Shown here piece after piece: positions 1 through 64,000 of a DNA stretch of 64,000 nucleotides. Where the stretch lies: positions 124,001 through 188,000 of the forward strand of contig NZ_ADVZ01000003.1 of assembly GCF_000178995.1 (NCBI RefSeq), given 5' to 3'. The DNA is from Afipia sp. 1NLS2. GTDB taxonomy: Bacteria > Pseudomonadota > Alphaproteobacteria > Rhizobiales > Xanthobacteraceae. The notes beneath the pieces are model-generated. The model worked only from the letters and a program-made list of their open reading frames with translations. It was not told where the DNA came from and did no database searches. How positions within the stretch are numbered: the first letter of the stretch is position 1; every line of letters starts with the position of its first letter. The translations under genes were made by a program, and so were the position numbers.

Positions 1-2
1 TC

Positions 3-980
3 GAGCATGTCGGAGTGCGATGGACGTTGGCTGGCGGTCTTGCGATCACGGCGCTTGGTTCCGGCCTGCGCGCGCTGGCGCCGGAAGCCTACTCGCTCTA
101 CGCGGCGACCGTTCTGATGAGCGGCGGTATCGCCATCATGCAGCCTGCGATGGGTGCTGCCGTCCGGCAGTGGATGCCGGAGCGCGCAGCGTTCGGCACG
201 GCGCTCTACACCAACGGACTCATCGTCGGCGAGGTCGTCCCCGTCGCGCTGATGCTTCCGGTGTTGCTGCCGTATTTCAACCAGAGTTGGCGGCTTGGTC
301 TTCTGACATGGTCCGCGCCGCTGCTGGTCATCGCGATCATGGTGTTCGCCTTCGGCCCGCGAACGGAGAATCATGCGGTCAGCAAGCCCGGACGCCTGTG
401 GCCCGATCTTGCCAGCAAGCTGAACTGGAAGATTGGCATGATCCTGGCGAGTGTCGCCAGTACCTATTTCTGCACCAACGCCTTCTTGCCTGCTTACCTG
501 ACGAGCATGGGACGAAGCGCGGACGTCAGCGCTGCACTGACGGCGCTGAACGTCGGACAGTTTCCGATCTCGCTGTTGATGGTGGCGCTGGCGGACCGGT
601 TTCAGAGCAAGCGCTGGCCGTTCATCTTCTTTGGCATCATGATGCTGGCAAGCATTTTCGGTGTCGTGTTTTCGACCGGCTGGTGGACAACCATATCAGC
701 GGGCGTGACGGGTATGGCTTGCAGCGCGCTGCTGACGCTCAGCATGGCGCTGCCGCCGTTGCTCGCGCGTAATCCGGACGATGTTGCGCGCATTCTCGCT
801 GCGGCGCTGGCGATCAGTTACACCTACGCGATGTTCGTTTCGCTTGTGAGCGGCATGGCCTGGGACATCGGCGGCATGGCGGTGTTCGCATTCGTGCCGG
901 TGGCGATCGCGGCGACGCCCAGTCTGTTCACGATCTGGATGATCTCTCTCAAACCGGCGTCGAATAACGATCGCTCGTGA
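3..980 (+). CDS. MFS transporter, CynX/NimT-like, 5' end cut by window
   Basis: This is the C-terminal part of a major facilitator superfamily permease. The reading frame is open to the window edge, so about the first 70-80 residues (two membrane segments) are missing; the GTG at 15 is not the real start. About ten hydrophobic segments follow, with an MFS-like charged loop near the middle. The pattern of short loops and the overall length suggest the cyanate/2-nitroimidazole (CynX/NimT) branch. The substrate cannot be read from the sequence. No partner gene is visible on the downstream side, where the next gene is an unrelated receptor. Confidence 0.75.
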   Translation, partial: EHVGVRWTLAGGLAITALGSGLRALAPEAYSLYAATVLMSGGIAIMQPAMGAAVRQWMPERAAFGTALYTNGLIVGEVVPVALMLPVLLPYFNQSWRLGLLTWSAPLLVIAIMVFAFGPRTENHAVSKPGRLWPDLASKLNWKIGMILASVASTYFCTNAFLPAYLTSMGRSADVSAALTALNVGQFPISLLMVALADRFQSKRWPFIFFGIMMLASIFGVVFSTGWWTTISAGVTGMACSALLTLSMALPPLLARNPDDVARILAAALAISYTYAMFVSLVSGMAWDIGGMAVFAFVPVAIAATPSLFTIWMISLKPASNNDRS

Positions 981-1011
981 TGCGAGGTATTGTTGCGTGT
1001 TGGTATGATTT

Positions 1012-1028
1012 CTTAGAAGCTATCTAAA
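1012..1028 (+). promoter_or_regulatory. ICE-box-like Irr site 1
   Basis: The 17 bases form two half sites, TTAGAA and TCTAAA. They match 12 of the 14 defined half-site bases of the rhizobial iron-control element TTTAGAA-N3-TTCTAAA. The site lies about 105 bases upstream of the siderophore receptor start. Irr binding is inferred. Confidence 0.55.
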
Positions 1029-1036
1029 CAAAACGG

Positions 1037-1053
1037 TTTAGAGGGCATCTAAG
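1037..1053 (+). promoter_or_regulatory. ICE-box-like Irr site 2
   Basis: A second copy of the same element (TTTAGAG, three-base centre, ATCTAAG) matches about 11 of 14 half-site bases and lies 8 bases after the first. Bases 1023-1029 and 1036-1042 also form a perfect 7-base inverted repeat (TCTAAAC/GTTTAGA) linking the two sites. The pair suggests cooperative iron control of the receptor gene. Confidence 0.45.
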
Positions 1054-1133
1054 GTATATCCAGGAATTTTTGCCGTTGTTGGTTGTCTCCCTCAATGATA
1101 CTCGCCGCACGGCGACTGACTGGGGGAATAACC

Positions 1134-3485
1134 GTGTCTGTTTCAAAACATCTCTTTGAGTTGAAGATGGTTCGACGAGTGGCGCTCGCGTCAACCGCGG
1201 GTGCTGCGTTGAGCCTCGGAATTTTTATCGGGCCTGCTCATGCCCAGCAGGCTGCCGGGCAAACCAGTGCGACGTTGCCGGCAGTGACAATCGATGCGGC
1301 GAAACCGCGGACGCACAAGCGGAAAAGGTCGGCATCATCCTCGTCGAATACGCGCCGCGCCGCGCGCCGTTCAGGCCGGCCGCAGACGCAGCAACCACCG
1401 GCGCCGGTGGCGAACACGGCCACCTTCGATGCGCGCACCGGCACCGTGGGGTATTATTCGAACAGCACGTCGGTCGCCACCAAGACCAACACGCCGCTCT
1501 TGAACATTGCGCAATCGGTCAATGTGGTTCCGAAGCAGATGCTCGAGGATCAGGCGACCCGCAGCATCACCGACATCACCCGCTACATTCCGGGCGTCTC
1601 GGTGCATCAGGGCGAAGGTAACCGCGATGAACTCGTGATCCGCGGCGTCGATTCCAGCGCGAACTTCTTCGTCAACGGCTTCCGTGACGACGTCCAGTAT
1701 TTCCGCGATCTCTACAACACGCAGAGCCTCGAGGTGATCAAGGGGCCGAGCGCGCTGACGTTCGGGCGCGGGGCGGGTGGCGGTCTCGTCAACCGCACAC
1801 TGAAGGAAGCGGACGGCCAGCGTATCTATGAGGCTACCGCGCAGACCGGCTCGTGGGGCGATCGTCGCTTTACGATCGATGCGGGGCAGGCGGTCAACGA
1901 CAAGGTCGCGGTTCGCCTCAATGCGTTCTATGAAGGTTCGGACACGTTCCGCGATTTCGGGCGGCTTGAGCGCTATGGCATCAATCCGACGCTGACCTGG
2001 AAGCCGACCGACGACACCAAGGTCAAGCTCTCTTACGAATACTACCACGACAAGGAATTGGCGGATCGCGGCAATCCCTCTCTCGCTCAGGCGGGGACGA
2101 GCCGTTTCAACCCGACGGTGCCGTTCGTGCCGAGCAACGATTTCTCGAAATTCTTCGGCAGCCCGATCTACAACAACACCTATGCCGACGTGCAGACCAC
2201 GATGGCGGTGATCGACCACGACTTCGGCAACGGCCTGACCGTCAAGAACTCGACGATGTATGCCGACTTCAACCGCGGATACACCAATGTCTATCCGGGT
2301 AGTGCGGCGACCGTGACCGGTCCCGGCACCGGGACGATGAATCTAAGCGCCTATCAGAATACGACGAACCGCGAGAATCTGTTCAACCAGACCGATTTTA
2401 CCTACAAGACGTTTACTGGGCCGATTTTCCACACGGTTGCATTTGGAACCGAATTTGGAAGACAGACCGGCCTCGGGCTTCGTAATACCGGCTTTTTCAA
2501 CGGCGCGACGACGGTGGCGGTCAACCCGTTTAATCCCACTTATTTCGGGCCGGTCACGTTTAATCATTTGATCAATAATCCGCCGGTCAATGGCTCAACC
2601 GGTGACTCCAATAGCGTTTATCGCCTGAATATCTCGTCGGCCTATGCGCAGGACCAGATCGATGTGACGCGCTGGTTGCAGTTGATCGCAGGCGCGCGGT
2701 TCGACCGGTTCGATATGACAGCTACCGACCGGAATGTTCCGGGAGGCGTCACGCGTAATCGCGTCGATGACAAGGTATCGCCCCGCGCTGGCGTGATCTT
2801 CAAGCCGGTCGATAACGTATCGCTCTACGGTGCCTACAGCATTTCCTATCTTCCGGCGTCGGGCGATCAGTTCAGTGCGCTGTCGGACGGGACGCTCATT
2901 CTCGATCCGCAGAAGTTCGAGAACACTGAAATAGGTGCGAAGTGGAATATCAATCCGAAGCTGCTGTGGACGGCGGCTCTCTATAATCTGAACCGGACCA
3001 ATCAGCCATTCCCAGTCGGAAACGGCTTCTTCGTCCCGAATGGTGCAACCCATACTCGCGGATTTGAAACTGCATTGAATGGTTATGTCACCGCTGATTG
3101 GCAGTCGATCCTCGGTTATGCCTATACCGATGCTCGTGTTGCGAGGGATCTGTCGACGGTCTTTGTGACGGGCAACCGCGTTCAACTCGTGCCGTACAAC
3201 CAGTTCTCGTGGTGGAACAAGTATCAGATCGACCCACGCTGGGCGGCGGCCCTCGGTGTGATCTATTTCGGTAATTCCTACGCAAGTAACGATGACACCG
3301 TGAGATTGCCGGGCTTCGTGCGGTTCGACGCGGCGCTCTATTGGAAGATCGACAAGACATGGAGCGCGCAGTTCAACGTCGAAAACATCTTCGACAAGGG
3401 CTACTGGGCGAGCGCGGACGGCAACAATAACCTGTCTCCCGGTCAGGGCCGGACCTTCCGCGTGCTGGCGCGGGCCAAGTTCTAA
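1134..3485 (+). CDS. TonB-dependent siderophore receptor
   Basis: This outer-membrane receptor imports ferric siderophores using TonB energy. The GTG at 1134 was chosen because GGGGGAA sits five bases upstream and because the protein then begins with a compact signal peptide ending in AHAQ. Upstream starts at 1083 (TTG) and 1095 (ATG) are possible. A Lys/Arg/Ser-rich then Pro-rich linker (about residues 45-95) precedes the plug domain, which has typical motifs (SVNVVP, IPGVSV, VIRGVDS, VIKGPSA). A C-terminal barrel of about 550 residues ends in the Phe expected of outer-membrane proteins. It looks like the catecholate/hydroxamate Fiu-FhuE-type group. Two ICE-like boxes upstream point to iron control, and a strong terminator follows. 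Confidence 0.9.
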   Translation: MSVSKHLFELKMVRRVALASTAGAALSLGIFIGPAHAQQAAGQTSATLPAVTIDAAKPRTHKRKRSASSSSNTRRAARRSGRPQTQQPPAPVANTATFDARTGTVGYYSNSTSVATKTNTPLLNIAQSVNVVPKQMLEDQATRSITDITRYIPGVSVHQGEGNRDELVIRGVDSSANFFVNGFRDDVQYFRDLYNTQSLEVIKGPSALTFGRGAGGGLVNRTLKEADGQRIYEATAQTGSWGDRRFTIDAGQAVNDKVAVRLNAFYEGSDTFRDFGRLERYGINPTLTWKPTDDTKVKLSYEYYHDKELADRGNPSLAQAGTSRFNPTVPFVPSNDFSKFFGSPIYNNTYADVQTTMAVIDHDFGNGLTVKNSTMYADFNRGYTNVYPGSAATVTGPGTGTMNLSAYQNTTNRENLFNQTDFTYKTFTGPIFHTVAFGTEFGRQTGLGLRNTGFFNGATTVAVNPFNPTYFGPVTFNHLINNPPVNGSTGDSNSVYRLNISSAYAQDQIDVTRWLQLIAGARFDRFDMTATDRNVPGGVTRNRVDDKVSPRAGVIFKPVDNVSLYGAYSISYLPASGDQFSALSDGTLILDPQKFENTEIGAKWNINPKLLWTAALYNLNRTNQPFPVGNGFFVPNGATHTRGFETALNGYVTADWQSILGYAYTDARVARDLSTVFVTGNRVQLVPYNQFSWWNKYQIDPRWAAALGVIYFGNSYASNDDTVRLPGFVRFDAALYWKIDKTWSAQFNVENIFDKGYWASADGNNNLSPGQGRTFRVLARAKF

Positions 3486-3517
3486 CCAGCCCTGCTGGAA
3501 TAAGCCTGTCTGAAGAA

Positions 3518-3545
3518 GGGAGTGGCCATGGCCACTCCCTTTTTT
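3518..3545 (+). terminator. Rho-independent terminator of the receptor gene
   Basis: A perfect 10-base inverted repeat (GGGAGTGGCC/GGCCACTCCC) is followed directly by six T residues, 33 bases after the receptor stop codon. Confidence 0.9.
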
Positions 3546-3667
3546 CATAGGAGCGGTGCCGATGGGTCACGGGCTATCGTGGTCCTTGACCCCAATGGAA
3601 AGGTGCAGTCGTATTGCTTGAGGGTCGGTGCGCCCGAGGCATGACCCCATCACGGCAGGGTTAGCGC

Positions 3668-4039
3668 ATGACAAAGTCCCCGTTTCCAGCCTCGCATCTT
3701 CGGTTGAAGCGCGCTTATGCCCCGGCGGAACCGGAGGACGGTGTGCGTATTCTTATTGATCGGCTCTGGCCGCGCGGAGTGAGCAAGGCAAAAGCCGCGC
3801 TTGATGACTGGATGAAGGAGATCGCGCCAAGCTCCGGCTTGCGGCAGTGGTTCGGTCATGATCCTGCCCGCTGGCCGGAATTTCAGCGCCGCTACAAGAG
3901 CGAATTACGGCAACACGCTGAGGAACTCGAGCACATTCGCGCGCTGGCGAAGGCAAAGACGGTCACTCTCGTCTACAGCGCGCATGACGAAGAGCATAAC
4001 GATGCGGTCGTATTGAAGGACGTCCTTTTGCAAAAATGA
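3668..4039 (+). CDS. DUF488 (YeaO-like) family protein
   Basis: A 123-residue soluble protein with the DUF488/YeaO signature: LKRAY near the start, then ILIDRLWPRG, and VTLVYSAHDEEHNDAVVL near the end. The length matches the family. The biochemical role of the family is not settled; no metal-binding or catalytic motif is obvious. It is followed after 12 bases by the DUF2945 gene, and the two probably share a transcript. The start is the first ATG after the receptor terminator. Confidence 0.85.
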   Translation: MTKSPFPASHLRLKRAYAPAEPEDGVRILIDRLWPRGVSKAKAALDDWMKEIAPSSGLRQWFGHDPARWPEFQRRYKSELRQHAEELEHIRALAKAKTVTLVYSAHDEEHNDAVVLKDVLLQK

Positions 4040-4051
4040 GGAGTTCGCGAC

Positions 4052-4267
4052 ATGGCTGAAGGATTCAAGATCGGCGATCATGTGGGCTGGCATTCCGAGG
4101 CGGGGTGGGTGTCGGGGACCGTCATCGCCATCCACACGCAAGATTTCGATTACAAGGGCCACACCCATTACGCCTCGCAGGAGTGTCCCCAGTACGAGAT
4201 CAAGAGCGACAAGACCGATCATGTCGCGGCTCACAAGGGCAGGGCTCTTGAGTTGCTGCGAGAGTAA
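4052..4267 (+). CDS. DUF2945 (HVA1/TUDOR-like) small protein
   Basis: A 71-residue protein of the DUF2945 family. It shows the typical beta-barrel pattern: GDHVGWHSEAGWVSGTV, then a turn with DYKGHTHYAS, and PQYEIKSDKTDHVAAHKG. Bacterial members are single-domain proteins of about this length and their function is unknown. AGGAG lies nine bases before the ATG. It sits 12 bases after the DUF488 gene, suggesting co-expression. Confidence 0.85.
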   Translation: MAEGFKIGDHVGWHSEAGWVSGTVIAIHTQDFDYKGHTHYASQECPQYEIKSDKTDHVAAHKGRALELLRE

Positions 4268-4293
4268 ATGCGGCTTCTCTTTCGTCGATGGCG

Positions 4294-5526
4294 TTAGTGA
4301 CCGCTCAGCACCAGCGTCTTGACCGGCAGCAGCAGCGCCTGGATACGCAGCAGCATGGCATGCACGATCCCGACGGCATCGATGGCGTGTAGCCAGAGGC
4401 CCATGAGAAAACCAGTCTCTTTTGCGGCGATCAGATCATGGTTGCTGGTGTAGGCATTCGCGATGCAACGGCTGCCCGGAGTCACGCCATCAAGCCCACC
4501 TTTGTAGATAGGCTCCATCACAACAAGAATAGAACCCGGCGCCATGGCTTGCTGGGCATCGAGGAGCTGTTCGCCGCCCCGGAACTGACCCGCCGCGATG
4601 TAATCCTGCACGCTTGTGATGACCATCGGGATCACGGTCCACGGCTTTGAAATGCATGTGGCCTCGGCCACCATTCCGACTTTCATGACCTGCGCTTCGA
4701 TCTGCCCGAATCCTGCAGCGAGTCGCCGCCTTCCCGCGCCTTCCGGGATGAGGATGCCGGCGGGCCGCATCATGGGATTAACGACATCGCCCGGCCGCAG
4801 CAAAAATTGTTCGACGCGCCCAGCGACACCGGCACGAATGAACGTCTTGTCCATATCCACCTGCGCCTGAGCGAGCGCTGCTTCCGCGCTCGCCTTCTCC
4901 GCGGGTAGCAGCGCCGTCACACGCGCCATAATGGATTGATGTGCGGCGGTCGCCGCATCGACGGACGCCTGACGACCGGTGGCGGCGACTTCGAGCTTTT
5001 CAATGTCACGCTGTGGGACAATGCCCGGATTGCGCTTCTGCAATTCGCGTTTGACGTCCAGTTCCTCGGCGGCTTGCCGATAGGCGCTTTTGGCTTCCTG
5101 AATCTGCGCGTCTGCTTTCAGGACATCAGCTTGCGCCGCCACAAGTGCCGCGTCGACCTCCGCGACCTTGCGGCGGGCGGCTTCAAGTGCGGCCTCCTGT
5201 TTTGAACTGTCCAGCCTGAACAGGACTTCTCCTTTTTGAACAGGAGCGCTGAAGTCGGCATGAACCGAGGCGACGCGCCCGATCGTCTCGGGCACGATCG
5301 GAACGGTTCTGAAGTACAAGGTCGCGCTGGTCGTAGAGGGATGGAAATAGAAGATGACGGTGATCAGGGCGACCGTCAGCATCACGCATGCGGTGATGCC
5401 CCATCTCAATTCGTACCAGACGGAAAACAGCGTGATCTCTCGCCCGATGCGTTTGTCCTGCGCAAACCGGCGATAGAGATAGTCGGGAAACACCGTCAGA
5501 ATCGAGCAAAGGAGCAGCTCAAGCAT
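4294..5526 (-). CDS. HlyD/EmrA-type membrane fusion protein
   Basis: A 410-residue periplasmic adaptor anchored by one membrane segment (about residues 48-66). A biotinyl-lipoyl-like half motif follows (VASVHADFSAPVQKGEVLFRL), then a long Ala/Glu/Gln-rich coiled-coil hairpin (about 110-225) and the second lipoyl half with the HlyD-like motif IRAGVAGRVEQFLLRPGD. Such proteins link an inner-membrane pump to an outer-membrane channel. The start overlaps the stop of the upstream membrane-protein gene by eight bases, so the two are translationally coupled, as in YibH/YiaV or AaeX-AaeA pairs. No transporter or outer-membrane channel gene is in the window. Confidence 0.85.
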   Translation of the reverse strand: MLELLLCSILTVFPDYLYRRFAQDKRIGREITLFSVWYELRWGITACVMLTVALITVIFYFHPSTTSATLYFRTVPIVPETIGRVASVHADFSAPVQKGEVLFRLDSSKQEAALEAARRKVAEVDAALVAAQADVLKADAQIQEAKSAYRQAAEELDVKRELQKRNPGIVPQRDIEKLEVAATGRQASVDAATAAHQSIMARVTALLPAEKASAEAALAQAQVDMDKTFIRAGVAGRVEQFLLRPGDVVNPMMRPAGILIPEGAGRRRLAAGFGQIEAQVMKVGMVAEATCISKPWTVIPMVITSVQDYIAAGQFRGGEQLLDAQQAMAPGSILVVMEPIYKGGLDGVTPGSRCIANAYTSNHDLIAAKETGFLMGLWLHAIDAVGIVHAMLLRIQALLLPVKTLVLSGH

Positions 5527-5968
5527 GGCCTTGCCCCCTCGTCTCGCTGTCCGGCGCCTTGTCGGATATGGATGTCGCCGCGTGAGTTGTCGGCTCAGGC
5601 GGCTCCGATGGATCGGGGTCGGGAGGAATGCCGGCTATTTTCTGAACGGAGGCCGCGATGCTGCGCAGCGGAGTGCTGAAATCGGGCAGGTCGACCAGGG
5701 CGAGAAATAGCCCGGCCACCCAGAACAAATGATTATGTGTGAAGAGCGCGAGCAGGCACAGCACCGCCACGATTTCGAACTGCAGCTTCTGCGATTTATG
5801 AGCCATCCGCTCCGGCAGGGAGTGAATCTGCAGGTAGATGTTGCCGACGAGTAGAATAGAGAGGAGCAGAATGATGCCCACGACGACCATGAGTATGTCG
5901 GTATCGCCGGGCGCCGTGATGAACAGTGGCAAATGATGCGGCGCGAGCGGATGCAGCGACTCGTTCAT
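5519..5968 (-). CDS. Small inner-membrane protein paired with HlyD-type adaptor
   Basis: A 149-residue protein with a hydrophobic segment at about residues 25-47, a second hydrophobic stretch (about 64-95) and a polar Pro/Glu/Ser-rich C-terminal tail of about 35 residues. The ATG at 5968 is preferred over an in-frame start at 6028, because the extra N-terminus is polar and unlike the rest. Its 3' end overlaps the adaptor gene by eight bases. DUF3302/YiaW-like small proteins are often paired with YiaV/YibH adaptors, and this protein may be a longer version, but I cannot confirm that family. Confidence 0.7.
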   Translation of the reverse strand: MNESLHPLAPHHLPLFITAPGDTDILMVVVGIILLLSILLVGNIYLQIHSLPERMAHKSQKLQFEIVAVLCLLALFTHNHLFWVAGLFLALVDLPDFSTPLRSIAASVQKIAGIPPDPDPSEPPEPTTHAATSISDKAPDSETRGQGHA

Positions 5969-6105
5969 GGCAGCCCCAATATTGCTCAGCGAACAACGTG
6001 TGGATTGGCACTGGCCGTCCGGTTCCATCCTTGCACAAGGCAGGAACTTGGCAAGTGCAATCAGTCAGCGGATGTTTTGAGGCAAGCCTGAATGAGAGGG
6101 TTGGC

Positions 6106-6180
6106 TGGTGCTGCCAGACAGGATTGAACTGTCGACCTCTCCATTACCAATGGAGTGCTCTACCACTGAGCTACGGCAGC
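6106..6180 (-). tRNA. tRNA-Thr (anticodon GGT)
   Basis: On the minus strand the sequence folds as a full cloverleaf. It has acceptor GCTGCCG paired with TGGCAGC, a D-arm with AGCTCAGTGGTAGAGC, an anticodon stem CTCCA/TGGAG around loop TTGGTAA, a T-arm with GTTCAATCC, discriminator A and an encoded CCA. The anticodon GGT reads ACC/ACT threonine codons. Confidence 0.95.
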
Positions 6181-6421
6181 GAACGCCAGACATCAAAGGC
6201 CGGTCTGGACCGGCCGGGCCGAGGCGGAATCGGCCAAAAGCCTCGGAAGGCGCGCGATCCTTGCCATAACGAGGCTTTCCGTGCAAGCGCGAGAGAGGCC
6301 ATGCTGCCGAATATGCTGGATTTTCCGTGTTATGATCAAAAAATCAGGGCATTAGGGACCATGGCGCCCGGCAGCACGGCTGCATGGGAACCCAGGGCGC
6401 GAATATGGGCGGCAGGGCGTG

Positions 6422-6613
6422 ATGAACAGTGAATCGAGCCGGGCAGAGCGAGAGCGGCAGGCACGGCTGCGTGCGGCGCTTCGTGAGAACCTGAAACGGC
6501 GGAAATCGCAGGCCAAGGGTCGTTCCGGCCGGGCGATCGTGACGCCGGAGGACGATGCGGCTGCCTTGTCGGCCGGTGAGAACGAAGGTGATGCCTCGCA
6601 TCGTGAGAGGTAG
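6422..6613 (+). CDS. Small Arg-rich conserved-type protein
   Basis: A 63-residue basic protein with an Arg/Glu-rich helix (about residues 6-30, RAERERQARLRAALRENLKRR) followed by a Lys/Ser/Gly stretch and an acidic tail (TPEDDAAAL). Small proteins of this make-up are common near murA in Bradyrhizobium relatives, but I do not recognise a named family. A GTG lies directly before the ATG; the ATG was chosen. There is no signal peptide or membrane segment. It is soluble and possibly nucleic-acid- or ribosome-associated, which is inference only. Confidence 0.55.
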   Translation: MNSESSRAERERQARLRAALRENLKRRKSQAKGRSGRAIVTPEDDAAALSAGENEGDASHRER

Positions 6614-6689
6614 AGGTTGATGTCGTCCCTCGAGGGCAGGACAATCCGGTGAAGCCGTCATATCATTTCGACACAGCGAGGGGCTGGCC

Positions 6690-7190
6690 ATGGTTCTGGG
6701 GATGAGCCTGCCGGCGTTTACCGCCGTGCATGTGCTGCTCAGTCTGATCGGCATCGTTGCCGGATTGATCGCGATGGGAGGTCTGCTGCGCGCGACCCTG
6801 CTGCGCGGCTGGACTTGGCTGTTTCTGCTGATGGCGATTGCGACCAGTGTCACTGGCTTCATGTTTCCGGTCACCGAAATCAAGCCGTCGCATGTCTTCG
6901 GCGTGGTGACACTGGTGCTGCTCGCGCTCGTGATCCATGCGCTTGTCGTGAAGCGCCTGGAGGGCCGGTGGCGCGTGACCTATGTCGTCTCGGCGATGCT
7001 CACGCTTTATCTGAATGTCGTGGTGCTGATCGTCCAGATGTTCGAGAAGGTCGCGCCGCTCGCGGAACTGGAGCTGACGAAAGGGCTGTGGCCGCTGCTG
7101 GCCACCCAAGGCGTGGCCTTGATGATGGTCGTGGCGGCAACCGTGCTCGGGGCCATGCGATTCCGGCCCAGCCCCATGCATCTTGCCTGA
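6690..7190 (+). CDS. Five-segment integral membrane protein, unknown function
   Basis: A 166-residue protein made almost wholly of hydrophobic segments (about residues 10-32, 40-60, 66-88, 95-118 and 133-155) with short polar loops. GAGGGG lies about eight bases before the ATG at 6690; a second ATG four codons later is possible. It resembles DUF2306-like or uncharacterised cytochrome-b-like small membrane proteins in outline, but no conserved His pairs or known motif settle the family. It lies upstream of murA with a 144-base gap, so it is probably separately transcribed. Confidence 0.65.
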   Translation: MVLGMSLPAFTAVHVLLSLIGIVAGLIAMGGLLRATLLRGWTWLFLLMAIATSVTGFMFPVTEIKPSHVFGVVTLVLLALVIHALVVKRLEGRWRVTYVVSAMLTLYLNVVVLIVQMFEKVAPLAELELTKGLWPLLATQGVALMMVVAATVLGAMRFRPSPMHLA

Positions 7191-7334
7191 GCCGGTTCTT
7201 CGTCGGTCAGACAGGGTAATAATTACCATCAGATTGAATTCATTGGAATATTTCTGATACTGGGAAGGAGCGGTGCGGTTTGCGTGAATTCCAAAACGCG
7301 CTAAGACTGGCTCCCTTCACAAGATAGGGCCAGC

Positions 7335-8624
7335 ATGGATCGCATTCGCATCATCGGCGGTAACAAGCTCAACGGCACCATTCCGATTTCGGGGGCAAAA
7401 AACGCGGCGCTGCCGCTGATGATTGCAGCTCTTCTGACGGATGAAACGCTGATCCTCGAGAACGTGCCGCGCCTCGCCGACGTTGCGTTGTTGCAGCGGA
7501 TCCTCGGCAATCATGGCGTCGACATCATGTCCGCCGGCAAGCGGCCGGGCGACCGCGAGCATCAGGGTCAGACCCTGCACATTTCGGCGGCCAACATCAT
7601 CGACACCACCGCGCCCTACGATCTCGTCTCCAAGATGCGGGCGAGCTTCTGGGTGATCGGGCCGCTGCTCGCGCGCATGAAGGAAGCGAAGGTTTCACTG
7701 CCGGGCGGCTGCGCCATTGGCACGCGGCCGGTCGATCTTCTCATCATGGCGCTGGAGAAGCTTGGTGCGGAGATCGTGATCGACGGCGGCTATGCGGTGG
7801 CGCGCGCGCCGCAGGGCCTGCATGGCGCGACCATCGATTTTCCGAAGGTCACCGTCAGCGGCACCCATGTCGCGCTGATGGCGGCGACCTTGGCCGCGGG
7901 CACCACCGTCATCACCAATGCCGCTTGCGAGCCTGAGATTACCGATGTCGCCGATTGCCTCAACAAGATGGGCGCGAAGGTCACCGGCGCGGGTACCCCG
8001 CGCATCGTGATCGAGGGCGTAGCGAAGCTGCATGGCGCGCGTCATGCCGTGCTGCCGGACCGGATCGAGACCGGCACCTATGCGATGGCGGTGGCGATGA
8101 CCGGCGGCGACGTGCAGTTGCAGGGCGCGCGGCCGGAATTGCTGCAATCGGCGCTCGACGTGCTGACGCAGGCGGGCGTGACCATCACCCAGAACAATGA
8201 AGGTATCCGCGTGCAGCGCAATGGCGCAGGCATTCGTCCCGTCGAGGTGTCGACCGCACCATTTCCGGGCTTCCCGACCGATCTGCAGGCGCAACTGATG
8301 GCGCTGATGACCCGAGCCGAGGGCGCCTCTCACATCACCGAGACGATTTTCGAGAACCGCTTCATGCATGTGCAGGAGCTGGCGCGGTTCGGCGCCCGGA
8401 TCACGCTCGACGGCGAGACCGCGACCATCGAAGGCCGCCCGACGCTGCGCGGCGCGCCGGTGATGGCAACCGATCTGCGCGCCTCGGTGTCGCTGGTGAT
8501 CGCGGCCCTTGCCGCCGAAGGCGAAACCATGGTCAATCGCATCTACCATCTGGATCGCGGCTTCGAGCGGCTCGAGGACAAGCTCTCGGCCTGCGGCGCC
8601 ACCATTGAGCGGATCAGCGGCTGA
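7335..8624 (+). CDS. murA: UDP-N-acetylglucosamine 1-carboxyvinyltransferase MurA
   Basis: MurA makes the first committed step of peptidoglycan synthesis by transferring enolpyruvate from PEP to UDP-GlcNAc in the cytoplasm. The 429-residue length is normal. The N-terminal [12 protein letters not shown] motif and the catalytic Cys (C126 in [15 protein letters not shown]) are present, so the enzyme should be active and of the fosfomycin-sensitive Cys type. The C-terminal [15 protein letters not shown] and [14 protein letters not shown] motifs are intact. It starts the conserved block murA-DUF2948-hisD-UPF0262 found in many Rhizobiales. Confidence 0.97.
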
Positions 8625-8678
8625 GACCGCTTTTGTATCGCGTGTTGTTTTGGGAGAGTGCCCCTTTGGGAGAGAGAC

Positions 8679-9131
8679 ATGGCTTCCTTGCGGAAACTGA
8701 TCGCGCTCGATGAGGACGACCTCGCGGTAATTTCCGCCCATGTGCAGGATGCCTCGGTGCATGTCGCCGATATCCTGTGGCGCCAGAATGAAAAGCGACT
8801 TGTCATCGGCATGAAGCGGCTGGACTGGGATCAGGCGGTCTGCTCGGGAAAACTGTCCGAGCGCCGGCTGGTGACGGCGCTGCGGTTCGATCGCGTCCTG
8901 GCCTGCAAGGCACGTGGAATCGACCTCACCGACCGCAATTCGGTGCTGGAATTGTTCGGTCTTGAATTTCACCCTGATAAGGCTCCCGGCGGCAGCGTGG
9001 TGCTGATGTTCGCCGATGGGGCAGCGCTGCGGCTCGATGTCGAATGCATCGAGTGCGAACTTGCCGATATCGGTGAGGATGCGTTCGGCGATGATGCGCT
9101 GGAAACCGGCGGCGGGGAGGGCGGGGCCTGA
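8679..9131 (+). CDS. DUF2948 family protein
   Basis: A 150-residue protein of the DUF2948 family, typical of alphaproteobacteria and usually found between murA and hisD, as here. The start at 8679 was preferred over 8658 because GGGAGAGAG lies just upstream and the protein then opens with the family-like LRKLIALDEDDLAVISAHVQ. Other conserved-looking parts are FVLVMKRLDW-like text (here LVIGMKRLDWDQ) and the C-terminal LDVECIECELADIG. No function is established, and no membrane segment or cofactor motif is seen. Confidence 0.85.
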   Translation: MASLRKLIALDEDDLAVISAHVQDASVHVADILWRQNEKRLVIGMKRLDWDQAVCSGKLSERRLVTALRFDRVLACKARGIDLTDRNSVLELFGLEFHPDKAPGGSVVLMFADGAALRLDVECIECELADIGEDAFGDDALETGGGEGGA

Positions 9132-9221
9132 GATCCCGTCTGAAGCCCTCTGAAATCAGGTTGTTGACGGCGGTGCGCGGGGACGCCATTGAAGGTGGGA
9201 AGACCTGTTTGAAAGCCATCC

Positions 9222-10517
9222 ATGCCGATCCGCCTTGACCACCGTAGCCCTGATTTCGCTGAGCGTTTTGCCGCCTTCCTGTCGATGAAACGCGAGGTAT
9301 CGCGGGATATCGATGCGGCCGCCCGCGCCATCGTCGATGATGTCGCCGCGCGAGGTGACACCGCTCTGATTGAGGCGACCGCGAAATATGATCGCCTGAC
9401 CCTGACGGCGGAGACGTTGCGGGTGAGCGCGGAGGAGATCGCGGCGGCGACCGCGGCCTGCGATCCCAAGACCGTCGATGCATTGGAGCTCGCGCGTGAC
9501 CGGATCGAGACCTATCACCGCCGCCAGTTACCGAAAGACGAACGCTTCACCGATGCGCTGGGCGTCGAACTCGGCTGGCGCTGGAGTGCGGTCGATGCGG
9601 CGGGACTTTATGTTCCCGGCGGCACGGCAGCCTATCCATCCTCGGTACTGATGAACGCCGTGCCCGCCAAGGTCGCGGGCGTCGCGCGCGTGGTGATGGT
9701 GGTGCCGTCGCCCGACGGCAAGCTCAACCCGCTGGTGCTCGCGGCGGCTTCGCTCGCCGGCATCACGGAAGTCTATCGTGTCGGCGGCGCGCAGGCGGTG
9801 GCGGCGCTCGCTTACGGCACCGCGACCATCAAGCCGGTGGCGAAGATCGTCGGCCCCGGCAATGCCTATGTGGCGGCGGCCAAGCGCATCGTGTTCGGCA
9901 AGGTCGGGATCGACATGATCGCGGGTCCCTCCGAAGTTCTGGTGATGGCGGACCATACCGGGAATGCTGACTGGATCGCGGCTGATCTGCTGGCGCAGGC
10001 CGAGCACGACGTCAACGCGCAGTCGATTCTCCTCACGGACGATGAAGAACTGGCGGCGAATGTCGAACGCTCCATCGAGTCGCAATTGTCGACATTGCCG
10101 CGCGCAGCCATAGCGCGCCCGTCGTGGAACGATTTCGGCGCCATCATTCTCGTGCAATCGATGGAGGAGGCGCTGCCGCTTGCGGATGCGATCGCGGCTG
10201 AGCATCTGGAAATCATGACGGCGGATTCGGAAGCCTTGGCCGCGCGCGTGCGCAACGCCGGCGCGATCTTCATCGGCCCCCATACGCCGGAAGCGATCGG
10301 CGATTATGTCGGCGGCTCCAATCATGTGTTGCCGACGGCGCGCTCGGCGCGGTTTTCCTCCGCGCTCGGTGTGCTCGATTTCATGAAGCGCACCTCGATC
10401 CTGAAGTGCGGTTCCGACCAGTTGCGTGCGCTCGGCCCCGCGGCGATGACGCTCGGCGTCGCGGAGGGATTGGACGCACATGCGCGCTCGGTCGGCCTGC
10501 GGCTGAATTTACGATGA
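9222..10517 (+). CDS. hisD: Histidinol dehydrogenase HisD
   Basis: HisD catalyses the last two steps of histidine synthesis, oxidising L-histidinol to histidine with two NAD+ and a Zn ion. The 431-residue length is normal. Family motifs are intact: the histidinol dehydrogenase signature region with [11 protein letters not shown] and [16 protein letters not shown], the Zn/catalytic AEHLEIM, and the C-terminal [17 protein letters not shown]. The stop TGA overlaps the ATG of the UPF0262 gene (ATGA), implying coupling. The start has only a weak ribosome-binding site. Confidence 0.97.
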
Positions 10518-11011
10518 GTAACGAGCCCGATCAGGACCACGATCCCGACAGCCGCATCATCGCGGTGACGCTGGACGAGGAGTCGATCGGGCGCTCCGGT
10601 CCCGACATCGAGCATGAGCGCGCCATCGCCATCTATGACCTGATCGAACAGAATTTCTTCGCGCCGCAGGGAACACCAAAAGGACCGTTCACGCTGCGCC
10701 TCGGCATCACCGGCAACCGCCTGATGTTCGATATCCGCAAGGAGAGCGGCGATCCGGTGATCGTGCACCTGATCTCGCTGACGCCGTTCCGCCGCATCGT
10801 GAAGGACTACTTCATGATCTGCGACAGCTACCATCAGGCCATCCGCACCGCAACGCCGGACAAGATCGAAGCGATCGATATGGGCCGCCGCGGCGTGCAC
10901 AACGAAGGCTCGAACACGCTGAAGGAGCGCCTGAACGGCAAGGTCGACATGGATTTCGAGACCGCGCGCCGCCTGTTCACCCTGCTGTGCGTGCTGCACT
11001 GGAAGGGCTGA
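10514..11011 (+). CDS. UPF0262 family protein
   Basis: A 165-residue protein of UPF0262, a family nearly confined to alphaproteobacteria and of unknown function. The ATG at 10514 overlaps the hisD stop in an ATGA arrangement and gives a protein of family length; the frame stays open upstream but that part only shadows hisD. Conserved stretches include [26 protein letters not shown] and the C-terminal [20 protein letters not shown]. It was once grouped under the name Atu0536-like; no enzymatic motif is seen. Confidence 0.92.
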
Positions 11012-11072
11012 GTATGGCCCGTTTCCGTCAATCCCGATTTTGCGATAGGGCGGCGCGCCCGGCGGATCTCGT

Positions 11073-11540
11073 ATGAACGAGGCGCCGCGTCGCCGCGCGC
11101 CCCAGGCCGTTCTGTTCATGTGCGGGCAGAACAGCGTGCGCTCGCCGATCGCGGCGGCGCTGCTGCGGCAGATCGGCCCGCGCGGGCTCTATGTGCAGTC
11201 GGCGGGGGTCACGCACGGGGAGCCCAATCCATTCGCGGTCGCGGTGATGGAAGAAATCGGGATCGACATCTCTGGTCACCGGCCCTGGACGGTGGACGAT
11301 CTGGAGAACTGGGAAGGGTTCAATTTCGATCTCATCATCACGCTTGCGCCGCAGGCACATCATCGCGCGCTGGAAATGACGGCGACGCTCGCGACCGATG
11401 TCGAATACTGGCCAACGCAGGACCCGGTCGGCACCGAAGGTCGCCGCGAATTGCAACTCGATGCCTACCGCGCCACCCGCGACGAACTGATGCGCAAGAT
11501 TCGCGCCCGGTTCGCTCCCCCGCCTGTCGCCAATGAATAG
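11073..11540 (+). CDS. Low-molecular-weight protein-tyrosine-phosphatase / ArsC-like
   Basis: A 155-residue cytosolic phosphatase of the LMW-PTP fold. The P-loop C(X)5RS is present (C17 to R23, in FMCGQNSVRSP), and a late Asp-Pro (QDPVG) fits the general-acid loop. The fold is shared by tyrosine phosphatases and thioredoxin-type arsenate reductases. The extra resolving Cys residues of a Bacillus-type ArsC are absent, so phosphatase activity is likelier. It sits between the UPF0262 gene and maf, its usual place in Rhizobiales, and is probably part of that operon. Confidence 0.85.
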   Translation: MNEAPRRRAPQAVLFMCGQNSVRSPIAAALLRQIGPRGLYVQSAGVTHGEPNPFAVAVMEEIGIDISGHRPWTVDDLENWEGFNFDLIITLAPQAHHRALEMTATLATDVEYWPTQDPVGTEGRRELQLDAYRATRDELMRKIRARFAPPPVANE

Positions 11541-11633
11541 AGTACCGGAGCTGTTCCCGGCGGTTTCTCCGGTTGTCGGCGGACAGCGGTTCCGATAGTT
11601 TCCGCGCACCCCACCCTGACCAGATCGCCCCTC

Positions 11634-12257
11634 ATGATTGGCCGTCCCAAATTCGTTCTTGCGTCCGGTTCGCCGCGCCGCCTCAGCCTGCTCAACCAGG
11701 CCGGCATTGAGCCCGATGCGCTGCGCCCTGCCGATGTCGATGAAACCCCCAAGCGGGGCGAACTGCCGCGCGTCTGCGCGACGCGGCTTGCGCGCGCCAA
11801 GGCGGACGCCGCATTGAAATCGGTGCAACTCGACGACGATCTGCGCGGCGCGTACATCCTCGCTGCCGATACCGTGGTCGCGGTCGGCCGCCGCATCCTG
11901 CCGAAGGCAGAACTGGTGGACGAGGCGGTGCAGTGCCTGCGATTGCTGTCCGGGCGCAACCATCGCGTCTACACCGCGATCTGTCTCGTGACGCCGAAGG
12001 AATCCTTCCGCCAGCGTCTGGTGGAGACGCGGGTGCGCTTCAAGCGCCTGACGGCCGAGGACATCCAGGCCTATATCGATTCCGGCGAATGGCGGGGCAA
12101 AGCAGGCGGCTATGCCGTGCAAGGCATTGCCGGCTCATTCGTGGTGAAGATGGTCGGCTCTTACACCAGTGTGGTCGGGCTCCCATTATATGAGTCCACG
12201 GCGTTGCTGGATGGCGAGGGCTTTCCGGTACGCGCAGGCTGGATCGACGCGAGTTAA
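11634..12257 (+). CDS. maf: Maf family nucleoside-triphosphate pyrophosphatase
   Basis: A 207-residue house-cleaning pyrophosphatase of the Maf/YhdE/YceF family, which hydrolyses non-canonical or modified nucleoside triphosphates to monophosphates in the cytoplasm. Family motifs are visible: the N-terminal [14 protein letters not shown], the middle [17 protein letters not shown] and KAGGYAVQG...[14 protein letters not shown]. The gene is followed two bases later by yacG, so the two are co-translated. The precise nucleotide preference cannot be read with certainty. Confidence 0.93.
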
Positions 12258-12259
12258 GC

Positions 12260-12460
12260 ATGGCGGCGCAAAAGCCCTGTCCGATCTGCGGCAAGCCTCC
12301 AACGGCGGCCTCGCGGCCGTTCTGTTCGGAGCGGTGCCGCGATGTCGACCTCAACCGCTGGCTGTCCGGTTCCTACGCGATTCCGGCGTCTGATACAGAG
12401 GCGGACGACGACGAAGAACTGTTGCCCCCGTCCGCGCCGGGCGCTCGCCGATCCTCTTGA
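12260..12460 (+). CDS. yacG: DNA gyrase inhibitor YacG
   Basis: A 66-residue zinc protein of the YacG family, which in E. coli binds GyrB and blocks gyrase. Four Cys ligands are present as C7-x2-C10 and C22-x3-C26, followed by the signature RDVDLNRWLSGSYAIP and an acidic tail. It starts two bases after the maf stop. This maf-yacG-tRNA-Phe order is common in Rhizobiales. Confidence 0.95.
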   Translation: MAAQKPCPICGKPPTAASRPFCSERCRDVDLNRWLSGSYAIPASDTEADDDEELLPPSAPGARRSS

Positions 12461-12590
12461 TTTTCTTCTATTATCGTACGCCTCAAGGAATGCCCGGGGA
12501 GGGGTAAAACTGGCCCCGCGTGGCTGGACATGACGCGCCAGCCTCTCTATAAACCGGCGCGCTCCCCTTGGATTTTGTCCCGGGAGCAAT

Positions 12591-12666
12591 GCCCAGGTAG
12601 CTCAGTTGGTAGAGCATGCGACTGAAAATCGCAGTGTCGGTGGTTCGATCCCGCCCCTGGGCACCA
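12591..12666 (+). tRNA. tRNA-Phe (anticodon GAA)
   Basis: A full cloverleaf is present: acceptor GCCCAGG paired with CCTGGGC, D-arm with AGCTCAGTTGGTAGAGC, anticodon stem around CTGAAAA with anticodon GAA, T-arm with GGTTCGATCC and encoded ACCA. It follows yacG, its normal place, and directly precedes the accessory metal-efflux genes. Confidence 0.97.
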
Positions 12667-12753
12667 TTTTCCCGATAAACGCCAAATGGTTGTTGAATTT
12701 TTCACACCAGTTTAGTGGCTGGCGCAGTCTCTCGGGGCGTGCGAAAATGGGCC

Positions 12754-13116
12754 ATGGGTCCAAGAAAGATCTTTAACTGGCTGATTGCTGTCTTCGTTGT
12801 GGCAGGGCTTCTTGTGGCGCCCTTGTCGGTGCCGGTGATGGCCGCGACGCAGTCGACGGCGGTTGCCGACAACATGCAGTCGATGGCGGATGATATGCCG
12901 TGCTGCCCTGGTCAGCACGACCAGAAGTCCAAGGACTGCGGATCCTGTCCCTTCGTCGCGCTCTGTATGCTGACGATCCCGCTGCCGAGTCCGGACGGCG
13001 TCGGTGTGCTGGTGGATCGCACATTTTCACGTAACGTCTTCGCTCTGCCTGACGATTTGCTGATCGACGGTCTCGCTCAGCCACCCCCCGACCATCCACC
13101 TCGAATCATCGTCTGA
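12754..13116 (+). CDS. Small exported Met/Cys/His-containing protein of the copper operon
   Basis: A 120-residue protein with an N-terminal hydrophobic signal (about residues 8-28, ending near VMAAT). A short metal-binding-like stretch follows: MQSMADDMPCCPG-H, then CGSC and C. This make-up resembles small periplasmic or membrane proteins that precede cus/cop efflux genes (DUF2946-like), but the family is not certain. The ATG at 12754 was chosen because the longer frame overlaps polar sequence without a signal. It is the first gene after tRNA-Phe and heads the row leading to cusBA, so a role in copper/silver handling is inferred. Confidence 0.6.
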   Translation: MGPRKIFNWLIAVFVVAGLLVAPLSVPVMAATQSTAVADNMQSMADDMPCCPGQHDQKSKDCGSCPFVALCMLTIPLPSPDGVGVLVDRTFSRNVFALPDDLLIDGLAQPPPDHPPRIIV

Positions 13117-13217
13117 CCGGCGCTCCAGCGCCGGAGCGTTGACGCTCGGCCTCGTTGAGGACGCGCGTCGTATCGGGTCGCTTCGGCGGCTCATCAGACG
13201 TTTCGAGGATAAACATC

Positions 13218-13625
13218 ATGAAGACTAGTTTTGTTGCGCGCTTGCTTTTTGCCGCGCTGGTTGGCCTTCTCATCATGAGCACGCCGAAGGCTGCTCTCGC
13301 TGACATCAATGACTACGAATTCCAGCTCATCGAGCCGACGATTCAAGCCGGTGCCGACAGGATCGTCACGGTCCGGTTGCTCAACAAGAAAACGGGCAAG
13401 CCGGTCTCGGATGCCGTCATTTTTGCGTCACGGCTCGATATGGCACCCGACGGCATGCAAGAGATGGTCACCAAGGTGGTGCCCATGCCGGGGACCGAGC
13501 CGGGCAGCTATCGCTTCAAGGCGAACTTCAGCATGGCCGGACGGTGGCAGTTATCGCTTCGCGCCCGGGTGCAAGGCGAGACCGGTACCGTCGAAAGCAA
13601 ACTCGTCGTCACGGCACAGAAATGA
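13218..13625 (+). CDS. FixH/YtkA-like exported protein
   Basis: A 135-residue protein with a signal peptide (about residues 1-28) and an immunoglobulin-like beta domain of the FixH/YtkA type. It shows the usual GADRIVTVRLLNKKTGKPVSDA and a second half with PGSYRFKANFSMAGRWQLSL. GAGGAT lies about nine bases upstream of the ATG. Related proteins occur in cbb3 oxidase assembly (FixH) and next to copper-resistance genes. The stop codon overlaps the cusB start (ATGA), placing it firmly in the metal-efflux operon; a periplasmic copper-delivery role is inferred. Confidence 0.75.
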   Translation: MKTSFVARLLFAALVGLLIMSTPKAALADINDYEFQLIEPTIQAGADRIVTVRLLNKKTGKPVSDAVIFASRLDMAPDGMQEMVTKVVPMPGTEPGSYRFKANFSMAGRWQLSLRARVQGETGTVESKLVVTAQK

Positions 13626-15067
13626 GCCGCGCCATAGCCTTGGGCGCGGCCGCTGCGATTTGCGCGGCGGCCGGCGTCACCTTTTTCATGGGAGGAATCC
13701 CGCTTGTGAAACCACAGGCCGACACTCTGGCGCCGCCGGCAACGGCCGCCGAAGGCAGCGCGGCCGTTTACTATCAGGACCCGGACGGAAAGCCGTTCTA
13801 CTCGCTTACGCCGAAGAAGACGCCGGATGGACGCGATTGGCGTCCTGTACCAGAGAGCGCCGACGTTGGCTTCGACGCCCCCGAAGACCCCGCCACAAAG
13901 GCCGGAGTCGCGGAAGCGAATGCCGGCCGGAAGATCAAATACTACCGGAATCCGATGGGCCTGCCGGATACGTCACCCGTGCCGAAGAAGGACTCGATGG
14001 GGATGGATTACATCCCAGTCTACGAAGGCGATGACAGTGACGACGGCTCGGTAAAGCTCTCGCCGGGAAAGATTCAGCGAACAGGTGTCAAATCCGAACC
14101 CGTCGTGAGGCAACTCGTGACATCTCTTATCCGTGCGCCGGGGACTGTTCAGGAAGACGAAAGGCGTGTCTCAGTAGTCACGCTGCGTTTCGAAGGATTT
14201 ATCGAGAGCGTCGCAAACGTCACGACGGGTGATCATGTTCACAAAGGGCAACCGCTGATGAACGTTTATAGCCCGGGGTTGTCGAGCGCCGCTGCCGAAT
14301 ATCTGACTGCGCTCGCAGCGGGCGCCACCGGAAGGGATCTTAAGGGCGCGCGCCGCAGGTTGGAAAATCTGGCCACGCCGGAGCCCGCCATCAAGGAGCT
14401 TGAACGCACCCGGGAAATTTCACTTTCAGTTCCCTGGCTCGCTCCGCAAGACGGAGAGATTCTTGAGCGTAAGGCCGTACCTGGGATGCGTGCGGCGCCC
14501 GGTGATGTGCTGTTCAGGATTGCCGACCATCGGCTTGTCTGGGTGATCATCGATGTTGCGGAGCGCGATCTCGCACAGATTGCCGTTGGGACGAAGGTTG
14601 CCATCAGACCCCGTGCGTTTCCAGGGCGGACTTTCAGCGGTACCGTGGCGCTGATCTATCCGCATCTCAACGCGGCGACGCGCACCGCGCAGATCCGGGT
14701 CGAAGTGCCAAATCCCGACGAACAGTTGCGGCCCGAGATGTACGTCGATGCCGAGATCGAGGTCAGCACGCCGGGGCCAGTCTTGGCGGTGCCCGAGAGT
14801 GCCGTGCTCGACAGTGGAAGCCGTCAGGTGGTTCTGATCGATAAGGGGGAGGGGCGTTTCGAACCACGCGAAGTGAAGCTCGGCCGTCGAGGTGGAGACC
14901 TCATTGAGGTGACCCAAGGTGTGTCGGAGGGAGAGCGTGTCGTCACCTCGGCCAACTTCCTGATCGATGCCGAGAGCAATTTGAAGGCCGCCTTGAAAGG
15001 ATTTTCCGAAGCAAGCGGCGAACAATCGGCCAAGCCGGTGATGGACGGCATGGAGGCGCATCCATGA
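13622..15067 (+). CDS. cusB: Cu/Ag efflux RND periplasmic adaptor CusB
   Basis: A 481-residue periplasmic adaptor of a heavy-metal RND pump, anchored by an N-terminal segment (about residues 5-24). Residues 105-133 form the heavy-metal-binding motif with Met112, Met126 and Met128, spaced much like the metal-binding Met triad of E. coli CusB. A degenerate copy of the same 28-residue unit lies at 49-76 with all three Met replaced. The usual lipoyl, helical hairpin and beta-barrel domains follow (VTTGDHVHKGQPL, VPGMRAAPGDVLF, LAVPESAVLDSG). It overlaps the FixH-like gene upstream and cusA downstream by four bases each. Confidence 0.9.
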   Translation: MSRAIALGAAAAICAAAGVTFFMGGIPLVKPQADTLAPPATAAEGSAAVYYQDPDGKPFYSLTPKKTPDGRDWRPVPESADVGFDAPEDPATKAGVAEANAGRKIKYYRNPMGLPDTSPVPKKDSMGMDYIPVYEGDDSDDGSVKLSPGKIQRTGVKSEPVVRQLVTSLIRAPGTVQEDERRVSVVTLRFEGFIESVANVTTGDHVHKGQPLMNVYSPGLSSAAAEYLTALAAGATGRDLKGARRRLENLATPEPAIKELERTREISLSVPWLAPQDGEILERKAVPGMRAAPGDVLFRIADHRLVWVIIDVAERDLAQIAVGTKVAIRPRAFPGRTFSGTVALIYPHLNAATRTAQIRVEVPNPDEQLRPEMYVDAEIEVSTPGPVLAVPESAVLDSGSRQVVLIDKGEGRFEPREVKLGRRGGDLIEVTQGVSEGERVVTSANFLIDAESNLKAALKGFSEASGEQSAKPVMDGMEAHP

Positions 15068-18000
15068 TTGCGCGCCTCATCGCCTGGTCGGCACGCAACC
15101 TGCTGCTGGTGCTGTTCGGCACCGGCTTTGCGGCTGCTGCCGGAATCTACGCTCTAGCTCATCTGCCGCTGGACGCCATTCCTGACCTCTCCGATACGCA
15201 GGTCATTGTCTACACGGAGTATCCGGGGCAGGCCCCGCAAGTGGTTGAAGATCAGGTGACCTATCCGCTCGCCACGGCGATGCTCACCGTGCCGAAATCC
15301 AAGGTTGTGCGCGGCTTCTCTTTCTTCGGTGTTTCCTTCGTTTATGTGATTTTCGAGGACGGCACCGATATTTACTGGGCACGCTCGCGCGTTCTTGAAT
15401 TCCTCAATGGCGCCGCGTCGCGCCTGCCAGCGGGTGTGACACCGGCCATCGGTCCGGACGCTACCGGCGTCGGCTGGGTTTATCAGTACGCCGTCACGTC
15501 CAAAGAGCTGAATCTGGCCCAGACACGGACCATTCAGGATTGGAATCTGAAATTCGCATTGGCAAAGGCCGAAGGGGTCGCCGAAGTCGCGAGCGTTGGC
15601 GGCTTCGTCAAGCAATACAATGTTGTGCTCGATCCTCAGCGTATGCGCGATCTTGGCATCAGCATTCAGAAGGTTCGAGACGCGATCCGGGCCAGCAATG
15701 CCGATGTCGGCGGGCGCACGGTCGAACTGTCAGAGTTCGAATACGTGATTCGAGGCAGAGGATATCTAAAAAGCATCGACGATCTCGGTGACATCGTCCT
15801 CAAGACGGATAAGGGGACGCCCGTATTACTGAAGAATGTTGCCAGGGTCGAACTGGGGCCGGACGAGCGTCGCGGCATTACCGAGTTAAACGGTGAGGGC
15901 GAGGTCGCAAGCGGCATCGTTCTGCAACGCTTTGGGATGAATGCGCTCGATGTTATCGAGAATGTCAAAAAGCGTTTCAAGGAGATTGCGACCAGCCTGC
16001 CTAAATCAGTCGAGATCGTACCGGTCTATGATCGATCGAATCTGATCTATGCGGCCATCGCCACCCTCAAGCATACGCTGATGGAAGAAAGCCTCGTCGT
16101 GGCGTTGGTGTGCATCGTGTTCCTGTTGCACGTTCGCAGCGCTCTGGTTGCTATCGTGATGTTGCCGGTCGGTGTGCTGATGGCCTTCGGGGCGATGAAG
16201 CTGCTGGGCATCGGGTCGAACATCATGAGTCTCGGCGGCATCGCCATTGCCATAGGAGCCATGGTGGATGCTGCCATCGTCATGATCGAGAATGCCCACA
16301 AACATCTCGAACGTGCGGAGCCGGGAAAACCGCGGGTTGCCATTCTAATTGATGCAGCCTCCGAAGTCGGCCCGGCGCTGTTCTTCAGCCTTCTGATCAT
16401 CACCGTGTCCTTCATGCCGATTTTCACATTGGAATCGCAGGAGGGGCGTCTCTTCGGCCCGCTCGCCTTCACCAAGACCTTCGCGATGGCGGCGGCCGCG
16501 TTGCTGTCCGTCACGCTGGTGCCGGCGCTCATGGTGCTTTTCGTTCGCGGGCGGATTATTTCCGAGCACAAGAACCCGATCAACCGCTTCCTGATCTGGG
16601 TTTATCGTCCCATCATCAATGCCGTACTGCGTGCAAAAGCCTTCGTTGTTCTGCTGGCACTCGCCGTTCTCGTGGTGACAATCTGGCCTGCGCGTCAGCT
16701 TGGCACAGAGTTCATGCCGAACCTCAATGAGGGCACGCTGCTTTATATGCCCACGACGCTGCCCGGTATTTCGGTCACCAAGGCCGCTGAGTTGATGCAG
16801 ACGCAGGATCGGATCATCAAGTCGTTTTCGGAAGTTGCATCGGTCTTCGGCAAGGCGGGCCGCGCCTCCACCTCGACGGACCCCGCACCGACCGAGATGT
16901 TCGAGACTATCATCAACCTCAAGCCGAAGGAGCAGTGGCGGCCAGGCCTCACGATTGATGGGCTGATCGCCGAAATGGACAAGGCACTACAATTTCCGGG
17001 CGTGTCGAATGCCTGGACGATGCCGATCAAGGCGCGCATCGACATGCTCTCGACCGGCATCCGAACGCCCGTCGGTGTCAAGGTGATCGGCACCGACCTT
17101 GCCGAGATCGATAGGCTCGCCAAGCAGATCGAGCAGGTATTGCGGGCGGTGCCTGGAACATCATCCGCATATGCCGAGCGCAGTCTCGGTGGTTACTATC
17201 TGGAAATTACGCCCGATCGTGCAGCGCTCACGCGCTATGGGATTCTGATGCAGGATGTCCAGGACACGATTGCAATGGCCCTTGGAGGGCAGGCAATCAC
17301 GACGATGATTGAAGGCCGCGAGCGATTCACGGTCAACATGCGTTATCCGCGCGATTTGCGGGATAATCCAAAAAAGATCGCAAGTGATGTCCTCGTGCCT
17401 ATGCCGGCTGGTGGGACTGTCCCGCTCGGAGAGGTTGCCACGGTCCAGCTCACGCGTGGTCCAAGCATGATCCGCACGGAGAATGCCCAGCTTGCGACCT
17501 ATATCTACGTCGATATCCGCGACCGCGATCTTGGTGGCTACGTCGCAGATGCACGACATGCAGTTCAGGCCAGCGTTCAGTTTCCGCCGGGCTACTATGC
17601 AATTTGGAGCGGCCAGTACGAGTATCTGGAACGGGCAACAGCCCGGCTGAAGATTGTCGTGCCTGCGACGCTCCTGATCATCTTTCTGCTGCTCTACCTT
17701 AATTTCAGGTCGGTCACGGACACGATGATCGTCATGCTCTCGCTGCCGTTCTCGCTGGTGGGCGGGCTCTGGCTCATGTGGTGGTTGGGGTTCAATCTTT
17801 CAGTCGCTGTCGCCGTGGGCTTCATCGCACTCGCCGGCGTCGCTGCCGAGACCGGCGTTGTGATGCTGATCTACCTTAATCATGCGCTTGCGGAGATGAG
17901 AGTGCGCTGTGCCTCCGAAGGGCGGGCTTTAAACCTGATCGATTTACGCGAGGCAATCATGGAAGGCGCGGTCGAGCGCGTCCGGCCGAAGATGATGACG

Positions 18001-18189
18001 GTGGTGGCCATCATGGCGGGACTGCTGCCGATCATGTGGAGCACTGGCACCGGCTCGGAAATCATGCAGCGGATCGCCGTGCCGATGATCGGCGGCATGA
18101 TTTCATCGACGCTCCTCACGCTGATCGTCATCCCGGCCATTTTCGGATTGGCCAAGGGTTTCAGATTGCCGCCCGGTCACTCTGTGTGA
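15064..18189 (+). CDS. cusA: Cu/Ag efflux RND transporter CusA
   Basis: A 1041-residue inner-membrane proton-driven pump of the heavy-metal-efflux RND class. Text close to CusA is seen in TM4 (GGIAIAIGAMVDAAIVMIEN), the pore domain (RIDMLSTGIRTPVGVKV, holding the first Met of the Met-cluster) and near the end (RVRPKMMTVVAIMAGLLPI). These favour monovalent Cu/Ag over Zn/Co/Ni (CzcA). The length is normal and no frameshift is seen. The start overlaps the cusB stop (ATGA). No outer-membrane channel (cusC) and no regulator gene lie next to it. Confidence 0.93.
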   Translation: MIARLIAWSARNLLLVLFGTGFAAAAGIYALAHLPLDAIPDLSDTQVIVYTEYPGQAPQVVEDQVTYPLATAMLTVPKSKVVRGFSFFGVSFVYVIFEDGTDIYWARSRVLEFLNGAASRLPAGVTPAIGPDATGVGWVYQYAVTSKELNLAQTRTIQDWNLKFALAKAEGVAEVASVGGFVKQYNVVLDPQRMRDLGISIQKVRDAIRASNADVGGRTVELSEFEYVIRGRGYLKSIDDLGDIVLKTDKGTPVLLKNVARVELGPDERRGITELNGEGEVASGIVLQRFGMNALDVIENVKKRFKEIATSLPKSVEIVPVYDRSNLIYAAIATLKHTLMEESLVVALVCIVFLLHVRSALVAIVMLPVGVLMAFGAMKLLGIGSNIMSLGGIAIAIGAMVDAAIVMIENAHKHLERAEPGKPRVAILIDAASEVGPALFFSLLIITVSFMPIFTLESQEGRLFGPLAFTKTFAMAAAALLSVTLVPALMVLFVRGRIISEHKNPINRFLIWVYRPIINAVLRAKAFVVLLALAVLVVTIWPARQLGTEFMPNLNEGTLLYMPTTLPGISVTKAAELMQTQDRIIKSFSEVASVFGKAGRASTSTDPAPTEMFETIINLKPKEQWRPGLTIDGLIAEMDKALQFPGVSNAWTMPIKARIDMLSTGIRTPVGVKVIGTDLAEIDRLAKQIEQVLRAVPGTSSAYAERSLGGYYLEITPDRAALTRYGILMQDVQDTIAMALGGQAITTMIEGRERFTVNMRYPRDLRDNPKKIASDVLVPMPAGGTVPLGEVATVQLTRGPSMIRTENAQLATYIYVDIRDRDLGGYVADARHAVQASVQFPPGYYAIWSGQYEYLERATARLKIVVPATLLIIFLLLYLNFRSVTDTMIVMLSLPFSLVGGLWLMWWLGFNLSVAVAVGFIALAGVAAETGVVMLIYLNHALAEMRVRCASEGRALNLIDLREAIMEGAVERVRPKMMTVVAIMAGLLPIMWSTGTGSEIMQRIAVPMIGGMISSTLLTLIVIPAIFGLAKGFRLPPGHSV

Positions 18190-18400
18190 GGGAGCGCTGA
18201 GAGGACTCATGGAAAGCGATGAGCATCTCTAATTTATAGCTATTCTAAGGAGCTGCCGACTGCGAAGTCATTCATTTGCAGGGGTATTGAACGCCCTCAT
18301 CGTTGCTGGGACTGCGTGTCGCAGCCTGACCAGCAGAGCGCCTGTCCGATTTCGCGCTAGAACAAAATCCAGACTCTCGTGCAGAACTCGTTGTGGCAAA

Positions 18401-18415
18401 CAATTCCTCGAATTG
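18401..18415. promoter_or_regulatory. Palindrome upstream of the PepSY gene
   Basis: A perfect inverted repeat, CAATTC-CTC-GAATTG, lies about 20 bases before the start of the PepSY-like gene. Its position just ahead of the ribosome-binding site suits a repressor operator; no regulator is identified. Confidence 0.3.
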
Positions 18416-18433
18416 AATCATGGAGACGTAATT

Positions 18434-18712
18434 ATGAAGATCGCAATGCCCTTGGCTTTGGCCGCTGGCTTTTCACTGGCTTTGGGTGGAGCTTGTCTCG
18501 CCGATGGATTTAAAGATTGCACAAAGCTCGAAAAGGCGAAGTGGAAGCCTGCCAGCGAAGCGGAGGCGAAGGCAAGCGCCGCCGGATACGAGGTGCGCCG
18601 TTCCAAGGTGGAAGGTACGTGTTACGAAGTTTACGGCGTAAAAGATGGAAAGCTGTTCGAGCTGTTTTACAGCCCTGAAGACCTTACTCTAAAACACACT
18701 ATCAAAAAATAA
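18434..18712 (+). CDS. Exported PepSY-like small protein
   Basis: A 92-residue protein with an N-terminal signal (about residues 1-23) and a single PepSY-type domain: AEAKASAAGYEVRRSKVEGTCYEVYGVKDGKL. Cys29 and Cys57 may form a disulfide. GGAGAC lies eight bases before the ATG at 18434; an in-frame start at 18287 would put the signal deep inside, so it was rejected. It is followed 40 bases later by a cytochrome b gene. PepSY plus di-haem cytochrome b is a recurrent pair in proteobacteria, probably a periplasm-facing redox unit. Confidence 0.75.
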   Translation: MKIAMPLALAAGFSLALGGACLADGFKDCTKLEKAKWKPASEAEAKASAAGYEVRRSKVEGTCYEVYGVKDGKLFELFYSPEDLTLKHTIKK

Positions 18713-18752
18713 GAGCCGTCCGTCGGCGGCGGACAGGCTAGCTAGCGATTGT

Positions 18753-19349
18753 ATGTCTACAGAGGACGATCATTCACGGTCCCATGTTTACGTCTGGGAC
18801 CTGCCGCTTCGAATCGTACATTGGTCGTTAGCTGCGTCTATTGTCGTGGCGTGGTTGAGCGCGGTTGTTTTCGACTCGTTGCATAGGCAGGCTGGATATA
18901 TCGCAATCGCTCTTGTCTCATTCCGGATCATCTGGGGTTTCGTAGGGTCCGATTCCGCGCGCCTCAGCCGGCTGACATTTCTATTGCCCAATGCAATCCG
19001 GTTTCTACGCAGACTCATGCGGGGTCGAACCGGCGGTTACGTCGGCCTCAACCCCGCAGGAGCTGTGATGCTTGTGGCATCGCTTGGCCTGACGTTGATT
19101 TCGGGCATTAGCGGATGGATGCAGATTACCGTCAGGTTTTTCGGTGTTGCGTGGGTTCAAGTGCTGCACACGTGGTCATCTTACGCCCTGCTTGCCTTGG
19201 CAGCCGTGCATGTTCTGGGTGTCGCGATGGTTAGCATCATGCAACGCCAAAACCTCGTTGTTGCCATGTTCACCGGGAAGAAAAAGAGAAGATCTCTCGG
19301 GCGCGCATATGGGCCAGACAAGGTGCTCCATTCTTCCAAGGATGCATGA
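18753..19349 (+). CDS. Cytochrome b561-type di-haem membrane protein
   Basis: A 198-residue integral membrane cytochrome b. Four hydrophobic helices are evident, with histidines placed as haem b ligands: RIVHW in helix 1, DSLHRQAGY before helix 2, VLHTWSS before the last helix and AAVHVLG within it. This is the layout of the cytochrome b/b6-domain (b561/NiFe-hydrogenase cyt b-like) family. It probably moves electrons between the quinone pool and a periplasmic partner, for which the adjacent PepSY-like protein is the obvious candidate. The C-terminal tail is basic and cytosolic. Confidence 0.82.
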   Translation: MSTEDDHSRSHVYVWDLPLRIVHWSLAASIVVAWLSAVVFDSLHRQAGYIAIALVSFRIIWGFVGSDSARLSRLTFLLPNAIRFLRRLMRGRTGGYVGLNPAGAVMLVASLGLTLISGISGWMQITVRFFGVAWVQVLHTWSSYALLALAAVHVLGVAMVSIMQRQNLVVAMFTGKKKRRSLGRAYGPDKVLHSSKDA

Positions 19350-19367
19350 CACGCGCTCGAGGCCCGG

Positions 19368-20408
19368 TTATGGCTTCGCGTGACTGAAGTTGTCTTCCAT
19401 AAAGGATGCGTCGTCCGCATTTTGAGATGACGCCTCTACGTCATCAACGAATGTAATCGGATGCTGACGTTTACGATTGACGGTCAGGGAAAAGATGTCG
19501 AACCGGTTATAGTAGCCGGTGACGTCGTGGTATTGCTTGGGCTCCACGCAGCGGCTTAGGTCGAACTCGGCGTAGGCGATGCCTTCATCGTCTTGAAGAA
19601 AATCGCCGACAGGTGCTCCGGTGGGATCGACGAAGAAGCTCGCGGCGCGCGAGCTGCGATCGAGGGTGTCCGCGACCTTTGGATCTCGATCCACCAGGAA
19701 TTTTCGCATCGCTGAATCCATATATCCCGCGGTGTTCATTCCAAATGCCTTGGCTTCAAATGAATGCGCGCTGGAGCGAATGCGGTTGGCTTCGACATTG
19801 TTATAATTGGTGCCGTTGCCGGCAGGGCGGGTTGGCCATAAGGCGGGCCAGCTTGAAATATGAATCTGCTCGGCTTGCGCGATAAGAGCGTAGCGTGCCA
19901 GCGGGTTGGTATTCTCGCCGCAGATCAGTTGACCGACACGGCCGACCGGCGTTTCGACAACCTTGAGCCCGGCGCCATCGCCTGGAGCCCAGGTCAGCTT
20001 TTCATAAAACGTCGGAACCAGCTTGCGGTGATGGTTCAGAATGCCTCCGTCAGGCCCGATCATGATGAAGGAATTCCACAGCGCCCCCACGCTGGCCGGC
20101 GAGCTTTCGCTGATACCCATCGAAACGCAGACGCCAAGTGCTTTTGCCTCGCGCCGCAAAGCGGCGATCTCGGGGCCGTTCGCGGACACCGACTGGTTCG
20201 CCATGAGCGAGAACAGATCGTGGTTTTCAGTAGGCGCCCACAGTCCTGACCACACCGGAAAAGCAGGAATAAAGGTTTCGGGGAACGCAATCAGTTGCGC
20301 GCCGCCGCGAGCGGCTTCCCGGATAATCGAAATTGCCTTGGCGGTGGTCGCGGTACGATCGAGAAAAACCGGCGCCGCATGTACGGCAGCGACTTTAACG
20401 TGCGGCAT
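19368..20408 (-). CDS. Nitrilase (carbon-nitrogen hydrolase family)
   Basis: A 346-residue cytosolic hydrolase of the nitrilase branch. The catalytic triad is clear: Glu44 (AFPETF), Lys129 (HHRKLVPT) and Cys163 (LICGENTNPL). The ENTNPLARY and SSWPALWP text around the Cys is typical of true nitrilases, which turn nitriles into carboxylic acids and ammonia, rather than of amidases. AAGGAAA lies before the ATG at 20408; a longer frame to 20498 has no such site. It is divergent from the ABC transporter genes across about 0.7 kb, which suggests joint control and a nitrile- or cyanide-related substrate. Confidence 0.9.
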   Translation of the reverse strand: MPHVKVAAVHAAPVFLDRTATTAKAISIIREAARGGAQLIAFPETFIPAFPVWSGLWAPTENHDLFSLMANQSVSANGPEIAALRREAKALGVCVSMGISESSPASVGALWNSFIMIGPDGGILNHHRKLVPTFYEKLTWAPGDGAGLKVVETPVGRVGQLICGENTNPLARYALIAQAEQIHISSWPALWPTRPAGNGTNYNNVEANRIRSSAHSFEAKAFGMNTAGYMDSAMRKFLVDRDPKVADTLDRSSRAASFFVDPTGAPVGDFLQDDEGIAYAEFDLSRCVEPKQYHDVTGYYNRFDIFSLTVNRKRQHPITFVDDVEASSQNADDASFMEDNFSHAKP

Positions 20409-21009
20409 CACCAATTTCCTTTTGTCGTGAGAGTTGTTGGGTGATTGCGGGTGAGCGCGACATGGCGGTCCTTCGCAAGTCGATTCAAAACGTCGCAAGT
20501 GGGCATGTGAGTGTCAATTGGCGTCTCGTGATCGCTTGATTGTATGCCGCTCGTAATCTGAAATCCTCGTGGTGCAAGGTCTCGGCAGGTATGCTTTGAT
20601 GATCTGTTCATGATCGCCCGTGGTTAGCTGGAGCGAATTGGATCCGGCAACCTGTGTTGTTATCCTTCGGTGCGCCATCACCTTTCACTCATGCCTGTTG
20701 CGCTGCACGTCAGTGTGTTGCGATTGCTCATGCATTTTCGCGGCGCAATAACCTCATTTCGAAGATGCAAGCCAAAGCCTGAGGCAGTGCGTCACACCCC
20801 CAATGTTGGGCGCCGCCGTCGTGTGGCATCGTGTTTCAAGTGCAGGATATTGCGCATATTTCGGCGCTGGAACGAGCTGCAATCATGCACGGTGTGGTGC
20901 AAAAAAGCCGATTGCGGTAGCTGCAAACCCATGGTCGCCTGCCATCCATAAAAGATTTCGCATTCCGGTAGCCATCGAGCATCCGGTTAAAGCGGACAGG
21001 GAGGGGACT
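20409..21009. promoter_or_regulatory. Non-coding divergent region between nitrilase and ABC genes
   Basis: About 0.6 kb without a convincing gene. Open frames here are short, rich in Arg/Cys/Pro and lack ribosome-binding sites. It must hold promoters for the nitrilase (minus) and the transporter row (plus), but I could not assign -35/-10 or sigma-54 elements with confidence. Its length suggests more than two simple promoters, perhaps including a regulator site. Confidence 0.4.
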
Positions 21010-21111
21010 GTGAACATCTTGTGGCTTCGCGAGAGGTCTTTTGTGCCGTCAACCGATGGCTGGCTGCGCGCGGTTTTCAATAAACCGCACGCTGACGGTG
21101 GCCGGCCATGA
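21010..21111 (+). CDS. Putative 33-residue leader peptide overlapping the permease start
   Basis: A GTG at 21010 follows the very strong site AGGGAGGGGACT. It opens a 33-codon frame (begins MNILWLRERSF, ends KPHADGGRP) whose TGA overlaps the ATG of the first permease gene (ATGA). The permease itself has no good ribosome-binding site of its own. This layout is what translational coupling to a leader peptide would look like. No family is recognised and the peptide has no long hydrophobic stretch. It could be chance, as the frame stays open upstream. Confidence 0.4.
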   Translation: MNILWLRERSFVPSTDGWLRAVFNKPHADGGRP

Positions 21112-21968
21112 TGGACACATTGCTGCTGCTGGCACTCAACGGATTGATCTGGGGCCTGATCATCGCGCTCATCGCGCTTGGCCTGTCGGTGATATTCGGC
21201 CTCCTTGACATCATCAACATTGCCCACGGCGACTTCTTCATGGTCGGCACTGTGCTGGCCTGGTTCGTGCTGGAAGCGACTGGAAATTTCTGGATCGGCT
21301 TTCTGATCGTGCCGTTGATCTGCTTCATTCTCGGTGCGTTGATCCAGCGCGTGGTGATTCAGCCGATCCGCGGCGCGGCCGCGCTGTCGATTGTCGCAAC
21401 CTTCGGCGTGTCGCTGATCCTCCAGGAAGTTGTGCGCATGACGTTCGGTGCGACGCCGCGCCGCATTCTGCCGCCGGTCGAAGGCACGCTGTCGTTGTTC
21501 GGAATTCAGTACGACATCTACCGGCTCTATGCCGCCGGTTTTTCGATCGCTGCCCTGGCTGCGTTCTTTCTTTTCCTGAACTACACGAAAATCGGAACAT
21601 GGATGCGCGCGGTGCGGCATGACCGGGAAACTGCGACCGCAATGGGAATCCCGGCGAAGCTTGTCTACGTTTTGACATTCGCCGTCGGGTTCGCACTTGC
21701 CGGTTTCGGCGGTGTCGTCGCGGCGCCCATCACCACGGTTGATTTCAGGGGTGGTGTAGACCTGCTGCCGGTGTGCTTCATCGCGGTCATTATCGGTGGA
21801 CTCGGAAACCTTCCGGGCACCGCCGCCGCGGCGATCCTTCTGGCGCTGATGGAAGGCATCATTCAAAGCGTCGCCAATCCCACCGTCGCGCGCATTTCTT
21901 CGTTGGTGTTGATGAGTGCTGTGTTGTTGCTGCGGCCACAAGGCCTGTTCAAGGGATTTGCGAAGTGA
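21108..21968 (+). CDS. Branched-chain amino acid/urea-type ABC permease (LivH-like)
   Basis: A 286-residue inner-membrane permease of the HAAT/LivH family. It has about eight helices and the family motifs LNGLIWGLIIALIALGLSVIFG at the start, INIAHGDFFMVG, and GNLPGTAAAAILLALMEG near the end. It forms the transport channel with the LivM-like protein encoded next, whose GTG start overlaps this stop (GTGA). It is the first clear gene of a five-gene transporter row. Substrates of this family range from branched-chain amino acids to urea, short amides and aromatic acids, and the exact one is not readable. Confidence 0.9.
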   Translation: MMDTLLLLALNGLIWGLIIALIALGLSVIFGLLDIINIAHGDFFMVGTVLAWFVLEATGNFWIGFLIVPLICFILGALIQRVVIQPIRGAAALSIVATFGVSLILQEVVRMTFGATPRRILPPVEGTLSLFGIQYDIYRLYAAGFSIAALAAFFLFLNYTKIGTWMRAVRHDRETATAMGIPAKLVYVLTFAVGFALAGFGGVVAAPITTVDFRGGVDLLPVCFIAVIIGGLGNLPGTAAAAILLALMEGIIQSVANPTVARISSLVLMSAVLLLRPQGLFKGFAK

Positions 21969-22990
21969 CGGCATCATCGAATGGTCGTATCGCAATCGAG
22001 CGCGGTGTCATGGTGGCATTCGCCGCGTTCCTGTTGACGGTGCCGTGGACGATCCCGGCGCTCATCAACAGTTTTTGGGTCAGCGTCATCGCCGAAATTC
22101 TGATCTGGTCGCTGTTCGCGGCCAGCGCGAACCTGCTGTTCGGCTATGTCGGATTGCTCTCATTCGGGCAGGCATTGTTCTTCGGCTTCGGGATGTATGG
22201 CGTCGCGATTGGCATCGATCAGCTCGGCCTGTCGTTCTGGCCGGCCTTTGGCCTTGGAATTGCAGCTTCGATGGCAATGGCGCTGGTCGCAGGCGTTTTT
22301 GCGGTTCGTCTGACCTGGCATTATTTCGCGATCATCACCGTCGTGTTCTCGCTGATTTTCTATTTCCTCGCGGTCTCCATGAAATGGCTGACCGGTGGCG
22401 ACGATGGCATCAACTTCTCGCTGCCGCCGACATTCTCCCTCGGCTCGGCGCAATGGAGTCTCGCGGACGCGAATTTCCAATACTATTTCATCCTTGCGAC
22501 GGTCGCGGTCTGCTTTTTGCTGATGCGTCTCGTGATCGGAAGTTCGCTTGGCAAGGCGTTCCTGGCGGTTCGCGAGAACGATGTCAGAGCTTCGTTGATC
22601 GGGTTGAATGTTTATCTGATCCGGCTGACAGCATTTGTGATGGCGGGCTTCTTGGCCGGCGTATCAGGAGTGTTGTTTGCATTCTTCGGCCGTTACGCCT
22701 CGGCCACCTACATGTTCTATCACGTCTCCGGTGAGGGGTTGGTGTGGGCCATTGTCGGCGGAGCGGGAACGCTGTTCGGGCCGGTTATCGGCACCACGGT
22801 TTTCATCATCATCCGGGAAGTCGTCTCGTCACATTGGGAGCATCACTCGCTGATTGTCGGCGTACTTGCGATTCTTGTGGTGATTTTCGCGCCGAAGGGA
22901 TTGGTCGGGCTGTGGCGCGAGACCGTCGATCGGATGATGGCGCCGCGCGCGGAGCGTGCCAGCCCCGCAAAAGTAAGGGTCGAGTCATGA
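21965..22990 (+). CDS. Branched-chain amino acid/urea-type ABC permease (LivM-like)
   Basis: A 341-residue permease of the LivM group with about ten membrane segments. Family text includes ASANLLFGYVGLLSFGQALFFG, FLAVRENDVRASLIGLNVY and GGAGTLFGPVIGTTVF. The GTG at 21965 was chosen because it overlaps the LivH-like stop and gives the usual length; the frame continues upstream only as a shadow of the neighbour. Its own stop overlaps the ATG of the ATPase gene that follows (ATGA). Confidence 0.9.
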   Translation: MTASSNGRIAIERGVMVAFAAFLLTVPWTIPALINSFWVSVIAEILIWSLFAASANLLFGYVGLLSFGQALFFGFGMYGVAIGIDQLGLSFWPAFGLGIAASMAMALVAGVFAVRLTWHYFAIITVVFSLIFYFLAVSMKWLTGGDDGINFSLPPTFSLGSAQWSLADANFQYYFILATVAVCFLLMRLVIGSSLGKAFLAVRENDVRASLIGLNVYLIRLTAFVMAGFLAGVSGVLFAFFGRYASATYMFYHVSGEGLVWAIVGGAGTLFGPVIGTTVFIIIREVVSSHWEHHSLIVGVLAILVVIFAPKGLVGLWRETVDRMMAPRAERASPAKVRVES

Positions 22991-23766
22991 GCGAAACGAT
23001 CCTTCGAACCGAAAATCTGACGAAGCGCTTTGGCGGTCTGACGGCGACGGACAATCTCAGCCTCAATCTGTCAGGCGGTCGTCTTCAGGCGATCATCGGG
23101 CCGAACGGTGCCGGCAAGACAACGCTGTTCAATTTGATTTCGGGCCTGTTGAGGCCTGACAGCGGCCGCATCTTCTTTCGGGACCGGGATATCACCGGTT
23201 TGCGGCCGCACGAGATCAGCCGGCTTGGCGTCAAGCGAACCATGCAGATCAAAAGCGTTTTCAATCAGCTCAGTGTGATGGAGAACCTGTGGATCACGCG
23301 GCAGGCCTCGCAGCGGTCTCTTCATCCGTTCCGCCCCGCCTCGCGAGACAACGCCACGCGCGAGCGCGTCGAGCAGGCTCTTGAACAGGTCGGCATGACT
23401 GCACTCGCCAATCGTATCGCGGGAACGCTGTCTTATGGCGATGTCGCGATGCTTGAGATCGGAATGGCTTTGATTTCCGACCCGAAGCTTTTGTTGCTTG
23501 ACGAACCAATCTGCGGAATGAGCCCCGCCGAGACCGAGCGGGCGGTTGAGAAGATTCGCGAGCTCGCACGCAGGATCGATATCATCATCATCGAACATGA
23601 CATGGAGGTGGTGTTCAACATCGCTGACCACATCACTGTGCTGGCGCAAGGCGCGATCCTCGTCAGCGGCGATCCCGATGAAATCTCCAATAACGAGCGG
23701 GTGCGCGAAGCCTATCTTGGCCGCCCGGAAGATGAAGATTACCTCGAGGAGGCGGCCCATGCTTAG
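22987..23766 (+). CDS. ABC transporter ATPase (LivG/UrtD-like)
   Basis: A 259-residue ATP-binding subunit. Walker A is GPNGAGKTT, Walker B is LLLLDEP, and the switch His lies in IIIIEHDM. The signature region reads LSYGDVAMLEIGMAL. This departs from the common LSGGQ but is of the type seen in LivG/UrtD proteins. The C-terminal extension (LVSGDPDEISNNERVREAYLG) is the LivG-type tail. The gene overlaps its neighbours at both ends (four bases upstream, eight downstream), so the subunits are made together. Confidence 0.9.
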   Translation: MSETILRTENLTKRFGGLTATDNLSLNLSGGRLQAIIGPNGAGKTTLFNLISGLLRPDSGRIFFRDRDITGLRPHEISRLGVKRTMQIKSVFNQLSVMENLWITRQASQRSLHPFRPASRDNATRERVEQALEQVGMTALANRIAGTLSYGDVAMLEIGMALISDPKLLLLDEPICGMSPAETERAVEKIRELARRIDIIIIEHDMEVVFNIADHITVLAQGAILVSGDPDEISNNERVREAYLGRPEDEDYLEEAAHA

Positions 23767-24457
23767 CCTCCATAATGTTCACGTCCATATCGGCAAGTTG
23801 CATATCCTCCAGGGTGTCAATCTTGAGATCAAGCCGGGTGAATCGGCGGCGCTACTGGGACGCAATGGTGTCGGAAAAACCACGACGTTGCGCGCGATCA
23901 TGGGATTGGCTGCCAAGAGCAGCGGCTCGATTGAGTTCGACGGCACTGACCTTTCCGGTATGGCGCCGCATAAGGTGCCGCGCACCGGCATCGGCTATGT
24001 GCCTCAGGGTCGCGGCATCTTCCCCAATCTGTCGGTGATGGAGAATCTCTGCATCGGGCTTCCCGGCAAGCGCGATACCGAGCGGGAGGACTATGTCTTT
24101 ACCTGTTTCCCGCGGTTGAAGGAGCGCATCAAGCAGGCTGGCAATACGCTCTCGGGCGGCGAACAGCAGATGCTCGCGATTGCCCGGTGCCTGATGATGC
24201 GGCCGAAGCTCATTATTCTGGACGAGCCGACCGAAGGCATCATGCCGCTACTGGTGTCGCAGATCAGGCGCGAAATCTACCGCATCAATCAAAGCGGGGT
24301 ATCGATCCTGCTGGTCGAGCAGAATGTCGAGACCGCACTCAAACTTTGCCCGCGTGTGTTCCTCATGGAAAAGGGCACTGTCGTTTATTCCGGTACGTCG
24401 CACGAATTGAAATCGCAGACCTCGATCGTGCACCGTTATCTTGGTCTGTCCCGTTAG
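23759..24457 (+). CDS. ABC transporter ATPase (LivF/UrtE-like)
   Basis: A 232-residue second ATP-binding subunit. Walker A is GRNGVGKTT, the signature is LSGGEQQMLAIARCL, Walker B is LIILDEP followed by TEGIMP, and the switch His is replaced by Gln (LLVEQNVE), as is usual in LivF. The ATG overlaps the end of the LivG-like gene by eight bases. The binding-protein gene follows after 24 bases. Confidence 0.9.
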   Translation: MLSLHNVHVHIGKLHILQGVNLEIKPGESAALLGRNGVGKTTTLRAIMGLAAKSSGSIEFDGTDLSGMAPHKVPRTGIGYVPQGRGIFPNLSVMENLCIGLPGKRDTEREDYVFTCFPRLKERIKQAGNTLSGGEQQMLAIARCLMMRPKLIILDEPTEGIMPLLVSQIRREIYRINQSGVSILLVEQNVETALKLCPRVFLMEKGTVVYSGTSHELKSQTSIVHRYLGLSR

Positions 24458-24481
24458 TCTGACTTTCAAGGAGAGAAGATC

Positions 24482-25759
24482 ATGGCCAAAAAACTTACGC
24501 GCCGCAGCTTCCTCGAATGCGCGCTCGCAGGCGGCGCAGCGGCGGGCACCGCTAACCTTACAATCATGAGGGATGCTTTCGCGCAAGCATCCGGTCCGAT
24601 CGTCATCGGTCATCATTGCGATTTGACCGGCGTGATTTCGTCTTGGGGCGTGTGGCATGACAGATGCGCACGCGCTGCCGTCGATATCATCAACCAGGGT
24701 GGCGGCATTGCGGGCCGCAAGGTCGAGCTTGCGACGGAAGATACCGAATCCAATCCGGCGAGCGGTGCTCGTAAACTACGAAACCTGATCCAGCGCGCCA
24801 ATGCCGAGTTTATCATCGGCTCGGTTCACTCCGGCGTCATGCTGGCCGCGATCCCGATCGCGTCCGAACTGAAGACCATTTATTTCTCGAATGGCGAGGC
24901 AACCGAGGCGACGGGCTCCAAGGGCACCCGTTATTCGTTCCGCACCGGCACCGATACTTACTCGATTGCTGCGGCGAGCATGCCGTGGTGCGTCGAGAAC
25001 TTCGGCAAGACCTGGTCGATCATTTACGCAGATTATGCCTGGGGCCAGAGCACCAATCAGGAATCCCGCCACTTCATCGAAAAAGCGGGCGGCAAGATTC
25101 TCAACAGCATCGCGGTGCCGCTCGATACCAAGGACTTCGTACCTTATCTGGCGCAGATTTCCGCGGACACCGAGGTGTTGCTGCCGGCCTTCATCGGCTC
25201 GCTGTCGCTCGGCTTCTATACCCAGGCGAAGAGCATGGGCCTCGACAAGAAGATGAAGATGTTCTCGTCGTCGGCGAGCATCGAATCGATCGCGCCGGAC
25301 GACATTCAGGGTGCGGCCGAAGGCGTCTATTTCTTCGAGAACTTCCCGCGCATGCTCACGTCGAAGAATGACGAGTATCACAAGGAGTTCAACAAGCGGC
25401 TCAATATCGACGATGTCGATGCGCGCCAGATCGGCGGAACGGCGGTGATGGACAAGAGTCATTGCTGGCAGGCGTGGGAAGATATCTTCGCGCTCAAGCA
25501 AGCCATTGAGAAATCCGGCTATAAGACGCGCAAGGATGTCGAAGGTGTCATTCGGGTGCTTGAAGGCATGGAGATGAAGAATTCTCTCGGCCATCCGCAG
25601 GGCGACAAAATGATCCGCAAGGAGGATCATGCCGGCATCATGGATTGCTACATCAGCCGCGTCGTCAATGGCAAATTGACGTTGCAGAAGAAGGTATCGA
25701 AAGAGGACCTTCTGAAAAACATGCCTGTGCGTCACAACCTGTCGGCAATGCCGGTGTGA
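24482..25759 (+). CDS. Tat-exported ABC substrate-binding protein (type I, HAAT family)
   Basis: A 425-residue periplasmic binding protein of the Leu/Ile/Val-urea-amide family (Peripla_BP_6). The N-terminus carries a twin-arginine signal (LTRRSFLE, then an Ala-rich hydrophobic stretch ending DAFAQA). The mature part begins PIVIGHHCDLTGVISSWG. GGAGAGAAG lies just before the ATG. It resembles urea/short-amide binding proteins (UrtA, AmiC-like) more than LivJ, but the ligand is uncertain. As last gene of the row it is followed by a strong hairpin terminator. The nearby nitrilase suggests that the imported ligand is a nitrile, an amide or a related acid. Confidence 0.88.
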   Translation: MAKKLTRRSFLECALAGGAAAGTANLTIMRDAFAQASGPIVIGHHCDLTGVISSWGVWHDRCARAAVDIINQGGGIAGRKVELATEDTESNPASGARKLRNLIQRANAEFIIGSVHSGVMLAAIPIASELKTIYFSNGEATEATGSKGTRYSFRTGTDTYSIAAASMPWCVENFGKTWSIIYADYAWGQSTNQESRHFIEKAGGKILNSIAVPLDTKDFVPYLAQISADTEVLLPAFIGSLSLGFYTQAKSMGLDKKMKMFSSSASIESIAPDDIQGAAEGVYFFENFPRMLTSKNDEYHKEFNKRLNIDDVDARQIGGTAVMDKSHCWQAWEDIFALKQAIEKSGYKTRKDVEGVIRVLEGMEMKNSLGHPQGDKMIRKEDHAGIMDCYISRVVNGKLTLQKKVSKEDLLKNMPVRHNLSAMPV

Positions 25760-25770
25760 CGCGGCACGCG

Positions 25771-25804
25771 GCGGGCAATCATCCCTCCAGAGGTGATTGC
25801 CCGC
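25771..25804. terminator. Bidirectional terminator between ABC operon and LysR gene
   Basis: An 11-base perfect inverted repeat (GCGGGCAATCA/TGATTGCCCGC) with a 12-base loop lies in the 53 bases between two convergent genes. It could stop transcription in both directions. There is no long T-run. Confidence 0.7.
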
Positions 25805-25812
25805 TTGCTGCT

Positions 25813-26760
25813 TCAGATTTTGACAGTTGCCAGATCCCGCTCTTCGAGAGCCAGCGTTTCTCCGAGAAGAAACCGTTTGTCGGCTGCGAAGATACGGGCG
25901 ATGGCCTTCGCAGACCGGCTGATGGTTTTCAGGACATGCTGATCGCGCCCGACCGACATCCAGACAGGACGCAGGCTGCGGATCTCATCCGGCATGACCC
26001 GGAACAGTGCCTCGTTCTCCTCGCCGACAAAGGTCGGAAGCACGACGAGGCCGGCGCCTGCGATGGCTGCGTTGCGCTGCGCGATCACGCTGTTGCTGCA
26101 AAATGCCAGATGGGCGTTGGGCACGATCTGGTCGAGCCATTTGACCGATTCGATCGTGATCATTTCGGGGATGTAGCCGACATAGCGGTGCGACCCGAGT
26201 TCGGCTTGCGATGTCGGCAGGCCATGATGCGCACGGTATCGCTCCGAACCATAAAGATAGATCGCGGTCTCGCCGATTTGCTGGCTGATAAGGCCGGGAA
26301 TCTGGGGATCGAAAAAGCTCAGAAAGATGTCGGTCTCTTTCTTCAGGAGGTCGACGATGTGAGGATTGCTGAACAGTTCGATCCGGATGCTGGGGTCGTC
26401 GAGCGTGATATCCTGAATGCGGCGGGCGAGGTAGCCGCTCGCCAACCCTTCCATCGTGGCCACCCGGATGGCCCGGGTCTGGGTTTCGACATGTCCGATC
26501 GCCTCGTGCATCGCGGCGGCATGCACCTCCATCTGGCGAATATGTTCGAGCAGGTGCTCGGTCTCCGGCCGCGCGGTAATGCCGCGGTTGGAGCGGTCGA
26601 AGAGACGCCGCTCCAGGATCAGTTCGACATGCGCGATCCGCCGGGTCACCGTGGAGTGATCGACCTTCAGGATTTTTGCCGCGCTGTAGATGCTGCCCTG
26701 ACGCGCCACTTCGAGGATCACCCGAAGGTCGTCCCAGGCGAGCCTGTCCAGCTTAGACAT
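25813..26760 (-). CDS. LysR-family transcriptional regulator
   Basis: A 315-residue regulator with an N-terminal winged helix-turn-helix (about residues 4-62: DDLRVILEVARQGSIYSAAKIL, then DHSTVTRRIAHVE, LFDRSNRG) and a periplasmic-binding-protein-like sensor domain. AGGAG lies six bases before the ATG at 26760; a GTG two codons earlier is possible. It is divergent from the flavoprotein operon at 27037 and convergent with the ABC operon. It is therefore the likely activator of the flavoprotein genes and perhaps of the transporter. The inducer is unknown. Confidence 0.9.
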   Translation of the reverse strand: MSKLDRLAWDDLRVILEVARQGSIYSAAKILKVDHSTVTRRIAHVELILERRLFDRSNRGITARPETEHLLEHIRQMEVHAAAMHEAIGHVETQTRAIRVATMEGLASGYLARRIQDITLDDPSIRIELFSNPHIVDLLKKETDIFLSFFDPQIPGLISQQIGETAIYLYGSERYRAHHGLPTSQAELGSHRYVGYIPEMITIESVKWLDQIVPNAHLAFCSNSVIAQRNAAIAGAGLVVLPTFVGEENEALFRVMPDEIRSLRPVWMSVGRDQHVLKTISRSAKAIARIFAADKRFLLGETLALEERDLATVKI

Positions 26761-27036
26761 GGTCACTCCTTCCGCCGCGCCTCCGCCAACGAGCGCAGTT
26801 TGACGCCGATATTGCAGTTATCGAATCGACCGCGTCAATTACCGCAACTGCGGCAACCTCGATCAAGGCTGGCTGCACGCAAACACTGGCGGGTGCAAAA
26901 ACGCCTAATGCGAGGGCTGGCATACCACACTACTTTGCAAGCAAATCTGCGTTTTGGCCCTCAATTCTGTCAGCGAAGGGTTGGTGATGCAGATCGATAT
27001 GAGTTGACCGCTGAGGCGCGGCAAGAGACTTGATCG
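26761..27036. promoter_or_regulatory. Divergent promoter region, LysR gene / flavoprotein operon
   Basis: A 276-base intergenic region. It contains small inverted repeats, TTTGC-AA-GCAAA at 26934-26945 and a CCGCA-AC-TGCGG palindrome further upstream, either of which might be the LysR operator. Clear -35/-10 boxes were not assigned. The flavoprotein ATG has only a weak AAGAGA site. Confidence 0.4.
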
Positions 27037-28752
27037 ATGCAGATCATAACAACCGGCGTTGTCGTAGTGGGTGGAGGAGCGGCCGGATGCTACGCGGCGC
27101 TTGAGCTGTCCCGAAAGGGGATCGACTCGGTTATTGTCTGCAAGGGATTGGTCGGCAAAAGCGGCGCCTCACTTTTCGCGGGAAATCTTGTTCTCGGAGG
27201 CGGCCTGCTGGGCAACACACCGGAGCAGGGCCGCAACACTGCAGAATTCCTGATCAAGTATCATAATCAGTTTCTGATCGATCAGAACTGGGCCAAGCGA
27301 TGCGGCCAGTGGATCGAGAACGTCTACTATCCCGAACTTGAGGAGGCCGGTCTTTATTTCCGTCGCGACGACGATGGCAATGTCGTCACCAGCCCCGGCA
27401 AGATCAGAAGCATTGCGGCGAACATCCAGGGCAATTCCGGCGTGCCGTTCATGGATCTGCGTCGCAAGCAGGTAATGAAGGCAGGCATTCGCCGGCTTGA
27501 GGAAACGACCGTCACATCGCTACTGCACGGGGCCGACGGAAAGGTGTGCGGAGTCTTCGCCGTTAACTGCATGACCGGCGAATACAGCGTCGTTGTCGGG
27601 CGTGCTGTCATTCTTGCCACCGGCTATTCGGATCGCTTGCATATCCGTTCGACCGGCACGCGAGAGATGTCCGGCGACGGCATTGCGATGGCATGGCGGG
27701 CAGGGGCCAGCCTCGTCAATCTCGAAATGCAATGGTGGCACACCAACGATGTGGCTCACCCCCCGACCTGGCAGCGGGTGCAGATTTATCCCAACCCGGT
27801 TCTGGGGTCGGATCACTCGGCGCGGATGGTGAACTCTTCCGGCGAGGAGTTTTTCAACCAGCAGGTCGACGATCCGATGGCGTTCGGGCCCTACACCATT
27901 CAGCTCAAGAGGCTGGTGAAGCAGGTGCATGCCGGAAAGGCGCGCTATGACGGCGGCTATTACGCTGGTTTCGATCACGTCGATTTCAAGGAGATCGACG
28001 CTTACACGACATACGGCAAGCCATTCTACCAGCTTGGTCTCGACCCACGCAAAGGGCCGATCGAAACCGCCGTTACCGCACATTACCGGCAGGGCGGAAT
28101 CCTGGTCGATAACTCCAACATGCGCTCATCGGTGCCGGGACTTTATGTCGCCGGTGGTGTCGGCGGTCACAGTAACGGCTTGATCGCGCTGGTGACGTTC
28201 GATGGCAAGACCGTTGCGGACGGCATTGCTGCCGATTTCGACAAGCTCCAGTCCGGCAAGGTGCCTGACGATGAAATCGAGCGGGAGCGCCACCGTATCG
28301 AGGCGATGCTGATGATGGATGGAGACGGCTTCACGCCTGTCGTGGTGAAGGAAAAGATTCGGCGGGTCATGTGGGAGAAAGCCGGCATTGAGAAAAATCA
28401 CGCCGGTCTGACGAGCGCGCTGGAAGATCTCGATCGCATTCGTGCATCCGTGCTGCCGAACATGAAGGTCAAGAACCGGACGCGCGTCGCGAATTACGAA
28501 TGGCTCGATGCGATCGATGTTCACAACATGATCGACGCCGCGGAACTGGTCGTTCATTCGTCCATCGAGCGCCGCGAGAGCCGCGGCCCGTTCATGCGGA
28601 CGGATTTCCCCGAGACGGACAATGAGAACTGGCTGGCTGCGAATGTCATGATCAAGACCGACAATGGCTTCCGGTTTGAACGAAATCCTTATGAACTGAC
28701 GTTCTTCCAGCCCGGCTTTGCACGCCGCGACAACATGATGGTGCCGTGGTGA
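27037..28752 (+). CDS. FAD-dependent dehydrogenase, SdhA/FrdA/MfrA-like
   Basis: A 571-residue flavoprotein of the succinate dehydrogenase/fumarate reductase superfamily. The FAD-binding GGGAAGCYAALE lies at residues 12-23. In place of the SHT motif, whose His carries covalent FAD in classical SdhA, it has SGASLFAG (42-49), so FAD is probably non-covalent. The usual HYxMGGI reads HYRQGGI, and the C-terminal FAD/capping motif is YVAGGVGGHSNGL instead of HGANRLGG. The enzyme is thus a divergent member and may not act on succinate. No signal peptide is seen, so it is cytoplasmic. The stop overlaps the iron-sulfur gene. Confidence 0.85.
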   Translation: MQIITTGVVVVGGGAAGCYAALELSRKGIDSVIVCKGLVGKSGASLFAGNLVLGGGLLGNTPEQGRNTAEFLIKYHNQFLIDQNWAKRCGQWIENVYYPELEEAGLYFRRDDDGNVVTSPGKIRSIAANIQGNSGVPFMDLRRKQVMKAGIRRLEETTVTSLLHGADGKVCGVFAVNCMTGEYSVVVGRAVILATGYSDRLHIRSTGTREMSGDGIAMAWRAGASLVNLEMQWWHTNDVAHPPTWQRVQIYPNPVLGSDHSARMVNSSGEEFFNQQVDDPMAFGPYTIQLKRLVKQVHAGKARYDGGYYAGFDHVDFKEIDAYTTYGKPFYQLGLDPRKGPIETAVTAHYRQGGILVDNSNMRSSVPGLYVAGGVGGHSNGLIALVTFDGKTVADGIAADFDKLQSGKVPDDEIERERHRIEAMLMMDGDGFTPVVVKEKIRRVMWEKAGIEKNHAGLTSALEDLDRIRASVLPNMKVKNRTRVANYEWLDAIDVHNMIDAAELVVHSSIERRESRGPFMRTDFPETDNENWLAANVMIKTDNGFRFERNPYELTFFQPGFARRDNMMVPW

Positions 28753-29744
28753 ACCTGCAGATCGACGCGCGGAGCATCGGAAAGGTCGAAAACTCGGACG
28801 GGTTGCTGGCGCGCAATACGCGGCTCAATTTCGGCGATCCGGTCCACGTTCGTGTTCGCAGGTTTGATGCCGAACACCCCGAACAGTCCGAATTCGAAAG
28901 CTTCGTTGTTCCTTACGACACTTCGATGCGGGTGCTGGATGCGCTGAATTACATCGCGGAGAATTTCGCGACCGATCTGGCGTATCGCTGGCTGTGCGGA
29001 ACGAAGATGTGCGGGACTTGTGCGGTCAGGATGAACGGTCGCGAGGTGCTGGCTTGCTGGGAAAGCGTCGAGCCCGAGATGACGATCGAGCCGCTGCGGA
29101 ATTTACCCGTCATTCGCGATCTGGTTGTCGACCGCAGTCCCTACGAAGCGCGTGTGGCAAAGTTCGAGCCGTGGCTTGAGCGCCCCTCCGATTATGCCGG
29201 CTTCCCGGAGCCGTTGTCCCACAAGGACATGAAGAATGCCTCGAAGGCGCTGGATTGCATCAGTTGCATGTCGTGCTTTTCGGCTTGCCCGGTTGTCGGC
29301 CTTGGCGGCTTGACGAATTTTGCCGGGCCGGCGCCCCTGGTCCAGCTTGCTCAAACCGCACTCGATTCCCGGAACGATCCGGCCAAGGTGGCGCGCGCGC
29401 TCGAGCACGCAGGCATTTTCAATTGTGTGTCTTGCTACAAGTGCGAAGAGGCCTGTCCGGCGAAAATTCCAATCGTCACGCGGATCATCGAGCCGCTGAA
29501 GGCAAAGACAGCCGCGCTGGTGCCGCACGCGGCGCGACACTCGCTGGCCTTCAAGACGATTATCGCTTCGCGGGGGCGGATCGATCCGAGCGAACTCGTC
29601 CTGCGCGTACAGGGGCCGAAAGTGCTGCTGCAAATCGTCCGTGCCTGGCGATTGCTGGTGCGGGGCAAGATCAATCCGTGGAAAACCCTCTTCGGGAAAA
29701 GCCCGGGCGCAGCGAAAGCCGCGTCCCGCATCCTCGATCAGTAG
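28746..29744 (+). CDS. Iron-sulfur subunit, SdhB/MfrB-like
   Basis: A 332-residue electron-transfer subunit. The N-terminal [2Fe-2S] site uses C84, C89, C92 and C104. Two C-x2-C-x2-C-x3-CP clusters follow (C171-C181 and C227-C237). In classical SdhB the second of these lacks one Cys and holds [3Fe-4S]; here all four are present, so two [4Fe-4S] clusters are expected, as in type-E (Sulfolobus-like) enzymes. A C-terminal extension of about 90 residues is longer than in E. coli SdhB. Start: two GTG codons in a row at 28746/28749 overlap the flavoprotein stop. Confidence 0.88.
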
Positions 29745-29755
29745 AAGGCCGCATC

Positions 29756-30622
29756 ATGAAGTTTGCGTATTATCCCGGCTGCTCGGCGAAAAGCACATGT
29801 GCAGAATTGAACGTCGCGTTGCGCAAGGTCGCGGTCGCGCTCGATCTGCAATTGACCGAACTTGAATCGGCAACCTGCACCGGCGCGCGGGAACTGCGGG
29901 CCATCGATCCCGTCGGTTTTTTGACGCTGAATGTCCGGATTCTCGCACTCGCAGAGCAGCAAGGACTGCCGTTGATGACGGTCTGCAACACCTGCACGCT
30001 CAATCTGATCGATGCCAATGCCACCTTCGCGGAAGACAAGAATCTTGCCCGGCAGGTGAATCAGCGGCTCGCGGAGGAAGGCCTTGAATACAAGGGTACG
30101 ACCCGTGTGACCCATTTCCTGTGGATGTTGTTCGAAGATATCGGCAGCGAGCGACTGCAGAAGATGGTGGTCAATCCTTTGACTGGAATGTCCGTGGCGG
30201 CCTTCTATGGATGTCACATCACTCGGCCGCCAGAGAAATATGGGTTTATCGATTCACGCAACAACCGTTCGCTGGAGCAGCTTTCCGAGCTTCTTGGCTG
30301 CAAGCCGGTGGATTATACTGGCCGCACCGAATGCTGCGGTTTTCATACTGCCGCGCATGACGAGCGCATCGCGATCAAGCTGACCGGCCAGCATATCCAG
30401 TCTGCCAAGACCAACGGCGCGCATGCGATGGTGACGCCGTGCCCGCTCTGTCATACGGTGCTCGATAGTTTCCAGAAGGAAATCGAGAAGGATGCCGGGA
30501 AGAAACTCAATATGCCGGTGCTTCATTTGCCCCAACTCGTAGGGTTGGCGCTTGGCATGTCGCATGAAGAATTGCGCCTCGATAAACACGTTATCTCGAC
30601 CGAAGCGCTGCGGTCGCTTTGA
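29756..30622 (+). CDS. CCG-domain subunit, HdrB/SdhE-like
   Basis: A 288-residue protein with two CCG modules as in heterodisulfide reductase HdrB, GlpC and the SdhE/MfrE subunits of type-E quinone oxidoreductases. The C-terminal module is complete (C153, C193-C194-G, C229-x2-C232). The N-terminal module has C9, C41 and C77-x2-C80 but a Thr at position 42 in place of the second Cys. It should hand electrons from the iron-sulfur subunit to quinone or to a thiol/disulfide. AGAAGG lies upstream of the ATG, 11 bases after the previous stop. There is no classical SdhC/D membrane anchor in the operon. Confidence 0.87.
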
Positions 30623-30950
30623 TCGAAGGGAGTACTGAACACTTGGCTTCGTGAACGGCGATAGAGATATTATCAAGCCCGTGCCGAGAAATCGGTGAGG
30701 CGTTGATCTAGGTAAGGAGCGGCAAAGTATCCCGCGCCGCTTTCGGTTAGGGTGGCAACCGGATACCAGTGCGATGAGCTAAGAGGTTCCGGAACTGACA
30801 TTACATTGAGCTCTGGATGGCGAAAAATTTTAAGTAAACGCGAATGCTAGGGATCGTTTGCCCCCTAGGCCTTTGGGATAGGGGCGCCACTACCAAACCT
30901 TAAGGCTTGCTAAAGCATATCCAAGCCAATGTTTAGCTTGGTGAAATGCG
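30623..30950. other. Non-coding gap of 328 bases
   Basis: No convincing reading frame, hairpin terminator or repeat is seen between the CCG-subunit gene and the peroxidase gene. It is more AT-rich near 30820-30850 (GGCGAAAAATTTTAAGTAAA), which may hold the peroxidase promoter, but no clear -35/-10 pair could be assigned. Confidence 0.4.
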
Positions 30951-31973
30951 ATGAAACGACGGACGGGACTGGCCTTTGCAGCGCTGCTGCTTTTCGGACT
31001 GCCAATGGGATATCTGGCAGCCGCGGGGCTGCATGATCTCGATGCCGTTCGGGCAAAATATCGCCGGCCCGCCACGATCCCTTTCCCTGACGACAATCCC
31101 TATTCCAAGGCGAAGGCCCACTTAGGGAAAATGCTGTTCTTCGACCCGCTGCTGTCCGGGTCGCGCAAGCATTCGTGCTCCTCGTGCCATGTGCCGGCCA
31201 AGTCATGGGGCGACGGGTTGCCGCACGCGATCGGCGAAGATCCCGCAGGGATGGAAATCCGTACGCCGACCCTGATCGATATCGCGTTCGTGGATATCCT
31301 TGGGTGGGATGGAAAGTTTTCCGATCTGGAATCGGTGACCTTCGGGCCGCTGACGAGCCCGCAGAACATGAACATCACCGAACGCGAACTGGTGCGGCGG
31401 CTGCGCGCGCTGCCACGTTATACCGCGGCCTTTGCCAAGGCGTTTGGCGACAAGCACGTCACGCGGCGGCGCATCGAACTGGCGATCGCAACCTATGAGC
31501 GCACCATTGTTGCGGGCGAAGCGCCGTTCGACCGCTGGATCATGGGAGACGAGAGCGCGATTTCCCCGCAGGCCAAGCGCGGGTTCGCCTTGTTCAATGG
31601 CAAGGCGCACTGCTCAAGCTGCCACAGCGGGCCTTCGTTCACTGATGGATCGTTTCAGGATATCGGCTCTGCGACCGGCAATGATATCGGGCGAGGCCGA
31701 TTGTTTCCGACTTCCGAGAAGCTGCAATACGCCTTCAAGACTCCGACATTGCGTGATGTCGCGGACCGCGGACCGTATATGCATGACGGTTCGGTCGCGA
31801 CGCTGGAAGGCGTGATCGAGCTTTATAATAAAGGCGGCATCGATCGTCCGAGCCGCTCGCCCTCGATCAAGCCTCTTGGACTGACGGCAGCGGAAAAAGC
31901 GGAGCTGATCGCTTTTCTCAAGACACTCTCGGCGCCCGCGGTCGAAGCGCACTCACCGAAGCTGGCCAAGTAA
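30951..31973 (+). CDS. Di-haem cytochrome c peroxidase / MauG family protein
   Basis: A 340-residue exported di-haem protein. A signal or membrane segment covers about residues 6-25. Haem c motifs are C76-S-S-C-H80 and C221-S-S-C-H225, placed as in the bacterial cytochrome c peroxidase/MauG family. The tail has FKTPTLRDVADRGPYMHDGSVATLEG, which is typical of this family. It may reduce H2O2 with electrons from a periplasmic cytochrome or cupredoxin, or act as a MauG-like modifying enzyme. A cupredoxin gene lies 1.6 kb downstream. The ribosome-binding site is weak. Confidence 0.9.
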   Translation: MKRRTGLAFAALLLFGLPMGYLAAAGLHDLDAVRAKYRRPATIPFPDDNPYSKAKAHLGKMLFFDPLLSGSRKHSCSSCHVPAKSWGDGLPHAIGEDPAGMEIRTPTLIDIAFVDILGWDGKFSDLESVTFGPLTSPQNMNITERELVRRLRALPRYTAAFAKAFGDKHVTRRRIELAIATYERTIVAGEAPFDRWIMGDESAISPQAKRGFALFNGKAHCSSCHSGPSFTDGSFQDIGSATGNDIGRGRLFPTSEKLQYAFKTPTLRDVADRGPYMHDGSVATLEGVIELYNKGGIDRPSRSPSIKPLGLTAAEKAELIAFLKTLSAPAVEAHSPKLAK

Positions 31974-32021
31974 CAGGTTAAGCGAGAGCAGGAGAGGCGG
32001 CGCGCCGCTTAAGCCGCACGA

Positions 32022-32183
32022 TCAGGTGTAATGCTGCAGCACCGATCCCAGCAGGCCGAAGCCCGCGAACAGGAGCGTGCCGGCGCAGGTTTCCAGTATC
32101 TCGCGATGTGGGATGTGCCTGTCGGCGGCGATCGCCAATGCAGAGCCGCCCAAAACGCTCGCCACACTCAGCAAGGCAATCAT
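32022..32183 (-). CDS. Small membrane protein of 53 residues
   Basis: The frame can be read from 32285, but TTTCAGGAGAG lies six bases before the ATG at 32183 and the residues from there form a compact two-segment membrane protein: MIALLSVASVLGGSALAIAA, a short polar loop with DRHIPHREILE, and a second hydrophobic helix ending at LQHYT. No family is recognised. The good ribosome-binding site and clean hydrophobic pattern argue for a real gene. Confidence 0.5.
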   Translation of the reverse strand: MIALLSVASVLGGSALAIAADRHIPHREILETCAGTLLFAGFGLLGSVLQHYT

Positions 32184-32429
32184 TCCACTCTCCTGAAATA
32201 GGTCGGCCATCAAAATGGACTTGATGAGCTTAAGTTCGGTGATTTGAATCCGTAGAATTTGAAATGCTTGAAATATTCGTCTCAAGTTATTGAGCTGGCT
32301 AGTTCATTCGTCTCCTTAACAATCGTTAACCACAAAACAAGGCCTCGTCAGACTACGCTCGCTCGATTCTGAAAATCCAGTATAGTAAACAAACCCTTTA
32401 TATAATCGCTAAAAAAATCGGGGCTGGTG

Positions 32430-33494
32430 ATGATGACCTATTGTGAGCGGCTTGGCTCCGCGCTCCGTTGTTCATCCTCGATGTTCTTTCGTTTCGCGCT
32501 TGTTGTCTTGTTCGGCGCCATCGGCACCGAAAGTGCGAGCGCTCATGTCAAATGGTTCTGCGCCTACAACGTCGCCGGGCAGCCAGAGGGGCTGGAGAAC
32601 GTGCTGTGCCAGGATTTTGAAATCCTGGTCTTCGTTGCCATCGTCTGGCTTTTCGCGGGCTGTCTGATCGAGAGGACATCGGTCGGCGATGCCATGTTGC
32701 GTTCGATGGATCGGGTCACCAGCGGATTGCAGGTCAATACCGAACTGATCGTCCGCGCGACTGTCTTTTTCTTTTTCGTCTCGTTATGGGCCATTGGCGG
32801 GATCATTCTGACGCCGGAACTGAAATCGACGTCAGCCATTATCGGCCCGATCCAACTGGTGATCATTGCCTGCCTGTTGTCGCGGCGCACCTTGCCGATC
32901 TCCGCGCTCGGCATCGCCACTCTTTTCGGCATCGCGGTCCATGATTACGGGATTTTTCATCTGGCCGATTACCCGATCTTTCTCGGTATCGCCGCCTATC
33001 TCGCTCTGACCGGACTTCAGAAGAAGTTCTTCGGAATCGAGCCGATCGATGTCATGCGTTATGCGACGGCCATCACGCTGATGTGGGCTTCCGTCGAAAA
33101 GTGGGCTTATCCGCAGTGGAGCTTCCCGATTTTCGTCACCCATCCGGGCATCACGTTCGGGTTCGACCAGGACTTCTATATGCGTGCGGCGGGTGTCGTT
33201 GAGTTCACGCTGGCGTTCGCCCTGTTGTGGACTCCGCTGGTCCGGCGTTGCGCGGCAGCCATCCTTGCCGGAATGTTCATCGCCGCATGTTTCGAGTTCG
33301 GCAAGATCGACCTGATCGGGCACTCGGGCATCATTGCGGTGCTATTTGCGATCATCGCTGACAACCGGCGTGTCGCGGAAAACGACCGTCGCGTGCCGAT
33401 ACTTGCCCCGGCGACTTTTTGTGCCGCGCTCGCGACGACGCTTTTTGTCTATTATGTCGGGCACGCTTATTTGTTCAGCACGACGATTTTGTAA
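32430..33494 (+). CDS. Polytopic membrane protein, DoxX-like, unknown function
   Basis: A 354-residue integral membrane protein with a leader segment and about nine further hydrophobic helices. The first extracytoplasmic part contains SAHVKWFCAYNVAG and two Cys residues. Later helices contain the DoxX-like pattern RYATAITLMWASVEKWAYPQW and GVVEFTLAFALLW. Proteins of this kind are often annotated only as membrane or DoxX-like proteins. It is followed by a convergent cupredoxin gene after 29 bases. The region upstream is AT-rich with a TATAAT-like sequence about 30 bases before the start. Function unknown; a link to copper or respiratory metabolism is only suggested by the neighbours. Confidence 0.65.
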   Translation: MMTYCERLGSALRCSSSMFFRFALVVLFGAIGTESASAHVKWFCAYNVAGQPEGLENVLCQDFEILVFVAIVWLFAGCLIERTSVGDAMLRSMDRVTSGLQVNTELIVRATVFFFFVSLWAIGGIILTPELKSTSAIIGPIQLVIIACLLSRRTLPISALGIATLFGIAVHDYGIFHLADYPIFLGIAAYLALTGLQKKFFGIEPIDVMRYATAITLMWASVEKWAYPQWSFPIFVTHPGITFGFDQDFYMRAAGVVEFTLAFALLWTPLVRRCAAAILAGMFIAACFEFGKIDLIGHSGIIAVLFAIIADNRRVAENDRRVPILAPATFCAALATTLFVYYVGHAYLFSTTIL

Positions 33495-33523
33495 AATCGA
33501 ACGGGTGCCGGATTCGAAGCTGC

Positions 33524-33883
33524 TTATTTGACGCTCACGAGCAGCTTCATCTTGGGGTGAATCGCGCAAAGTACGGTGAAATTGCCCGCGACCGGGAAGG
33601 TCACCTCGAATTTGCTGCCGGGCTTCTGGTCTCCGGAATCAAATTGAAATTCCGGGGACTTGAGATAGGCGTGATGGAGCAGTTCGCCATCATCGTTAAT
33701 GAAGCGTAAGGCCTCACCGCGATTTATGGTGATCTGGCCCGGCTGGAACTGCCGGTTTTTTTGAGAAATCTGATACGGACCCACCGCCAGTGCCGCTCCC
33801 GTGAGCAGGCCGCCGAGGCTTGCGGCAATAATCTGGAACCCGAGATGCCGCGTGATGGCGAGAAGCCGTCTGTGCCCAAGCAT
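33524..33883 (-). CDS. Exported cupredoxin (plastocyanin-like) protein
   Basis: A 119-residue blue-copper-type protein. AAGGAG lies six bases before the ATG at 33883, which was preferred to an upstream frame. An N-terminal signal or anchor (about residues 15-33) precedes a beta domain with possible type 1 copper ligands His70/71 (LLHHAY), Cys106, His109 and Met112 in the classic C-x2-H-x2-M loop. It would carry single electrons in the periplasm. The di-haem peroxidase at 30951 is a plausible partner. Confidence 0.85.
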   Translation of the reverse strand: MLGHRRLLAITRHLGFQIIAASLGGLLTGAALAVGPYQISQKNRQFQPGQITINRGEALRFINDDGELLHHAYLKSPEFQFDSGDQKPGSKFEVTFPVAGNFTVLCAIHPKMKLLVSVK

Positions 33884-34109
33884 CTTCTTCTCCTTGGCGG
33901 TCCCGTTCATCGCGGAACCCTGAACGATAAGATGCACCAACTGGTTACCATGACTCGCGACGCCTTTTACTCAATACCGCCTGATACTGCCTGTAAACGT
34001 TATATGGCTATTTGGATAGTCGATGTCACCTCAGAATAGGCCACATCGAGGGAGAGTGGCGTGAGACAAGAATGTCTTCTTCAGCCAATGAAGAAAGCGA
34101 AGTTTCAGT

Positions 34110-37034
34110 ATGAGGGTTTTACCGGGCCGCAGGGCCGATCGCGGATCGTTTCTCGCGATGCCCCGCCGTCTTCTGGCCGCCATGCCAGTCAAAGGAACTA
34201 TTCGGACGCAAATTCTGATCTGCTGCCTGTTGATGAGCGCCATCACAGCGGCACTCGGCGTCTACGCGACATCCGGCATTAGGCACGCAGCGGATCTGGT
34301 CGCCAAGACCTTCGATGAATCGCTGATGTCGATCAATTATGCGCGCGCGGCTGCTGCCGACTTCTCCAATATGCGCGCGGCTTCCTCCCGCCGGCTGGTG
34401 AGTACGGATCCTGCGTCGCGCGCAGCCCTCGACAAGGAAATCGACAGTCTCGGAAAGACGCTCCACGAAGACCTCAACATCGCTGCCGAACGCTCTCAAT
34501 CCACTCTTGCCGTCGCCTCAGCGAGGAAGGTGCAGGAGGCCGCCGACGCGTGGACCGCGCTGCATCACAAGGTCGTGCTGGAGGAAGATGCGACGGACAA
34601 CCCGACCGATGGGAAGGGGCAGAGCACGCAGGCCGCCAGTCTCGATAATTATGCCAAGGTTGTCGACCAGCAGGTTGACCTGCTGATCAATTACACGGCG
34701 GGCGATGGCTTTCTGTTTCGCCAGCATGCGCTTTCCGCGATCAACCGCGACATCAACTTCAATCTGGTCGCGCTGGCCGCGGCGCTGATCTTGTCCGGAT
34801 TCCTATCGTGGCGGTTAAGCCGCCGGATCATCGGGCCGGTTGCGGTGGCGTCAAAGGCTGCGCGCAACATCGCGGAGGGCAAGCTCGATGTCGATATTCC
34901 CGCCGGAGGCGAGGATGAGCTCGGCACGCTGATCACCGCTATGGGCGTCATGCGTAACAACATCAGGGATATGATGGAGCGGGAGATCGCTCAGCGGCGC
35001 TCCGCGCAAGCGCGCCTCACCGATGCACTTGAAACCTCCCAGGAAGGCGTCGTTCTGCTTCAGGCTGATGGTCAGGTTGCGTTGGCTAACTCTCGCGCGT
35101 GCGAATTCCTGGCGGAGGCGCCAGACCTGCTGCGTTGCAGCCCATTCGAGGATCAGTGGATTGAAAACCCGCTGGTCGATTTTGCGCCTGCGGCGCTGCG
35201 GGATTCGGCAAGCGAGGCTCGCCTTCCGAACGGGCGCTGGCTGCGCGTCAGCCGCAGCATGACGCAGGAGCGCGGCGTGATCGTCGTTTTCAGCGACATC
35301 ACCGCCCTGAAGATGCAGGAAGAGCAACTTCACGAAACCAACCGGAGGCTCGACGCCGCGCTCGAGAATATGTCGCAAGGCCTGTGCCTGTATGACAAGG
35401 ATGCGCGTCTTCAAGTCGTCAATCGCCGGTTCTGCGAGATATTCAATATTCCGGTGGGCTCCGTTCATGCCGGCATGAGCTTCGAATCCGTCCTGATGCT
35501 GAGTGTCATGGCTGGAAATCATGCGGGTCAGAACGTCAGCGACCTCTTGGCTGAACGGCAACGCTTCCTGTCCCGCGAGAAGATCGACAGTTACTATCAG
35601 CAACTCAGCGATGATCGCGTGATTTGCGTCAGGCACAGGCCGGCCTCCGATGGGGGATGGCTGACGACATGTGAGGATGTCACCGAGCAGCGTCAGGCGG
35701 AGTCGAAGATTACTTTCATGGCCCGCCACGATGCGCTGACCCGTCTTCCGAATCGCGTTCTGTTGGCGGAACGGATCGAACAGGCGATTGCGCAAGTCGG
35801 GCGCGGGTCCGGCTTTGCGATCCTCTGTCTCGACCTCGATAATTTCAAGCAGGTCAACGATACGCTCGGCCATGCGGTGGGTGACGAATTGCTGTGTGCC
35901 GTCGCTGACAGGCTGGGGTCCTGTGTTCGCGAGATCGATACGGTCGCCCGCCTTGGCGGCGACGAATTTGCGATCATCCAGGCCGACACCCAGCGCCCGG
36001 AGGATGCCGCGCGGCTGGCGCGGCGCATTGTCGAATGTCTTGGCGAGCCTTATGAGTTCGACGGACAACGCATCGTTATCGGTTGCAGCGTGGGCATTTC
36101 CCTCTCGCCGGGCGATGGCACATCGGGCGAAAAGCTTCTGAAGAACGCGGATGTCGCCTTGTATCGTGCAAAGGCGGAGGGCCGAGGAATCTGGCGGTTC
36201 TTCGAGACCGAGATGGATGAAAGCCTGCAGAAGCGCCGCGCATTGGAGCTCGATCTGCGGGAGGCCATGGACAAGAAGCAGTTCGAGCTTTTTTACCAGC
36301 CGCTGTATGACATCGATCTCGACAAGGTCTGCGGCTTCGAAGCCCTGCTGCGCTGGCGTCATCCGGTCCATGGCGTGGTGACGCCCGAACAGTTCATCTC
36401 CGTCGCCGAAGAGATCGGCCTCATCATCCCGCTGGGCGAATGGGTGATCCAGCAGGCGTGCCGGGAGGCCGCGTTATGGCCGGACGATCTTAAGGTCGCG
36501 GTGAATGTCTCTTCCGTGCAATTTCGCAGCCCGCGATTGCTGGAAGCTTTCTCGTCCGCCTTGGCCAGTTCGAAACTTCCGCCGAAGCGGCTGGAGCTCG
36601 AAATCACGGAATCCGTTCTTCTCACCAACAACGGCGAAACCACGGAAACCCTACACAAGCTTCGCGCCCTCGGGCTGCGGATCGCACTGGATGATTTCGG
36701 AACCGGCTATTCGTCGTTGAGTTATTTGCGCAGCTTCCCCTTCGACAAGCTGAAGATCGATCAGTCGTTCGTTCGCGATCTGACCGATGCCGAAGGCTCC
36801 AGGGTCATTATCCGAGCAATCGTCAGCCTGGGTAAGAGCCTCGGTATGCGGACGACGGCGGAGGGCGTGCAGAATATCGCGCAACTCAATTATATTGCGG
36901 CGGAAGGCTGCAATGAGGTGCAGGGCTATTTCTTCAGCAAACCGGTTGCCGCATCCGAAGTTCCGTCCGTCATCCGGACATGCCGGAACAGGCTCAAGAA
37001 GGATGCAGAGGGAATCTATGCGCTGAGCAATTGA
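34110..37034 (+). CDS. Membrane GGDEF-EAL protein with HAMP and PAS domains
   Basis: A 974-residue cyclic-di-GMP enzyme. Order: TM1 (about 36-54), periplasmic helical sensor (60-215), TM2 (218-235), HAMP (238-290), PAS (300-400), a second PAS_7-like domain (407-530), GGDEF (535-700) and EAL (710-960). The cyclase signature GGDEF is intact at 616-620, with an inhibitory RxxD site at 607-610. The phosphodiesterase has EAL at 744-746 with ELEITES, DDFGTGYSS and KIDQSF intact. Both activities are therefore possible. Start uncertain: ATGs at 34158 or 34182 would shorten the N-terminus without loss of a domain. Confidence 0.93.
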   Translation: MRVLPGRRADRGSFLAMPRRLLAAMPVKGTIRTQILICCLLMSAITAALGVYATSGIRHAADLVAKTFDESLMSINYARAAAADFSNMRAASSRRLVSTDPASRAALDKEIDSLGKTLHEDLNIAAERSQSTLAVASARKVQEAADAWTALHHKVVLEEDATDNPTDGKGQSTQAASLDNYAKVVDQQVDLLINYTAGDGFLFRQHALSAINRDINFNLVALAAALILSGFLSWRLSRRIIGPVAVASKAARNIAEGKLDVDIPAGGEDELGTLITAMGVMRNNIRDMMEREIAQRRSAQARLTDALETSQEGVVLLQADGQVALANSRACEFLAEAPDLLRCSPFEDQWIENPLVDFAPAALRDSASEARLPNGRWLRVSRSMTQERGVIVVFSDITALKMQEEQLHETNRRLDAALENMSQGLCLYDKDARLQVVNRRFCEIFNIPVGSVHAGMSFESVLMLSVMAGNHAGQNVSDLLAERQRFLSREKIDSYYQQLSDDRVICVRHRPASDGGWLTTCEDVTEQRQAESKITFMARHDALTRLPNRVLLAERIEQAIAQVGRGSGFAILCLDLDNFKQVNDTLGHAVGDELLCAVADRLGSCVREIDTVARLGGDEFAIIQADTQRPEDAARLARRIVECLGEPYEFDGQRIVIGCSVGISLSPGDGTSGEKLLKNADVALYRAKAEGRGIWRFFETEMDESLQKRRALELDLREAMDKKQFELFYQPLYDIDLDKVCGFEALLRWRHPVHGVVTPEQFISVAEEIGLIIPLGEWVIQQACREAALWPDDLKVAVNVSSVQFRSPRLLEAFSSALASSKLPPKRLELEITESVLLTNNGETTETLHKLRALGLRIALDDFGTGYSSLSYLRSFPFDKLKIDQSFVRDLTDAEGSRVIIRAIVSLGKSLGMRTTAEGVQNIAQLNYIAAEGCNEVQGYFFSKPVAASEVPSVIRTCRNRLKKDAEGIYALSN

Positions 37035-37047
37035 AGGCGCTAGCCGG

Positions 37048-37836
37048 TCAATAAGCCGACGCGGCAGGGGCCTTTATGCCGCTTCGCATCTTCGACATCA
37101 CCTGCTGGGCACCGGCGGTCATCAGGCGTGAATCCGAACCGATGGTCACGAGGCGGAAGCCGCGTTCGATGCGCTTCAGCGCCATCTCGGGCGTTCCGTT
37201 GTGAATACACGGAATGACGCCATGCTCGTTGGCTTTGGCGAGGACCATGTCGATGGCTTCCGCGACGGGCTTGTCGACGTCGTCGAAGGTTGGCGCGCAT
37301 CCGAGTGACAGCGACAGATCAGCTGGGCCGATGTAGACGGCATCGAGCCCTTTGACCGAGAGGATTTCGTCGAGCTTGTCGAGCGCCTGCTGGGTTTCGA
37401 TCATGGCCAGCGTGACGATGGTTTCGTTCGCCTTTTGCGGATAATCGGCACCGGCATAAAGCGTCGCGCGGATGGGACCCAGGCTGCGCCCGCCGTCCGG
37501 CGGGTAGCGGCAGGCGCGGACGAATTTCTCGGCATCCTCGCGGCAATTCACCATCGGGCAGATGATGCCATAGGCGCCTGCATCCAGCGTCTTCATGATG
37601 ATGCCGGGATCGAGCCATGGCACGCGCGCGATCGGGACCGTGGGTGTCGTCGAGATCGCGGTGAACATCGCGACCGCAGATGCATAGTCGGTGACGCCGT
37701 GCTGCAAATCGACGGTCAGCGTGTCCCAGCCCTGATGGGCCATGACCTCGGCGGAGAACGAGCTTGGAATGGCGAGCCATCCGTTGACGACAGCGCCGCC
37801 GCTTTTCCAGATCGAGCGAATTTTGTTTTCACGCAT
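37048..37836 (-). CDS. HpcH/HpaI-type class II aldolase, probable 5-keto-4-deoxyglucarate aldolase
   Basis: A 262-residue metal-dependent aldolase. The base His region DLQHGV, the substrate Arg in IARVPW, the metal-binding IETQQ and the IGPADLS motif are all present as in HpaI, RhmA and GarL. It lies 21 bases after gudD, whose product 5-keto-4-deoxy-D-glucarate is the substrate of GarL. I infer cleavage to pyruvate and tartronate semialdehyde. By sequence alone 4-hydroxy-2-oxoheptanedioate or keto-deoxyrhamnonate cleavage is equally possible. GAGGACAAAAATA precedes the ATG. Confidence 0.85.
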   Translation of the reverse strand: MRENKIRSIWKSGGAVVNGWLAIPSSFSAEVMAHQGWDTLTVDLQHGVTDYASAVAMFTAISTTPTVPIARVPWLDPGIIMKTLDAGAYGIICPMVNCREDAEKFVRACRYPPDGGRSLGPIRATLYAGADYPQKANETIVTLAMIETQQALDKLDEILSVKGLDAVYIGPADLSLSLGCAPTFDDVDKPVAEAIDMVLAKANEHGVIPCIHNGTPEMALKRIERGFRLVTIGSDSRLMTAGAQQVMSKMRSGIKAPAASAY

Positions 37837-37857
37837 TATTTTTGTCCTCGATGAAAA

Positions 37858-39198
37858 CTAGCGCACCATGCAGGGCTGCTTGGGATTGAACGTCCAGTTC
37901 GGGATGAGGAATTGCATGGCGGCGGCATCGTCGCGCGCGCCCAGCCCATGCTTTTTGTAAAGCGCGTGCGCTTTCTCGATCTCGGCCATGTCGGGTTCGA
38001 TGCCGAGGCCGTGACGTTCCGGCACCTTGATCATGCCATTCCTGATTTGCAGCGGCTCTTTGGTGAGGCGCTGGCCGTCCTGCCAGATCCAGTGCGTGTC
38101 GAGCGCGGTGATCCGTCCCGGCGCGGCCGCTCCGACCTGCGTGAACATGGCAAGGGAAATGTCGAAGTGATTGTTGGAATGCGAGCCCCATGTCAGGCCC
38201 CATTCGTGGCAGATCTGCGCGACACGCACCGAGCCCTGCATCGTCCAGAAATGCGGGTCGGCGAGCGGAATATCGACGGCGTGCAACTGGATCGCGTGGC
38301 CGAGCTGGCGCCAATCGGTCGCGACCATGTTGGTCGCGGTCGGAAGACCCGTGGCGCGGCGAAACTCCGCCATGATCTCGCGGCCGGAATATCCCTGTTC
38401 GGCGCCACAGGGGTCTTCGGCGTAAGTCATGATGTCACCGCGTCCCTTGCAAAGCCGGATCGCTTCTTCGAGTGACCACGCGCCATTGGGATCGAGATTG
38501 ATGCGCGCATCGGGAAAGCGCTTCTTCAGCGCGGCGATGGCGGCGACTTCGTCCTCGCCCGCGAGCACGCCACCCTTCAGCTTGAAATCCTTGAAGCCGT
38601 AACGCTGCTCTGTGGCTTCGGCGAGCCGGACGATGGCTTCAGGCGTCAGCGCAACCTCATGGCGCAGAGAGGTCCAGTCGTCCCTGGCCGAGGACTCGTG
38701 ATGATAGGGCAGGTTAGTTTTGTTGCGGTCGCCGACATAGAACAGGTAGCCCAGCATCTCGACGGCGTCGCGTTGCTGTCCTTCGCCGAGCAAAGCTGCA
38801 ACGGGCACCTGAAGATGCTGTCCCAACAGATCGAGCGAGGCCGCCTCAAGCGCGGTGACGGCGTGAATCGTGGTGCGCAGATCGAAGGTCTGCAGGCCGC
38901 GGCCACCGGAATCCCGGTCTCCGAAGGCCTTTCGAACTGCGTTCAGGATCGCCTGATAGGAGCCGATTGGTTTGCCGATCACCAGCTCGCAGGCGTCTTC
39001 TAGCGTGTTGCGGATCTTCTCGCCGCCCGGCACTTCACCGACGCCGGTATGGCCCGAATTGTCAGTGAGAATGACGATATTCCGGGTGAAGAACGGGCCA
39101 TGCGCGCCGGAGAGATTGAGCAGCATGCTATCCCGGCCCGCGACCGGGATAACACGCATGTTCGTCACGATTGGTGTCGAAGTCTGTGTCACGTTCAT
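37858..39198 (-). CDS. gudD: Glucarate dehydratase GudD
   Basis: A 446-residue enolase-superfamily enzyme that dehydrates D-glucarate (and L-idarate) to 5-keto-4-deoxy-D-glucarate. The start at 39198 fits known GudD proteins, whose N-terminus reads like [20 protein letters not shown] here. The Lys base region FKLKGGVL, metal ligands in INLDPNGAW and YAEDP, and the His-Asp pair region [11 protein letters not shown] are intact. It is the middle gene of a minus-strand row: binding protein, gudD, aldolase, with gaps of 29 and 21 bases. Confidence 0.95.
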
Positions 39199-39227
39199 CC
39201 CTTCGTCATTCAATCGTGGGGTAGGTG

Positions 39228-40244
39228 CTAGTTGCCCGGCAAGCTGTGGGCGATGGGAAGGTAGTAATCCTTCCATGACTTCGGCTCGGTCTTCAACGTA
39301 CCGATCTTGTAGAGATGCTGCGCGAACTTCATAACGCCCTGCGGCTGCGGATTGAACTCCATCATCATGGGTTCTTTCAGATAGGACAGCAGATCGACGT
39401 CGCTGGTCGTGTCGTGCGTGACCTCTTTATACATCTTGACCGCATCCGCAGTGTGTTCGCGAATAAAGGCCTGCGCTTCCAGCGTCGCGGCATAAATGGC
39501 CTGAATGGCCTTGGGATTGGCATCGGCGAACTTGGTCGTGCAGAAGAACTGCGACTGCGTCAGCGGGCTGCCGATGATGTCCTGCGACTGGACGACGATG
39601 TGCGCGCCGGGGACGCTCTTTAACTCGCGGAACTGGAAGGGCGGTGCGGCGAAGTGGTTGCGGATTTCGCTCGTTGGATTGGTCATGGCGCCGAATGCGT
39701 CGGGATGCCCGAGCTGAACCGTGTTGGCGTCGAACTTGGCATATTCCTTGTCGCCAAACATCTTGGCGGCGGCCATTTGCAGCAGAATGGCCTGAGTCGA
39801 GACCTTGATGGTTGGCACGGCAATCCTGTCGCTGGGCTTGATGTCGGCCAGCGTCTTGATGTTTGCATCGCGCGAGATCAGGGCCAGCGGCAGGGCGGAG
39901 CTTGCGACAATCGCCTTCACGCCGCCTTTGGTGCGGTCGTTGAGAAGCAGCAGATTGCCGACGCCGGTATTCACCACCTGGATGTTGCCCGCGAGCAGCG
40001 CATCGGTCTGCGCGCCGCCGCCGCTGAGGTTGACCCAGTTGACCTTGAAATCCTTCAGGCCAAGCTTGGCGGCCTGCTTCTCGATCAGGTTCATCTTCTC
40101 CATCACGTGGCTTGGCAGGTACACGATGCCCGGTTGCCGGGTGATGGTGATCTCGGTCTTTTCCTGTGCGAATGCGGGGCCTGCACCGAGAAGTGCCAGC
40201 CCCAATATTGCGGTACGATAAATCTTGCTCGGCAGTGCCCTCAT
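39228..40244 (-). CDS. Orphan ABC substrate-binding protein, SsuA/NMT1-like
   Basis: A 338-residue periplasmic binding protein with a Sec signal peptide (cleaved near AFAQEK). The fold is of the SsuA/TauA/NMT1 type: [68 protein letters not shown] precedes the ATG at 40244. No permease or ATPase gene is nearby. Its position at the head of the gudD operon suggests that it binds glucarate or a related sugar acid, although this fold usually binds sulfonates or pyrimidine-type ligands. It would have to use a transporter encoded elsewhere. Confidence 0.85.
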
Positions 40245-40377
40245 TGCCTTATCCTCCCTGTTGTTTCGTCCCATGGTCCGGCTGTCGCGGACTTTACGTC
40301 CCCTTTCGCGAGGGGTTATGTCTTGGCGAGAAGGCTATCCGGGTGCTGCGGGCGGGTCTAATCCAAAGGGTAGATGG

Positions 40378-40400
40378 ATCGATACAATTCTTGTATTGAT
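40378..40400. promoter_or_regulatory. LysR-type operator (T-N11-A palindrome)
   Basis: A near-perfect 23-base palindrome, ATC-g-ATACAA-ttc-TTGTAT-t-GAT, with only one mismatched pair. It includes ATAC-N7-GTAT, the classical T-N11-A LysR box. It lies 26 bases before the LysR start and about 135 bases upstream of the divergent binding-protein gene, the usual autoregulation/activation geometry. Confidence 0.65.
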
Positions 40401-40426
40401 GAAAAGGCCGCCGCGAGGAGCGTCCG

Positions 40427-41329
40427 TTGTTCGAACTCAATCAGCTTGTCTGTTTCGTGACGCTGGCGGAAGAATTGCACTTCGGCCGCGCCGCGCGCAG
40501 GCTGGCGATGACGCAGCCGCCGCTCAGCCGGCAGATTCAGCTTCTCGAACATCACCTCGATACCAAACTGTTCGACCGCACCAGTCGCACCGTGCGTTTA
40601 ACGCCTGCGGGAGAGCGGTTTCTCGTCGAGGCGCGCCAGATCCTGCGGCTGGCGGAAGGAGCCTCGTCGCTCGCCAAGAAAGTGGCGCTCGGGAAAACCG
40701 GCTCGATCCGGATCGGCTTCACCGCCGCATCCGCTTACGATTTCGTGCCGCGCTTGGTGACGGCATGTCAGGCGGAATTGCCGGATGTCGATCTGTCGCT
40801 GAAGGAGATGGTGTCCGGCGACCAGATGGAGGCGCTCGGCTCGGGTCAGATCGATATCGGCTTTATCCGTCCGCTTCTGGTCCGGCACGGCATCGAATCC
40901 ATGAAGGTGTTCGCCGAAGGCATGTGTCTGGCGGCCCCGGCCGGGCATCCGCTGGCGCGCAAGAGATCGCCCACGTTGCGCGATCTGCACGAGCAGCCCT
41001 TCGTCATGTACTCGCCGCATGAGTCCCGCTACTTCCATGAACTGGTTGTGGCGCAACTGGCGCAGGCCAACGTCCAGCCGCGCTATGTGCAGTATCTCGG
41101 GCAGGTTCATTCCCTGCTGTCACTGGTGCGGGCCGGGCTTGGGCTGGCGCTGGTTCCGGAATCCGCGACCGGACTTCACCTCGATAATGTGGTGATGCGG
41201 CCGGTCGCGTTGCGCTCAAAAGCTCCGGTCGAGGTTCATGCGGTCTGGCGGCGCGATGCCGCGTCGCCGCTGATCCCGCAGATCATCGCAATCGCCAAGC
41301 GGCTGGCTCACCGGCCGCGCCGCCGCTAA
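40427..41329 (+). CDS. LysR-family regulator of the glucarate operon
   Basis: A 300-residue LysR protein. The N-terminal winged helix-turn-helix (FVTLAEELHFGRAARRLAMTQPPLSRQIQLLEH) is typical of the CatR/BenM-CbbR-like group, followed by an effector domain with RIGFTAASAYDFVP. The start is a TTG with AGGAG upstream. The gene is divergent from the orphan binding-protein/gudD/aldolase operon and shares a 182-base intergenic region with a clear T-N11-A palindrome, so it probably controls that operon with glucarate or its keto-acid product as effector. Confidence 0.92.
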   Translation: MFELNQLVCFVTLAEELHFGRAARRLAMTQPPLSRQIQLLEHHLDTKLFDRTSRTVRLTPAGERFLVEARQILRLAEGASSLAKKVALGKTGSIRIGFTAASAYDFVPRLVTACQAELPDVDLSLKEMVSGDQMEALGSGQIDIGFIRPLLVRHGIESMKVFAEGMCLAAPAGHPLARKRSPTLRDLHEQPFVMYSPHESRYFHELVVAQLAQANVQPRYVQYLGQVHSLLSLVRAGLGLALVPESATGLHLDNVVMRPVALRSKAPVEVHAVWRRDAASPLIPQIIAIAKRLAHRPRRR

Positions 41330-41340
41330 CCACCAGCGGT

Positions 41341-42291
41341 TCAGTATTGCGCGTCCTTCTCGTCCTCGGACATTGAGCCGATGGCGGCCGTGGGCATTTC
41401 CCGCAAGCGTTTCAGGCCGAGCAGCCGTTCGCGCACAATCACGAAAATGCCAGCGCCGGCGATGATGGCCGCTCCGCCGAGAACATAACCCGTCGGCACC
41501 TCGTCGAAGACCCAGTAGCCGAGCAGGAACGCCCAGATCATCGCGGAATAATCCAGCGGCGCGAGAAAAGAGGCGGGCGCGTAACGGTAGCTCTCGGTAA
41601 AGCCCATCTGACCGAGCCCGCCGGTGATTCCGATCCCGATCAGAAGCAGCCAGTGCAGCGGTGTCGCCGGTAGGGTCCAGCCGAACGGAATCGTGAACAG
41701 CGAAGACGTCAACACGATCAGCGCCATGAAAGTCACGACGGCTGGCGTCGTCTCTGTCGCCGTGATGCGCCGGATCTGGATGGTCGCGCCTGCGGTCGTG
41801 CATGCGTTCATCAGTGCGAACATGATGCCGAGGCCGATCGTCGAGGACCAGGCGACGTGGTTTCGGAAATATGGAACGAGCATCAGCAGGACGCCGCAGA
41901 ATCCGACGGCGACGGCGGACCACCGGTAGGCCCGCACTTCTTCCTTGAGAACCAGCCACGAGAACACGACCGTCAGCAGTGGCGCGATATAGACGATGGC
42001 GGTGTAATCGCCGATCGGCATCCGCGCGAGTGCTGCAAAGGTGCAGAAGGTGCCGACAACGGCAAAGCTGCCGCGAATGAGGTGCGCGGCCGGATTTTTC
42101 GTCTTGAACGCCTGATCGAGTTCGCCGCGCAGCCCGAAGAAAAGAAAGATGGGAATCAGGGCAAACAGCGAGCGGAAGAATGCGACCTCTCCGGCGGGAT
42201 AGGCTCCTTCCAGATAGCGTGCCTGGGCGCCCATCAGCGCGAACATGATCGTGCTGAAAAGCTTGAACGAAATCGCCGGAATGATTTTCAT
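41341..42291 (-). CDS. EamA/DMT-family transporter
   Basis: A 316-residue membrane protein of the drug/metabolite transporter superfamily with ten helices in two EamA repeats. Typical text is FFRSLFALIPIFLF, the loop LKEEVRAYRWSAVAVGFCGVLLML closing repeat 1, and FDEVPTGYVLGGAAIIAGAGIFVI closing repeat 2. The start at 42291 was chosen because upstream residues are polar and unlike an N-terminal helix. The C-terminal tail is charged (MSEDEKDAQY). The substrate is unknown; such proteins export amino acids or other metabolites. It is convergent with the LysR gene, 11 bases away. Confidence 0.85.
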   Translation of the reverse strand: MKIIPAISFKLFSTIMFALMGAQARYLEGAYPAGEVAFFRSLFALIPIFLFFGLRGELDQAFKTKNPAAHLIRGSFAVVGTFCTFAALARMPIGDYTAIVYIAPLLTVVFSWLVLKEEVRAYRWSAVAVGFCGVLLMLVPYFRNHVAWSSTIGLGIMFALMNACTTAGATIQIRRITATETTPAVVTFMALIVLTSSLFTIPFGWTLPATPLHWLLLIGIGITGGLGQMGFTESYRYAPASFLAPLDYSAMIWAFLLGYWVFDEVPTGYVLGGAAIIAGAGIFVIVRERLLGLKRLREMPTAAIGSMSEDEKDAQY

Positions 42292-42585
42292 TGAAACGGA
42301 TCGTATGGCGGTTCGGGAAGCATGCGCCGCCGCGTGGCATCCCTTTACTACCGGCGTAACGCTTTTGGCAATTTCGTTGCGAATGGCAGGTGCGCTTCTG
42401 GCGCCATTTGTATCGCATAGTGGGAAAATTGACGCTCTCCCGATCCTGGATGAGTATCGAAGCACGAAGACTCACGGAGATGATGTCTTCGATCTATTCG
42501 AGCCGGTTGGCTTCCTCGGGGCGCAATCCCAAAGGCAAGTGCGATCGGCGTGTCTCGTGCGAAATATGTTTGCAGGGAGGACGAC
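42292..42585. other. Non-coding divergent gap, transporter / soxC-like gene
   Basis: About 294 bases between divergent genes. Open frames crossing it lack ribosome-binding sites and are extensions of the real genes. It must hold both promoters. I could not pick out convincing promoter boxes or operators. Confidence 0.35.
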
Positions 42586-43878
42586 GTGACATCACGACAG
42601 AAGGATTCCGTCCGCGCGTCTGCGGCGACGCGGCGGCAGTTTATCGGCGCGGGCTCCGCGATGCTGGGCGGTGCGGCGATTGCGGTGGCGAGTGGAGGGA
42701 AGGCCGCTGCGCTTGATGCATCGGCCGATCCGAACGGGCCGCCGAACATTCCGGAGTGGATGAAGCAGCCCGGCGCCGATGTCGGCAGCCAGATCTATGG
42801 CACGCCGTCACCCTTCGAGAAGAAGGTGGTGCGCAATGTTCCGAAGAAACTCAAGCAATACACATCGGCATCCAGCCGCACGCCCTTGCAGGAATTGGAC
42901 GGCATCATTACGCCGAACGGCGTTTTCTATGAGCGCCATCATGGCGGCATCCCGGAAATCGATCCGGCGCAGCACCGGCTGATGATCCATGGTCTCGTGG
43001 AGCGGCCGATGATCTTCACCATGGATCAGATCCGGCGCTATCCCTCCGAATCCCGGATTCACTTCCTTGAATGTTCGGGCAATCCAGGCTTCGAGGCGAT
43101 CTACAGCAAGACGGCGTCTGATCTTGTCGGGCTCTTGAGCTGCGCCGAATGGACTGGCGTGCCGCTCAAGACGGTGCTGGATGATGTCGGCTTGAAGCCC
43201 GGTGCAAAATGGATCGTTGCCGAAGGCGCGGATGCGGCGGCGCTCACCCGCAGCATTCCGATCGAGAAATGTCTCGACGACGCGATGCTGGTCTACAGCC
43301 AGAACGGCGAGCGGTTGCGCCCCGCGCAGGGTTATCCGCTGCGCCTGCTGTTGCCGGGCTTTGAGGGCAACACCAACGTCAAATGGCTGCGCCGGCTGCA
43401 TGTCGTGACCGAGCCGGTCTACTCTCGCGAGGAAACGTCGAAATATACCGATCTGATGCCGGACGGGACGGCGCGGCAATTCACTTTCTATATGGAAGCG
43501 AAGTCGATCATCACGCGCCCGTCAGGCACCCAGAAGATCGAAAAGGGCTTCAACGAGATCACCGGCCTCGCCTGGAGCGGCCACGGCAAGATCGCCAAGG
43601 TCGATATTTCCACCGATGGCGGCAAGAGTTGGCAGACGGCCAAGCTACAGGAGCCGGTTCTCACCCGTGCTTTGGTGCGTTTCCGCTTCCCATGGACGTG
43701 GGATGGCAAACCCACTGTCATTCTCAGCCGTGCGACGGATGAAACTGGTTATGTGCAGCCGAGCTTCGATGAGTTGAAGGCGGTGCGCGGATTGAAGTCG
43801 TTTTACCACAACAATGCGATGCAGCCGTGGAAGGTCGCGGAGAGCGGGGAGGTCAGCAATGCGAACGTCAAGGCTTAA
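42586..43878 (+). CDS. soxC: SoxC-like sulfite dehydrogenase, molybdopterin subunit
   Basis: A 430-residue periplasmic molybdoenzyme of the sulfite oxidase family. A Tat signal is present (RRQFIGAGSAML, ending near KAAALDA). The molybdenum-binding Cys lies in HFLECSGNPG, and the C-terminal dimerisation domain follows (GHGKIAKVDISTDGGKSW). GGGAGGACGAC precedes the GTG at 42586. The next gene encodes the cytochrome c partner and overlaps by 20 bases. It may act as SoxC of sulfur dehydrogenase SoxCD or as a free sulfite dehydrogenase; other sox genes are not in the window. Confidence 0.9.
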   Translation: MTSRQKDSVRASAATRRQFIGAGSAMLGGAAIAVASGGKAAALDASADPNGPPNIPEWMKQPGADVGSQIYGTPSPFEKKVVRNVPKKLKQYTSASSRTPLQELDGIITPNGVFYERHHGGIPEIDPAQHRLMIHGLVERPMIFTMDQIRRYPSESRIHFLECSGNPGFEAIYSKTASDLVGLLSCAEWTGVPLKTVLDDVGLKPGAKWIVAEGADAAALTRSIPIEKCLDDAMLVYSQNGERLRPAQGYPLRLLLPGFEGNTNVKWLRRLHVVTEPVYSREETSKYTDLMPDGTARQFTFYMEAKSIITRPSGTQKIEKGFNEITGLAWSGHGKIAKVDISTDGGKSWQTAKLQEPVLTRALVRFRFPWTWDGKPTVILSRATDETGYVQPSFDELKAVRGLKSFYHNNAMQPWKVAESGEVSNANVKA

Positions 43879-44422
43879 GCTGGCAGGTGCCGCGATTGTT
43901 GTTCTCGCCGCGGCGACGGCCGCCGATGCGCAGCCGAAATACGGCTTCGGAAACCCGGCGACACCGGCGGAAATCGCCGCGTGGAATATCGACGTCGACC
44001 GCGACGGCAAGGCCTTGCCGCCGGGCAAGGGAAGTGTCGCGCAGGGGCACGAGGTGTTTGCGGCCCAGTGCGCGTCATGTCACGGCGAGAAGGGCGAAGG
44101 TGGTCTCGGCGACAAGCTCGTCGGCGGGCAGGGCACGCTCGCCACGCCGAAGCCGGTGAAGACCGTCGGCAGCTTCTGGCCTTATGCGCCGACGCTGTTC
44201 GACTATATCCGCCGGGCGATGCCGCTGAACGCACCGCAGTCCCTGACCAACGATGAGGTCTATGCGGTGTCGGCCTACGTTCTCAATCTGAACGGTCTGG
44301 TACCGGACAACGCGACGCTCGATGCCAAGTCGCTCGCTGCTGTGAAGATGCCAAACCGCAACGGGTTCGTTCAGGACCCGCGCCCGGATGCACATAACAA
44401 GGCGTGCATGAGCAACTGCTAG
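43859..44422 (+). CDS. soxD: SoxD-like cytochrome c subunit
   Basis: A 187-residue exported mono-haem cytochrome c. The signal peptide ends near ADAQPK. The haem motif is CASCH followed by GEKGEGGLGDKLVGG. The protein ends in ACMSNC, a C-terminal Cys pair common in sulfite-dehydrogenase cytochromes. GGGGAGG lies six bases before the ATG, inside the end of soxC. It takes electrons from the molybdenum subunit and passes them to the respiratory chain. It is much shorter than the di-haem SoxD of Paracoccus, so it fits a SorB/SoxD-short type. Confidence 0.88.
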   Translation: MRTSRLKLAGAAIVVLAAATAADAQPKYGFGNPATPAEIAAWNIDVDRDGKALPPGKGSVAQGHEVFAAQCASCHGEKGEGGLGDKLVGGQGTLATPKPVKTVGSFWPYAPTLFDYIRRAMPLNAPQSLTNDEVYAVSAYVLNLNGLVPDNATLDAKSLAAVKMPNRNGFVQDPRPDAHNKACMSNC

Positions 44423-44430
44423 GCTGATCC

Positions 44431-44469
44431 CTCGCCGCCGTGCTTCAAAACGCGGCGGCGAGTTCTTTT
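44431..44469 (+). terminator. Terminator of the soxCD-like operon
   Basis: A 10-base perfect stem (CTCGCCGCCG/CGGCGGCGAG) with a 12-base loop is followed by TTCTTTT. It starts eight bases after the cytochrome stop and overlaps the 3' end of the convergent gene. Confidence 0.8.
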
Positions 44470-45659
44470 GCGCCGGGGCGGCTGCTTTCGCTGTCCATTC
44501 GCGCGTTGGTGGCGGCAATCAGTTTCGCCACCGTGTTGTTGCGGCTTGCGACCGGATTCCGCTCATAGCCGCCACGCTGGAAGAAATTCGAGGTCGGCAC
44601 CTGCATGCGCAATGCTTGCGGCATCGAGACCATATCGAAACCATTGCCGTCGCCGGTGAGGTTCATCATTTCCAGTTCGGCGGCGCTCAACGGCCGGGTG
44701 TAGCCCCTGTGCCGTGCGAAGTGGACCGAGGTCAAAAGCTTGTGCGTCTGCAGCCATGGCCCGATATCGACATCGAGATTGAGCGCGTGGATGGCGAGAC
44801 CTTTGGGTGTCTTGGCAAGCCGCGCATGCGCGCTCCAGTCGTCGGGCACGGATTTGGCGAAGGCAATCATCCTGCGCAACATGGCGATCTTGCTGGCCAT
44901 GACCTTCCGGTGCGGCTCCGGTGCGCGATGCATGGCGGCGGTGAGACCGGCGAGGATGCCGTCGCCCTGTTCGGCCAGAACCTCGACGGTATTGGTCGTC
45001 AGCAGCTGGTTGTAACCGAGCGCGGTCGAGATCGCGCGGGCATTGGGTCGGGGGAATTCGAGACCGGCCTGTACGTCGTATTTGCCGTTGCCGCCCGCCT
45101 CGAAGCAGTAGACTCGCACCGCCTGTTCGCGGCTCACGCCGAGTGAGGCCGCGACCGCGGCATAGGCTTTCTTGAACTCGCTCTCGCTGCGGGGACGCGA
45201 TGGCGTGAATTGGAACTGTTCGGCGGCGTGGCGGACGAAATCCGCCACCACGGGCAGGGGAGGCTGTTTCGGCGGCAGCTTGTGCGGAGCGGTCGGATCG
45301 ACCGGCCTTGGTGGCCCGGTATAAACCGGCGGCTGCGTCAGGACGTAGTCATCCGCGCCGATGGCTTCGCCGCTGCGGCGGCGAGCATTGCGCAGGCGCC
45401 GCTTCTCCGCGATCGCGGACCAGTAAGCCTCGGCCTTTGCCTCGAAATGCTCCCGCGCTTTTTGGTAGGCGGCAAGTTTTTGGTGATATTCGTTAATCTG
45501 GAAAGGGCTCGCGGACGCTGGGACATTTTGCTGCGCCGGCGCGGCAATCGCTGCTGAAAGCCCCGTAACCGCGAGAAATACCAACACCGGCGCGGCGCGG
45601 GCGGCATTGCGTCGCACATAAAAGCGGCGATCCGGTCTGATACGAACGTCTAACGTCAT
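44445..45659 (-). CDS. Exported protein of unknown function, lysozyme-like centre
   Basis: A 404-residue protein with a basic N-terminus and a hydrophobic signal segment (about residues 22-41). A Lys/Arg/Ala-rich helical stretch (60-100) and a Pro-rich linker (108-135) follow. The central part (about 160-230) has YCFEAGGNGKYDVQAGL, then ALGYNQLL. This faintly recalls the Glu and GxxQ spacing of lytic transglycosylases. GAGGAGTCGC precedes the ATG. It is not assigned to a family here. The Pro-rich linker and possible Glu motif suggest a periplasmic cell-wall role, but this is weak inference. Confidence 0.6.
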   Translation of the reverse strand: MTLDVRIRPDRRFYVRRNAARAAPVLVFLAVTGLSAAIAAPAQQNVPASASPFQINEYHQKLAAYQKAREHFEAKAEAYWSAIAEKRRLRNARRRSGEAIGADDYVLTQPPVYTGPPRPVDPTAPHKLPPKQPPLPVVADFVRHAAEQFQFTPSRPRSESEFKKAYAAVAASLGVSREQAVRVYCFEAGGNGKYDVQAGLEFPRPNARAISTALGYNQLLTTNTVEVLAEQGDGILAGLTAAMHRAPEPHRKVMASKIAMLRRMIAFAKSVPDDWSAHARLAKTPKGLAIHALNLDVDIGPWLQTHKLLTSVHFARHRGYTRPLSAAELEMMNLTGDGNGFDMVSMPQALRMQVPTSNFFQRGGYERNPVASRNNTVAKLIAATNARMDSESSRPGAKELAAAF

Positions 45660-45745
45660 GCGACTCCTCGCCGATAGAAGAAGTTGACCGAACGCGTCCG
45701 TCCGTTCAACCTCCCGGCAACCACAAAAAAACCCAGGGAGGGATT

Positions 45746-46699
45746 ATGAGGTTCAAGTTCGTATCCACGGTCGCCGCACTGGTCACGGCGATGAGCATGA
45801 CGGCTCCGGCAGCGCATGCGGAGCAGTTCATCAACATCCTGACCGGCGGCACGTCCGGCGTTTATTATCCGCTCGGCGTTGCGATCGGCAAAATCTATGG
45901 CGACAAGATTCCGGGCGTCCGCGCGCAGGTGCAGGCCACCAAGGCGTCGGTCGAAAATCTCAACCTGATCGAGCAAGGCCGCGGCGAACTGGCTTTCACG
46001 CTGGGTGATTCGCTCAAGGCGGCTGTTGAGGGCGACGAGGAAGCGGGTTTCAAGAAGAAGCTCACCAAGCTGCGTACCATTGCGGCGATCTATCCGAACT
46101 ACATCCAGATCGTCGCGACCGCCGATAGCGGCATCAAGACGCTGGCCGATCTGAAGGGCAGGACCCTCTCCGTCGGCGCGCCGAAGTCCGGCACCGAACT
46201 GAACTCGCGCGCGATCCTGAAGGCTGCGGGCATGAGCTACAAGGATCTCAAGCAGGTGCAGTATCTGCCGTTCGCGGAATCGGTCGACCTGATGAAGAAC
46301 CGTCAGCTCGATGCGACCTTGCAGTCGGCGGGCCTCGGCGTGGCTTCGCTGAAGGATCTGTCGAGCTCGACCGAGATCAATGTGGTGGCGGTACCGAAGG
46401 CGACGGTCGAGAAGATCGGCCCTCCGTTCGTGTCGGTTATCATTCCGGCCAACACCTATACCGGCCAGAAGTCCGACGTGGAGACCGCTGCGGTGGTCAA
46501 TTATCTGGTGACCAATTCCGATGTCTCGGATGATGTCGCCTACCAGATGACCAAGCAGATCTTCGAAAACCTGCCGGAACTCGCCAACGCGCATGCGGCA
46601 GGCAAGGGGATCAAGCTGGAAACCGCTGCGACGGGTAGCCCCGCGGCGCTGCATCCGGGCGCGATCCGCTACTACAAGGAAAAAGGGATTCTCAAATAA
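45746..46699 (+). CDS. TAXI-family TRAP solute-binding protein
   Basis: A 317-residue periplasmic binding protein with a signal peptide (cleaved near AHAEQ). It shows the TAXI signature FINILTGGTSGVYYPLGVAIGKIY, followed by ASVENLNLIEQGRGELAFTLGD and VGAPKSGTELNSRAIL. GGGAGGGATT precedes the ATG. TAXI proteins work with fused DctQM permeases; such a permease is the next gene. The ligand is unknown (glutamate/2-oxoglutarate and other acids in characterised cases). Confidence 0.92.
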   Translation: MRFKFVSTVAALVTAMSMTAPAAHAEQFINILTGGTSGVYYPLGVAIGKIYGDKIPGVRAQVQATKASVENLNLIEQGRGELAFTLGDSLKAAVEGDEEAGFKKKLTKLRTIAAIYPNYIQIVATADSGIKTLADLKGRTLSVGAPKSGTELNSRAILKAAGMSYKDLKQVQYLPFAESVDLMKNRQLDATLQSAGLGVASLKDLSSSTEINVVAVPKATVEKIGPPFVSVIIPANTYTGQKSDVETAAVVNYLVTNSDVSDDVAYQMTKQIFENLPELANAHAAGKGIKLETAATGSPAALHPGAIRYYKEKGILK

Positions 46700-46729
46700 G
46701 AATTCCGAAAAACGGTATTGAACTGAAAC

Positions 46730-46753
46730 ATGGCCGGGCTTAGTCCCGGCCAT
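46730..46753 (+). terminator. Intercistronic hairpin between TRAP genes
   Basis: A perfect 9-base stem (ATGGCCGGG/CCCGGCCAT) with a six-base loop and no T-run lies between the binding-protein and permease genes. It may protect the upstream mRNA or partly stop transcription so that the binding protein is made in excess. Confidence 0.6.
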
Positions 46754-46850
46754 CCATATCTCGGGCCTCCGAAGAACGCGGATCAAGCGTCATGGGCGCG
46801 TTACAAGGCGACGGATTGAGCGTCGCTGCATCGATAAAGTGGGGATACCG

Positions 46851-48983
46851 ATGCTGCAGGAACAGGGAACGCAGGAACACGTCAGCGTCGAGCTCGACAA
46901 TTTCGAGCATGGCTTTCCGCCGGGCTTCGGTCCCGGCTGGTGGGGGCATTTAGCCTATGTCATCGGCATTGCGTTCTCCGCCTTCCAGATCATGGTGGCT
47001 GCGTGGAACTTTCTTCCGACCCAGTCGGTGCGCGGCATCCATGTCGGCTTTCTGATTCTGTTGTCCTACGGCCTTGTTGCGAACTTCACGGCCAAGACGA
47101 ACTGGCAGCGCCTCCTCGGCTGGGCTACCGGCGGTGTCGGCTTCTATTGCGGCCTGTATCAGTGGCTTTATTACGCCGATCTCATTCAGCGTGATGGTGA
47201 TCCGAGCCGTCTCGATCTCGTTGTCGGTACCGTGCTCGCGATTTTGATTTTCGATGCGACACGCCGGTTGATGGGATGGGCGCTGCCGCTGATGTGCGGC
47301 GCCTGTATCGTGTATTGGGCGTTTGGCCAGTATCTGCCATCGCCGTTCAATCATCGTGGCTATTACTTCGACCAGATCGTCACGCATCTGTCTTACGGCA
47401 CCGAGGGTTTCTACGGCGTGCCGATCTATGTGTCGGCGACTTACATCTTCCTGTTCATCCTGTTCGGGTCGTTCCTTGAACGCGCGGGCATGATCCAGCT
47501 CTTTACCGATTTCTCGCTTGGTCTGTTCGGCGGCACGCGCGGCGGCCCTGCGAAGGTCGCCGTCGTGGCCTCGGGCATGATGGGCACCATTTCCGGCTCG
47601 GGCGTCGCCAACGTGGTGACGGTGGGCCAGTTCACGATTCCGCTGATGATCCGTTTCGGCTATCGCCGCGCTTTCGCGGCGGGCGTCGAGGCCACCGCAT
47701 CGATGGGCGGCCAGATCATGCCGCCGGTGATGGGCGCGGTCGCGTTCATCATGGCCGAGACACTGGGCGTGCAATATTCCGTCATTGTGCAGGCGGCGGT
47801 GATCCCGGCGATTCTGTATTTCGCGTCCGCGTTCTGGATGGTGCATCTCGAAGCCGGCAAATACGGCCTTGTCGGCATGAAGAAGGAAGAAATCCCGAAC
47901 GCGTGGAGGGCGCTGGTGAAGGGCTGGTATCTGGTCCTGCCGCTGGCTGCGCTGGTTTTCATGTTGTTCGAGGGCTTCACGCCGCTTTATGCGGGCAGCA
48001 TGGGTCTGGCCCTCACGGTGACGCTCATCCTCGGTACGAGCATCGTCGCCGGATTCCCGACCCAGGTGATCCGCTATGTTTTCTGGATCGGGCTTGCATT
48101 GGTCGTGGGGTCGCTGTTCCGCAATGGCACCAGTGTCGACATCCGCTACGTTGCGGCTGTCGTGCTGGCGCTGGTGCTGTTGTCCGCGCTGACCCGTGGT
48201 GGCCGCGCCACGCTGGTGGCCTGCCGGGATTCGCTGGCAGAGAGCTCGAAGTCGGCACTGACGGTCGGCATGGCCTGCGCTATCGTCGGCACCATCATCG
48301 GCATGATGACCCAGACCGGCGTCGGCACGGTGTTCGGAAGCTGGGTGATCGGACTCGGCAAGCAGAGCCTGTTCCTGGCGCTCATCATGACGATGCTGCT
48401 GTCGATTCTGCTCGGCACCGGCATTCCCACCATCCCGACCTACATCATTGTTGCGGCGCTGGCCGCACCGGCGCTGGCGCATCTCGGCGTGCCGTTGATC
48501 GTCAGTCACATGTTCGCGTTCTACTACGGCATCATGGCGGACCTCTCGCCGCCTGTTGCGCTGGCGGCACTCGCCGCCGCGCCGATAGCCAAGGAAAATC
48601 CCGACAAGATCGGCTGGGAGGCAATGCGGATCGCGCTTGCCGGTTATGTCATTCCGTTCATCGCGGTCTATTCGCCTGCGCTGATGATGCAGGCGAGCGA
48701 CCCAATGGTGGCGACCCTCGGCTTCTATGGCGCGGTCTTCTATGCCTTCCTCAAGGCGCTGGTCGCGATCGCCCTGTTCGGCATGGTGGCGATCGGCTTC
48801 CTGTTCACCCGGATGACGGTGATCGAGCGGATGGTTGCATTTGCGGCGGCGCTGATGCTGCTTGGCGAGTTCGCCTACAGCGACGAGTTGGGGTATGTTC
48901 TGGCGATTGCTGTTTTCCTCTGGCAATGGCGGAAGCGTCCGGCTCCGCCGCTGAAAGTGGCGCCGGAATCGACCGTCCCGTGA
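46851..48983 (+). CDS. TRAP transporter fused permease (DctQM-like, TAXI type)
   Basis: A 710-residue membrane protein joining the small (DctQ-like, about residues 25-130) and large (DctM-like) TRAP subunits, with about 16-18 helices. DctM-type text includes GTRGGPAKVAVVASGMMGTISGSGVANVVTVG, ATASMGGQIMPPVMGA and, in the second repeat, LGTGIPTIPTYIIVAALAAPAL with DLSPPVALAALAAAPIAKENP. The ATG at 46851 has a weak GTGGGGA site; a GTG at 46839 is possible. The gene lies between the TAXI binding protein and a DUF1850 protein, which is the standard TAXI-TRAP arrangement. Confidence 0.92.
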   Translation: MLQEQGTQEHVSVELDNFEHGFPPGFGPGWWGHLAYVIGIAFSAFQIMVAAWNFLPTQSVRGIHVGFLILLSYGLVANFTAKTNWQRLLGWATGGVGFYCGLYQWLYYADLIQRDGDPSRLDLVVGTVLAILIFDATRRLMGWALPLMCGACIVYWAFGQYLPSPFNHRGYYFDQIVTHLSYGTEGFYGVPIYVSATYIFLFILFGSFLERAGMIQLFTDFSLGLFGGTRGGPAKVAVVASGMMGTISGSGVANVVTVGQFTIPLMIRFGYRRAFAAGVEATASMGGQIMPPVMGAVAFIMAETLGVQYSVIVQAAVIPAILYFASAFWMVHLEAGKYGLVGMKKEEIPNAWRALVKGWYLVLPLAALVFMLFEGFTPLYAGSMGLALTVTLILGTSIVAGFPTQVIRYVFWIGLALVVGSLFRNGTSVDIRYVAAVVLALVLLSALTRGGRATLVACRDSLAESSKSALTVGMACAIVGTIIGMMTQTGVGTVFGSWVIGLGKQSLFLALIMTMLLSILLGTGIPTIPTYIIVAALAAPALAHLGVPLIVSHMFAFYYGIMADLSPPVALAALAAAPIAKENPDKIGWEAMRIALAGYVIPFIAVYSPALMMQASDPMVATLGFYGAVFYAFLKALVAIALFGMVAIGFLFTRMTVIERMVAFAAALMLLGEFAYSDELGYVLAIAVFLWQWRKRPAPPLKVAPESTVP

Positions 48984-49020
48984 GGCCGCCCTGTAGGCGG
49001 GACTCTCTTTAAGCGAGGGT

Positions 49021-50295
49021 GTGTTGGGCCTTTGTTTTGCCGCTGCGGGCGTCGTCAAGGTGCTGTCGGTCACGGCATTTACCCTGGCGTGGACCCATTC
49101 GATCGAGAAGATCGAATGGCAGGAGGACTGGCACGTCACCCCGCAAGGGCTGCAACTGGTCGAGGCGCGGGTGAAAGGTTCGGGCGCGGGCATGGAGCCG
49201 CCGCCCGAAGCCCGTCTCGTCAATGACTGGTTTCAATGGTCGCCGAAGATGGCGCCACTGCCTCAGGTGGTGCTGGGCAATTCCGGTCTCGCCGGCGAAT
49301 GGCGCATCTGCACCGATGGCCACTGCCGCACGCTGTCCGATGTCCTTGGTCGCAAGCTCGGTGCCGAACCGACGGTCATGAAGATCTGCGATGGCGCGAC
49401 CGCGCCGAAGGCGGAGAGCGGCGCTATGGATAATGCCGCGATTGCCGGCGAACATGCCGCCGTGCAGCTTGCGCTGGCCCGCTCGGATTATGCCAAGGGC
49501 GATTTCGAGGGGGCGCGCGCCATCACCAGCGATATCATTCAGGCCAGGCCGGAGGATGCTGACGCCTTCGAGATACGCGGCAACGCCTGGGTTGGCCTGA
49601 AGAATTATGAGAAGGCGCTCGACGATTACGACGCGGCGATCCGCCTGACCCCGAAGGTGGCGCGGCTTTATGCCAGCCGCGCGGCGGCGTTCGGTCGGTT
49701 GCGGAATTTCCGCATGGCGGTGCGCGACTATACCGAAGCCGTGCGGCTTGATCACAGCGTCGCGCGGCTGCTCGACCGTGCCATCGCCTTCAGGAAAGTT
49801 CGGCGTACCGATCTTGCTCTCGACGATCTCACCGATGCAATCGGTCTCGCGCCGGATTCGGCCATGCTCTATCGCGAGCGCGGCGAGGTCTATGCCCGCA
49901 ACAACGCCTATGATCGTGCCATCGCGGATTACAATACCGCGATCCGCCTCGATCCGGTCGCCGTGTCGTTTCTTGATCGCGGCATGGCGTATTACCTCAA
50001 AGGAAACAAAGCCGATCTCGACCATGCGCTGGCCGATTACGACCGCGCCATCGCACTCGATGATCGCATGGCGCTCGCCTACAATAACCGGGGTCTCGCG
50101 CTGCGCGACAAGGGCGAGTTGGGGCGGGCCTACGCCGATTTTTCCATGGCGTTACAACTCAATCCCGACCTCACGGTCGCGCGTGAACACCGCGACGCGC
50201 TCACCCCGCAGATGGCGCGGCTCGCCGGAAAGGGCCAAAAGTCGCATACGACGCTCGCCTGCGCGGCCGGTATAAAGGACTGTAACCGCCATTGA
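49021..50295 (+). CDS. DUF1850-TPR fusion protein
   Basis: A 424-residue protein. Residues 1-115 read as a DUF1850 domain: a hydrophobic start, FTLAWTHSIEKIEWQEDWHV, VKGSGAGMEPPPEARLVNDWF and a Cys pair region CTDGHCRTL. DUF1850 proteins normally are stand-alone and follow TAXI-TRAP permeases, as here. Residues about 140-400 form at least six TPR repeats (for instance AFEIRGNAWVGLKNYEKALDDYDAAI and MLYRERGEVYARNNAYDRAI). The fusion suggests that the TPR part recruits a partner to the transporter. The start is a GTG with a poorly spaced GAGG. Confidence 0.82.
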   Translation: MLGLCFAAAGVVKVLSVTAFTLAWTHSIEKIEWQEDWHVTPQGLQLVEARVKGSGAGMEPPPEARLVNDWFQWSPKMAPLPQVVLGNSGLAGEWRICTDGHCRTLSDVLGRKLGAEPTVMKICDGATAPKAESGAMDNAAIAGEHAAVQLALARSDYAKGDFEGARAITSDIIQARPEDADAFEIRGNAWVGLKNYEKALDDYDAAIRLTPKVARLYASRAAAFGRLRNFRMAVRDYTEAVRLDHSVARLLDRAIAFRKVRRTDLALDDLTDAIGLAPDSAMLYRERGEVYARNNAYDRAIADYNTAIRLDPVAVSFLDRGMAYYLKGNKADLDHALADYDRAIALDDRMALAYNNRGLALRDKGELGRAYADFSMALQLNPDLTVAREHRDALTPQMARLAGKGQKSHTTLACAAGIKDCNRH

Positions 50296-50328
50296 AAAAG
50301 GCGGAATTTAGGGTCCGGAGACCGTTCG

Positions 50329-52230
50329 ATGAGTGATGCAAAAGCCCGTTATGCCGAAATCCATGAGCGCTCGCTGCGCGACCCGCAGGGGTTCTGGGCG
50401 GAGGCCGCCAAGGAGATCGACTGGTTCGAGCCTGCGAAAAAGGTGTTCGACCCTTCGATGGGAATTTATGGCCGCTGGTTCGCGGGTGGAGTCGTCAATA
50501 GCTGTTTCAATGCGGTTGATCGCCATGTCAAAGGCGGGCGGGCTGAACAACTCGCTCTCATCCATGATTCTCCGCTGACAAATCAGATCACGACGCTGAC
50601 CTTTGCGCAGTTGCAGCAGGAGGTCGAGACGCTCGGCGCGGTGATGCAGGATTTCGGCGTCACCAAGGGCGACCGTGTCGTGATCTACATGCCGATGGTG
50701 CCGGAGGCCGTGATCGCGATGCTGGCCTGCGCGCGCATCGGAGCGATTCATTCGGTCGTGTTCGGCGGCTTCGCCTCGAAAGAGCTTGCGACCCGCATCG
50801 ACGACGCCAAGCCGAAGCTGATCTTCTCCGCAAGCTGCGGCATCGAGCCCGGCCGCACCGTGCAGTACAAGCCGCTCCTGGACGAGGCGATCAGGCTCGC
50901 GTCGTTCAAGCCCGAAACCTGCATCATTCTCCAGCGTCCGCAGCAGGAATGCGATCTGGTCGCAGGCCGCGACCATGACTGGGCCAGCCTGCGCCAGAAG
51001 GCGCTCACCGCGGGCAAGCGCGCCGCGTGTGTGCCGGTGCTCGCGACCGATCCGCTCTACATTCTCTACACGTCCGGTACCACCGGCGTGCCGAAGGGCG
51101 TGGTGCGCGACAATGGCGGCCACATGGTGGCGCTGAAATGGTCGATGTCGAACCATTACGACGTCAAGCCGGGTGAGGTGTGGTGGAGCGCGTCCGACAT
51201 CGGCTGGGTGGTCGGCCACAGTTATATCGTGTACGGGCCGCTGTTCCACGGCAACACCACGATCCTCTATGAAGGCAAGCCGATTGGTACGCCGGACGCA
51301 GGCGCATTCTGGCGCGTCATCGCGCAGCACAAGGCGGTGGCGCTGTTCACCGCGCCGACGGCCTTTCGCGCCATCAAGAAGGAAGATCCCGACGGCGCGC
51401 TGATGAAGAAGTACGACCTGTCGCGCTTCCGCGCGCTGTTTCTCGCCGGTGAGCGCGCCGATCCGCCAACGGTGGAATGGGCGCAGGCGCGGCTGCAGCG
51501 CCCGGTGATCGATCATTGGTGGCAGACCGAAACCGGATGGGCGATCGCGGGCAATCCCGTCGGCATCGGCGCGCTGCCGGTGAAGCCGGGCTCGGCCACC
51601 GTTGCGATGCCGGGCTATCAGGTCGACATCGTCGATGAATCGGCCAAGCCCGTGCCCGCGAACACCACGGGCTCGATCGTCGTCAAGCTGCCGTTGCCGC
51701 CATCCTGCCTGCCGACGCTGTGGCAGCAGGACGAACGCTGCAAGGAGGCCTATTTCAGCGAATTCCCCGGCTACTACAAAACCTCGGATGCTGGCTACAA
51801 GGACGAGGACGGCTACGTGTTCGTGATGGGCCGCACTGACGACATCATCAATGTCGCTGGACACAGGCTCTCGACCGGCGGCATGGAGGAAATTCTCGCC
51901 TCGCACCCGGATGTCGCCGAATGCGCCGTGCTGGGCATCAAGGATCAACTCAAGGGCGAGGTACCTTGCGGTTTCCTGGTGCTGAAATCGGGAGCCACCC
52001 GCAGCGCCAAGGACATCGAAAGCGAGGTCGTCGGCATGGTCCGCGACAGGATCGGCCCGGTCGCGGCCTTCAAGCGCGCGGTCACCGTGCCGCGCCTGCC
52101 GAAGACGCGCTCCGGCAAGATTCTACGCGGGACCATGAAGAAGATCGCCGATGGCGACCCCTGGAGCATGCCGGCGACGATCGAGGACCCGAAAGCGCTG
52201 GATGATATCAGCGCCGCGCTGAAGGGCTGA
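50329..52230 (+). CDS. prpE: Propionyl-CoA synthetase (acyl-CoA synthetase, PrpE-like)
   Basis: A 633-residue AMP-forming acyl-CoA synthetase. Motifs: LYILYTSGTTGVPKGV (phosphate loop), SDIGWVVGHSYIVY (adenine/acyl pocket), YWQTE-like HWWQTETGW, and the C-terminal KTRSGKILR with its acetylatable Lys. The N-terminal ACAS_N domain (FWAEAAKEIDWFEPAKKVFD, then YGRWFAGGVVNSCFNAVDRH) is closest to PrpE rather than Acs. It activates propionate (and less well acetate) with CoA and ATP. It is likely to be regulated by Lys acetylation, as known for the family. The CGGAG site precedes the ATG. Confidence 0.92.
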   Translation: MSDAKARYAEIHERSLRDPQGFWAEAAKEIDWFEPAKKVFDPSMGIYGRWFAGGVVNSCFNAVDRHVKGGRAEQLALIHDSPLTNQITTLTFAQLQQEVETLGAVMQDFGVTKGDRVVIYMPMVPEAVIAMLACARIGAIHSVVFGGFASKELATRIDDAKPKLIFSASCGIEPGRTVQYKPLLDEAIRLASFKPETCIILQRPQQECDLVAGRDHDWASLRQKALTAGKRAACVPVLATDPLYILYTSGTTGVPKGVVRDNGGHMVALKWSMSNHYDVKPGEVWWSASDIGWVVGHSYIVYGPLFHGNTTILYEGKPIGTPDAGAFWRVIAQHKAVALFTAPTAFRAIKKEDPDGALMKKYDLSRFRALFLAGERADPPTVEWAQARLQRPVIDHWWQTETGWAIAGNPVGIGALPVKPGSATVAMPGYQVDIVDESAKPVPANTTGSIVVKLPLPPSCLPTLWQQDERCKEAYFSEFPGYYKTSDAGYKDEDGYVFVMGRTDDIINVAGHRLSTGGMEEILASHPDVAECAVLGIKDQLKGEVPCGFLVLKSGATRSAKDIESEVVGMVRDRIGPVAAFKRAVTVPRLPKTRSGKILRGTMKKIADGDPWSMPATIEDPKALDDISAALKG

Positions 52231-52330
52231 GTGCCAGAAAAGGCTTGAGAAGCGGGGCTATCCGGCCTAGCCAGATGAGGACGCCGCCGAGAGGCGGCGC
52301 CGCTATCGGCAAGCCATGGAGGTCTTTGCG

Positions 52331-52537
52331 ATGAACGAGGATGCATTCAACATCAGCCTGCGGGGCTTTCTCAAGAAAGTCGGAATCACCAGCCAACGTG
52401 AGATCGAAGCCGCCATCCGCGGCGCGCTCGCCGATGGACGGCTGAAAGGCAATGAGAAAATCCCTGCCAAGATGACCTTGAATCTCGGTGGGATCGATTT
52501 CACCCATGTCGTGGAAGCAAGCATTGACCTCGAATAG
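52331..52537 (+). CDS. DUF6494 family small protein
   Basis: A 68-residue soluble protein with the family pattern MNEDAFNISLRGFLKKVGITSQREIE, then GNEKIPAKMTLNLGGIDF. GGAGG lies about eight bases before the ATG at 52331; an ATG five codons earlier overlaps this site and was rejected. The family is common in proteobacteria as stand-alone proteins and has no established role. It is predicted to be cytoplasmic, with a helix-rich first half and a beta hairpin at the end. Confidence 0.75.
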   Translation: MNEDAFNISLRGFLKKVGITSQREIEAAIRGALADGRLKGNEKIPAKMTLNLGGIDFTHVVEASIDLE

Positions 52538-52543
52538 AATATC

Positions 52544-52810
52544 GTGACCTTGAAACCTGCAATTGCAATGGCGGCGCTCGCCGCGAGCCTTCTGGTGTCG
52601 GCCTGCGCGCAGTTCGATCGCACGTCGCTGCCGCAGGCGGCGGCGACCGATGACGACGCGATGTGCCGCAAGGAAGGCGAACCGGGTTCGCAGCCTTATG
52701 TCGCCTGCCGCCGCGACCGTGACGTTGCCGCGTCACGGGCGTCGCGCTCGGAGGTCGGCGTCGAGCGCGCGCACAAGAATCTTGCCAACGATATGCTCAA
52801 CGGCCGGTGA
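52544..52810 (+). CDS. Small putative lipoprotein
   Basis: An 88-residue protein starting with GTG. An N-terminal hydrophobic stretch ends in the lipobox LVSAC, so lipidation at Cys21 is expected. The mature part is short, polar and contains two Cys residues (MCRKEGEPGSQPYVACRRDRD), probably a disulfide. No family name is recognised; the CRKEG-x-P-GS-x-x-Y-x-x-C pattern occurs in many small Rhizobiales exported proteins. It lies six bases after the DUF6494 gene and 41 before a DsbA-like gene. Confidence 0.65.
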   Translation: MTLKPAIAMAALAASLLVSACAQFDRTSLPQAAATDDDAMCRKEGEPGSQPYVACRRDRDVAASRASRSEVGVERAHKNLANDMLNGR

Positions 52811-52851
52811 GCCGGATGTAACGCGGCGCGGTTTCCGCCGTAGAACGGATC

Positions 52852-53580
52852 ATGATGAAAACAATATCGGGACTTCGCGCCTCCGCTTTCGCCATGGCGG
52901 TTCTGACGCTGGTTGCAGGCATGGCGTCGGACGTCCGTGCCGAGCCGGACAATGTCACAAGCCGCGAACGCATCCTGCGCGATCCGGAAATTCCGTCGCT
53001 TGGCAATCCGAACGGCGATGTCACCATCGTCGAGTGGTTCGATTATCAGTGTCCGTATTGCAAGGCGCTGTCGCCGGAACTTGAAAAGATCATCAAGGAA
53101 GACGGCCATGTGCGGTTTGTACTGAAGGACTGGCCGATTCTGGGGCCGCCGTCGCCGGAGGCCTCGCGCCTCGTGCTGGCGACGAAATATCAGGGCAAGT
53201 TCGAGGCAGCGCACAAGGCGCTGATGGCGCGGGTCGGGCGGCTCACCACAGGCACCATCGACGAGACGCTTGCGGGTGCTGGTGTTGACGTGGCGAAGGC
53301 GAAGGCCGATCTCGAGACGCACAAGGCCGAGATCGAGGCGCTGCTTGCGCGCAACAACGAGCAGGCCGAAGGACTCGGGTTCAATTCCACGCCATCCTTC
53401 ATTGTCGGCACGTTCCGCATTCCGGGCGTCATGAAGCCCGAACTGTTCAAGCTCGCGATTGCCGATGCACGCGCCAAGGCGAAGGCCGAGAGCGGCAAGG
53501 CTGCTCCGAAGGCCAAGAGCAAATCCAAGTCCGAGCCGAACAAGATGGCGCCGAAAACGAAAGAAGCGCCGGCGAAATAG
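52852..53580 (+). CDS. DsbA-family thiol:disulfide oxidoreductase
   Basis: A 242-residue exported thioredoxin-fold protein. A signal peptide ends near VRAEP. The active site is C67-P-Y-C70 in WFDYQCPYCKALSPELE, the usual DsbA/Com1-like arrangement with an inserted helical domain, and the cis-Pro loop is TPSFIVG. A Lys/Ala/Pro-rich tail of about 35 residues (from KAKAESGKAAPKAKSK) is extra to the family. It forms or isomerises disulfides in the periplasm. Two ATGs in a row make the start uncertain by one codon. Confidence 0.88.
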   Translation: MMKTISGLRASAFAMAVLTLVAGMASDVRAEPDNVTSRERILRDPEIPSLGNPNGDVTIVEWFDYQCPYCKALSPELEKIIKEDGHVRFVLKDWPILGPPSPEASRLVLATKYQGKFEAAHKALMARVGRLTTGTIDETLAGAGVDVAKAKADLETHKAEIEALLARNNEQAEGLGFNSTPSFIVGTFRIPGVMKPELFKLAIADARAKAKAESGKAAPKAKSKSKSEPNKMAPKTKEAPAK

Positions 53581-53637
53581 CGCGGCGCTTCTGTTTCATC
53601 CCGTCAATGCCATCACCGCATGAGCGCCGATGGATAG

Positions 53638-54342
53638 TTATTCCTCGTCGTCGTGTTTCTTGTCGTGGCCGAGCGTCTTCAGCTTGGCGAACACCGCATC
53701 GACGTTGATGTCTTCCTGCTCCTTGGCGGAGAGTGGAGTTTCGTGCTCGGCTTCGCGGCGCGTGGTCTCGGAAGCCGGCAGCAGCGTGACGCCGCCATAT
53801 TCCTGCTTGGCCGGCTTTTCCTTCGCCGCGCGCTGCACCTCGAAATCGAGTTCGATCTGGGTGCACAGGCCGAGCGTGACCGGGTCCATCGGCGTCAGCG
53901 TCGAGGCGTTCCAGTGGGTGCGGTCGCGCACGCTGGCGATCGTGGTCTTGGTGGTGCCGACGAGGCGCATGATCTGCGCGTCCTTCAGTTCGGGATGGTT
54001 GCGCACCAGCCAGAGAATGGCGCTCGGGCGCTCGTGGCGGCGCGAGACCGGGGTGTAGCGCGGACCCTTTTTCTTCGCGGCCGTCGGCAGCACGACCTTG
54101 GATTCCTGCAGCTTCAGGCGGTAATCCGGGTCCCTCTCGCCTTTTTCGATCTCCTCGCGGGTGAGCTGGCCGGTGGAGATCGGGTCCATGCCCTTGATGC
54201 CCTGCGCGGCGTCGCCGTCGGCGATGGCACGGACCTCGAGCGGATGCATCTTGGTGAAATCGGCGACCTGATCGAACGACAGCGCGGTGTTGTCGACCAG
54301 CCATACGGCCGTCGCTTTCGGCATCAGCGGTGCATTGCTCAT
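53638..54342 (-). CDS. trcR: Cell-cycle transcriptional regulator TrcR (DUF1013)
   Basis: A 234-residue protein of DUF1013, named TrcR in Caulobacter studies and found across alphaproteobacteria. Typical text is MPKATAVWLVDNTALSFDQVADFT near the start, GIKGMDPIS, and the helix-turn-helix-like region LVRNHPELKDAQIMRLVGTTKTTIASVRDRTHWN. AGGAG precedes the ATG at 54342; the frame upstream is not protein-like. The tail is Glu/Lys/His-rich. It is divergent from ispH, with 285 bases between them. Confidence 0.92.
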   Translation of the reverse strand: MSNAPLMPKATAVWLVDNTALSFDQVADFTKMHPLEVRAIADGDAAQGIKGMDPISTGQLTREEIEKGERDPDYRLKLQESKVVLPTAAKKKGPRYTPVSRRHERPSAILWLVRNHPELKDAQIMRLVGTTKTTIASVRDRTHWNASTLTPMDPVTLGLCTQIELDFEVQRAAKEKPAKQEYGGVTLLPASETTRREAEHETPLSAKEQEDINVDAVFAKLKTLGHDKKHDDEE

Positions 54343-54627
54343 GGCAAATCTCCTTTGTGCTTCGCCCGCCTTTTTGAAGGGCGAAGCCGTCTGGTCATCG
54401 GGATGACGGGAATTCGCACCTATATAGTCCGTCACTGCCTTGCCGCGCAACCTGTCAGAAATCCGCCAAAGGGCGGGGAGGGCGGGCTTGACAGGGGAGG
54501 GGATGCGGCTCCTATTCCCTCGCATTCTCTTTTACATAGGCCCGATCGGCTTGGCCTCGCGGCACCAAAGCCCTATATCAGGGACACCGGTCCGTGATCC
54601 GCTCTAAACCCCTGTTTCGGCTGAAAA

Positions 54628-55617
54628 ATGACCCTGCAAACTGAGAAACCGCCACTTTCGATCGTGCTCTGTTCCCCCCGCGGCTTCTGTGCCGGCGTGG
54701 TGCGGGCCATCGATACCGTCGAGCGGGCCCTGAAGCTGTATGGCGCACCGGTCTATGTGCGTCACGAGATCGTGCATAACCGCTATGTGGTGGAAAGCCT
54801 GCGCGACAAGGGCGCGATTTTCGTCGCTGAACTGGACGAAATTCCGCAAACCGACGCTCCGGTGGTGTTCTCGGCGCACGGGGTTCCCAAGGCGATCCCG
54901 GCCGAAGCCGGCAAGCGGCATTTTTTCACCCTGGATGCGACCTGCCCGCTGGTGACCAAGGTTCACCGCGAGGCGGCGATTCATTTCAAGCGCGGCCGCG
55001 AAATCCTGCTGATCGGCCATGCCGGACACCCGGAAGTGGTTGGCACGCTCGGCCAGTTGCCGAAGGGCGCGGTGGTGCTGATCGAGACCATGGACGCGGC
55101 GCGTTCATTCCAGCCGAAGGACGCCTCCAAGCTCGCTTTCGTGACCCAGACCACGCTCTCGATCGACGACACCAAGGAAATCGTCGCGGTGCTTAAGGAG
55201 CGCTTCCCGGACATCGACGGCCCGCACAAGGAAGACATCTGCTACGCCACCACCAACCGCCAGCTCGCGGTGAAGAAGGTGGCGCCGAAGGTCGATGCGA
55301 TGATCGTAGTCGGCTCGCCGAATTCCTCGAACTCGCAGCGCCTGCGCGAGGTCGCCGAGCGCGAGGGCTGCAAGGTCTCCGTGCTGGTGCAGCGCGCCTC
55401 CGAACTTGACTGGGCGAAATTCGAGGGCATCAGCCGCCTCGGCATCACCGCGGGCGCGTCCGCCCCGGAAGTGATCGTCGAGGAGATCATGGACGCCTTC
55501 GCCGCGCATTATAAGCTGCACGTCGAAACCGTCTCGGCGGCCGAGGAGGATGAATTCTTCCCGCTGCCGCGCCCGCTGCGCAACGAAGCGGCGGCTGCGG
55601 AAAAGGCGGCTGGCTGA
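54628..55617 (+). CDS. ispH: 4-Hydroxy-3-methylbut-2-enyl diphosphate reductase IspH
   Basis: A 329-residue [4Fe-4S] enzyme that makes IPP and DMAPP in the last step of the MEP pathway. The three cluster Cys residues are C21 (SPRGFCAGV), C106 (DATCPLVT) and C205 ([11 protein letters not shown]). The substrate-binding histidines ([18 protein letters not shown]) and the NSSNSQRL motif are intact. A C-terminal extension rich in Ala/Glu is typical for Rhizobiales. It is followed by thrB. Confidence 0.97.
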
Positions 55618-55750
55618 GGACGCACGGGCAATTCGCCGCCCCGGCATCTTCAATCCCGCCTTCCGCCGGTGATATGATGCGCAACGCTCCTGATTCCGGC
55701 ATTCCATCGGGGGCGATAACGACAGCCAATTTCGGAATCGGAACACCCTG

Positions 55751-56731
55751 ATGGCGGTTTATACCGACGTTGCCGCCGACGAGCTCGCGGGCTTCCTGTC
55801 CGGTTATGATCTCGGCGAGTTGCTGTCCTACAAGGGCATCGCCGAAGGCGTCGAGAATTCCAACTTCCTGCTGCACACCACGCGCGGCCATTTTTTCCTG
55901 ACGCTGTATGAAAAGCGCGTCGCCAGGGGCGATCTGCCATTCTTCCTCAATCTGATGGGTCATCTCGCCGCGCGCGGGATCATCTGTCCGCAGCCGGTAG
56001 CGAATAAAAGCGGCGAGACGCTTGGCGTGCTCGCGGGACGCCCGGCCGCGATCATCGATTTTCTTGAAGGCGTCTGGCCGCGCAAGCCCGGTGTCGTGCA
56101 TTGCGCCGCAATCGGTGAAGCGCTTGCGAAGCTGCATCTGGCGGGCGCGGATTTCGCGATTTCGCGCGCCAACGCCCTGTCCGTTGCAGGCTGGCGGCCG
56201 TTGTTCGAAGCGGCAGAGGCGCGCGCCGATACGGTGCAGCCGGGTCTACGCGATTTTCTCGCCGCCGAACTCGCTCATCTGGAGGCGGGCTGGCCGGCCG
56301 ATCTGCCGCGCGGCATCATCCATGCCGACCTGTTTCCGGATAACGCGCTGTTTCTCGGCGACAGACTGTCGGGGCTGATCGATTTCTATTTCGCCTGCAA
56401 CGATCTGCTCGCCTACGACGTCGCGATCTGCCTGAATGCCTGGTGTTTCGAGGCCGATCATTCCTTCAACGTCACCAAGGCGCGGGCGTTTCTCAACGCC
56501 TACGGCAAGGTGCGTCCTCTGAGCGCGAAAGAGCAGGCGGCGTTTCCACTGCTGGCGCGTGGCGCGGCGTTGCGCTTTCTGCTGACGCGGCTGGTGGACT
56601 GGCTCAACGTGCCGCCGGGGGCACTGGTGAAGCCGAAAGACCCGCTCGAATATGTCCGCAAGCTGCGCTTCCATCAAAGCGTGGGGACCATTGCCGATTA
56701 CGGCCTCGCCACGTCGGAAAACGTGACGTGA
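55751..56731 (+). CDS. thrB: Homoserine kinase ThrB (APH-fold type)
   Basis: A 326-residue ATP-dependent kinase of the aminoglycoside-phosphotransferase fold, the proteobacterial type of ThrB that phosphorylates homoserine for threonine synthesis. Motifs: [15 protein letters not shown] (nucleotide loop), the catalytic [13 protein letters not shown] and the metal-binding [23 protein letters not shown]. The length is normal. The stop overlaps the GTG start of rnhA (GTGA), so the two are coupled. The ispH-thrB-rnhA order is common in Rhizobiales. Confidence 0.95.
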
Positions 56732-57183
56732 GTGAACCGCCCCGTCCGCATGTGGTGATCTTCACCGATGGCGCCTGCTCGGGAAATCCGGGGCCGGGCG
56801 GCTGGGGTGCGATCCTGCGGTTCGGCGAGATCGAAAAGGAAATGAAGGGCGGAGAAAATCCGACCACCAACAACCGCATGGAATTGATGGCGGCGATCTC
56901 CGCGCTGGAGGCGCTGAAGAAACCGGCCAGCGTCGATCTCACCACGGACAGCCAGTATGTTCGTCAGGGCATCACGAGCTGGATTCACAACTGGAAGAGG
57001 AACGGCTGGCGCACGGCCGACAAAAAGCCGGTGAAGAATGCCGAGCTTTGGCAGCGGCTGGATGCGGCGCTGAAGCCGCACGAGGTGCGCTGGCACTGGA
57101 TCAAGGGCCACGCCGGTCATGCCGAGAATGAACGCGCCGACCAGCTCGCGCGCGATGGGCTGGCCGAGCATCGCTTGAAATAA
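56728..57183 (+). CDS. rnhA: Ribonuclease HI
   Basis: A 151-residue enzyme that degrades the RNA strand of RNA-DNA hybrids. The four acidic residues of the active site are D14 ([14 protein letters not shown]), E52 (NRMELMA), D74 (TDSQYV) and D137 (NERADQLA), and the basic handle [10 protein letters not shown] is present. The start is the GTG overlapping the thrB stop, which gives the normal RNase HI length. It is followed immediately by a strong terminator. Confidence 0.96.
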
Positions 57184-57211
57184 AAATGCCCGGTGCGAGA
57201 CCGGGCATTTT
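57183..57211. terminator. Terminator between rnhA and the peroxiredoxin gene
   Basis: The stem AATGCCCGGT/ACCGGGCATT with loop GCGAG is flanked by A-run and T-run, so it can act in both directions for the convergent rnhA and peroxiredoxin genes. Confidence 0.9.
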
Positions 57212-57233
57212 CTGTCAATGATTGCCGGAATTC

Positions 57234-57719
57234 TCAAAGCTGTCCGAGCAGCGTGTCGCCACCGGACACCTCGACTTTGCCGGGGTTCGGCTCGAGGTTG
57301 AGTTTCTTCACCACGCCGTTATCCACCAGCATCGAATAGCGGTTCGAGCGGATGCCGAGACCGCGCGCGGACAGGTCGATGTCGAGGCCGATCGCCTTGG
57401 CGAAATCGGCGCTGCCGTCGGCGAGATAGATCGCCTCATTGTTGAAATCGGTGTCCCGCTTCCAGGCATTCATCACGAAGACATCGTTGACGGAGACGAC
57501 CGCGATGGTGTCGACGCCCTTGGCCTTGATCGCGGCGGCGTTCTGAAACACGCTCGGCATGTGCATCTTGTGGCAGGTGCCGGTGTAAGCGCCGGGCACC
57601 GCGAACAGCGCTACCTTCTTGCCCTTGAAAATCTCGTCGGTGGTCTTCGGCTTCGGACCTTCTTCCGTCATCACGGTGAAGGTCGCCTGCGGCAGGCTGT
57701 CGCCGACTTTAATGCTCAT
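57234..57719 (-). CDS. Peroxiredoxin, Prx5/AHP1 type
   Basis: A 161-residue thiol peroxidase. The peroxidatic Cys49 lies in VPGAYTGTCHKMHMP, and the family FVMNAWKRD and ARGLGIRSNRYSMLV text is intact. No other Cys is present, so it works by the 1-Cys route and needs glutathione/glutaredoxin or a similar reductant. AAGGAGATACGC precedes the ATG at 57719; the long upstream frame is only a shadow of the next gene. It reduces H2O2 and alkyl hydroperoxides in the cytoplasm. Confidence 0.93.
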   Translation of the reverse strand: MSIKVGDSLPQATFTVMTEEGPKPKTTDEIFKGKKVALFAVPGAYTGTCHKMHMPSVFQNAAAIKAKGVDTIAVVSVNDVFVMNAWKRDTDFNNEAIYLADGSADFAKAIGLDIDLSARGLGIRSNRYSMLVDNGVVKKLNLEPNPGKVEVSGGDTLLGQL

Positions 57720-57790
57720 GCGTATCTCCTTGAAAAAAATCTGCTGGGTGGATCGGAAGGCGTGCCGCGTGCCAGCGTCGCGGACGCCGT

Positions 57791-58630
57791 TCAATAAAGA
57801 TTGACGTTGAATTCGTAAGCGCGCTCGCCGCCGGTCAGGGTGAATTTGAGCGCGGCGCCTTCCGGGTTGACGCCGGACGGCAGTCCGACGAGATCGAATA
57901 CGAAACGCTTCACGCCGGGCGGATGATGCGCGGCGAGTTTCGGCACCGGCAACGCCCAATCCGGCGATGGCCCTTCCACGAACAGCGCAGGCTCTTCTTT
58001 CTTCTCCGAAGTGACGTCGACCTGCACGGTCTTGGGGCCGACGCGCTTGACGTCGCGGATGGTCAGCGGATTTGGATCCCCGACATTGGCGGGCTTCGGC
58101 ACGCGGTCCAGCGCCGCACTCAGCGTGCTGTCCTCGGTGCTGGCGACGCTGGTGACGGGCAGCGACAAATCGGCCTGCGCCGGCACGCACAGTTTTTCGC
58201 AGACAGCATATTGGATGTTGGCGTTGAGCGTCACCGGCTTGCTGGCGTCGCGGACCGCGATGCGAAGCGGGATGACGATTTCGTTGTGGTAGCCGAGCGC
58301 GGTGCCGCCTGCGCCATCGGGGAAGGCCTGCGGCGCGGGCCACAACACCGTGACAGCCTCGACGTTTTCGGATTTGGAGAAATCAAACCGCGGCGGGACG
58401 CCGGAATCGCCGGGCGTGCGCCAGTAGGTTTTCCAGCCCGGATCGAGCTTGAAATTGATGCCGCCGAGCAGCACGGGGCCGTTGCGCGAGCCCGCAAGCA
58501 GCCGAAGCTGTGCGTGGCTGTCGCGGGTCCATGGCGACGCATCCTGTGCGTGTGAGACGCATGGCAGCGCAACGAGTGTTGCAGCCGCGAGCAGAGCAGC
58601 GCGAAGCTTTACGGGAACAATGTCATTCAT
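57791..58630 (-). CDS. Exported DsbD N-terminal-like (DsbC/DsbD-alpha) protein
   Basis: A 279-residue protein with a signal peptide (about residues 8-29, ending VSHAQD) and an immunoglobulin-like DsbD-alpha-type domain. The family text is ISFKLDPGWKTYW-like (here INFKLDPGWKTYWRTPGDSG), FDFSKSENVEAVTVLWPAP and the Cys pair C-EKL-C in QYAVCEKLCVPA. It lacks the membrane and thioredoxin domains of full DsbD. It probably receives electrons from a CcdA/DsbD-like protein encoded elsewhere. The ATG at 58630 was preferred over 58687. Confidence 0.85.
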   Translation of the reverse strand: MNDIVPVKLRAALLAAATLVALPCVSHAQDASPWTRDSHAQLRLLAGSRNGPVLLGGINFKLDPGWKTYWRTPGDSGVPPRFDFSKSENVEAVTVLWPAPQAFPDGAGGTALGYHNEIVIPLRIAVRDASKPVTLNANIQYAVCEKLCVPAQADLSLPVTSVASTEDSTLSAALDRVPKPANVGDPNPLTIRDVKRVGPKTVQVDVTSEKKEEPALFVEGPSPDWALPVPKLAAHHPPGVKRFVFDLVGLPSGVNPEGAALKFTLTGGERAYEFNVNLY

Positions 58631-58725
58631 GCGACGTCTTACAAACACGGTGCGAAGGAAAGGCTGGTTGATTGACAGGAAGGACACCCAATATCAGGAT
58701 CAGGCAAGAACAAAGAGACGGTTTG

Positions 58726-59379
58726 ATGGACGAGAAACGGACATCTGAAGCACAGCCGGCTGGTTCTGACGAGCCTGCGGGAAAGGCTGTTTCAACGGAA
58801 ACGACTTATCTCGACGGGCAGCTCCTTATTGCGATGCCGATAATGGAAGATGAGCGGTTTGCGCGCTCCGTCATCTATGTTTGTGCGCATTCCGCCGATG
58901 GCGCAATGGGAATTATCGTGAACCGCCCCGCCGGCAGTATCGATTTCCCGCAATTGCTGCGGCAGCTCGATATCGTCGACGATGCGGCACCGATCGAACT
59001 GTCCGATGATGGCGAAACGGTGAAGATTTTGCGCGGCGGACCGGTCGAAACCAGCCGCGGCTTTGTCCTTCATTCGTCCGACTATTCGATCCAGGATGCG
59101 ACGCTGCCGATCGACGGTGGCATCTGCCTCACCGCGACGCTCGATATTCTGAAGGCGATTGCCCAGGGCACGGGGCCGAGGCAGGCCATTCTCGCCCTTG
59201 GCTATGCCGGGTGGGCCCCGGGACAACTGGAGAGCGAAATCCAGCACAACGGCTGGCTGCATTGCCCGGCCGATCCGGATCTGATTTTCGGTCGGGACAT
59301 GGACGACAAGTACGAGCGCGCGCTTCATAAGATCGGCATCGACCTCGCGATGCTCTCCAACAGCGCCGGTCACGCCTGA
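58726..59379 (+). CDS. YqgE/AlgH family protein
   Basis: A 217-residue protein of the UPF0301 (YqgE/AlgH) family. Text such as [41 protein letters not shown] and [19 protein letters not shown] is typical. The N-terminal 25 residues are polar and variable. The role is unclear; AlgH in Pseudomonas affects alginate synthesis but the family is general. The stop codon sits in the loop of a perfect hairpin (59366-59390). It is convergent with the EAL-domain gene. Confidence 0.92.
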
Positions 59380-59390
59380 GGCGTGACCGG
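59366..59390. terminator. Hairpin centred on the yqgE stop codon
   Basis: A perfect 11-base stem, CCGGTCACGCC/GGCGTGACCGG, whose three-base loop is the TGA stop codon of the yqgE-like gene. It lies between convergent genes and could terminate both, although no T-run follows. Confidence 0.6.
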
Positions 59391-59398
59391 CAGGCCGT

Positions 59399-62386
59399 TC
59401 AGCGGCTTTGCTGGGGCGCGGCCGTAGGGGCGGCCGGTGGCGGCGCGGCCGGAGTAGTCGTCGCAGCAGTCGTGGATGGAGACGTTGTCGAGGAGCGCAG
59501 CGAGTAGCGGCGCGGACGCGGTGCTTCGGTCTTGTCGCCGGTCAGCAGTCGCGTCGCGCTGGCCGCATCCATCGGTTCGCCGAACGCGAAGCCCTGCGCG
59601 TATTCGCAGCCGAGTTGATAAAGCTCGACCGCATCCGAATCCGTCTCCGCGCCTTCCGCCACCACTTCCATGCCGAGGTCGTGTGCCATCGCGATGATCG
59701 ACTTCAACAGCGTCGGCCGCACGCCGTTACGCGTCGTGCGCACGAACGACTGGTCGATCTTGATGGTGTCGAATGGGAAGCGCTGCAGATAGGACAGCGA
59801 CGAGTGGCCGGTGCCGAAATCGTCGAGCGACAGCCCGGTGCCGAGCTCCTTGATCCGGTGTAGCATCTGGGCGGCATGCTCGGGATTTTCCATCACCAGC
59901 GACTCGGTCAATTCCAGCTTCAGCGAGCCGCGCGCCACTGCCGAGCGCGACAACACGCCGCGCACGTCATGGATCAAATCATGGCGCAGCAACTGGCGCG
60001 ACGAGACGTTCACGCTCGCGAACAGCGGCACGCGGGTGCGCGTCGCGCGCTGCCATGCGCTTAACTGCCGGGCGGTCGTGTCCATCACGAACTGGCCGAG
60101 ATCGACGATCAGGCCGATCTCCTCGGCGATGGTGATGAACTCCGATGGAGACATCCGCCCGAGCTTGGGATGATCCCAGCGCGCCAGCGCCTCGAATCCC
60201 GCCACCGCGCGATCCTCCAGCCGCATGATCGGCTGGTAGAGGATGGTGATTTCCTGCCGCTCGATGGCGCGGCGCAGTTCGGATTCCAGCGTCAGGCGGT
60301 CGGTCTTGCGCGCGCGCATCGGCGGTTTGTAGACGTCGATGCGGTCGCCGCCGATCCGCTTGGAGTGATACATCGCAAGCTCGGCATCCTTGACGATCTC
60401 GTCGGTCAGCGGCGCCTGCGGGTCGCTGAGCGCAAGGCCGATCGAGGCAGTGAGGAAAATCTCGCGTTCATTGAAGGCGATCGGTGCGCGGATGGTCTTG
60501 CGGATAGTTTCGGCCAGCGCGGTGATCTTGGCGGGCTCGTGCTCGGAGGTCAGCAGCAGCCCGAACTGGTCGCCGGCGAGCCGCGCCAGCGTGTCCTGTG
60601 GCTTGAGAATGCGCGCTAGCCGCCGCGCCAGCGTCAGCAGGATGGAATCGCCGACCGCGATGCCGACGGAGTCGTTGACCTGCTTGAAGCGGTCGAGGTC
60701 GATCACCATCACGGTGGGACGCAGATTCGGCGCGGTCTTGATGAAGCTCGCCATCGCGTTGAGGCGGTCCATGAACAATTGCCGGTTCGGCAGTCCGGTG
60801 AGGTTGTCGTGCACGGAGTCGTGCAGCATGCGCTCTTCGGCATTCTTGATCTCGGTGACGTCGGAGAGCGTGCCGACCACCCGCGCGACCTCGCCATCGG
60901 AGCCGACCACCGGGCGCGCCTTCAGCGCGAACCACATGAAATGGCCATCGGGCGTGCGCAGGCGGAAATCCTGCACCAGGCGGCCGCGGCGCTGGTCCAG
61001 CACGCTGTCGAGCGCGGCGCGGAAGCGATCCTGATCGAGCGGGTGCAGTACTTCGAGCCAGCGCGCGGCGGGGCCTTCCAGCGTGCCGCGCTTGAGGCCG
61101 AGCAGGCCCTCGGTTTCGGGGCTGGTGAACACCTTGTCGGCGGACACGTCCCAGTCCCAGATCAGATCGCCCGACCCGGTCAGCGCCAGCGCGCGGCGCT
61201 CGACATCGGAGACGACGCCGGATGTCGTGCCGCCGGCAAAAGCGTGTTGCATCACCGTGAAGCCGATCAGCATCACGATCAGCACGAGGCCGCCGAGCAA
61301 AGCGGGGCCGACGATGTCGTTGGTCACGGCGCCGGTGACGGTCATGCCCGCCGCGATCACCCAGACCAGGAACAGGAACCAAGTGGGGATCAGCAGCACG
61401 GCGCGGTCGAAGCCTTGCGTGGCGAGATAGACGATCAGCGCGAAACCCGCGCCCGCGATCAGGAACAGCGAGATGCGCGCGATGCCCGAGGCGACGGCGG
61501 GATCAAACAAAGCGAGCGCCACCAGCGCGCCGAGGAAGGCGAGCCAGCCGATGGTGATGTGAGAGTATCGTACATGCCATCGCGATAGATTGAGGTAGGC
61601 GAACAGGAACACCAGCAGCGTCGCCGCCAGCATCGCCTCACCTGAGGCGCGCCAGACGCGCTCGGCGTCGATCGACATGTCGAACACCTTGCCCCAGAAT
61701 CCGAAATCGACGCCGATGTAGACGAGCACCGCCCAGGCGAGCGCGGCGGCGGCGGGGAACATGATGCTGCCCTTCACCACGAACAGGATCGTCAGCACCA
61801 GCGCGAGCAGGCCCGCGATGCCGATCACGATACCCTGATACAGCGTGAAGGAGTTGACCTTGTCCTTGTAGGCTTCCGGCTCCCACAGATAGAGCTGCGG
61901 AATGGCGTCGGTGCGCAGTTCCGCGACATAGGTGACGACGGCGCCGGGATCGAGCGTGATGCGGAAGATGTCGGCGGTGGAGCTGTCCTGCCGGTCGGGC
62001 CGGTCGCCGGCGGACGGCGTGATGGTGGCGATACGCGACAGGCCGAGGTCCGGCCATAATAGGCCTGACGACACGATACGATAATGCGGCACCACGATCA
62101 GGCGGTCGATCTGCTCGTCGGTGGTGTTGGTCAGCGCGAACACCACCCAGTTCTTGCCACCCTCGCGCGCGCGCACCTCGATGCGGCGCACGATGCCGTC
62201 AGGGCCGGGCGCGGTCGAAACCTGGATGCGGTCGGTGTCGCTGTGCTGGAACTCGAGGACGCCGGTGAGGTCGATGGCAGGCGCGTCGGTGCGGACGCTG
62301 ATGGCGTCGACCGCGTGTGCCGGCTGTAGGGCGGCCAACATCAGGAAGCTGAGCGCGAGGAGCGCGTAGCATCTGATCGAACGCAA
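59399..62386 (-). CDS. 7TM-PAS-GGDEF(degenerate)-EAL signalling protein
   Basis: A 995-residue receptor. Order: signal peptide (1-25), extracytoplasmic beta-rich domain (about 26-180), seven membrane helices (about 183-380, like 7TMR-DISM), PAS (about 395-515), GGDEF (520-685), EAL (695-950) and a Thr/Pro/Ala-rich tail (955-995). The cyclase signature reads AGDQF (604-608), not GGDEF, and the RxxD inhibitory site is lost, so the cyclase is probably inactive. EAL (732-734), LELTES, DDFGTGHSS and KIDQSF are intact, so phosphodiesterase activity is likely. The inactive GGDEF may bind GTP as a control domain. Confidence 0.92.
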   Translation of the reverse strand: MRSIRCYALLALSFLMLAALQPAHAVDAISVRTDAPAIDLTGVLEFQHSDTDRIQVSTAPGPDGIVRRIEVRAREGGKNWVVFALTNTTDEQIDRLIVVPHYRIVSSGLLWPDLGLSRIATITPSAGDRPDRQDSSTADIFRITLDPGAVVTYVAELRTDAIPQLYLWEPEAYKDKVNSFTLYQGIVIGIAGLLALVLTILFVVKGSIMFPAAAALAWAVLVYIGVDFGFWGKVFDMSIDAERVWRASGEAMLAATLLVFLFAYLNLSRWHVRYSHITIGWLAFLGALVALALFDPAVASGIARISLFLIAGAGFALIVYLATQGFDRAVLLIPTWFLFLVWVIAAGMTVTGAVTNDIVGPALLGGLVLIVMLIGFTVMQHAFAGGTTSGVVSDVERRALALTGSGDLIWDWDVSADKVFTSPETEGLLGLKRGTLEGPAARWLEVLHPLDQDRFRAALDSVLDQRRGRLVQDFRLRTPDGHFMWFALKARPVVGSDGEVARVVGTLSDVTEIKNAEERMLHDSVHDNLTGLPNRQLFMDRLNAMASFIKTAPNLRPTVMVIDLDRFKQVNDSVGIAVGDSILLTLARRLARILKPQDTLARLAGDQFGLLLTSEHEPAKITALAETIRKTIRAPIAFNEREIFLTASIGLALSDPQAPLTDEIVKDAELAMYHSKRIGGDRIDVYKPPMRARKTDRLTLESELRRAIERQEITILYQPIMRLEDRAVAGFEALARWDHPKLGRMSPSEFITIAEEIGLIVDLGQFVMDTTARQLSAWQRATRTRVPLFASVNVSSRQLLRHDLIHDVRGVLSRSAVARGSLKLELTESLVMENPEHAAQMLHRIKELGTGLSLDDFGTGHSSLSYLQRFPFDTIKIDQSFVRTTRNGVRPTLLKSIIAMAHDLGMEVVAEGAETDSDAVELYQLGCEYAQGFAFGEPMDAASATRLLTGDKTEAPRPRRYSLRSSTTSPSTTAATTTPAAPPPAAPTAAPQQSR

Positions 62387-62493
62387 GGTGTCTGTCTCCG
62401 CGGTCGGGCGCAGGGCCCTCAGGGCCCCGGCGGGAGCGCGATCAATGACACGAAAGCGAGATGAATCAAAGGCTTTACAGCCCCGTCATCCCC

Positions 62494-63492
62494 TCAAACC
62501 GCGAGCACAATTTTGCCAATATGCTGCCCGCTTTCCATCCGGGCGTGGGCTTTGGCGGCATCCTTGAGCGAAAACTCGCTGTCGATCAGGGGCTTTAGCT
62601 GCCCCTTCAGGATCCAGGGCAGGACGGTTGCCTCGATGGCCTTAACCATCGCCGCTTTATCCTTGTCCGAGCGCGGCCGCAGGGTCGATCCGGTGTGCCA
62701 GAGCCGCTTCATCATCAGCTTGCCGAAATTGGCGGTGGCCTTCGGCCCGCCGAGGAAGGCGATCTGCACGATACGGCCCTCGACGGCGGCGGCATCGTAA
62801 TTGCGGTCGACATATTCGCCACCGACCATGTCGAGGATGACGTTGACGCCCTTGTCGCCCGTGGCAGCCTTGGCCTCGGCGACGAAATCCTGGGTCTTGT
62901 AGTTCACCGCGACATCGGCGCCGAGCTTGAGGCAGGCATCGGCCTTGTCCTGTCCGCCGACGGTGACGATCACCTTCGCGCCATAGGCTTTCGCCATCTG
63001 GATCGCGGTGGTGCCGATGCCGGACGAGCCGCCATGTACGAGCAGCGTCTCATGAGGCTTGAGTGCGCCGCGCTCGAACACGTTGTGCCACACCGTCATC
63101 ACGGTTTCAGGAAGCGTGGCGGCCTGCTTCATCGACAGGCCATCGGGAATGGTGATGGCGTGCGCGTCGGGTGCCACGCAGTATTCGGCGTAACCGCCGC
63201 CTGCGGTGAGCGACATCACCCGGTCGCCGATCTTGTGCTTACTCGCGCCTTCGCCAAGCGCGACCACAGTGCCCGCGATCTCGAGGCCCGGCAGATCGCT
63301 TGCGCCTGGAGGCACGGGATACTTGCCCATCCGCTGCAACACGTCGGGGCGGTTGACGCCCGCGGCCTCCACCTTGACCAGGATTTCACCGGCGCGCGGC
63401 TTCGGCAGCTCGCGCTGCTCCGGGACCAGCACCTCCGGGCCGCCCGGTGAGGAAATGGCGATGGCGGTCATGTGGGTGGGGAGCTGATCCAT
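62494..63492 (-). CDS. NAD(P)H-quinone oxidoreductase (zinc-free MDR)
   Basis: A 332-residue enzyme of the medium-chain dehydrogenase family, QOR/PIG3-like. The NADP-binding motif is HGGSSGIGTTAIQMAKAYGAKVI. The substrate loop text is GVNRPDVLQRMGKYPVPPGASDLPGLEIAGTV. No structural or catalytic zinc Cys clusters are present. GAGGAC precedes the ATG at 63492, though an ATG seven codons later is also possible. It reduces quinones with NADPH in the cytosol. Confidence 0.92.
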   Translation of the reverse strand: MDQLPTHMTAIAISSPGGPEVLVPEQRELPKPRAGEILVKVEAAGVNRPDVLQRMGKYPVPPGASDLPGLEIAGTVVALGEGASKHKIGDRVMSLTAGGGYAEYCVAPDAHAITIPDGLSMKQAATLPETVMTVWHNVFERGALKPHETLLVHGGSSGIGTTAIQMAKAYGAKVIVTVGGQDKADACLKLGADVAVNYKTQDFVAEAKAATGDKGVNVILDMVGGEYVDRNYDAAAVEGRIVQIAFLGGPKATANFGKLMMKRLWHTGSTLRPRSDKDKAAMVKAIEATVLPWILKGQLKPLIDSEFSLKDAAKAHARMESGQHIGKIVLAV

Positions 63493-63633
63493 GCGGGCGG
63501 TCCTCGGAAATATCGAATTGAGACAGGCAGGGTATGCCACCGAACGGCAGGCGAGTCAGCCCCGGCGCTCGACCGCAAGCGCCGCGCTGTGGCAGGTTGC
63601 GGAACAAGCAGGTGTCACCACAAGGAGAACGAT

Positions 63634-63825
63634 ATGCCGATCGACGACGATGACCGGCCGCGGCCTAAGATCACGCATCAACTCGGACAGGATCTATCGC
63701 TTCTATCGCTCGACGATCTGAACGAACGGATCGCGATGCTGGAGGCGGAGATCGAACGGTTGAAGGCCGAAGCCACGAAGAAACGTGCATCGCGTGATGC
63801 GGCGGCGAGTTTCTTCAAGTCATGA
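63634..63825 (+). CDS. DUF1192 family small protein
   Basis: A 63-residue protein of DUF1192, typical of alphaproteobacteria. It begins with an acidic stretch (DDDDRPRP), then LGQDLSLLSLDDLNERIAMLEAEIERLKAE, a short coiled coil, and ends ASFFKS. AAGGAGAACGAT precedes the ATG at 63634; the longer frame upstream is not protein-like. The coiled coil suggests a small scaffolding or division-linked protein, but the function is not known. It is divergent from the quinone oxidoreductase gene. Confidence 0.88.
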   Translation: MPIDDDDRPRPKITHQLGQDLSLLSLDDLNERIAMLEAEIERLKAEATKKRASRDAAASFFKS

Positions 63826-63850
63826 CGGTCGCCGCCTTTGCCAACGAAAG

Positions 63851-63872
63851 GTAAATGAATTCGTTCATTTAC
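63851..63872 (+). repeat. Perfect inverted repeat after the DUF1192 gene
   Basis: GTAAATGAA-TTCG-TTCATTTAC has a 9-base stem with a TTCG tetraloop, 25 bases after the DUF1192 stop. It has the shape of a stable RNA hairpin and could also be an operator. Confidence 0.6.
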
Positions 63873-63973
63873 GGCACATTAAGCTTTCGGGTTTATGACC
63901 AGACTGTCCTTGTTTGGACACCGAGTGGCTCCTGTCCACTCTGTTTGACGCCTCCCTGTTATCAACTTTCAAA

Positions 63974-64000
63974 AGCCGCCGGTTTCCGGCGGCTCTTTTT
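63974..64000 (+). terminator. Rho-independent terminator at the window end
   Basis: The 9-base stem AGCCGCCGG/CCGGCGGCT with loop TTT is followed by C and five T residues, reaching the window edge. Confidence 0.9.

Follow-up and report, generated by a model that had tools for sequence, protein, structure and literature searches.

A flavoprotein, iron-sulfur and CCG-subunit trio of type-E-like layout that lacks the dicarboxylate arginines, in Afipia sp. 1NLS2

Three adjacent genes of Afipia sp. 1NLS2 encode a complex that resembles the type-E succinate and fumarate enzymes, and they raise the question of which substrate it acts on and where its electrons go. The window analyzed here is a 64,000-nucleotide stretch of contig NZ_ADVZ01000003.1. 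A preliminary description had named an SdhA-like, an SdhB-like and an HdrB-like subunit in it and had proposed a substrate other than succinate or fumarate.

Results and discussion

Three genes form one conserved unit

All three genes lie on the + strand. The flavoprotein gene (FP, 27037-28752) encodes 571 amino acids with the SdhA/FrdA fold and the Pfam domains FAD_binding_2 and Succ_DH_flav_C. It is followed by the gene for a 332-aa iron-sulfur subunit (FeS, 28746-29744; GTG start; Fer2_3 and Fer4_8) and the gene for a 288-aa HdrB/SdhE-like double-CCG subunit (CCG, 29756-30622; Pfam CCG in two stretches), whose reading frame is nested in a longer mechanical ORF at 29255-30622. The trio is more than a chance arrangement, since 16 relatives with 64-89% identity were found, and the FP, FeS and CCG genes were clustered in all 17 relatives of the locus comparison. 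With the Pfam and NCBIfam matches, this bears out the three subunit assignments; the genes are genuine, and they make up a single unit. A single in-frame stop was seen, in the FP gene of locus L057. An assembly artefact was ruled out, as the trio is whole in the records of Afipia sp. Root123D2 and Bradyrhizobium sp. dw_411. The phylum search, in which three first-look candidates were scored per genome, gave a count of at least 1/398. Nothing on this cluster was found in the open-licence PMC papers searched. A MauG-like gene at 30951 was rejected as a member of the unit; no homologue of at least 35% identity was present in 22 loci.

The flavoprotein has lost the dicarboxylate residues

In the alignment, GKSGASLFAG occupies the position of the SdhA histidine that links FAD, HYRQGGI (R351) replaces HYxMGGI, and GHSNG stands where HGANRLGG is expected. 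The changes that the preliminary description had listed for this subunit are thus confirmed, and its FAD is predicted to be non-covalent. The two substrate-site histidines, H235 and H349, are kept. An Arg-to-Tyr change that had not been noticed before was also seen: Tyr286 aligns with R286 of E. coli SdhA, the catalytic arginine, and it is invariant in the family alignment of 17 sequences.

These changes bear on a rival explanation of the locus, an additional succinate dehydrogenase or fumarate reductase of the ordinary kind. The superfamily fold would suit such an enzyme, as would the FeS score against the SDH/FRD iron-sulfur family TIGR00384 (179.6 bits, above the cut-off of 88). However, neither key arginine nor the FAD-linking histidine is present in the 11 tabulated family flavoproteins, and the host genome encodes another sdhAB whose motifs are normal, so the host is not without a normal pair of its own. 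On the motifs, the tree described below and the second SdhA/SdhB pair, this identity was rejected, and we consider it scarcely credible. The loss of the dicarboxylate arginines and the presence of the other pair instead support the proposal of a different substrate.

The predicted FP structure matched SdhA and FrdA with a best Foldseek E of 2.7e-34. The best three VIA rows gave Z of 38.8-40.0 and rmsd of 3.4-4.1 over 489-526 residues; these come from the matches that VIA lists, and absence from them does not exclude a family. The FAD loops are weak parts of the model (mean pLDDT 75). Phylogeny, suggested earlier as a check against related flavoproteins, placed the FP family within the complex II superfamily as a long-branched clade of its own. 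It falls in neither of the sampled subgroups of SdhA/FrdA/NadB, whose order relative to FP is not fixed. Host NadB was removed from the first tree by a length filter, and that tree joins long branches; in the second tree NadB was added and L058, L060, L065 and L070 were left out. Both trees contain 11 of the 18 family flavoproteins. NCBIfam scores stand in the trees' place for MfrA, TfrA and AprA of named organisms. The best FP score was to TfrA (207 bits against a cut-off of 718), and the AprA model NF005331 gave 102.1 bits (cut-off 557).

A flavin-based sulfur chemistry like that of the APS and PAPS reductases could also be imagined for a protein of this kind. These reductases lack the dicarboxylate arginines too, and the methanogen PAPS reductase alpha chain (8a8o), absent from the FP trees, is, like FP, an SdhA-like flavoprotein that aligns without an HGANR loop. 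Its match ranked with the best to solved structures, at 101.7 bits, 24-25% identity and Z 38.7, but it is not known to have a CCG partner. The low AprA score argues against this chemistry, as does the position of L061, L062, L072 and L083, which match AprA at 272-288 bits and lie across a 98/93 branch from FP. No sulfur gene was seen among the flanking genes scanned, which were a part of all flanking genes. We therefore regard a sulfur enzyme as very improbable.

Two four-cysteine sites place the iron-sulfur subunit near type E

Twelve FeS cysteines are invariant in 18/18 aligned sequences (C84, C89, C92, C104; C171, C174, C177, C181; C227, C230, C233, C237), which indicates one [2Fe-2S] and two four-Cys sites. 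The second of the latter (C227, C230, C233, C237) stands in place of the [3Fe-4S] site, as is typical of type E, and the claim of two full four-Cys clusters holds in all 18. At its C-terminus, FeS is extended by about 80 residues, which include an amphipathic segment (289-306). Since the subunit aligns with PRK12577 over 35-323 and with the iron-sulfur model of 8-methylmenaquinol:fumarate reductase (MFR) over 38-317, the extension is common to these models.

The layout is that of type E (SdhABE, or MFR of Wolinella and Campylobacter), in which a flavoprotein, an iron-sulfur subunit with two four-Cys [4Fe-4S] sites and an HdrB-like CCG protein without transmembrane domains are encoded together. 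MFR also has the C-terminal FeS extension, and its FAD is described in PMC2680327 as non-covalent, as predicted for FP. The trio differs from type E in that FP lacks both dicarboxylate arginines and, by eye, any Tat leader, and in that its scores to the MFR models are far below the cut-offs (FP, 118.8 of 1100 bits; FeS, 94.8 of 600; CCG, 252.7 of 500, to the MFR anchor SdhE and the best NCBIfam score of this subunit). Membership in type E is also incomplete because CCG has nine of the ten cysteines of the SdhE motif. The type-E assignment thus stands for the gene trio and the two four-Cys sites; it fails for the ten-Cys motif and for the succinate/fumarate residues. We found no transmembrane stretch in the trio (highest Kyte-Doolittle 19-residue mean, 1.67). 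The reported lack of a membrane anchor is correct, but it is not an oddity, as the type-E anchor, too, is described as having no transmembrane domains.

A threonine in the CCG subunit points to a relay cluster and to quinone

The C-terminal CCG module has five cysteines, while the N-terminal module has C9, C41, T42, C77 and C80 in 18/18 sequences. T42 (for Cys) is invariant in all 18, with a new invariant cysteine, Cys15, alongside; the cysteine at this position is kept in 17/17 HdrB-like proteins of a comparison table made without five weaker second CCG matches (L023-L027). The module had been described as having lost a cysteine. The substitution is real, but decay was ruled out by this invariance, and the residue matches a known linear-cluster site. 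That site is in EtfD, the mycobacterial ETF:menaquinone oxidoreductase, whose structure 9ojn matched CCG with a Foldseek E of 2.7e-7. C41 and T42 match Cys538 and Thr539 of EtfD, and the pattern of a threonine after the second ligand with the other four cysteines kept is present in 18/18. According to PMC13083937, the CCG module of EtfD has C503, C538, T539, C581 and C584 and holds a relay cluster of the linear [3Fe-4S] type, and its electron chain is proposed to lead to menaquinone, in an aerobe. EtfD differs in being a single membrane protein with heme that takes electrons from ETF, and its ligand His583 falls by position at Thr79 of CCG (C581-x-H-C against C77-N-T-C). By this comparison, we infer a linear [3Fe-4S] cluster in the N-terminal module; Cys15 could serve as a ligand in place of Cys42, so the linear cluster is not certain.

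The preliminary description had left the acceptor as quinone or a thiol. Quinone is favored, since T42 matches the relay-cluster site of EtfD, and a thiol has become less likely. A thiol/disulfide enzyme like TfrAB, the methanogen thiol:fumarate reductase, would couple redox at FAD to a dithiol/disulfide at CCG. TfrA and TfrB gave the best NCBIfam scores for FP and FeS (FeS to TfrB, 199 bits against 385), all below cut-off, and CCG is 30-34% identical to methanogen HdrB with TM-scores of 0.86-0.89 (0.88 at 34%). However, CCG scored 214.7 bits against the HdrB model TIGR03288 (cut-off 345.15), and Thr42 leaves it without the two complete five-Cys modules of methanogen HdrB, whose partners are HdrA and HdrC rather than SdhA- and SdhB-like proteins. 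TfrB joins the FeS and CCG parts in one protein, whereas here they are separate genes, one CCG module has a threonine, and the fumarate residues are lost. We know of no CoM or CoB in these bacteria. Heterodisulfide cleavage by Hdr is described as using two catalytic noncubane clusters, and in CCG one of the two modules carries threonine instead of cysteine in 18/18. A thiol enzyme is thus rather unlikely.

A type-E-like quinone-linked dehydrogenase would account for these features. A cytoplasmic complex of the SdhABE kind would oxidize an imported non-dicarboxylate substrate at the non-covalent FAD of FP, and electrons would pass from [2Fe-2S] through two [4Fe-4S] clusters to the double-CCG subunit. 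There, a noncubane [4Fe-4S] cluster and a second cluster, linear [3Fe-4S] or of another four-Cys type, would form the relay to quinone at the membrane surface, where amphipathic segments may hold the complex. CCG could serve as a soluble, separately encoded test case for the linear [3Fe-4S] cluster reported in natively folded EtfD, and in it the exchange of Cys for Thr could be connected with a change of role from catalytic to relay cluster.

Neighboring genes suggest a catabolic module

Upstream of the trio, an ABC importer is encoded on the + strand. It comprises LivH-type (21108-21968; by profile and locus comparison) and LivM-type (21773-22990) permeases, LivG-type (22744-23766) and LivF-type (23546-24457) ATPases, both named by eye, and a urea/amide/amino-acid type substrate-binding protein (SBP, 24482-25759) with a twin-arginine-like leader, TRRSFLE, by eye. 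The LivM, LivG and LivF coordinates are those of mechanical ORFs whose true starts are probably later. On the - strand at 19368-20498 lies a nitrilase-like enzyme (best model, the Nit6803 family, 200.8 of 502.6 bits, below cut-off). By eye, it has the catalytic triad Glu-Lys-Cys in alignment to 3wuy. Flanking ORFs were chosen by homology or GC3, and part of them were scanned. The conserved linkage of the importer, which adjoins the trio in 12/17 loci, was not part of the preliminary description.

A nitrilase adjoins the trio in 6/17 loci, two of them weak matches (45%; 37% over 82 residues). Because nitrilase homologues (E of 1e-40 or better) occur in 37/101 relatives, their presence alone says little and adjacency is what counts. 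Several contigs end early, but at L047, L043 and others no nitrilase was seen within the sequence covered. An MFS transporter and an aldehyde dehydrogenase (ALDH), which matches many models below cut-off, are beside the trio in 3/17, and L047 has the head-to-tail order MFS-ALDH-FeS-CCG-FP.

We give about even chances to the reading of the trio as a type-E-like dehydrogenase, linked to quinone, whose catabolic module includes the importer and, in part of the carriers, the nitrilase, and is perhaps nitrile-linked. The nitrilase could instead be a neighbor acting on something else, beside a dehydrogenase of the same kind whose imported substrate is an amino acid, an amide or a hydroxy acid. The importer is linked more often than the nitrilase, L039 gave no nitrilase match although it has other Liv-type genes, and SBP shows weak similarity to binders of urea, amides (AmiC) and amino acids, its relatives of known structure fixing no ligand. 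Against this, the nitrilase gene directly follows CCG in L046, its ORF beginning 28 bases past that of CCG, and the related importer pairs with a nitrilase in 13/13 trio-less clusters. We hold this second reading clearly less probable than the nitrile-linked module.

The trio-less sister clusters are also new to this analysis. In 3/13, malonyl-CoA decarboxylase (MatA) and synthase (MatB) follow the nitrilase; the three belong to one genus and perhaps reflect a single event. MatA/MatB were not seen beside the related nitrilases of L090, L094, L150, L151 and L153, and in one of seven trio genomes (G192) a search for malonyl-CoA decarboxylase found nothing. Malonamidase E2 was rejected as an identity for the L055 amidase, since it scored about 100 bits, whereas a probable amidase reached 137 and biuret hydrolase 116.

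For the nitrile-linked module, the likeliest chemistry might be that a small nitrile, or the acid formed from it (e.g. NC-CH2-CH2-X), is oxidized to an aldehyde, which ALDH would process further, with the carbon perhaps reaching malonate. A more specific version is speculative and rather unlikely. The trio would oxidize NC-CH2-CH2-X (X = NH2 or OH; beta-aminopropionitrile or 3-hydroxypropionitrile) to cyanoacetaldehyde, and ALDH and nitrilase would yield malonate for MatB/MatA; or the nitrilase would act first, and the trio would oxidize beta-alanine or 3-hydroxypropionate to malonate semialdehyde. CCG would then carry a hybrid pair of linear [3Fe-4S] and noncubane [4Fe-4S] in a soluble SdhE-like protein. 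More generally, a dehydrogenase like the trio would widen the range of the complex II superfamily in soil bacteria, past dicarboxylates, aspartate and sulfur nucleotides, and the importer-nitrilase module may be an indicator of soil nitriles or beta-substituted propionates.

A divergent LysR-type regulator (25813-26766, - strand; profile match) precedes the trio, with a homologue upstream of FP in 9/17 relatives. Between the two genes, at 26883-26911 (+ strand), lies an operator-like element, RCAC-N6-GTGCAAAAAC-N-CCTARTGC. This pattern, built from the same sequences, has one match in the window and none in 100 shuffles. The element is recognizable in 6/6 aligned intergenic regions, all from close relatives and so partly alike by shared descent, and four of them have single changes or a one-base insertion.

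Organization and distribution of the trio

The preliminary description reported an unusual complex-II-like trio: an SdhA/FrdA-type flavoprotein (FP, 27037-28752), an SdhB-type iron-sulfur protein (FeS, 28746-29744), and an HdrB/SdhE-type double-CCG protein (CCG, 29756-30622). It was confirmed as a real, conserved, and divergent branch of the complex-II-like enzymes, and is a variant within that known group. Since FP and FeS share a 7-base overlap and CCG begins 11 bases past FeS, the three ORFs read as one operon.

A scan of a genome collection with FP gave 37 loci, 16 with 64-89% identity (L042-L057) and 21 distant ones with 23-37%. In all 17 loci compared (the 16 close ones and L039, FP 50% identity), the three genes lie side by side; the order is FP-FeS-CCG in 16, while L047, a Ramlibacter MAG, has FeS-CCG-FP. 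Some scanned records and genomes are identical assemblies and therefore not independent. FP was found at E 1e-50 or better in 7 of 101 sampled relatives, including 5 of 29 same-genus genomes. In a search of 398 genomes of the phylum, the sole match was the window's own genome, a lower bound since only three first-look candidates were scored per genome. The trio is a conserved unit with a rare and patchy distribution. By record title, carriers include Bradyrhizobium, Pseudolabrys, Rhizobium, and two betaproteobacterial MAGs. The L047 FP branches among alphaproteobacterial sequences (support 98/99), which points to horizontal spread.

The FP gene of L057 (3332-4981), from a MAG, has one in-frame stop, which reflects either a dead copy or an error in sequencing. 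Of the 16 close relatives, four (L043, L044, L045, L053) are MAGs with scaffold names starting SCN, as in thiocyanate-reactor studies; nitrile or cyanide compounds in such reactors might select for the cluster.

The flavoprotein lies outside the sampled dicarboxylate subgroups

The best solved relatives of FP by sequence were M. smegmatis Sdh1, E. coli SdhA, and a methanogen PAPS reductase, with 22-24% identity in fold comparison. The predicted FP model had a pTM of 0.83 and a mean pLDDT of 75, with weak FAD loops. No NCBIfam model reached its cut-off; the best was TfrA (207 of 718 bits required), followed by SdhA/FrdA (197/567), the best NadB model (137/528), MfrA (119/1100), and AprA (102/557). 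A second flavoprotein of the host (L040), 26% identical to FP, scored 500 with TfrA, which marks the FP clade as unusually divergent.

On two trees, both built without named MfrA, TfrA, or AprA proteins, the FP family forms one side of a 100/100 branch with a stem 2.5-2.9 changes per column long. In the first, the SdhA/FrdA-like rows sampled form a group separate from it (93/91). In the second, SdhA with L064 and NadB (89/87), the FrdA-like rows (99/98), and the FP family join at one unresolved fork, and a 98/93 branch separates all three from PRK08275 and clostridial rows. This fork and split place FP inside neither of the sampled dicarboxylate subgroups, so the refuting case of a flavoprotein nested among proven succinate dehydrogenases does not arise; its exact position is provisional, and so long a stem is prone to error. 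The host also does not appear to rely on the trio for succinate dehydrogenase: contig 10 of its 3.97 Mb genome encodes an SdhA with HTVAAQGG, HYNMGG, and HGANRLGS, plus SdhB, preceded by two small ORFs that by eye look like SdhC and SdhD.

H242, R286, H354, and R399 are functional residues of E. coli SdhA. FP H235 and H349 align with H242 and H354, Y286 aligns with R286, and GHSNG stands in place of the R399 loop HGANRLGG. H235, Y286, H349, R351, and H378 are invariant across 17 aligned FP sequences, from which L057 was left out for its stop. In all eight compared flavoprotein rows that carry QFHPT, the R286 position is Arg-Asp and the motifs H(Y/F)xxGG and HG(A/S)NR are present. Because of this co-occurrence and the R286 and R399-loop replacements, we regard it as well supported that FP has lost succinate/fumarate chemistry.

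The L040 region (G000:C7:247000-265000, 5422-13763) holds a second FrdB/FrdA pair and fumarase halves, with UxaA-like and dehydrogenase genes by eye. Its flavoprotein groups with NT-26 and Methylobacterium plasmid copies, which adjoin fumarases and sulfite exporters; this cluster perhaps serves sulfo-organic acid use.

Iron-sulfur centers and a putative route to quinone

The twelve Cys of FeS, invariant in 18/18 aligned sequences, would serve one [2Fe-2S] and two four-Cys sites. The four-Cys second site points to type E, and so does the C-terminal extension, which PRK12577 (SdhB) and the iron-sulfur model of MFR span as well. Within it, residues 289-306 form the most amphipathic segment in the trio (moment 0.67) and are a candidate membrane contact.

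Among solved structures, the relatives of CCG are HdrB proteins of methanogens (best 34% identity, TM 0.88). All five Cys are present in its C-terminal module; in the N-terminal one, C9, C41, C77, and C80 stand with Thr42. This Thr and an additional Cys15 are conserved without exception in 18/18 sequences. The 17 best HdrB-like matches in other genomes of the order have Cys42 in 17/17 and Cys15 in 0/17; they were taken for Hdr-type genes since no FP homologue was found within up to 1.5 kb on either side.

A cryo-EM report on mycobacterial EtfD (PMC13083937) describes Thr539, beside Cys538, replacing an Hdr Cys, so that there is no place for a fourth iron and the cluster is a linear [3Fe-4S]. 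The authors make this cluster part of an electron wire to menaquinone, report the motif in EtfD homologues from several phyla, and describe two catalytic noncubane clusters for Hdr. The motif positions described there match CCG one for one. From this match and the Hdr comparison we infer that CCG pairs a linear [3Fe-4S] with a noncubane [4Fe-4S] cluster for electron relay and not for disulfide cleavage. Alternatively, the invariant Cys15 might replace the lost ligand.

In the proposed mechanism, a substrate entering via the adjacent importer (or an MFS protein) would be dehydrogenated at FAD, with H235, H349, Y286, and R351 as probable site residues, and electrons would pass through [2Fe-2S], two [4Fe-4S] clusters, and the CCG pair to quinone. 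The gene unit, its genomic linkage, the conserved ligands, and the lost residues are observed; the cluster order, the quinone acceptor, and the membrane contact are inferred. The earlier proposal is partly supported and made sharper: the lost motifs fit a substrate other than succinate or fumarate, and its choice of quinone or thiol as acceptor narrows toward quinone.

Gene neighborhood and a possible nitrile substrate

Ahead of the trio lie a nitrilase gene, the five genes of a Liv/Urt-type importer, and a LysR gene of divergent orientation. Among the 17 relatives, importer homologues adjoin the trio in 12 (contig ends cut L052 and L054), LysR lies upstream of FP in 9, and a nitrilase is near in 6, clearly in L044, L045, L046 (directly 3' of CCG), and L050. 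The L048 match is only 37% over 82 residues, and the genome of L042 has a 45% nitrilase near the trio (seen in L034) and a 75% copy ~100 kb away. An MFS transporter and aldehyde dehydrogenase adjoin the trio in 3/17 (L044, L045, L047), in L047 as a head-to-tail run MFS, ALDH, FeS, CCG, FP. Between LysR and FP, an element of 29 bases (26883-26911) is recognizable in all six aligned regions of close relatives, and the pattern built from them matches the window once; it is plausibly a LysR operator.

Of 391 genomes of the family, 25 carry the importer's binding protein at E 1e-100 or better. In twelve of these its identity is ≥72%, and the trio adjoins in 10; of the other two, one contig begins inside livM (G587) and one has no trio in 2.8 kb upstream (G663). 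The thirteen with 62-66% identity all have a nitrilase alongside; four of these enzymes closely resemble the window's (73-76%) and the other nine belong to a second type. No trio was seen in the stretch around the importer in any of the thirteen. In three (L087, L088, L089), the nitrilase, 73-75% identical to the window's, is followed by malonyl-CoA decarboxylase and synthase genes, assigned in L087 by Pfam/NCBIfam (MCD, 357 bits; PRK07514, 830 bits, cut-off 558) and in the others through 82-89% identity. Should these nitrilases and the window's act on the same substrate, it would be cyanoacetate or a precursor, with malonate as the product. In 6/7 trio genomes, malonyl-CoA decarboxylase is encoded elsewhere. 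However, the three genomes are of one genus and may reflect a single event, nitrilase homologues occur in 37/101 relatives anyway, and related nitrilases in L090, L094, L150, L151, and L153 lack malonyl-CoA gene neighbors, so a nitrile substrate and malonate product are only weakly suggested. In mainly open-access literature, we found no paper on the trio with a nitrilase, none for nitrilase, Afipia, and heterodisulfide reductase, none for cyanoacetate, nitrilase, and malonate, and none joining three of nitrilase, malonyl-CoA decarboxylase, malonyl-CoA synthetase, and ABC transporter.

The nitrilase-decarboxylase-synthase set of L087-L089, which has a Liv/Urt-type importer and LysR beside it, is by itself a candidate cyanoacetate/malonate pathway. 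The host's second nitrilase-like gene (L152, G000:C8:496583-497566), 49% identical to the window's, lies near a LysR-like gene and ORFs weakly similar to ABC-ATPase. Six nitrilase matches (two in G153, of the host's genus, and one each in G161, G201, G199, and G206) have in-frame stops in the matched stretch, perhaps only at its ends. Just 3' of the trio, a MauG-like di-heme protein is encoded at 30951-31973 (TIGR03791, 320/444 bits), with no homologue at ≥35% identity in the 22 loci compared. Upstream, CusB/CzcA-type heavy-metal RND efflux genes occupy 13544-18189, and a cytochrome b561-like gene comes next at 18753.
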